Shown: in pieces, positions 1 to 20,093 of the stretch
Layout: each line of letters starts with the position of its first letter
Numbering within the stretch: the first letter of the stretch is position 1
Source of the DNA: a virus
Reading direction: 5' to 3' (one strand)
DNA length: 20,093 nt
Virus record (IMG/VR): IMGVR_UViG_3300031456_000210
Location: 1-20,093 of that record
Position numbers and translations under genes: made by a program
The notes under the pieces: generated by a model
Told to the model about the DNA's origin: nothing
The model's input: the letters and a program-made list of their open reading frames with translations, nothing else
Databases searched by the model: none

Positions 1-276
1 TCAACGGGCGGCGACATCGGCGACCTCCTGGATGGCGACAGGTGGCCGGGTCTCCAGGTGCGACAGCCGCACCTGGTTCGTCGACCACACCTGCGCCAGG
101 GCCCAGGCGAGCAAAGACAGCGCGATCGCCCAGAAGCGGTTCTTCAGCCCTTCCACGGCCTTCAAGGTGTTGGAGACCGAAGCCTTGATCTCGCCAAGGC
201 GCTCTTCACAGCGCGCCTCATGATCAGTGAGGCGCTGCTCGACAGAGGCGAGGCGTTCGGATTGGGGCATCTTCAT
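1..276 (-). CDS. Small single-pass membrane protein of phage (XhlA/holin-accessory-like)
   Basis: This 91-residue protein has a charged, heptad-like N-terminal half (about residues 5-45) rich in Glu, Arg and Leu. One hydrophobic segment follows at about residues 48-64 (FWAIALSLLAWALAQV), then a polar tail. This layout resembles small phage XhlA/holin-accessory proteins, which associate with the inner membrane during lysis. That link rests on architecture only, because no family motif is recognisable. Its ATG overlaps the stop of the upstream gene as ATGA (273-276), so it is translationally coupled and is the last late-operon gene visible here. A tail-anchored virion protein is an alternative. 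Confidence 0.6.
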   Translation of the reverse strand: MKMPQSERLASVEQRLTDHEARCEERLGEIKASVSNTLKAVEGLKNRFWAIALSLLAWALAQVWSTNQVRLSHLETRPPVAIQEVADVAAR

Positions 277-1229
277 GGGGTGCGGTCGGCATGCACCTCA
301 GCGGTCGTCCGCTTGGTGACGTTAGTCTCCGTCCCGGTCTTCTGCTCGCCCGTGAACAGATTGATCGGCAGCCCCTGCAGCATCGCCACGATCTGCTGGG
401 TGCTCGTCACCGGCGCCTGGCGCTGCTCCTGGTCGATCCCGCGCAGCGCCACCCCGACGTTTGCCTGTGTCGCGATATTGGCGCGCTGGTTCGCGTCATA
501 GGCGCTCGAAAGGCCGGCAAGCTGGTCGCCGGCCGAAAGCTGCTGCTGCTGACCCTGGAACCCCCACCCCACCTTCTGCGCGCGATCCTGCAGCGCCGTC
601 TGGGCGTTGGCGATCCGGGCCTGGGTCGCCCGGTCGGCATCCCCGGCCGCAACGCCCAAGGCCGTGGTGTAGCCCTGGGATCGGAGCCCGCCCAAGGCCG
701 CGGCCCGCGCCCGCGAGAGCTCACCCTCGGTCATGCTCTGGGTGAGCGCGGCGCCCGAGCCTCCGAAGGCGCCGGAGCCCGCCAGGTCCAGCGCCTGTTG
801 CGCGCGTACGCGTCCATCGCTGACGTCGAGGTCGGCGGCCGTGGAATCCACAACCTCGTGCAGGTAGGGGTTCAGGTATCCGCCGACATAGTCCGACGCC
901 TTGCCCCCCGAGGCGAACGGCGTGTCCATGCCCATGTAGCCGTCGAGCCATGACGTGTTCGCCGCGCCCCGCGTCAGGTCGGCCGCGGCATCGTAGTTCC
1001 ACGGCGAGCCGCTCAGATCGCCGGCTCTCGCGCCGGCCATGGTCTGCAGAGCATTGGCCGGTGCGATCAGGCTCTGCGGGTCCAGATGGGTAAGGTCGCC
1101 CACCCGACCTGCCACGCCTTGGGTCAGGGTCGACGCCCACTCCGGCACGATCGGGGTCGTGGTGGAACTGGTGTTGGTGTTGGAGGTGCTCTTCGTTTTT
1201 GAGGCCGAGCCGCCAAATTTAAAGCTCAT
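273..1229 (-). CDS. Putative virion/ejection-type structural protein
   Basis: The product is 318 residues. The N-terminus is low-complexity Ser/Thr/Asn/Lys-rich (residues 5-26). A largely helical Ala/Gly/Gln-rich body follows, with repeated RA/AL runs around residues 135-255 and a Gln-rich patch (GQQQQL). It has no signal peptide or membrane segment. Its position directly after the gp10-like and GNAT-like genes is where podoviruses keep internal virion or DNA-ejection proteins, and the composition fits one. I do not recognise a named family. The ATG follows the stop of the upstream gene with no gap, and the stop overlaps the next start. A tail-fibre connector is also possible. Confidence 0.6.
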   Translation of the reverse strand: MSFKFGGSASKTKSTSNTNTSSTTTPIVPEWASTLTQGVAGRVGDLTHLDPQSLIAPANALQTMAGARAGDLSGSPWNYDAAADLTRGAANTSWLDGYMGMDTPFASGGKASDYVGGYLNPYLHEVVDSTAADLDVSDGRVRAQQALDLAGSGAFGGSGAALTQSMTEGELSRARAAALGGLRSQGYTTALGVAAGDADRATQARIANAQTALQDRAQKVGWGFQGQQQQLSAGDQLAGLSSAYDANQRANIATQANVGVALRGIDQEQRQAPVTSTQQIVAMLQGLPINLFTGEQKTGTETNVTKRTTAEVHADRTP

Positions 1230-1598
1230 CTACAGGTCCTTTGCGATCAATCGCGCCAACGGCGCGTAGCCCTTGCTCTTCAATGTGCGCTCCCAGCCCG
1301 CGCGGCCGATGATCAGGGCGCGGCGGCATCCCCGTGCGCGGCCCCAGCCCTCGGCCCTCGGCAGCAATTCGCCTTCCAGCTCCTCACGCGCTCCGCCGGC
1401 GAGCCAGAGCACCAGGCGACGTTCGCGCGGATCATTTTCGATGGCCGCCACCAGCGCGGCGGCGCGGCCTGCCCAGAACTGGGCGTCGCCGGCGATGACT
1501 GCTTCCCGGACGTCGTCCAGCGTATGTGTCCGGCCGGCATGATCGAGCGCCGCGGCGAGCCAGGGCGTGCATCGCGCCCAATCCTCCGCGAAACTCAC
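1230..1598 (-). CDS. GNAT-like small phage protein
   Basis: This 122-residue protein starts with GTG, overlapping the upstream stop as GTGA (1595-1598). The middle holds a hydrophobic strand (RRLVLWLAGGA, about residues 60-70) and a Glu-rich helix. The C-terminal stretch IIGRAGWERTLKSKGY is typical of small acetyltransferase-like proteins found beside podovirus tail genes; T7 internal virion protein A also shows acetyltransferase similarity. Whether it is catalytic is unknown, and no clear acetyl-CoA P-loop (Q/RxxGxG/A) is visible. It lies between the stabilisation protein and the putative ejection protein and is probably a virion or virion-assembly component. Confidence 0.6.
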   Translation of the reverse strand: MSFAEDWARCTPWLAAALDHAGRTHTLDDVREAVIAGDAQFWAGRAAALVAAIENDPRERRLVLWLAGGAREELEGELLPRAEGWGRARGCRRALIIGRAGWERTLKSKGYAPLARLIAKDL

Positions 1599-3127
1599 CG
1601 CTGCCCCGCTGGCGCAACATCGAAAACCGGCCGCCCGATCCGGCAGGCCGTAGGCGCGCTGGCGCCCGCGAACCGCACCTTGAACAGGCGGCCTGAAACC
1701 AGGATGTCCGCCTTGGCGTCCCCCGGCGCCATGGCGGGCGCGGTCACAACCTGCTCCGCGTCCTGCGGATGGCGCCGGGCCGTGACGCTCACGCTCACCG
1801 GTCCCGCCTGGTCCTTGAAGTCGGGCCAGACCTCCCGGACCAGGAGGCAGGTCTCCGGGTCCAGGTAGCCGTCGGCGGTCTCGATGAACCAGGCGAACGG
1901 CTGGCCGTCCGCCGAATCGCCCTTCTCGTGGTGATAGACCTGCCCATCATAGGTGGCGCCCACCGGATAGGCCGATGGCCCGGCATCGACGAAGGCCGTC
2001 CTGGCCATCATCCCGCGGTGCCACGCCCCGGCGTCGGGGCCGCTCAGGCAAAGCGCGACGTAGCGGCTGTTCTCATAGCCCTCGCGGCTGTCCGGATAGT
2101 CGAAGCGGACCTCGGAGAACTCGGCGTTGGACGAGGCGACTACCTTGTCGCCCTGGCTGGCCGCCAGCTTGTCGGCGAACGCCTGCCGGATCGGGCATGG
2201 GATCGGCTCGGCCTGACCGCCGACGGCATAGCGATAGAACTGCCGGTCGGGGCTGGCCCAGAACGCCGTCTGGCCCACCACCACCGCGGCGTTCGGCCCG
2301 ATCAGCCCGCAGTTGCGCCCCACCCGATCGAAGCGCCACGGCTGGTTCAGCGACCCGACATAGGTCCCCAGGAACATCGCATCGCTGGTCCAGACCAACA
2401 TGTACGGCCCGCACATCCGCCCCGCCACGATCCGCCCGCCGCCGGTCAGCACATACTCCCGCGCCGTCGAACCCGACGCCGAAGTGCTCCACTGGGTGTT
2501 GTTGCGGATCGAGGAGTGGCGGATGCAGAGCGGATTGAAGACGCCCGAGACCTCTTCGTTGCAGCCCAGCGCGAAGACCTGGTAGCCGCCGTTCAGCGGC
2601 GCCACCAGCATGTGGGTCACGTTGGCGGGTGCATTCGCCAGGGCCGCCGCCTTGCTGGCCGTCGTGTTGGTCCAGGCGAAGATCGTCTGGTTGCGCGGGC
2701 TGGCCAGCAGCTGCTGTCCCCACGCCCCGAACGACCAGGTCAGCGGGAAATAGTCCGTCGCCGACGGCAGGCCATAGCCGCCCATGCCATAGGCGCCCGT
2801 GCCGTAGCCCGCGCTCCCCGCCCCGTCGATCGCGCCCGGCATGAACCCCGAGGCCGGCGTGATGTCGAACAGCGCCCCGCCCTGCCAGAGCTGCAGCTTC
2901 GAGTGGGTCCCGAAGGCGATGTTCAGCACCGCAGCATTGTCCGTCCACGGAAACACCGTGCGGCAGACGCCGGTCAGCGCCTGGCCGGTCAGGCCCTCCC
3001 AGCCGCCGATCACCTGCGCCCGTCCCAGCCGGAACCGCACATTGGACCCGTCGGCCCAGCGCCCGCTCCCGACAAAACTGGTGTCGTCGCCGTTCAGACC
3101 CGGCGGAGGATCGAGAGGAATACGCAT
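1595..3127 (-). CDS. Packaged-DNA stabilisation / tail nozzle protein (P22 gp10-like)
   Basis: The chosen ATG gives 510 residues beginning MRIPLDPPPGLNGDDTSF. An in-frame TTG at 3199 would add 24 residues, but they are unlike the rest and would overlap the plus-strand hicA start, so I reject it. The N-terminal pattern (PPG...D.....GRWADGSNVRFR.GR....GGWE) and the Trp/Gly-rich repeats that follow suggest a beta-propeller-like fold. They match alphaproteobacterial podovirus proteins that take the place of P22 gp10, which plugs the portal after DNA packaging. It starts the leftmost late-gene block after cargo region A. Family placement comes from recalled patterns and gene order, so gp10 equivalence is probable rather than proven. 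Confidence 0.68.
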   Translation of the reverse strand: MRIPLDPPPGLNGDDTSFVGSGRWADGSNVRFRLGRAQVIGGWEGLTGQALTGVCRTVFPWTDNAAVLNIAFGTHSKLQLWQGGALFDITPASGFMPGAIDGAGSAGYGTGAYGMGGYGLPSATDYFPLTWSFGAWGQQLLASPRNQTIFAWTNTTASKAAALANAPANVTHMLVAPLNGGYQVFALGCNEEVSGVFNPLCIRHSSIRNNTQWSTSASGSTAREYVLTGGGRIVAGRMCGPYMLVWTSDAMFLGTYVGSLNQPWRFDRVGRNCGLIGPNAAVVVGQTAFWASPDRQFYRYAVGGQAEPIPCPIRQAFADKLAASQGDKVVASSNAEFSEVRFDYPDSREGYENSRYVALCLSGPDAGAWHRGMMARTAFVDAGPSAYPVGATYDGQVYHHEKGDSADGQPFAWFIETADGYLDPETCLLVREVWPDFKDQAGPVSVSVTARRHPQDAEQVVTAPAMAPGDAKADILVSGRLFKVRFAGASAPTACRIGRPVFDVAPAGQR

Positions 3128-3188
3128 CGGCTCATCCGTGCTAGCATTTTGTGATTGCAAAGACGCGAAGCGGCGCCAATATGATTGC

Positions 3189-3443
3189 GTGAACAGCAAG
3201 CATGCTCGGACCTTACGGGCGATCTATCGGCAGCCTGTTTCGGCCACGATCTCGTGGACCGACATCGAAGCGCTGTTCAAAAGCGTCGGCTGCGAGACGA
3301 TTGAAGGACCCGGCTCAGCGGTCTCGTTCAGATACGGGCAGCTGGTCGAGTTCTTCCATCGGCCGCATCCCGCCAAGGAAGCGAAGCAATATCAGGTGCG
3401 CGCCGCCCGGGCGTTCCTGGCCAGGATCGGAGTCGCCCCATGA
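3189..3443 (+). CDS. hicA: HicA-family toxin (type II TA, mRNA interferase fold)
   Basis: This 84-residue protein starts at GTG. The ATG at 3181 runs into a stop after three codons, and no strong Shine-Dalgarno is visible. The pattern NSKHARTLRAIY..PV......W.DIEAL....G......GPGS....... FHRPHP.KE belongs to the proteobacterial HicA subfamily that starts MNSKH. HicA toxins bind and cleave mRNA through a dsRBD-like fold. The classical G-S-H motif is absent here (GPGSAVSF), and conserved His residues lie in FHRPHP (about residues 56-61), as expected for this subfamily. The stop overlaps the hicB start as ATGA. The gene is on the plus strand, against the phage operon. Confidence 0.88.
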   Translation: MNSKHARTLRAIYRQPVSATISWTDIEALFKSVGCETIEGPGSAVSFRYGQLVEFFHRPHPAKEAKQYQVRAARAFLARIGVAP

Positions 3444-3775
3444 GTACGATGACCTACAAGGGCTACGCGGCGCGCGTCGAGTATGACGATGCCGACGGCA
3501 TCTTCTTCGGGCGGGTGGCCGGATTGCGCGATGGGATAAACTTCCACGGCCAGACGGTGGATGAGCTGCGCGCCGCATTCCGAGAGTCAGTCGATGGGTA
3601 TCTCGATGTCTGCGCACGTATCGGCAAGACGGCGGAGAAACCCTACTCTGGCCAGCTCATGGTTCGCGTAGCGCCCGAGGTTCACGCCAAGGCCGCCCTC
3701 GCCGCCGAGCTCGCCGGCAAGAGCCTGGCCAAGTGGACGGAAGAGACCCTGCGCCAGGCCACGGCCGAACTTTAG
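3440..3775 (+). CDS. hicB: HicB-family antitoxin
   Basis: The product is 111 residues. Residues 1-60 carry the HicB partial RNase H-like fold (YKGY.ARVEYD..DGIFFGRV.G..D.I.F.G..VDEL..AF.ESVD.YL). Residues 73-110 form a ribbon-helix-helix DNA-binding segment (MVRVAPEVHAKAALAAEL). HicB neutralises HicA and normally autoregulates the operon. Toxin-first order with a 4-base overlap is usual for hicAB. Next comes the shortened glycosyltransferase-like gene, 11 bases after the hicB stop. Both partners look intact, so the system is probably functional. Confidence 0.9.
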   Translation: MSTMTYKGYAARVEYDDADGIFFGRVAGLRDGINFHGQTVDELRAAFRESVDGYLDVCARIGKTAEKPYSGQLMVRVAPEVHAKAALAAELAGKSLAKWTEETLRQATAEL

Positions 3776-3786
3776 GCAATCGCTCA

Positions 3787-4305
3787 GTGCCGGCTGCAAG
3801 TCCTTCGATCTATCTGGCGACCATCTGCTACGGCGGCATGGCGCACGCCGAGTACATGGCCGCGCTCCTGGCCTTCCGACCCGCCTGCGCCGCCAGGGGC
3901 GTTGGCCTGCACATCGACCTGGCCGGTGGCGAAGCCCTGGTCGGCCGCGGCCGCGCCACCCTGATGGCCAAGTTCCTGATCTCCGACGCCACACACCTGC
4001 TGTTCGCAGAGAGCGATCGGGGGTTCAGCCCGGCGGCCGCCTTCGCCCTGCTGGACGCCGATCAGGGCGTCTCCGGAGGCGGTCCCGAAGATGGCCTCCT
4101 GATGATCCGCCGCCGCGCCGCCCAGCGCATGACGGACGCCCACCCCGAGCTGCGCGCCAAGCTCGGCGACATGACAGGCCTCGCCGTATCGGAGGCCACC
4201 TTCGTCTTCGACCCGGTGGTTGAGGCGGATACCGGTCGCTACCTCACCGACTTGGACGCGTTCCGGGCACGGTGGCAGAGGATCACCAAAATACCAGAAA
4301 ATTAG
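3787..4305 (+). CDS. Internally shortened glycosyltransferase-like protein
   Basis: The GTG start gives 172 residues; longer in-frame starts would run back into hicB. The N-terminal part (PSIYLATICYGG.AH..YM, then AGGEALVGRGRATLMAKFL, then THLLFAESDRGFSP at about 72-85) matches a family of small GT-A-type proteins common in caulobacterial phages and genomes. In those proteins the last motif normally reads as an acidic metal-binding D-x-D/S-D site. The next segment passes from VSGG straight to LLMIRR, and from memory about 50 or more residues usual in the family are missing. The end (ARWQRITKIPEN) also departs from the family. It is probably a decaying or recombinant gene. Its 3' part is repeated after hipA. 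Confidence 0.7.
   Translation: MPAASPSIYLATICYGGMAHAEYMAALLAFRPACAARGVGLHIDLAGGEALVGRGRATLMAKFLISDATHLLFAESDRGFSPAAAFALLDADQGVSGGGPEDGLLMIRRRAAQRMTDAHPELRAKLGDMTGLAVSEATFVFDPVVEADTGRYLTDLDAFRARWQRITKIPEN
4156..4275 (+). repeat. Left copy of glycosyltransferase 3'-segment repeat flanking hipBA
   Basis: This 120-base segment encodes 40 residues from AKLGDMTGLAV to AFRARW inside the shortened glycosyltransferase-like gene. It aligns without gaps to 6145-6264. Counting by hand gives 28 base differences but only 6 residue differences, most at third positions. The two copies are therefore diverged alleles of one gene family and not a fresh duplication. The hipBA operon sits between them. Confidence 0.85.
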
Positions 4306-4313
4306 TCGCCAAA

Positions 4314-4430
4314 CTTGACGATTTAATCAACTTTTGTGATATTATTCATCATAATAGAAGACTTATTGGATATTGAATGAATTTCCACAATTCTTCACTC
4401 TTGACGATTATCATCGACTTGCGTATTTAA
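4314..4430 (+). promoter_or_regulatory. AT-rich hipBA promoter/operator region with a repeated TTGACGATT site
   Basis: The 145 bases before hipB (4306-4450) are strikingly AT-rich next to everything around them. The decamer CTTGACGATT occurs twice, at 4314-4323 and 4400-4409. Each contains a TTGACG box resembling a -35 element. For the first, GATATT lies 17 bases further on (4338-4343), or TATTAT at 19 bases (4340-4345). For the second, TATTTA lies 17 bases further on (4424-4429). These could be tandem promoters or two HipB operators; HipB-type repressors bind repeated sites upstream of their own operon. Which role applies cannot be decided from the sequence. Confidence 0.5.
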
Positions 4431-4450
4431 GTCACCGAAAGTGGAGACTT

Positions 4451-4801
4451 ATGAAGTTCACAAACCTTCTTTCCGATGAGGCGGCACAGACCGAATTGGG
4501 CGGTCGCCTAGCCCAGATTCGCCTGGGTCGCGGCTGGACTCAGGCTGAACTCGCGGCCTCTGCGGGGGTCTCGAAAAGTACGGTCGAGCGCCTCGAGGCC
4601 GGCGCTTCCACCCAACTCACAAACCTTCTGAGATGCCTTAGGGCGCTTGATCACCTGGACGGCTTGGAACGCCTGCTGCCCGCGGCGATCCCCGGCCCAA
4701 TAGATTTGCTCAAGCGACACGGCAAAATCCGCCAGCGCGCCCGGCCGACCGCCGTCCCGCCGGAGCCCAGCAAGCCGTGGGCCTGGGGCGATGAAAAATG
4801 A
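4451..4801 (+). CDS. hipB: HipB-like XRE-family antitoxin / autorepressor
   Basis: The ATG at 4451 gives 116 residues and is preceded by GGAG six bases upstream, so I prefer it to the in-frame TTG at 4373. Residues about 18-75 are a lambda-repressor-type helix-turn-helix (LAQIRLGRGWTQAELAASAG, then VSKSTVERLEAG). The tail is basic and Pro-rich (RARPTAVPPEPSKPW). Its stop overlaps the hipA start as ATGA. In HipBA systems HipB binds DNA operators and holds HipA inactive. The low-GC promoter immediately upstream fits autoregulation. Confidence 0.87.
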   Translation: MKFTNLLSDEAAQTELGGRLAQIRLGRGWTQAELAASAGVSKSTVERLEAGASTQLTNLLRCLRALDHLDGLERLLPAAIPGPIDLLKRHGKIRQRARPTAVPPEPSKPWAWGDEK

Positions 4802-6105
4802 CCACCGTCGCGGAGGTGCAGCTATGGGGCCGCCGCATCGGCGCCGTGGCCATTCAGGATGATGACCCTGCCGCCGCGTTCCAGTACGACCCGGCGTTCA
4901 TCGGCAGCGGCATAGAGGTCGCGCCGCTGATGATGCCGCTCGGCCGCGCGATCTTCACGTTTCCGGCGCTCAACCCAAAAAGCTTCCACGGTCTCCCGGG
5001 CCTACTGGCCGACGCGCTCCCGGATCGATACGGCAACGCCCTGATTGACGCATGGCTGGCGACCCAGGGCCGTACACCCGAGAGCTTCAACGCCATCGAG
5101 CGTCTCAGCTACACGGGAGCCCGCGGCATGGGCGCGCTTGAGTTCGCGCCGGCGACGGGGCCTCGCCCGCGCAACGCCAATCGAATCCATATCGATGCCC
5201 TCGTCGAATTGGCCTCGGAGGTGCTGACCCACCGCAACGACCTGAAGGCCTCCTTCGCGGACGAACACAAGGCCGGGGCCATGCGCGACATCCTGCGGGT
5301 CGGCACCTCGGCGGGCGGCGCCCGCGCAAAGGCGGTGGTGGCCTGGAACCCCCTGACCGACGAGGTCCGCTCGGGCCAAGTCGATGCCGGTCCCGGCTTT
5401 GAATACTGGCTCCTGAAGTTCGATGGCGTACAGGGCAACAAGGACCGCGAACTCGCCGACCCGGCCGGCTACTGCGCCGTCGAATACGCCTACTCCGAGA
5501 TGGCCCGCGCCGCCGGTATCGAGATTTCTCCCTGCCGGCTTTTGGTGGAGGGCGGTCGCCGTCACTTCATGGCCAAGCGGTTCGATCGGCTCGACGGCGG
5601 CGGCAAGCTGCACATGCAGTCGCTCGCCGCCCTGGCTCACCTCGACTTCAACGACGCCAACGCCGCGTCCTACGAACAAGCGTTTCTGACCATGCGCCGG
5701 ATGGGCCTTCCGATCGGCATGCTCGAAGAGCAGTTCCGCCGGATGGCGTTCAATATCGTCGCTCGGAACCAGGACGATCACGTCAAGAACATCGCCTTCC
5801 TGATGGATCGCACCGGCACGTGGCGACTGTCGCCGGCCTTCGATATCACCTGGAGTTACAATCCCTCGGGCGACTGGACCGCCCACCACCAGATGTCCAT
5901 GAACGGCAAGCGCGACGGATTCGACCGCAGCGACTTCGACGACTGCGCCGACACTCTTTCGCTCAACCGGCGTCGCACACGCGCGATCCTCGACGAAGTT
6001 CAGGCCGCCGTCGCCCAGTGGCCCCGCTTCGCAGACGCCGCCAACGTCGACCCCCACTGGCGCCGCAGCATCGACCCCAGCTTCCGCGAATTTCCCGCGG
6101 CTTGA
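4798..6105 (+). CDS. hipA: HipA-family serine/threonine kinase toxin
   Basis: The 435-residue length is close to E. coli HipA (440). Domain order is complete: N-subdomain with LPDRYGN (74-80) and TGARGMGALEF (106-116); the glycine-rich ATP loop GTSAGGARAK (169-178); FMAKRFDR (257-264); the catalytic loop NQDDHVKN (324-331); and a metal-binding AFDITWS (347-353). Family members phosphorylate targets such as glutamyl-tRNA synthetase, halting translation and giving persistence. All visible catalytic residues are present, so the kinase should be active. The gene ends directly against a fragment of a glycosyltransferase gene in the same reading frame, separated only by the hipA stop codon. Confidence 0.92.
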   Translation: MTTVAEVQLWGRRIGAVAIQDDDPAAAFQYDPAFIGSGIEVAPLMMPLGRAIFTFPALNPKSFHGLPGLLADALPDRYGNALIDAWLATQGRTPESFNAIERLSYTGARGMGALEFAPATGPRPRNANRIHIDALVELASEVLTHRNDLKASFADEHKAGAMRDILRVGTSAGGARAKAVVAWNPLTDEVRSGQVDAGPGFEYWLLKFDGVQGNKDRELADPAGYCAVEYAYSEMARAAGIEISPCRLLVEGGRRHFMAKRFDRLDGGGKLHMQSLAALAHLDFNDANAASYEQAFLTMRRMGLPIGMLEEQFRRMAFNIVARNQDDHVKNIAFLMDRTGTWRLSPAFDITWSYNPSGDWTAHHQMSMNGKRDGFDRSDFDDCADTLSLNRRRTRAILDEVQAAVAQWPRFADAANVDPHWRRSIDPSFREFPAA

Positions 6106-6306
6106 AGCTCTGCCGACGCTGCGCTCGCGACAGCCGAATTCCTCGCCAAACTCGGCGACATGACCGGCCTGGCGGTCGGCGAAGCGACCTTCGTCTTCGA
6201 TCCGATGGTCGATGCGGAGACAGGACGCTATCTCACGGACCTAGCTGCGTTTCAGGCGAGATGGCGAGCTTTAGGCCCCGGGGTAAGTTCACCGCGCGCG
6301 AGGTGA
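6106..6306 (+). pseudogene. 3' fragment of a glycosyltransferase-like gene fused behind hipA
   Basis: The frame of hipA stays open after its TGA up to a TGA at 6304-6306. From about 6136 it encodes AEFLAKLGDMTGLAVGEATF and continues to AFQARWRALGPG, the C-terminal segment of the glycosyltransferase family also present at 3787-4305. There is no start codon or ribosome site for this piece and no N-terminal domain. It is a remnant left at the right-hand junction of the hipBA block. Its end (after RWRALG) keeps slightly more of the family sequence than the left copy does. Confidence 0.8.
6145..6264 (+). repeat. Right copy of glycosyltransferase 3'-segment repeat flanking hipBA
   Basis: This is the partner of 4156-4275: ungapped over 120 bases, with 92 identical bases and 34 of 40 identical residues by hand count. 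It starts 40 bases after the hipA stop. Confidence 0.85.
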
Positions 6307-6396
6307 TATTCTGGTCAGAGAAGGTAGGATTTGGAATGCAATCGCTGTTCGTCGGAGCGGCACCGGCTTAGGCCACTCTCAGATTGGGTTGGATGA

Positions 6397-7230
6397 ATGC
6401 TTATTGAGGCGAAGCCGCGGGCAAGGGAGCGTCTCGCCGAGGGCCTAAAGTTGCTTTCCGAGGGCCGGTACGCCGAGGGGTGGCCGCTCTACGAGGCGCG
6501 ACTTGAAATACCCGAGCTGCACAGCCCGCCACTGCCCATCGCTTTGCCGATCTGGCAGGGCGAGGACCTGATCGGGAAGCGGCTTGTGGTGTTCGGCGAG
6601 CAGGGGCTAGGCGATCAGATTATGTTCGCCCGGTTCATCCGAGACCTCACGGCGATGGGTGCCGCACTCGGATATCTCGTCAGTCCTCCGGTGGCACCGT
6701 TATTCCCTGGCTCGGTGGGCGTCGGCGAAGGTTCGCGCTTCACTGTGCAAGGGGATTATCGTGTCGCCGTGGGGTCGTTGCCCCACCGACTCGGTATCAC
6801 GCTGGATACAATCCCGACGCGCCGCTATGTCCACATTGAGGCCCCCCGCGTCGGCGGAGTGGGGATCATCACGAAGGGTAACCCCAAGCACTCCAACGAT
6901 GCCCATCGCTCGCTCCCTCTCGATTACGCCGAGCGGCTGCTACGTCTAGGCCGAAGCCTGGAACCCGAGGTGACGGGCTCCAGGAACCTCCTGGACACCG
7001 CCCGCCTCATCGCGAGCCTCGATCTAGTCGTCACTGTAGACAGCGCGGTCGCCCATCTTGCGGGCGCCATGCACAAGCCGGTCTGGATACTATTGCCCGC
7101 CCACGAAACGGATTGGCGGTGGCTAAGCGGAAGAGCCGACAGCCCATGGTACCCTACCGCTCGTCTCTTCCGCCAGCCGGCACCAGGGGATTGGGAAAGC
7201 GTATTCCACGAGGTCGAATCTAGTCTCTGA
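6397..7230 (+). CDS. GT9/TPR-type glycosyltransferase
   Basis: The 277-residue product has a short TPR-like start (ERLAEGLKLLSEGRYAEGW, residues 11-29). The first Rossmann half is marked by VVFGEQGLGDQIMFARF (64-80) and the second by LVVTVDSAVAHLAGAMHKPV (210-229), then WILLP and a W-x-W/R-x-DSPWYP region. This is the heptosyltransferase-like (GT9/GT-B) set often linked to TPR proteins. It would transfer a sugar in the cytoplasm, perhaps onto a tail protein or a host surface glycan that controls phage adsorption; the acceptor is unknown. The ATG has GGA a few bases upstream. The last 11 bases overlap the convergent Gly-rich tail gene. Confidence 0.75.
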   Translation: MLIEAKPRARERLAEGLKLLSEGRYAEGWPLYEARLEIPELHSPPLPIALPIWQGEDLIGKRLVVFGEQGLGDQIMFARFIRDLTAMGAALGYLVSPPVAPLFPGSVGVGEGSRFTVQGDYRVAVGSLPHRLGITLDTIPTRRYVHIEAPRVGGVGIITKGNPKHSNDAHRSLPLDYAERLLRLGRSLEPEVTGSRNLLDTARLIASLDLVVTVDSAVAHLAGAMHKPVWILLPAHETDWRWLSGRADSPWYPTARLFRQPAPGDWESVFHEVESSL

Positions 7231-7807
7231 CGAAGACGGCCAACACAAGGCCAGCTCCACCGGGTGTCGGCACGATGCCGTCGTTTGTTCCACCGCCCCC
7301 CGGTGAGTTGTTCGCCTGCGAAAAGGCCGCGATATCCGCACCAGGACCGCCCCGGTAGGGCAGATTGGCTGGTGCTCCGGAGCCAGCACCAGCACCGCCC
7401 GTTCCCGCGCGGCCGCCGCCTGTACCCAGGCCGACGCTCGCGCTGGTCGAGCCTGCGAGGTTCACGTCCCCTCCAGTCGCCACGCCCACCGCCGAACCGG
7501 CTGCCCTTCCCGCAGTCGCGACGATGCCGTTAGGGAACGTGACCGTAGTATCGCTGAGCGTGGGAGTACCAACGACAATCTGAACGGTGCTGACAATCGA
7601 GAGGCTGACTGTTTTCTCAAAGTAGGCACCTGAAGCACCGTTGCCCCCGTGGCCGCCCGGACCCCAAGCCACGAACTTCCACTGGCCAGCCCGGGGCGGC
7701 GTGAATATCCAAGATCCCGCCGGGAATATATGGGGCGGTTGGCCGGGGTCTGGGTTGGACTTCCGCCCGTCCATGGTCTGAGCAACAAGACCCTTGACGC
7801 CGAGCAT
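7220..7807 (-). CDS. Glycine-rich tail adhesin/appendage protein
   Basis: This 195-residue protein has a short N-terminal strand region (IFPAGSWIFTPPRAGQWKF, about residues 27-45), then WGPGGHGGNG. A long C-terminal part (about 120-190) is dominated by Gly runs (TGGGRAGTGGAGAGSGAP, PGGGG, PGGAG) and ends in hydrophobic VLAVFVRD. Gly-rich C-terminal domains of this kind occur in phage receptor-binding adhesins (polyglycine sandwich type). It is the last of four coupled small genes and its start overlaps the upstream stop as TGATG. Host-recognition function is inferred from composition and position. The 3' end overlaps the plus-strand glycosyltransferase stop by 11 bases. Confidence 0.62.
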   Translation of the reverse strand: MLGVKGLVAQTMDGRKSNPDPGQPPHIFPAGSWIFTPPRAGQWKFVAWGPGGHGGNGASGAYFEKTVSLSIVSTVQIVVGTPTLSDTTVTFPNGIVATAGRAAGSAVGVATGGDVNLAGSTSASVGLGTGGGRAGTGGAGAGSGAPANLPYRGGPGADIAAFSQANNSPGGGGTNDGIVPTPGGAGLVLAVFVRD

Positions 7808-8220
7808 CAGTAGAGACCGCCTTCGGCCTTGAACACCACGCCGTTCGCGATGGTGGTTCCGATGGCGATTTCTAACCCGAAGCCGGCCCGGAGATAGAAG
7901 GGAGAGACATCGGTATAGCCAAAGTCTGTCTTGGGATTCGCGACCGTAGCGCTGGGCGCGACGACGGCCATCAGCGCCGAATCAATCAGCGTTTTGGTGG
8001 TGCCATCGTAGGCATAGACAAGGCAATTCAAGGCCGCGGCAATAGCGGCACGCGGCATCGCATACAGCCGAGCGATCCGAGCGCCGTTCAGGTTGTCCGC
8101 GCGATCCAACAACGTGACTGTCGTCACGGGCGCGTTAAAGGCGACATCTGCCGTGGTCGCCACGGCTTGGCGGGCCAACGGCGTCTGCGGCGTGATGATC
8201 GAGTTGGCGGTTACGGCCAT
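7807..8220 (-). CDS. Small phage structural/appendage protein
   Basis: The product is 137 residues, mostly beta-forming, with no signal peptide. Motifs include APVTTVTLLDRADNLNGARI and a Phe/Tyr-rich DFGYTDVSPFYLRAGFGLEI near residues 98-117. I do not recognise the family by name; it looks like a small virion decoration or tail-appendage subunit. The start is certain: an unusually full Shine-Dalgarno (AGGAGGT) precedes the ATG by four bases. This strong site suggests a high-copy product compared with its coupled neighbours, which rely on overlaps. Confidence 0.6.
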   Translation of the reverse strand: MAVTANSIITPQTPLARQAVATTADVAFNAPVTTVTLLDRADNLNGARIARLYAMPRAAIAAALNCLVYAYDGTTKTLIDSALMAVVAPSATVANPKTDFGYTDVSPFYLRAGFGLEIAIGTTIANGVVFKAEGGLY

Positions 8221-8229
8221 GAGTACCTC

Positions 8230-8814
8230 CTAAAGGGCCACGGCGAGCGCGATGGCTCGGCCGAGAAGGGCGTTGGAATCGGTGAGGTCGGCGCTCGAGA
8301 GCGACGCCCAGCCCGCGTTCGTGCCGTCGGTCTTGACGAACTTGCCGGTGTTGCCGGCCTGGGCGGGCAGGTTGCCGGCGTTGTAGGACCAGGCGGTCGC
8401 GGCCACGTAGTCCTTGATCGAGGATCCGCCGTAGCCCGGCGTCTTCACGTTCGACCCGTCGCAGAAGACCTGCACGATGTCGCCCGGGTCGACGACCACC
8501 GTGGCGCCCGCGCCCGTGGTCAGCGTCACCGCCCCGGAGCAGGCGTTCCACACCAGATAGGCCTTACTGACGGATGGAATGGTCAGAGTGAACGGCCCGG
8601 CCCCGGTGAACTTCACCATCGCCGCGCGCGCCTCGTCGTCGGCGGCGTTGGCGGTGGTGAGTGCGGTGTTGCCGCTCAGCGGCTTGGTCAGCCAGCCGGC
8701 CACCGCATAGTCGGCGTGGGCCAGGACGGCGTTCAGCTTGTCGCCCCACAGATTGATGTTTTCGCCGGTGAACTGCAGCTCGAAGCGCAGGGATGAGGAC
8801 CAGGATGAAGGCAT
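8230..8814 (-). CDS. Phage tail-fibre-like protein
   Basis: This 194-residue protein opens with LRFELQFTGENINLWGDKLN (residues 9-28) and AVAGWL, a head-binding motif seen at the start of many short tail fibres in alphaproteobacterial prophages. A beta-rich middle follows (FTLTIPSVSKAYLVWNACSG, VVVDPGDIVQVFCDGSNV). The C-terminal KFVKTDGTNAGWAS pattern is also frequent in tail fibres. It probably sits at the tail tip and contacts the host surface. It is short for a complete fibre, so a partner adhesin (the Gly-rich gene downstream) is likely. Its ATG overlaps the upstream stop as TGATG. Confidence 0.7.
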   Translation of the reverse strand: MPSSWSSSLRFELQFTGENINLWGDKLNAVLAHADYAVAGWLTKPLSGNTALTTANAADDEARAAMVKFTGAGPFTLTIPSVSKAYLVWNACSGAVTLTTGAGATVVVDPGDIVQVFCDGSNVKTPGYGGSSIKDYVAATAWSYNAGNLPAQAGNTGKFVKTDGTNAGWASLSSADLTDSNALLGRAIALAVAL

Positions 8815-9062
8815 CAGACGATCACGGCTCCCGTGTCTTGGCGGATCCAGTGGACCCCGTCGGAATGGGCGAGGATGTTCAGGTCGGTCACCAGCGCGAC
8901 GCAGCTCGGATAGGTCGCCGCCGGCGGCAATCCGGCTTGAGCCACAGTGAAGACCGGCTTCGGCTCCGCCGGCTGCTGCAGGTCGAGCACCGCGTCGGAC
9001 AGCGACTTCAGCACCGCGCGCAGGGGTTCGGGTATTCCCGGCCCGATCGGCAGCAGCGTCAC
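8814..9062 (-). CDS. Small phage structural protein
   Basis: The product is 82 residues from a GTG start whose bases overlap the adaptor stop as GTGA (9059-9062). Longer frames upstream are antisense or shifted reads of the adaptor gene. The N-terminus (LLPIGPGIPEPLRAVLKSLS) is followed by a Pro-rich linker (PAEPKPVF) and a C-terminal region ending HWIRQDTGAVIV, whose SDGVHWIRQDTG resembles short tail-fibre or spike peptide motifs. Function is not known. Strict coupling to the adaptor on one side and the tail fibre on the other argues for a virion role. Confidence 0.6.
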   Translation of the reverse strand: MTLLPIGPGIPEPLRAVLKSLSDAVLDLQQPAEPKPVFTVAQAGLPPAATYPSCVALVTDLNILAHSDGVHWIRQDTGAVIV

Positions 9063-9691
9063 AGCCCCGCGCCCGCGCCCACGAAGGGCGAGGCCAGTTC
9101 GGTGGTCAGCGTCCGCGCCGCCCGCGACCGCGCATCCTTGGAATTGATCTCTTCGACCGCGCGGCCCAGCCGCGCTTCGTAGGCGGCCGACAGCTCCGCA
9201 TCGCGCAGGAACGGCGCGGCCTCGCTGAGCGTCGCGAACAGGTAGGCGTCGGGATAGTCGCTCAGCAGCGCGTTGGTCGGCGCCGCGTCCGAGAGCGCGA
9301 ACTTCGCCAGCATCCGCAGCGTGAAGCCATAGGCCTGGTCGCACGGCCGGTCGAAGGCCAGCGTCGCCCCGTCCACGGTCCACGCCGCCGGCTCTCCGCG
9401 CAGGCTCGACGCCCCCACCAGCCTGGGCTCGATGAAGGCCAGCGCCTCGCGCCCCGCCGCCCGGGTGATCCACAGCGCCAATGGCTCGGCGAACCCCGCC
9501 GGCAGCGGCAGCGTCCGCGCACCGACCACGCCGGTCAGCGCGGTCTCCACCTCGGCCAGCCTGGCCCGCAACACGCGGTTCAGCCGGGCCTCGGCCAGGG
9601 TGATGAACTCGGGTATCCGCGCGGTCAGGTCCGCGCGCACCAGCCAGTTGGCCGCCGCCGCCTGCATCTCGGCATAGGTCGTGATCGCCAT
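9059..9691 (-). CDS. Head-tail adaptor protein (P22 gp4 position)
   Basis: The product is 210 residues. It begins MAITTYAEMQAAAANWLVRA and carries LTARIPEFITLAEARLNRVL, the recognisable N-terminal signature of the phage adaptor family common in alphaproteobacterial podoviral prophages. The body is helical, with SDYPDAYLFATLSEAAPFLRD near residues 135-155. Adaptors of this kind ring the portal and connect it to the tail, like P22 gp4. The ATG at 9691 is preceded by AAGGAA. The gene is separated from the coat gene by the plus-strand exported-protein gene, and its leader faces that gene's leader (9692-9776). Confidence 0.75.
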   Translation of the reverse strand: MAITTYAEMQAAAANWLVRADLTARIPEFITLAEARLNRVLRARLAEVETALTGVVGARTLPLPAGFAEPLALWITRAAGREALAFIEPRLVGASSLRGEPAAWTVDGATLAFDRPCDQAYGFTLRMLAKFALSDAAPTNALLSDYPDAYLFATLSEAAPFLRDAELSAAYEARLGRAVEEINSKDARSRAARTLTTELASPFVGAGAGL

Positions 9692-9776
9692 GCAATTTCC
9701 TTCACGCTGGTTGCGTTTTATCTTGAAGACATTCTCTGGTTGTGCATGTCTTCGTTCGGGGAACGGGGAAATCTCA

Positions 9777-11204
9777 ATGCACATCAAAGTGGCCGGCGTT
9801 GTCGCTGGCGCCGTCATCGCCTTGTGTCTGGCGCAACCCGCGGCTGCGGCCGAGGCGACGACGCCGTCTTGCTTGCCGGAAGCGCCCAAGCCGACCTGGT
9901 CGACCAAGTTCCGGCCGCCCAAGGGCGTTCAGAGGAGCCAATCCAAGGCGGACTTCAACGAGGGCCGCCTCGGTGCGCGGGGATGTCAGATCGAGGCCTT
10001 GAGGCAAAGTCTCGCCAGCGGCGCGATGGACCCAACCGACAATCCGGAGGCGGTTGCATACTGGGAGGTCAACCGGCGCGCGGCCGAGATTGCGCGCCTC
10101 TATCACTCGCGCTCAGGTCGCCAGCAGTGGTGGATGGACACCGCCTCCAAGGGTGTCGCCCTGGGCGCCGCCGGCTATCTGCTCAGCGGCGGCGCAGGCG
10201 CCACGACGCAGGCCTATTGGGGCTACGGCGCGCTGGCGTTCGTGCTGGTCGCCCAGTTCAACGCCTACGAACCAACCCGCGATCTCTTCTTCGGCGGCTC
10301 ACTGGGGGTCTACGAGATCGCCGGCCGTTACAAGGTGATCCGCGACAACCGCAACAACTTGGCGGCGATCGTGAAGCCCCCGGCCGGGTCAGCGCGAGAC
10401 GACGCGCTGAAGGCGGCCAAGGCGACTTGCATCGATCTTCGACGGGAAATTCCGGCCATGGAATCCTGGACACCGAACCGGGGCGACAAAGTTGCGATCC
10501 TGCCGGAAGCCCGTCGGGTGCTGGCGGCCTGTCGGGACTTTGAGTCCAACTTTTCCGCCCTGAAGATTCTCGTGGAGGCGCCGAGCATCCAGGATGCCGC
10601 TCTGAGCGCGAAGTATGCGACCGACATCCTTGCCCTCGACGCCAACGTGGTCTTGCGAGACCAGGACCTTCGCTACACGCCGTTCGAAACCCTGACCGGT
10701 CTGGCGGCCGCGCCCTTCGACGCGGCCAGCACGCTGCTCACCGGCGACAACGGCAAGAAGGCCATTGACGGCCTCAAGACCCAGGCGGCCTTTGCCAACC
10801 TCGATCTTGATCTGTCGCCGATCAGTATTCCTGGCGTGCCCAAGGCCACCGCGGCCTACATCGCCTTGGCGCCGGCGGTCTACGGCCGTCTGGAGCCCAC
10901 CGTTGTTCGCGAGGCCGGCACGAAGAAGGAGCCGAAGGATCCCGACGCCAAGACGGCCTCCGCCGCGGTCGGCAAGCTCGACGACGCGGTTGCGGGGCTC
11001 AATGGCGCCTACGGCGAAGTGGCCAGCGCATCCAAATACGCCACCGATCTGTTGACCATGGCCGCGGCCAGCCACCTGAGCTTCACCTACGACGCCACAA
11101 CCCGATACATAAAGGTTGGACCGTTGGCCCCTCCGGCCGAGCCGTCGTCGACAGGGCCGAAGACTGCCGGCGCGCCCGCGGGAACGCCGGCAGCCCAGCC
11201 CTAG
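9777..11204 (+). CDS. Exported protein of unknown function (prophage moron)
   Basis: The ATG at 9777, preceded by GGGGAA, gives 475 residues and places a clean signal peptide at the start: MHIKVAGV, a hydrophobic core, then QPAAAAEA with probable cleavage after Ala about 24-26. A second hydrophobic region (about residues 120-158, rich in Gly/Ala, with YWGYGALAFVLVAQF) could be membrane-inserted. The rest is helical, with several Cys. The C-terminus is Pro/Ala-rich linker (APPAEPSSTGPKTAG). I recognise no family. It is on the plus strand between the adaptor and coat genes and is not obviously virion-related. Cell-envelope modification or superinfection exclusion would fit such a gene, but that is conjecture. 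Confidence 0.75.
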   Translation: MHIKVAGVVAGAVIALCLAQPAAAAEATTPSCLPEAPKPTWSTKFRPPKGVQRSQSKADFNEGRLGARGCQIEALRQSLASGAMDPTDNPEAVAYWEVNRRAAEIARLYHSRSGRQQWWMDTASKGVALGAAGYLLSGGAGATTQAYWGYGALAFVLVAQFNAYEPTRDLFFGGSLGVYEIAGRYKVIRDNRNNLAAIVKPPAGSARDDALKAAKATCIDLRREIPAMESWTPNRGDKVAILPEARRVLAACRDFESNFSALKILVEAPSIQDAALSAKYATDILALDANVVLRDQDLRYTPFETLTGLAAAPFDAASTLLTGDNGKKAIDGLKTQAAFANLDLDLSPISIPGVPKATAAYIALAPAVYGRLEPTVVREAGTKKEPKDPDAKTASAAVGKLDDAVAGLNGAYGEVASASKYATDLLTMAAASHLSFTYDATTRYIKVGPLAPPAEPSSTGPKTAGAPAGTPAAQP

Positions 11205-11220
11205 CCGGAACTCCGGCTAG
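11201..11220. terminator. Hairpin shared by the two converging gene ends
   Basis: CTAGCCGG-AACT-CCGGCTAG forms a perfect 8-bp stem with a 4-base loop. The left arm contains the TAG stop of the exported-protein gene (11202-11204); the right arm contains the TAG stop of the coat gene on the other strand (11217-11219). There is no U-run on either side, so termination may be partial or Rho-assisted. Position between convergent genes makes a bidirectional terminator the simplest reading. Confidence 0.6.
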
Positions 11221-12422
11221 TTGTTGGCCAACCGGCAGGCGAGCTGCGGCCGGATGGTCTTGTAGCCGTAGAGCACGTCCAGCCGGCAGGGGAACTTGTC
11301 GTTGTTGATGTCGTACTGGCGCACGATCCGCATCGACACCCCGTCGAAGACCTCGCGCGCGGCGAAGTCGACGCCGCGCGGCATCACCATGTCCGCGGAG
11401 GCAAACGCGAACGCCCCCTTCTGATAGGCCATCGAAATCCCGTGCGCGGTGGAGATACTGCCGGCGAAGACCAGGCCCGCCGTGGCGTTGGGGCTCGGGA
11501 TGACCACGTTCTGATAGGCTCCGGCCAGCACGATCGAGGGCGTGATCTGCACCGAGCCCGCGCCGCCGGCATAGTCCACCGCCACCGCGAACTGCTGCAG
11601 AATCCCCGTCGATTGCTTGGTTTCCGGATGCACCCGGAAAACGCCGGCGATCGTAAAGATATCGCCCTTGACCGCCGCGCCCGTCCCCGTCGCCACCGTG
11701 ATGGCCGCCACCGGGGTCGCCGAGATCGGCAACACGCCGACCAGGGTGCTGGTGGTGTAGGCGCCGGTCGCCGCGCCGCGGGCGTGCGACGGCCACAGGG
11801 TGTTCTCCATGAAGTCGAACCCGGCGGTCCGGCCCATGAATCCCTCGCGGTTCTGCTTGGCGATCGACGTCTGGTCGTTGAACAGGCCCTTCAGCGCATC
11901 CACCAGGTCCACGTTGTCCTGGGTGTTCAGGTTGCAGGTCCGCCCGCTCAGCGGCGCCAGGTTGTCGACCAGGATCTTGCGGCCCTGCAGCACCCGGGTG
12001 AAGGTCGCCGCGCCCGCGCCCAGCACTTGGTTGTAGACGTCCTTGTACATGCTCATGGCGTCCGCCTCGATGTTGGCGGCCAGTACGCTCATGGCGGGTT
12101 CCAGCACCCGGTCGGAGAAGTCGTCCAGGTTCATGGTCAGGTCGACCGAGGTGAAATTCAGGTCGACGCCCTTCTGCGTCTGCACCTTCAGGTCCACGGC
12201 GGCTTCGGTGGTGTCGGTGACGCCCAGGTTCAGCGTCGGGCCGCTTCGGACCACATACTGGTTGGGCAGGCGCACCTTCAGGGTGTCGCCGATCTTGGCG
12301 CCCTGGCGGGCGAAGCTGTCGTCGTATTCGCGCGTGATCGAGCCCACGAAGTTGAGCTTCTGGTGCAGCACGCGCAGCGCCTCGCGCGTCACCGCGGTCG
12401 GCGTCAGGAAGGCGTTGGCCAT
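11217..12422 (-). CDS. Major capsid (coat) protein, P22 gp5-like HK97 fold
   Basis: The 401 residues are slightly shorter than P22 gp5 (430). It begins MANAFLTPTAVTREALRVLH, with VGSITREYDDSF, GDTLKVRLPNQYVVRSG, DLNFTSVDLTMNLDDFSDRV and ADAMSMYKDVYNQV following. This is the usual order of the P22 coat family, whose subunits form the procapsid shell around scaffold. The C-terminal part (RIVRQYDINNDKFPCRLDVL, then YGYKTIRPQLACRL) is also typical. The ATG has AAAGGA upstream. In P22-like phages coat follows scaffold directly; here region C (TA pair and IS remnant) intervenes, so coat may need its own promoter or long read-through. Confidence 0.85.
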   Translation of the reverse strand: MANAFLTPTAVTREALRVLHQKLNFVGSITREYDDSFARQGAKIGDTLKVRLPNQYVVRSGPTLNLGVTDTTEAAVDLKVQTQKGVDLNFTSVDLTMNLDDFSDRVLEPAMSVLAANIEADAMSMYKDVYNQVLGAGAATFTRVLQGRKILVDNLAPLSGRTCNLNTQDNVDLVDALKGLFNDQTSIAKQNREGFMGRTAGFDFMENTLWPSHARGAATGAYTTSTLVGVLPISATPVAAITVATGTGAAVKGDIFTIAGVFRVHPETKQSTGILQQFAVAVDYAGGAGSVQITPSIVLAGAYQNVVIPSPNATAGLVFAGSISTAHGISMAYQKGAFAFASADMVMPRGVDFAAREVFDGVSMRIVRQYDINNDKFPCRLDVLYGYKTIRPQLACRLANN

Positions 12423-12707
12423 CTGTCGGTCCTTTCAGATTGGGTTGGGTTTGAAGCCGCGCGAAAGCCTCCGAGGCGCGCAAGCGCGCTTGCTCGGCGG
12501 CGGCCATATCGGCCGGCGGCGGATTTGGAGACGCCTCGCGCCCGGGCTCTTGGCCGTTTGCGGTCAGGCCGCGCGGCCGGAATGGGCGGAAGGCGTGGCG
12601 TGGAAGCCGGGCTCTACTAGAACAGAGCGGTCGGGACTTGGACTCTTGTCACGGCCCAGTTTGGCCGGGTTAAGGGTAGTGGGTCAGTTTGAAATCTGAC
12701 CGCGTGG
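12423..12707. other. Non-coding leader of the coat gene with two small hairpins
   Basis: No supported gene lies in these 285 bases. On the minus strand, just after the MazF-like stop, two short inverted repeats follow. One is GGTCAG/CTGACC (arms 12682-12687 and 12696-12701, 8-base loop); the other is CGGCC/GGCCG (12652-12656 and 12663-12667, 6-base loop). Neither has a U-run; they may slow or end transcription of the toxin gene. No convincing promoter for the coat gene is visible. The coat frame stays open for a distance upstream in a shifted frame, but without a stop near the coat start, so I do not call a gene. Confidence 0.4.
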
Positions 12708-13157
12708 CTATTCGCCTGCGACGACCTTGAAGGGAGTTGGCAGGCCCTTGGCCTCGCGCCGCTTCAAGAGTCTGCGAAGCCGGTTCTGCTGATCCTCAAG
12801 GAGCGAGCCAATGATCGGCGTCTCGTAGACCTTATCGTTCGGGGAGGCGAACCAGTCGTCGTCCCACATCAGCCACTTGATCAGATCCATATCGAACCGG
12901 GTCGCCTGATTGAGGCCCGCGTACTGCATGGCGCGAAAGTTCGTCACCCGAAAATCATTTGGGCGCGCTTCCGTCTTCAGGTTGGAGGTTCCGTAGGCGA
13001 CCTGGATAGCCCAAAGGCCCGGCTTATATTCCGAAGCGGCGAAGACCAGGGCTGGATGCGGTTCCACCGCAGGCAGCCCTGGCTTCTGATCGTATGGGAA
13101 CTTCGACCACACCACATCAAACGGCTTAGGCCGGGTGTGGGGAGGGTAAGCGGCAAT
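12708..13157 (-). CDS. PemK/MazF-like toxin
   Basis: The conserved part reads AYPPHTRPKPFDVVWSKFPY, then HPALVFAA, IQVAYGTSNL, ATRFDMDLIKWL and TPIIGSLLED. This set matches the longer alphaproteobacterial PemK-like growth inhibitors (FVVWC.FPY...RP.LVL...VAYGTS..ATRFDLD). Such proteins are ribosome-independent or tRNA/mRNA-cleaving endoribonucleases. The start is unclear. The expected N-terminus falls at an ATT codon (13157). The nearest upstream alternatives are CTG (13166), overlapping the stop of the small gene before it, and TTG (13259); a GTG at 13115 would cut into the conserved region. The lowest-risk choice is the domain boundary used here. It stands in region C, between scaffold and coat. 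Confidence 0.72.
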   Translation of the reverse strand: MAAYPPHTRPKPFDVVWSKFPYDQKPGLPAVEPHPALVFAASEYKPGLWAIQVAYGTSNLKTEARPNDFRVTNFRAMQYAGLNQATRFDMDLIKWLMWDDDWFASPNDKVYETPIIGSLLEDQQNRLRRLLKRREAKGLPTPFKVVAGE

Positions 13158-13159
13158 GC

Positions 13160-13342
13160 CTACCAGGTGATCGCTTCGATGACGCGGCCACAGGCAAGCT
13201 CGTCCTGCGGGTTCTTCTCGGCGATGAAGTCGTGCATCTCTTGCGGGACTTCGTCCCAATAGGTGGCGGGGTGGGGTTCCGGCGCCAACGGAGCCCCGGG
13301 GACCGAGCGTACAACGCGCGGCTTTCGAGGTTCGTCGTTCAT
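13160..13342 (-). CDS. Small protein, possible antitoxin partner of the PemK-like toxin
   Basis: This 60-residue protein has its ATG at 13342, seven bases after AGGAG, so the start is secure. It is Pro- and acid-rich (PRVVRSVPGAPLAPEPHP, then YWDEVPQEMHDFIAEK) and ends GRVIEAITW. It has no recognisable DNA-binding domain. Position directly upstream of a PemK/MazF-like toxin, with the end of one meeting the start of the other, is the standard antitoxin-toxin arrangement. Antitoxin function is inferred from position and size only. Confidence 0.6.
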   Translation of the reverse strand: MNDEPRKPRVVRSVPGAPLAPEPHPATYWDEVPQEMHDFIAEKNPQDELACGRVIEAITW

Positions 13343-13403
13343 GTGAATCTCCTGGTGCCCGACGCGGATTGAGGGATCGTCGGGCCGAAACAAGGCGGCG
13401 TCA

Positions 13404-13430
13404 ATGATATCAGAACGACCAACACGTCAA
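13404..13430 (-). promoter_or_regulatory. Promoter-like site for the PemK-like TA pair
   Basis: On the minus strand TTGACG (13425-13430) and TATCAT (13404-13409) are separated by 15 bases, a short spacing. They lie about 60 bases before the ATG of the small upstream gene. The IS remnant ends further upstream, so this would give the TA pair its own transcription inside the late operon. Confidence 0.4.
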
Positions 13431-13550
13431 CCTAACCAAGGGTTGCCTACCGGTCTACTGCAACATTCTGGCCACACCGCGCTTAAGCCTTCGTGTCCAA
13501 TATGGTGACCCCTCCCTAAGGTGTCCAGCGCCGCGACGCATTGACCTATG

Positions 13551-13844
13551 TCAGGCTGCTTTTACCCGCTTCTTGTACGGCCCCCGTGCCGCAGGCTTGT
13601 CTGCCGCTTCTACGATCGCGACCAGATCGGCCATTTCCCAGAGCCTGTCGGTGACGCCCGCCGCCATCGCCGGGGTCATCCGCAGGGTCTGGTGGATGCG
13701 GACGAAGTTGTAGTAGGCGAAGCGCAGGGCGATGGCGTGGTTCTCCAGCTTCTTGGAGAAGTCATTCGTGAGGCGCGTGAACCGGCGCATGTGCATCCGC
13801 ATCATCAGGTTCTGGCGCTCCACAAATGAAGTGGAGGCGTGAGC
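13551..13844 (-). pseudogene. IS1-family transposase, 3' remnant
   Basis: The frame carries the C-terminal part of an IS1-family transposase of the alphaproteobacterial type: TSFVERQNLMMRMHMRRFTR, LTNDFSKKLENH, YYNFVRIHQTLRMTPAMAAG. The catalytic core upstream is missing. Homology begins abruptly at about 13844, only about 18 bases past the scaffold stop; further upstream the frame just reads the scaffold gene out of frame. About 97 residues remain of a protein usually near 250-300. The element is inactive and may mark how region C entered. The 208 bases from 13343 to 13550 hold the promoter-like site described separately and probably the old IS end. There GTGTCCA appears twice around GGTGACCCCTCCC, but no terminal repeat can be assigned. 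Confidence 0.78.
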
Positions 13845-13861
13845 CATGCTCGCACCAGCCA

Positions 13862-14695
13862 TCATCGTCCCTTCGCCATCTGGGCGTTGCGCCGCGCCAT
13901 CCAATCCTTGGTGGCCAGTTCGTCGCGAACCCCGCCGCCGCCAGCTCCGGCGGCGCCCACCTGTACCGCGGGACGGACGCTCTGGGCCTGGGCGAGCGAC
14001 CGGGCCTGCCCGTCCTGCCGGTTCGCTTGGTCGGCCTGGTAGCCTTTGTGCAGCAGCTTCCAGAGCCTGGGATCGGCCATCTGCGACAGTTCCTCCAGCG
14101 TGACGCCGAAGGCCTGGGCGTATTCCACCAGCTTGTTCGCAACCTCCGGCGACCAGCCCTCGATCTCGCGTTGCAGCGTCCGGCCGGTCTCGGCCATCTG
14201 TTCGGCGGCTTCGCGGGCGGCCTGGAGGTCTCGCCGCGACTCATGGTGGCTGACCGCATAGGCCAGACGTTCGCGCGCCTGGGACAGATGCTGGAACCGG
14301 CCCCATAGCGCCTGCGCCGCGTGCGGGTCCTGCGCGGCGTAAGCCTGCCAGTCGACGTCCCGGAAGCCGTCGATCTGGTGGTCGAGCGCGGCCAGCGTCA
14401 CCCGGTCCTGACTCACCCGGCCGATGGCCTGGGCCTGCTCGGCCAGCGCCCGCCGTTCCGCCTCGGCCGCACGCCGATGCTCGGCCAGCTCCTGGGTCTT
14501 GCGGGTGTAGTCCGCCTGCCGCAGGAACGCGCCCTTCAGCGCGCCCGGCAAGGTGTGCACCTGCCCGTCGAGTTCCACCTCGAAGGCATCGTCCGCGTCG
14601 TCCTGATCATCAGGTTCGCCCGCGTCCTCGCCGGCCAGCAGTTGCGCAGGCGCGAGGTCGTCCTCGCCCACGATGTTGGCGTCTTCGTTTTCCAT
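13862..14695 (-). CDS. Head scaffolding protein
   Basis: The 277-residue product has a very acidic N-terminus (MENEDANIVGEDDL to about residue 38). A conserved FEVELDGQVHTLPGALKGAF / RQADYTRKTQELAEHR region follows, then a long charged coiled-coil, and a short basic tail (WMARRNAQMAKGR). The acidic head, helical body and basic C-terminus are the standard plan of phage scaffolds such as P22 gp8, whose basic end binds coat. Position after portal and before coat agrees. The ATG is preceded by AAAGGA. The stop is followed closely by the IS remnant, but the C-terminus looks intact. Confidence 0.82.
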   Translation of the reverse strand: MENEDANIVGEDDLAPAQLLAGEDAGEPDDQDDADDAFEVELDGQVHTLPGALKGAFLRQADYTRKTQELAEHRRAAEAERRALAEQAQAIGRVSQDRVTLAALDHQIDGFRDVDWQAYAAQDPHAAQALWGRFQHLSQARERLAYAVSHHESRRDLQAAREAAEQMAETGRTLQREIEGWSPEVANKLVEYAQAFGVTLEELSQMADPRLWKLLHKGYQADQANRQDGQARSLAQAQSVRPAVQVGAAGAGGGGVRDELATKDWMARRNAQMAKGR

Positions 14696-14710
14696 GATGT
14701 CCTTTCGCGC

Positions 14711-14995
14711 TCAGCGCAGGGGGGTGCTGTAGGGCGGCATGCCCCGGTCGAAGCCATGGGCGGCCTTGGCGGCCACGTGGGCGGTGCGGTCCCTGATCCA
14801 CCGGCCCGTCTCGGCGACTTGGCGGGCTATCTCGTCATGATGGTCGTAAAGCCACTCGGCTCCCGCCTCGCCCGCCAGGGCTTTGGGAACCGTCAGCAGG
14901 GCGCCGGGCGCGGACCTCCGATTCAGCCTTTTCGCGGTGATTTCCGGCGGCCTCTGGATTTTTGCACTGCTGATTGTGGGTTTGATTTTCCTCAT
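14711..14995 (-). CDS. Small phage protein between portal and scaffold
   Basis: The product is 94 residues with a very basic N-terminal third (MRKIKPTISSAKIQRPPEIT, then AKRLNRRSAP). An amphipathic stretch (AEWLYDHHDEIARQVAETGR) follows. The ATG at 14995 has GAGG five bases upstream, preferred over the adjoining TTG. I do not recognise the family; many podoviral clusters have a short unannotated gene at this position. It begins 25 bases after the portal stop and ends 15 bases before the scaffold start. Confidence 0.6.
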   Translation of the reverse strand: MRKIKPTISSAKIQRPPEITAKRLNRRSAPGALLTVPKALAGEAGAEWLYDHHDEIARQVAETGRWIRDRTAHVAAKAAHGFDRGMPPYSTPLR

Positions 14996-15020
14996 CAAGG
15001 CCTCGCACCCGCTGCACTGA

Positions 15021-16928
15021 TCACCTCTGCATCGCCTTCAGCCGATTGGTCTCGGCCTCGAAGGCATCGATCTCAAGCTTGCGGGCCTCGTGGCTGCGGT
15101 CGGCCTGCAGGGCCGCGATCTGCGCCTTGGCCGCGTTCAGCGCCTGGGCCAGCTTGGCCATCTGCGCCTGCGCCGCCTGGGCCTCGGGCGAAGCCCCTCC
15201 GGCCAGCTTCGGCGGCAGCAGCGCCTGCAACCGGCTCGCCACCTCGTCGGCGCCCGGCCAGTCCAGGTTCTTGGCCAGCAGGTCTCCGATCGCCGGCGCC
15301 GCGGCCGGATAGGCCCGGATCAGCTCGATCATCTGGTTGGCCGCCTCCTCCCGGCGGCTGGTGAAGCTGGGCCCGGCGCGCACAATCAGGTCGTACTTGC
15401 CCACCGTCAGGTCGAAGATCTTCTCGATCTTGCGCACCTGCCCGGTCGGATCGCCCGGCGCGGCAGGGGCGCCCTGCCCCGGCGCCTGCGGCTGGTTCAC
15501 CGGCACGGCCTTGGCCTCCCCGTCGGGTCCAAGGATCCGCACCACCCGGGGCGTCGCATAGACCTTGGGGATCAGGTCCAGCAGGATCCGGCCCGCATGC
15601 CGCATCGCGCGATTCAGGTTGTCGATGTAGTGGAAGGTCGAGGTGTCGCCCTGCCGCTGGCGCGCCATGATCGCGCGCCCCGAGATCTCGTTCGACCGTG
15701 CGCCGAGGCTCGCGTCATAGAGGCCCATGATCGCCTTCATGTCGTCCGACGCGTTCATCGCCTCCTGCAGCGCGCCGGCCGGCGCGCCGGCGAACGGCTG
15801 CCGCATGGGCGGCTCGGGGCCGTCATATTCGATATAGGCGTGGGTCTGGGTGTTGGCCGTGGCCCACTTGGCCGAGTCCGTCTCGAACGCCCCCTTGCGC
15901 CCGATAAACGGCGTCTTGGGCGCCAGCGCCACCAGCTCGGTGGACGTGGTGCGCCAGTAGTTGAACATCCGCTGCGGGTCCTTGGCGTCGCGCACCAGGC
16001 TGCGCAGCCGCCGCCGCCCGTCCACGTGCAGCTCCTCGCCATAGACCGGCACGATCGGGATGAACTTCCCGGCCCACTCGACCGTCTCCAGCACCTCGGC
16101 GCCGGTCAGGATACGCTGCGTGACCTTGTGGCTGGCCACGCTCCGCGGCCGGCCGACGACCTTCACCCCCAGCGCATCGAACATCGCCTTCTGCTTCTCG
16201 TAGACCGCCAGCTCCACCACCTGGCCGTCCGACAGCGCCACGATGGTCCGCTTCACCGCCTCGCGGATCCACTGCTCGGCCACCATTACCCGGTCGCCGT
16301 CGAGCCAGGGGCCGGTCAGCGAGGCGTAGCTGTCCGCCGACCAGTCCACCGGATCGGCCCCCTTCCAGCGCGCCTCGAAGGCCGCCTTCGGCAGGGTGTC
16401 GACCACGAAGGCCGAGTTCCAGTCCGAGGAGTCCGCCGCCGTCCCGTCCGGGTCGCCATAGATCGAGAACGGGTTGGCCACCCGCTCCACCACCAGGTCC
16501 TGGTCGAACCCGTCGTCCGACGCATAGCGGGTGTTGATCCGGAAATAGCCGAACCCGCCGGTCACCGCGAAGTCGAGCGCCGTGTCATAGGCCACCTCGG
16601 CGTCCGACGACTGCTCGATGTGCCGGATCAGCCCGTTGAACACCTCGGCGGTCTCAGGGTCGGCCGCATCGTCCACCGGATGCACCACGATCGCCGGCTT
16701 GTTCTGCCGCGCGTCATTGACCACCTGGCGGATGAAGGCCGGCAGCCGGTTGATCGTGAGGCACGGTCTCCCATCGAGGTCCCGCTCGCGCCGGATCGCC
16801 TCCGGCCACTGCTCGCCGAGCCTGGCGAACTTCAAGTCGTCCAGCGCGTCGCGCCGGTTCTCGGCCTCGGCGTCCGCCGCCCGCTCGAACGCCTCGCGGG
16901 CCTCTTTCAGGATGTCGTCGTCGGACAA
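15021..16928 (-). CDS. Portal protein, P22 gp1-like
   Basis: The 635 residues compare with 725 in P22. The N-terminal DDLKFARLGEQWPEAIRRER and GRPCLTINRLPAFIRQVVND match the P22-type portal signature. FGYFRINTRY, PIVPVYGEELHVDGRRRLRS and LYDASLGARSNEISGRAIMA are further family landmarks. The C-terminus (after residue 560) is a long Ala/Gln/Glu coiled coil, like the P22 barrel helix. Twelve subunits form the DNA entry ring at one capsid vertex. The start is TTG at 16928, seven bases after GAGG; the nearby ATG (16943) is followed at once by a stop. A terminator-like hairpin and a strong promoter-like site lie upstream, and a broken second copy of the 5' end is at 18572-18747. Confidence 0.88.
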   Translation of the reverse strand: MSDDDILKEAREAFERAADAEAENRRDALDDLKFARLGEQWPEAIRRERDLDGRPCLTINRLPAFIRQVVNDARQNKPAIVVHPVDDAADPETAEVFNGLIRHIEQSSDAEVAYDTALDFAVTGGFGYFRINTRYASDDGFDQDLVVERVANPFSIYGDPDGTAADSSDWNSAFVVDTLPKAAFEARWKGADPVDWSADSYASLTGPWLDGDRVMVAEQWIREAVKRTIVALSDGQVVELAVYEKQKAMFDALGVKVVGRPRSVASHKVTQRILTGAEVLETVEWAGKFIPIVPVYGEELHVDGRRRLRSLVRDAKDPQRMFNYWRTTSTELVALAPKTPFIGRKGAFETDSAKWATANTQTHAYIEYDGPEPPMRQPFAGAPAGALQEAMNASDDMKAIMGLYDASLGARSNEISGRAIMARQRQGDTSTFHYIDNLNRAMRHAGRILLDLIPKVYATPRVVRILGPDGEAKAVPVNQPQAPGQGAPAAPGDPTGQVRKIEKIFDLTVGKYDLIVRAGPSFTSRREEAANQMIELIRAYPAAAPAIGDLLAKNLDWPGADEVASRLQALLPPKLAGGASPEAQAAQAQMAKLAQALNAAKAQIAALQADRSHEARKLEIDAFEAETNRLKAMQR

Positions 16929-16948
16929 GGCGCAGCCTCACATGAAAA

Positions 16949-16975
16949 CGCCCGCGCGAGCGAGCCCGGCGGGTG
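16949..16975 (-). terminator. Terminator/attenuator-like hairpin in the portal leader
   Basis: On the minus strand a 7-bp stem (CACCCGC with GCGGGCG, one G-U pair) around a 13-base loop is followed directly by TTTTC. It lies downstream of the promoter-like site and 20 bases before the portal TTG start. It could stop transcripts arriving from the toxin/immunity genes, or act as an attenuator that needs antitermination in the late phase. Confidence 0.5.
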
Positions 16976-17070
16976 GAAAGGCGGCTCGAATGGAGCCGCG
17001 ACGATCGATCGGAAGGAGCGTAGCGGAGCCTCACCGCAGGGCGGCGGGCGCACCAATCAACGCTGACAAA

Positions 17071-17099
17071 ACTCTAGCAAAAGCGCGCGCGGAAGTCAA
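17071..17099 (-). promoter_or_regulatory. Promoter-like site upstream of portal
   Basis: On the minus strand TTGACT (17094-17099), a 17-base spacer and TGC-TAGAGT (17071-17076) form a good sigma-70 site. The extended GCTAGAGT fits the caulobacterial housekeeping -10 (GCTANAWC-like). Transcription would start near 17064, leaving a leader of about 135 bases that contains the hairpin at 16949-16975. Confidence 0.6.
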
Positions 17100-17115
17100 G
17101 AACAAAGAGAGAACA

Positions 17116-17595
17116 TCAATAGGCCCGGAAGTGATCCAGCCACCCCAGCTCCGTTTCGAGATCTGCGAAGCTCCGGAGGTTCGACACCTGGTCCAGCTTC
17201 TGCTCCAAGGTCTCGTCCTCCCAGACGTAGACGTCGGCATGGGCCCTGATGCCGTCCGCCACCCGCGACTTGAACCACTCGAGCGATACGGAAGGCTGGG
17301 CTTCGAGTTCGTGCTCGATGCGCGACACACCGGCCATGAAGCATGACAAGCCCAGAGACAGACCCACCCCGCCAATCCGCTTGACCGATACGACCCGCCA
17401 GGACCGGCCTGCGGAGTCGACCAACTGCATGTCATCTTGCATCCGGTCCTTAAGCGTATCACGTCCGCACGTGGTCAATTCGCTCTTGTCCCGAAAGCTC
17501 CACATGTCGGCGTCCGTGGTGAAGCCAAAGACCGGGTAGATGAATTCCACGTCTGTCGATTTCACCGCAGGCCCCACCTTCACGACCTGGAACAT
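17116..17595 (-). CDS. Probable immunity protein for the upstream toxin
   Basis: The 159 residues start at an ATG 14 bases after the toxin stop. Longer in-frame starts would overlap the toxin gene out of frame. It has no signal peptide or membrane segment. Features are FEFIYPVFGF-like beta strands near the start (VEFIYPVFGFTTDADMW), a small Gly-rich hydrophobic patch (GGVGLSLGLSCFMAGV) and an acidic C-terminal helix (EDETLEQKLDQVSNL, DLETELGWLDHF). I know no family for it. Size, acidity, cytoplasmic nature and position straight after a nuclease toxin are the usual marks of an immunity gene. Confidence 0.62.
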   Translation of the reverse strand: MFQVVKVGPAVKSTDVEFIYPVFGFTTDADMWSFRDKSELTTCGRDTLKDRMQDDMQLVDSAGRSWRVVSVKRIGGVGLSLGLSCFMAGVSRIEHELEAQPSVSLEWFKSRVADGIRAHADVYVWEDETLEQKLDQVSNLRSFADLETELGWLDHFRAY

Positions 17596-17609
17596 ACCAG
17601 GAACTACGC

Positions 17610-18497
17610 TTAGCGCAAGGGCCGCTCGCCGTAAGGCGCTGGGTGGGTTGGTCCCTGGAAGGGCGATGCTGGAAGCGCCTTCGAAAGACTCTCGACGCCT
17701 TGGACGAGCCGTGGGCCAAGTCCTATAGCCACCGTCTTCATCCACCGCGGCGTGCCGACCCATAGTTTCTGGAGATCGTCGTATTCTGGCAGGCCGAGAT
17801 AGGGTCCATGGAGCCTCATGTGGTCCGGGTGCGGCAGGACCTTCATGAAGGCAGGATGGTTTCTCCAGTTTTCGGCTTTGCGGGGAATGCCGTTCAATTC
17901 GAAGGTGTGATGAAGATCGTGACCTGCCGGCGTGACACCACGACGTTTCATCTGCGCGCGCACAGCATTTCCCGTCATCTTTCCGGTATTCCATGCCGTC
18001 CGCCGGGAAACGGCCCCAGCGACTCCCACACCCGTGTCGATTAAAGCAACGTCGGCCACAGCAGAGACCCCGTCACCGAGAGCCGCCAAGATGTCTCCTC
18101 GCTTGGCCGCCTCATAGGCGTCGATTATCGGGCCCGTGACGGGTAGATGGCGCAGCCCCTCCGGATCTAAGGGCGTCGCGCTCCTTGCGTCCTGCGCCTC
18201 CCGCATCGCTGGGGAACCACCCCAGGCCGTTGATGGCAGTTGGGAACTGCTTCCATCGGACAGGCGATCGTCGCCGTTGCTCCCAGCGATCACCTCGTCG
18301 CCATCTCCGCCGCCGATCAGGTCACTGCCTTGTGCCTGCAGGTTGCGAAGGGTTTGCCATTCATCGATGGGAAGGTCGTCCGCGACGCGGAGGCGTTGCG
18401 CGTTGCTCGGAGCAGTCCGGCTAAGCTGGAGGGCGCGCGTGCGCTGCCAGTCTTCCATCGGCAGGTCGTCCGTAAGGGTCGCGCGTCTCTGTCTCAC
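17610..18497 (-). CDS. Polymorphic toxin with HNH/Endo VII (LHH-type) nuclease domain
   Basis: The GTG at 18497, seven bases after GGAGA, gives 295 residues. An ATG at 18578 lies within the portal remnant and lacks a ribosome site. Residues 10-24 and 40-54 are two copies of DDLPxxxWQxxRxLQ. An RTX-like stretch GGGDGDEVIAGSNGDD follows (62-77), then a small Gly/Ala pretoxin-like segment (about 119-165). The C-terminal toxin core has AGHDLHHTFELNG (191-203), RNHPAF (212-217), H226 and RLHG (228-231), the arrangement of LHH-type HNH/Endonuclease VII toxins that cut DNA. No secretion domain or signal peptide is present, so the delivery route is unclear. A probable immunity gene follows. Confidence 0.68.
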   Translation of the reverse strand: MRQRRATLTDDLPMEDWQRTRALQLSRTAPSNAQRLRVADDLPIDEWQTLRNLQAQGSDLIGGGDGDEVIAGSNGDDRLSDGSSSQLPSTAWGGSPAMREAQDARSATPLDPEGLRHLPVTGPIIDAYEAAKRGDILAALGDGVSAVADVALIDTGVGVAGAVSRRTAWNTGKMTGNAVRAQMKRRGVTPAGHDLHHTFELNGIPRKAENWRNHPAFMKVLPHPDHMRLHGPYLGLPEYDDLQKLWVGTPRWMKTVAIGLGPRLVQGVESLSKALPASPFQGPTHPAPYGERPLR

Positions 18498-18571
18498 GAG
18501 AATTCTCCAGGGAATGGGTTGCAGGTGCTCGGAGTTCGGAGCCAGATGCCCATGATCGACAGCCCTTCCGC

Positions 18572-18747
18572 CGCCCATCGTTGACCGCCGAGCGGATGAA
18601 GAGTGTCGGCCGGTTACCGGTCAGCCAGGGCCACCCGTCGAGATCTCGCTCCCGCCGCGCTGGCTGCGTAGTTGCTCGGGCAGTTCCATGAACTTCAGGT
18701 CGTCCAGCGCGTCGCGCCGGTTCTCGGCCTCGGCGTCGGCCGCCCGC
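18572..18747 (-). pseudogene. Broken second copy of portal 5' end
   Basis: The minus strand reads ADAEAENRRDALDDLKF as in the true portal. A frameshift follows, then RERDLDGWPWLTGNRP and FIRSAVNDGR in another frame (true portal: RERDLDGRPCLTINRL and FIRQVVNDAR). The start codon and first 15 or so codons are missing, and homology ends near 18572. It cannot make portal protein. It directly precedes the toxin gene. Confidence 0.85.
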
Positions 18748-18863
18748 GCGAGCGAGCCCGGCGGGTGGAAAGGCGGCCCTCACATCAGGCCGCGACGATC
18801 AATCGGAAGAGCGAACCGGAACCTCACCGCACAGCGGCAGGCGCACCAATCAACGCTGACAAA

Positions 18864-18892
18864 ACTCTAGCAAAAACGCGCAGTGGCCTCAA
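18864..18892 (-). promoter_or_regulatory. Promoter-like site upstream of toxin/immunity genes
   Basis: This is the duplicated version of the portal promoter: TTGAGG (18887-18892), 17 bases, TGC-TAGAGT (18864-18869). The -10 region is identical to the portal copy; the -35 differs at the last two bases (TTGAGG for TTGACT). It points into the portal remnant and then the toxin gene. Confidence 0.55.
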
Positions 18893-18965
18893 GAACAAAG
18901 TAGGAACTTTTTGCTCGCCGAACGTCATGGCTTGCGCTAGCCTGGCCCTTTCAAAAGGGTGCCGC

Positions 18966-19646
18966 ATGCGCCTGTTATTCATCTCGATTCTTGTCTCACT
19001 TTCGACCGCGCTTGGCGCGCATGCGGCATCGAAGGCCCCGCACGCCGCTCCGGATCCCTGGGAGTTCGAGCGCGCCAGAACCAATGAGTATGGCTTCTAC
19101 CCTGTGCCGGAGTTCCTGCGGGAAGCAGGCCTTCGCCCGCCGCCGGGCAGCCCTCGGATCGCGGGCGAGCGTTCCCAAAGCGGGGTCGCCTACCGCACGG
19201 CGCGGCGGGCCTTGATCAAACAGGGATTTATCCCCGTGAAGGTTCTGTCGCAGGACTATGGGAGCGAAGCCTGCGGTGGGACCGGGGCAACTTGCAGCGC
19301 CTTTCCTGAACTCCTGCAGTGTACGGCGGGGGGTGTGCAGCACTGCGCATTTCTCTATCGGCAGCGGGCAACCGGCAGGTATTGGATCATCTCCACCATA
19401 GGCGAGGAGGGCGTGGCGCCCGATGTCGACTTCCGCCGGCTAAGGTGCTGCGGCTATCGTCCTGCGACCGCGCACTATCTCGACGGCGTCGAGATCTTGC
19501 GGTCGAGCGGTCGAGCGTTCAGGTTTCAATATGCTCACCCGCCGGAGGCGGACACGACACCTCTCTGTCGCGACAACGGCGGAGCCATACCCTGTTGGAT
19601 CAAGCCACCTGCTGGCTATGGGAGAAAGGGCGGGCCGACCCGCTGA
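18966..19646 (+). CDS. Secreted Cys-containing protein of unknown function
   Basis: The ATG at 18966, preceded by AAAAGGG, gives 226 residues. The signal peptide MRLLFISILVSLSTALGAHA ends at a likely A-x-A site around residue 20. The mature part contains about eight Cys, clustered in SEACGGTGATCSAF, LLQCTAGGVQHCAF, RLRCCGY and TTPLCR...IPCW, suggesting disulfides in the periplasm or outside. I recognise no family. It points away from the R2 repeat and toxin promoter, and meets the muramidase-like gene tail to tail with 33 bases between. A nearby inverted repeat CCCTT-TCAA-AAGGG (18946-18959) covers its ribosome site. Confidence 0.7.
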   Translation: MRLLFISILVSLSTALGAHAASKAPHAAPDPWEFERARTNEYGFYPVPEFLREAGLRPPPGSPRIAGERSQSGVAYRTARRALIKQGFIPVKVLSQDYGSEACGGTGATCSAFPELLQCTAGGVQHCAFLYRQRATGRYWIISTIGEEGVAPDVDFRRLRCCGYRPATAHYLDGVEILRSSGRAFRFQYAHPPEADTTPLCRDNGGAIPCWIKPPAGYGRKGGPTR

Positions 19647-19679
19647 TATCTCTAGGCGCTCATCTTGGGGCCGACCGAG

Positions 19680-20093
19680 TTAGCGCCAGCCGCCTGGACC
19701 CTCCGGCAAACGACCATCATCGAACATTTGGTTGAACTCATCGTTGGCGGCTTTGATTCCCGTCTGAACGTCCTGGTTTGAGACGTTGGGCTGGCGCTTG
19801 ATGCTCTTATTTCGATCGCTGTACGGGTGCCCGTCCAGGTCCGAAAGACCATCCCATCTCTTCGCCAGGCGCGCCTGGAACTGCAGCGCGGTGATTTTCC
19901 CCTGCAGAAAATCATCATAGCCCCGTTCGAAAAGGATTTCCCGCGCCAGGCGATCCTGCAGCTCCGGTGTGAACTTCTCTGACCCCGACAACTTCAGCGC
20001 GCCTCGGAATTGGTTCAGGGTGTCTTTCGTCATCTCGTACTTGCCGACCGGCGTGTTGGGGCTACCACGGCGAAGCATCTCGTCCTGCAGCTG
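19680..20093 (-). CDS. Phage muramidase-like domain, 5' end outside window
   Basis: The frame is open through the right edge (LQDEMLRRGSPNTPVGKYEM...), so the true start is outside and at least 138 residues are visible. VGKYEMTKDTLNQF corresponds to the GRYQ...W/L region of lambda R-type lysozyme and related muramidases. KFTPELQDRLAREIL, ERGYDDFLQGKITALQFQAR and LAKRWDGL follow that family's C-terminal half (SP..QD..AL..I...G......GDI...I......WASL). The catalytic Glu would lie in the missing N-terminal part. It could be the endolysin or the lytic domain of a larger ejection protein. Confidence 0.65.
   Translation of the reverse strand, partial: QLQDEMLRRGSPNTPVGKYEMTKDTLNQFRGALKLSGSEKFTPELQDRLAREILFERGYDDFLQGKITALQFQARLAKRWDGLSDLDGHPYSDRNKSIKRQPNVSNQDVQTGIKAANDEFNQMFDDGRLPEGPGGWR

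Follow-up and report, generated by a model that had tools for sequence, protein, structure and literature searches.

A hipBA operon between two diverged 3' segments of a glycosyltransferase-like gene in a phage cargo site

A viral record of IMG/VR, IMGVR_UViG_3300031456_000210, analysed over its whole length of 20,093 bases (hereafter the window), carries a hipBA toxin-antitoxin operon between two copies of the 3' segment of a glycosyltransferase-like gene, which encode nearly the same protein with heavily diverged silent sites. The left copy closes an intact short-form gene, and the right copy is a 3' remnant. With moderate confidence, the arrangement is best read as mosaic 'moron' cargo, in which the short-form gene and hipBA would have become attached, by a non-homologous joint, to the 3' end of a resident gene that had diverged. 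It offers a readable scar of the entry of a host toxin-antitoxin operon into a phage cargo site, and HipA relatives are hardly recorded in phages, being found in 4 of 50,697 phage records, all at less than 37% identity.

The cargo site in the window and in its relatives

The window is a fragment of a phage of the Phenylobacterium/Caulobacterales kind, and the bacterial relatives of its glycosyltransferase-like gene belong mainly to Phenylobacterium and other Caulobacterales. The portal, major head and virion structural genes are on the minus strand, and a group of plus-strand genes sits between the minus-strand genes at 1595-3127 and 7220-7807, as follows.

1595-3127, minus strand: virion structural gene (phrog_3287; PHROG E-value 1.6e-52), left flank of the cargo site
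3189-3443, plus strand: hicA toxin gene (PF07927 HicA_toxin, 34.1 bits for a cut-off of 27; phrog_8887, 'moron')
3440-3775, plus strand: hicB antitoxin gene (PF05534 HicB, 1.3e-17; phrog_9151, HicB-like antitoxin, 3.6e-38)
3787-4305, plus strand: left gene, predicted complete short-form glycosyltransferase-like gene, 172 aa, GTG start (short form also in G101 and G058; phrog_1574; compact AF2 model; weak GT-A matches)
4145-4276, plus strand: left copy of the repeated 3' segment (direct repeat and codon analysis)
4277-4450, plus strand: AT-rich hipBA control region with -35, -10 and operator blocks (blocks common to most of 20 chromosomal hipBA loci)
4451-4801, plus strand: hipB antitoxin gene (PF01381 HTH_3, 1.7e-10; TIGR03070 couple_hipB, 1.1e-10, under its cut-off)
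4798-6105, plus strand: full-length hipA toxin (kinase) gene (PF07804, 7.7e-50; PF13657, 2e-17)
6088-6144, plus strand: right joint, with the end of hipA, its stop codon and about 40 nt of uncertain origin (chromosomal hipBA likeness over by 6087; left-gene likeness from about 6145)
6145-6276, plus strand: right copy, 3' remnant of a second short-form glycosyltransferase-like gene (repeat and codon comparison)
6397-7230, plus strand: GT9-type gene (PF01075, 7.8e-08)
7220-7807, minus strand: variable gene on the strand of the structural genes, bounding the cargo site on the right (L012, L034, L044 and L055 have related sequences)

The virion structural gene of the left flank has counterparts of 79-90% identity at the equivalent position in many relatives. 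In 33 or so related contigs these structural flanks recur, 0.6-4.3 kb apart, and the cargo between them varies, including GT4-, GT9- and phrog_1574-type glycosyltransferases, methyltransferases, alpha/beta hydrolases and a Fic protein. With its conserved flanks and differing contents, the site thus has the features of a phage cargo hot spot. In the window, a complete hicAB pair (HicA toxin domain, then HicB antitoxin; 3189-3775) lies directly upstream of the left gene, so that two toxin-antitoxin systems, hicAB and hipBA, share one cargo site. The GT9-type gene of the window is devoid of the N-terminal TPR repeats found in its L033 homologue. Elsewhere in the window, the start of the portal gene has a second, partial copy near the end of the record (16676-16891 and 18542-18754, about 74% identical).

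The earlier note on this DNA, made from the sequence alone, had proposed a search of related prophages for an uninterrupted gene at this locus, and such a gene was found. At least six relatives have one uninterrupted family gene at the site, namely the viral contigs L033, L034, L091 and L092 and the bacterial-genome contigs L151 and L153. It is followed by GT9 in L033, L034 and L151, and in a third bacterial genome (L154) the family gene also adjoins a GT9 gene. Among the relatives examined, none had two copies of the family gene at the site, and tblastn searches detected no hipBA there.

The two copies and their divergence

The longest direct repeat detected in the window is a 132-nt pair, at 4145-4276 and 6134-6265, whose members are 76% identical and 1989 nt apart. 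Between 4156-4275 and 6145-6264, 28 of 120 nucleotides differ (4, 3 and 21 at codon positions 1, 2 and 3, respectively) and 34 of 40 residues are identical, which confirms the counts and the mostly silent character of the differences given in the earlier note; immediately beyond these limits, likeness drops to background. The NG86 method yields a dN of 0.084 and a dS of about 2.0 for these segments, hence a dN/dS of about 0.04 over 40 codons. Third positions are identical at 19 of 40 codons, and remote family relatives share 13-22 of 40; the L033/L034 pair, comparably alike in protein (35 of 40 residues), retains 31. Silent sites are thus saturated, and a recent (tandem) duplication, which the earlier note had already discounted, is ruled out by the dS of about 2 and the third-position identity of 19/40. 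The combination of saturated silent sites and a conserved protein indicates that the two segments parted long ago and that both were under purifying selection for most of the time since, in keeping with the idea that two genes of the same family had evolved apart.

Both copies had initially been described as 3' segments. This holds for the right copy, which is a fragment, and has to be amended for the left one, which closes a complete open reading frame (3787-4305). The long-form relatives have 208-232 residues; the left protein, of 172 residues, is without their central stretch and C-terminal tail. The same shortening occurs in two genomes of the Phenylobacterium group, in G101 at this very locus, before GT9, and in G058. 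The possibility that the left copy is a broken gene was rejected, as the same short form is present in two genomes, in one of them at the same locus. As judged from these comparisons, the left gene is complete for its subfamily and the right copy alone is a fragment. About the last 44 codons of this second glycosyltransferase-like gene are left, between hipA and GT9, and they continue beyond the RW residues into RALGPGV, to be compared with RALGGEV in L033 and RALLPQV in G058. A tblastn search of phage records with the right fragment returned no match.

The AlphaFold model of the left protein is compact, with a pLDDT of 90.5, and its top PDB matches are almost all GT-A enzymes, albeit weak ones (E-values above 0.001, TM-scores of about 0.3-0.5). 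The long-form relatives match phrog_1574 well (down to 3.6e-33) and the left gene weakly (1.9e-4). The acidic motif of the family, SEDYAFCRRW, reads TDLDAFRARW in the left copy and TDLAAFQARW in the right copy; the left copy has ESD instead of DxD and DL instead of ED, and so departs from the motifs of active GT-A enzymes. Since both the ED and DxD motifs are changed, the short branch may have lost catalysis. Short phrog_1574-like proteins without the ED motif and the central stretch, and with a frame that is still open, are encoded at 3787-4305 in the window, at 7656-8195 in L151 and at 3665-4276 in L152, and a non-catalytic role of this branch is possible. The family comparisons thus point to a branch of a phage glycosyltransferase-like family that is short and probably without catalytic activity, with a conserved C-terminal part and saturated silent sites.

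It had been predicted that each segment would group with a different phage lineage. The opposite was obtained: in a maximum-likelihood tree of 24 family members, in which the subfamily is thinly sampled with two other members, the left gene pairs with the right segment as its sister, with an ultrafast bootstrap of 96 and an SH-aLRT of 85, an outcome that the earlier note had named as speaking against its reading. The two segments share 76-80% amino-acid identity, and either shares at most 60% with any other member found. Given that the short-form subfamily is thinly sampled, nearer relatives of each segment may exist. This grouping counts against the mosaic reading insofar as it would suit old tandem paralogues equally well. 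hipBA would then have been inserted between two anciently duplicated short-form neighbours, removing the 5' part of the second. Paired genes of another kind do occur in one relative, L062, in which GT9-type genes give two matches about 1 kb apart. In contrast, none of the relatives examined has two copies at the site, and none of 390 Caulobacteraceae genomes has two short-form copies. An origin from tandem paralogues is therefore a distinct but less probable possibility, to which roughly a one-in-four weight would be given.

The hipBA operon and its joints

In HipBA systems, HipB restrains the kinase HipA and, by way of the operator, represses the operon as well. In the window, the gene of the HTH antitoxin lies upstream of hipA, co-directional with it and overlapping it at 4798-4801, and has an operator in front. 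HipA has an N-terminal Couple_hipA domain (PF13657) and a C-terminal HipA_C kinase domain (PF07804), both over curated cut-offs, and its NQDDHVKN motif, at residues 324-331, can be aligned with HipT/HipA_C proteins of solved structure. Its nearest 18 proteins from genomes of Caulobacteraceae share 72-78% identity with it over nearly the full length. The control region contains a promoter-like site (4315-4343), and the blocks TTGACGA and AGTCxCCGAAAGTGGxGAxTTA that precede hipB are common to most of 20 chromosomal loci. With both HipA domains, these control blocks and the near-full-length likeness to chromosomal loci, hipBA is, on present comparisons, a complete operon of host type that is foreign to the locus, and it would be expected to function like other type II pairs. 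The control region has a GC content of about 34% in a contig of 66% GC. That hipBA was brought in from outside, as had been suggested, is borne out, the closest relatives found being chromosomal and from Caulobacteraceae. The control region (4303-4451) seems to have two diverged promoter/operator blocks, CTTGACGATT at 4314 and 4400, 86 nt apart, and the chromosomal relatives seem to have a single one.

The limits of the operon can be drawn closely on both sides. The DNA likeness to chromosomal hipBA loci extends over the control region and the operon and, on the right, is lost between positions 6042 and 6087; likeness to the left copy begins at about 6145, right after hipA. The earlier observation that the right fragment is in the hipA frame was confirmed; it follows directly past the stop codon (6103-6105). 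On the left, the likeness stops at RW (4276), about 26 bases or less from the first operator-like block of hipBA, so that the hipBA unit probably supplies the DNA that encodes the last residues of the left protein.

The two joints differ in how often they were recovered. A sister contig, IMGVR 3300028786_000020 (L009/L119), is 99.4% identical to the window over 5983-17095, and 100% identical over 5983-7797, a stretch that includes the joint between hipA and the right segment. A chance error of one assembly thus does not account for this joint. For the left joint (about 4277), the assembly of the window is the single source. An artefact in which contigs from two phages were joined in or near hipA might be suspected, given that the window comes from a viral contig and that hipA is where the sister contig stops, at 5983. 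However, the right joint was found in a separate record, and the left gene, the hipBA control region and the flanks are in their usual place and orientation, and such an artefact is unlikely. At the other end of the shared stretch, the sister contig (L009:2274-5323) has about 3 kb more than the window at 17085-17095, including an IS1595-family transposase gene. In the window the two sides of this extra DNA abut directly at a repeat, the stretch 16949-17107 being similar to 18741-18881; a deletion or insertion between repeats is suggested, or else a collapsed assembly.

The tight limits of the operon and the mainly silent differences between the copies would also fit a hipBA that travels as a small unit and brings with it, in recoded form, the 3' end of a glycosyltransferase-like gene of phages. 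Such a unit would enter the gene without breaking it, replace its 3' end and push the original one rightward. This would represent a recombinase-less route for a toxin-antitoxin pair into phages. Against it, only hipB and hipA lie between the copies, with no integrase or recombinase within 4156-6264, and no second junction of hipBA with a 3' glycosyltransferase segment was found in viral contigs or Caulobacteraceae genomes. It is thus very improbable that hipBA travelled, or entered this gene, in that manner.

Origin of the arrangement and comparison with known systems

The earlier note attributed the arrangement to recombination between homologous genes. Recombination and the old divergence of the partners stand, but a homologous crossover between two genes would by itself leave one hybrid gene rather than both copies on either side of hipBA. 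To arrive at an entire left gene followed by hipBA and a 3' remnant, a non-homologous joint after hipA is needed, or else an insertion between tandem paralogues or the entry of a unit with its own 3' end. The first of these, which fits normal phage mosaicism, is the reading preferred here. The ancestral phage would have had a single glycosyltransferase-like gene followed by GT9, between two structural genes of the opposite strand. In this lineage, a block would have arrived that comprised a complete short-form glycosyltransferase-like gene and, at its downstream end, a complete hipBA operon of host type. It would have been fused, by a non-homologous joint, into a second gene of that subfamily, long diverged from the first. 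We infer that the right copy is this resident, of which about the last 44 codons would have survived. This mosaic origin is supported by the saturated silent sites in a conserved protein, by the uninterrupted single gene at the site in relatives together with a left gene complete for its subfamily, and by the end of hipBA likeness by 6087, the diverse cargo of relatives and the presence of the right joint in a second contig. Against this origin, searches found neither a donor phage with a short-form gene adjoining hipBA nor a phage with an intact right-type gene; degenerate-peptide scans of viral contigs with the left protein, the short-form alignment and the segment pair revealed no further member beyond the sister contig.

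Literature searches retrieved no account of this arrangement. It is nonetheless ordinary phage mosaicism, a clear example of a known process, and neither the hipBA scar nor the short branch changes the general picture of that process.

As in the 'moron' hot spots of phages, plus-strand accessory genes lie between conserved structural genes of the opposite strand, vary by relative and have a remnant at a joint. Unlike in those hot spots, the acquired operon is flanked by two copies of one family with saturated silent sites, which makes the scar readable, and hicAB and hipBA occupy one site. In the case of HipBA type II systems, the hipB-hipA order with overlap, both HipA domains, the HTH antitoxin and a control region of Caulobacteraceae type are shared, but the pair of the window is on a phage contig. 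Relative to phrog_1574, which is of unknown function and GT-A-like, the short branch is without the central stretch, the C-terminal tail and the acidic ED motif. Finally, prophages of the icd / phage 21 type integrate into the 3' end of a gene and provide a substitute 3' end. There too, two diverged gene 3' ends with mostly silent differences flank an insert, but the window has no integrase or sign of a mobile unit, and the likeness is one of shape only.

What the first reader, a model, noticed from the sequence alone, without database searches (positions are those of the whole stretch)
16708..18900. Toxin/immunity pair bracketed by direct repeats of the portal promoter and 5' end
The LHH-type toxin and its probable immunity gene lie between an intact copy (16708-17107) and a broken copy (18572-18900) of the portal promoter, leader and N-terminal coding region. 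This is the footprint expected if a homologous phage segment carrying the toxin module recombined in front of portal, or if a tandem duplication captured it. It puts the toxin under a copy of the portal promoter. Phage-borne polymorphic toxins with such a clear joint are rarely described.
Basis: partly seen in the sequence, partly recalled or inferred. Interest (0 to 1): 0.8.

Follow-up and report, generated by a model that had tools for sequence, protein, structure and literature searches.

The report
Phage toxin cassettes with scaffold-like tags
A soil phage carries a row of toxin-and-antidote gene pairs, each behind a copy of the promoter in front of its portal (capsid) gene, and the toxins carry a short tag like the tail of the phage's own capsid-scaffold protein, which suggests they are packed inside the virus particle.

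Summary
The repeat is real: 16702-17107 (R1) and 18566-18900 (R2) align at 86% over promoter/leader and 74% over portal codons. It is not mainly a one-off scar. In related P22-like phages of Caulobacteraceae the terminase-portal gap is a slot for toxin/immunity cassettes, often headed by a copy of the portal promoter: 21 of 96 loci have two or more copies. The window cuts an array; its sibling (record G001) shows promoter - muramidase-like toxin - convergent immunity gene - R2 - HNH-like toxin - immunity - R1 - portal. Particular to this lineage is the decayed portal fragment in R2 (2 of 102 loci). Unexpected: the N-terminal repeats of both toxins resemble the C-terminus of the phage's scaffolding protein. 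A profile built only from scaffolds scores >=14 in 7 of 29 cassette ORFs and 4 of 2,398 others, the 4 also in head-gene slots (p = 5e-12); the threshold was chosen after looking, and a stricter HMM missed the window toxin. In P22 the scaffold C-terminus binds coat protein, so I propose that these toxins are loaded into procapsids by scaffold mimicry and delivered with the DNA. Loading and delivery are inferred.

The parts
16702..17107 (-). R1: intact promoter, leader and first codons of portal
17071..17099 (-). sigma70-like promoter in front of portal, TTGACT-17-TAGAGT with extended -10
   Evidence: core found by iterated nhmmer across relatives
18566..18900 (-). R2: promoter/leader copy heading the second cassette, followed by a decayed portal 5' remnant (18566-18754)
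17610..18497 (-). HNH-like (xHH motif, by eye) polymorphic toxin, 295 aa, start GTG
18423..18470 (-). toxin tag 1, DDLPMEDWQRTRALQL, scaffold-C-terminus-like
   Evidence: PSSM score 16.0
18333..18380 (-). toxin tag 2, DDLPIDEWQTLRNLQA, scaffold-C-terminus-like
   Evidence: PSSM score 21.1; DNA repeat D10
17116..17595 (-). putative cognate immunity protein, 159 aa
   Evidence: homologues beside homologous toxins
18969..19646 (+). putative periplasmic immunity protein of the first cassette (N-terminal signal peptide by eye), convergent with the muramidase-like gene
   Evidence: co-occurrence with muramidase-like cassettes
19680..20093 (-). C-terminal part of the muramidase-like toxin of the first cassette, cut by the window end
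15021..16928 (-). P22-like portal protein
   Evidence: PF16510, E 2e-207
13862..14695 (-). head scaffolding protein; its last 20 codons (13865-13924) encode the C-terminal motif DELATKDWMARRNAQMAKGR
   Evidence: phrog_3927 E 5e-31; model; W265 invariant and R269 nearly invariant in 24 scaffolds

Best explanation
The locus is part of a tandem array of polymorphic toxin/immunity cassettes in the head-gene module of a P22-like phage. Each of the two cassettes is headed by a copy of the promoter and leader that stand in front of portal, so its toxin should be made when procapsids assemble (timing inferred from the gene it serves). The toxins carry N-terminal copies of a short motif that resembles the helix ending the phage's scaffolding protein. 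Step by step: (1) the array and its promoter copies are shown by sequence; (2) toxin/immunity pairing is shown by co-occurrence only; (3) likeness of the motif to the scaffold C-terminus is shown statistically; (4) inferred: the motif binds coat protein as the P22 scaffold C-terminus does, so the toxin is built into procapsids as cargo; (5) inferred: some cargo stays in the mature head and enters the next cell with the DNA, where nuclease, muramidase or hydrolase activity acts on a competitor or a resident element, while the immunity proteins protect the producing or lysogenic cell. Cassettes turn over by exchange and insertion in front of portal, perhaps helped by the repeated leader. The decayed portal fragment in R2 is the relic of one such insertion in this lineage.
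For: Promoter copies ahead of portal: two or more in 21 of 96 loci, four in L088. Sibling record G001 has a third copy upstream, 92% to the R2 leader, heading a muramidase-like protein with the same kind of N-terminal repeats and glycine/aspartate-rich motif as the HNH-like toxin. Pairs: homologues of the HNH-like toxin lie in 9 phages or contigs (window, L002 and L127 counted once) and 5 have the immunity homologue beside them (L042 and L043 are near-identical there); L131 is one more pair. All 6 phages with a muramidase-like homologue have the convergent immunity-like gene beside it. Motif: a PSSM from 87 distinct scaffold C-terminal peptides scores >=14 in 7 of 29 cassette ORFs vs 4 of 2,398 others, Fisher 5e-12; 300 column-permuted PSSMs give at most 1 cassette ORF. 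A scaffold-only HMM gives 8 hits at E<=1 among 11,333 non-scaffold ORFs vs 0 shuffled and 1 reversed; 7 of the 8 are ORFs in the head-gene slots, one (L081) is a scaffold-like fragment. The motif sits on at least four different C-terminal types in the terminase-portal slot (HNH-like, muramidase-like, L008-type, L020/L084-type, the last grouped by eye) and at the C-terminus of hydrolase-like proteins between portal and scaffold. The scaffold model has the motif as a separate C-terminal helix (262-276) after a low-confidence linker. Precedents: the two C-terminal helices of P22 gp8 bind the coat N-arm (PMC9965877, passages); SaPI1 CpmB shares the coat-binding C-terminus of the 80alpha scaffold (PMC5644958, passages).
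Against: The scaffold-only HMM did not list the window toxin at E<=10 and gave the sibling's muramidase-like toxin E 5; only the PSSM picks them. The threshold of 14 was chosen after looking: at 6, 8, 10 and 12 the counts are 10, 9, 9 and 8 of 30 vs 71, 40, 14 and 5 of 2,399. The motif is not universal: 22 of 29 cassette ORFs score below 14; among them the lysozymes of L012 and L110, the HEXXH-like proteins of L015 and L088 and the muramidase-like proteins of L019, L025 and L045. Chance matches exist: L198 (15.6, 1 region of 37), the portals of L238 and L239 (20.8), L085 and possibly L119 11484. At least one of the 115 scaffold ORFs behind the profile is a wrong-frame artefact (L012 1892-4663) and one is cut off (L051). 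The further regions gave no new tagged cassette, so the positive cases come from one set of loci, though the profile never saw them. In P22 the scaffold leaves the capsid at maturation, so tagged cargo might leave too. The motif is N-terminal in the slot-1 toxins and C-terminal in scaffolds. The toxin structure model is unusable (pLDDT 35). No interaction, packaging or toxicity was tested.
Confidence: 0.55

Rival explanations
1. Cassettes are ordinary late-expressed morons: toxins are made at induction, released by lysis and act as bacteriocin-like weapons; the W-motif is a generic helix with no role in packaging.
For: Promoter copies and immunity-like genes fit; 22 of 29 cassette ORFs do not reach the motif threshold; the HMM missed the window toxin.
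Against: A scaffold-only profile is enriched in cassette and portal-scaffold-gap ORFs; the same motif is at the C-terminus of hydrolase-like proteins in the second slot.
Confidence: 0.25
2. One reading: a single recombination or tandem duplication placed one toxin module in front of portal and left a broken portal copy.
For: R2 contains portal codons, found in this lineage only, 2 of 102 loci; HipBA at 4373-6105 in the same window is bracketed by the same kind of joint.
Against: Two or more promoter copies recur ahead of portal in 21 of 96 loci, without portal codons outside this lineage; no donor and no portal chimerism found.
Confidence: 0.12
3. The muramidase-like and lysozyme genes are virion lysins or endolysins needed for infection or lysis, and the convergent gene is a lysis inhibitor; nuclease cassettes are a separate matter.
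For: PHROG endolysin match E 1e-14 to the muramidase-like protein; Phage_lysozyme (PF00959) in L012 and L110.
Against: Muramidase-like and HNH-like toxins share the same kind of N-terminal repeats and the same promoter leader in one phage; the family search found the muramidase-like protein in six phages only.
Confidence: 0.08

Closest known systems
MuF polymorphic toxins of temperate phages (PMC5576092, passages seen)
   Same: Toxin genes next to portal/terminase in temperate phages, toxin domains on a head-associated protein; its authors hypothesise loading into the viral head and delivery with the DNA.
   Different: No MuF match in the Pfam and PHROG scans of the window toxin; here the shared N-terminal part is a short scaffold-like motif, and cassettes stand in arrays behind promoter copies.
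T4 internal proteins with capsid targeting sequence (PMC3012670, passages seen)
   Same: A short conserved tag on otherwise diverse proteins directs them into the head precursor.
   Different: The T4 tag targets the scaffolding core; here the motif resembles the scaffold's own C-terminus, so the likely partner is coat protein.
SaPI1 CpmB (PMC5644958, passages seen)
   Same: A second protein that shares the scaffold's C-terminal coat-binding motif.
   Different: CpmB redirects capsid size; it is not a toxin or cargo.
Engineered P22 VLP cargo (PMC11626933, passages seen)
   Same: Proteins fused to scaffold are loaded into P22 shells.
   Different: Man-made; here the arrangement would be natural.
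Prophage-encoded Bxa toxin system of Bacteroides (PMC11699363, abstract seen)
   Same: Prophage-encoded polymorphic toxin family with immunity proteins.
   Different: An ADP-ribosyltransferase in another phylum; its N-terminal domain was not compared here.

Membership tests
Polymorphic toxin/immunity systems | Shared N-terminal part on different C-terminal toxin domains | tested here: met
   Related repeats on HNH-like and muramidase-like proteins of one phage and on two further C-terminal types in relatives
Polymorphic toxin/immunity systems | Cognate immunity gene next to the toxin | tested here: met
   Co-occurrence only: 5 of 9 HNH-like plus L131; 6 of 6 muramidase-like. L030, L031, L092 and L005 lack a recognised partner. 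Neutralisation not tested
Polymorphic toxin/immunity systems | Toxicity of the C-terminal domain | not testable with these tools
   No assay available
LHH / HNH-Endo VII nuclease | Match to a curated nuclease model | tested here: not met
   No Pfam match at E<=0.1; a homologue (L030) matches SitA6 polymorphic toxin TIGR02269 far below cutoff, E 0.01; HH...NH...H pattern nearly invariant. The family name rests on recalled motifs
MuF toxins | MuF domain | tested here: not met
   No MuF match in the Pfam and PHROG scans of the window toxin; other cassette toxins scanned (ten proteins each) likewise
P22-like phage head module | P22-type portal and head scaffolding protein | tested here: met
   PF16510 E 2e-207; phrog_3927 E 5e-31; 10 of 16 Foldseek matches at E<=0.001 are named scaffold(ing) protein. 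No sequence match to a solved P22 scaffold
Scaffold-tagged capsid cargo | Binding to coat and presence in virions | not testable with these tools
   Sequence likeness only

The most novel reading that the evidence does not exclude
A natural capsid-loading code: P22-like phages of Caulobacteraceae pack diverse antibacterial toxins and hydrolases into their heads by giving them copies of the scaffolding protein's coat-binding tail, and keep them as exchangeable promoter-headed cassettes between terminase and portal.
Probability: 0.45. Interest if true: 0.92.

Novelty: new variant of a known kind. Interest (0 to 1): 0.78.

Why it matters
How phage-encoded polymorphic toxins reach their targets is open; for MuF toxins head loading is stated as a hypothesis in the passages seen. 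A short motif shared with the scaffold turns that into a simple test (tag-GFP loading, virion proteomics). It would also be a natural counterpart of engineered P22 cargo encapsulation and a marker for finding capsid cargo in other phages.

Tried and rejected
One-off duplication: rejected as the main account. A donor portal for R2: none closer than 77%. Portal chimerism: none seen against nine relatives. Leader RNA as an unusually stable structure: z -0.12. P22 scaffold by sequence in PDB: no match. Toxin in the 'phages' collection: none at E<=0.01; immunity protein in the plasmid collection: none. Toxin structure model: pLDDT 35, not used. An early iterated HMM drifted into scaffolds because it was allowed to include them; it served only as the lead and was replaced by scaffold-only profiles. 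Search for further tagged cassettes in 37 regions of Caulobacteraceae genomes and in 25 more viral contigs plus L168: of the regions with a leader copy only L168 and L234 were new, and neither has a tag outside its scaffold. A second N-terminal type (PFSVPDPLGxAWDxM) occurs in cassettes: 9 ORFs at E<1e-8, 6 of them seeds and one the same protein as a seed; its function is unknown. Print: the listings of searches showed no title or abstract start that describes scaffold-tagged toxins; the full texts were not read, and bioRxiv and most subscription journals are not in the library.
Full report
What is there. The window is a 20,093-base virus record. On the minus strand it carries portal (PF16510) and a scaffolding protein (phrog_3927). 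R1 (16702-17107) and R2 (18566-18900) are real diverged copies: 86% over promoter and leader, 74% over portal codons, 186 and 119 bits against at most 28.3 bits in 200 shuffles. R2 has lost about 71 nt with the portal start.

Relatives. 80 viral loci (the best 80 of 204 relatives) and 41 bacterial loci were fetched with the portal protein; the bacterial records are mostly titled Phenylobacterium or Caulobacteraceae. In a draw of 299 genomes from the family of G005, 41 hold a scaffold of this type. An iterated nhmmer model of the leader finds copies in front of portal, of scaffold in some lineages, and of toxin-like ORFs between terminase and portal. Two or more copies ahead of portal occur in 21 of 96 loci (69 with terminase on the locus, 27 without but with over 1 kb upstream). 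Cases are not all independent: L045 and L097 are the same phage, window and L002 are siblings. In 16 of the 21 one of the eight toxin, immunity or hydrolase families searched lies in the gap, in L006, L020 and L084 a tagged ORF does, in L013 and L046 neither. Of 20 terminase-bearing loci with one copy, 18 lack all eight families (L042 and L043 have them); of 39 with no copy in the gap, three have one (L038, L086, L092).

The sibling phage. L002 (record G001) is 99.5-99.8% identical to the window in the shared parts. The upstream part of G001 shows terminase (named by content and position), a protein with PAS and HWE histidine kinase domains, a third leader copy, a muramidase-like protein, the convergent signal-peptide gene, then R2 and the HNH-like toxin; immunity gene and portal follow. 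So the window's right end is the tail of the first cassette. In L002 an IS1595-family element with an 8-bp target duplication sits inside the R1 promoter; the window has the empty site.

Toxin and immunity. The HNH-like toxin has homologues in L088, L122, L042, L043, L030, L031, L092 and L005. The immunity homologue is adjacent in the window group, L088, L122, L042 and L043. L131, found with the immunity alignment, has a pair among other structural genes downstream (toxin recognised by eye). L029 has two immunity homologues and no recognised toxin. Muramidase-like homologues occur in six phages (window group, L019, L022, L024, L025, L045/L097), all with a convergent homologue of the signal-peptide gene beside them. 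Other cassette ORFs include Phage_lysozyme proteins and HEXXH-like proteins (motif by eye). Curated libraries do not name the HNH-like toxin or its immunity protein.

The tag. Each of the two toxins of this phage begins with two copies of a unit with the pattern D-x-[LM]-[PA]-[MI]-x-x-W-Q-x-x-R-x-[LM]-[QE]. An iterated search from these units ran into scaffold C-termini. To test the likeness without circularity I built profiles from scaffold C-termini only (115 scaffold ORFs, 87 distinct peptides; at least one of the 115 is a wrong-frame artefact). The HMM finds 8 of 11,333 other ORFs at E<=1 against 0 shuffled and 1 reversed: seven are in head-gene slots (L006, L019, L021, L024, L084 twice, L119 5387) and one is a scaffold-like fragment (L081). 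It gives the sibling's muramidase-like toxin E 5 and does not list the window toxin at E<=10. The PSSM at >=14 finds 7 of 29 cassette ORFs, the window toxin among them, and 4 of 2,398 others; the four are one further slot ORF (L019) and three ORFs between portal and scaffold (L021, L084, L088). Fisher p is 5e-12, and 300 column permutations give at most one cassette ORF. Before this count L002 (same toxin as the window) and the second copy in L127 were dropped; without dropping it is 8 of 30 and 5 of 2,399. The threshold was picked after looking; a rank test without threshold gives p 3e-6. In a scan of 2.0 million translated residues 22 sites reach 12 (a 23rd is the scaffold in L131, scanned besides); outside the slots they are scaffold-like fragments (L081, L037), L119 11484 and a 54-residue frame in L085. 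Matches elsewhere: L198 (15.6) in 975,121 residues, most of them re-fetched known loci, and the portals of L238 and L239 (20.8) in 351,464 residues.

Meaning. In P22 the two C-terminal helices of the scaffold bind the coat N-arm, and removing 11 C-terminal residues abolishes binding (PMC9965877, passages). SaPI1 CpmB shares its helper's scaffold C-terminus and binds coat the same way (PMC5644958, passages). Scaffold fusions load cargo into P22 shells (PMC11626933, passages). In the present scaffolds the W is invariant in 24 sequences, and the motif is modelled as a separate helix behind a low-confidence linker. That these scaffolds use it to bind coat is an inference from P22. The simplest reading is that the tag places toxins inside procapsids. 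Whether they stay in virions and are injected is not shown; MuF toxins pose the same question (PMC5576092, passages).

Origin of the repeat. Promoter copies are part of many cassettes. The portal fragment in R2 is confined to this lineage (2 of 102 loci), old (73-77% to the 23 best-scoring portals) and shared by both siblings. It fits an insertion in which a cassette arrived joined to a new leader and portal start, pushing the old start upstream. HipBA at 4373-6105 shows the same joint: an intact phage gene 3733-4305 beside the cargo and a broken copy of its 3' end (codons 139-182, 80% in protein) on the far side, while the one relative found (L132) has the gene without HipA on its 8.6 kb. Both joints fit homology-assisted one-sided insertion; that is inference.

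Changes on checking.

Noticed in passing
window 4145-4276 and 6134-6265: HipB/HipA pair bracketed by the intact 3' end of a phage gene and a broken in-frame copy of it, the same joint topology as R1/R2.
   Followed up: partly
L002 about 2783-5833 and L003 about 819-3785: Two IS1595-family elements (89% alike over 979 nt) inserted at the same position between -35 and -10 of the portal promoter, with 8-bp duplications CTTCCGCG and CATCCGCG; the window has the empty site.
   Followed up: partly
L023, L037, L039, L081, L086, L087, L089, L101, L107, L118: In these loci a leader copy stands in front of the scaffold gene.
   Followed up: no
window 16949-16965: A terminator-like hairpin with T-run ends the leader just before the portal start (expected number of such hits by chance is similar to that found), and GTCAGCGTTGATTGGTGCG after the -10 is identical in all ten leaders aligned: possibly an antitermination leader; R2 lacks the T-run.
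   Followed up: partly
L003, L011, L013, L042, L043, L057, L084, L088, L103 between portal and scaffold: Hydrolase-like proteins with a scaffold-like motif at the C-terminus, PSSM scores 7.9 to 27.3 (only L084 and L088 reach 14): a possible second cargo slot.
   Followed up: partly
L127 1783-3552, with homologues in L082, L005, L018: HWE-type histidine kinase gene between terminase and the leader copies, an odd gene for a head module.
   Followed up: no
L029 7-474 and 715-1227: Two immunity homologues without a recognised toxin, possibly orphan immunity.
   Followed up: no
window 9681-11204 (+): 507-aa ORF on the plus strand between minus-strand head genes, no Pfam or PADLOC match; function unknown.
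   Followed up: no
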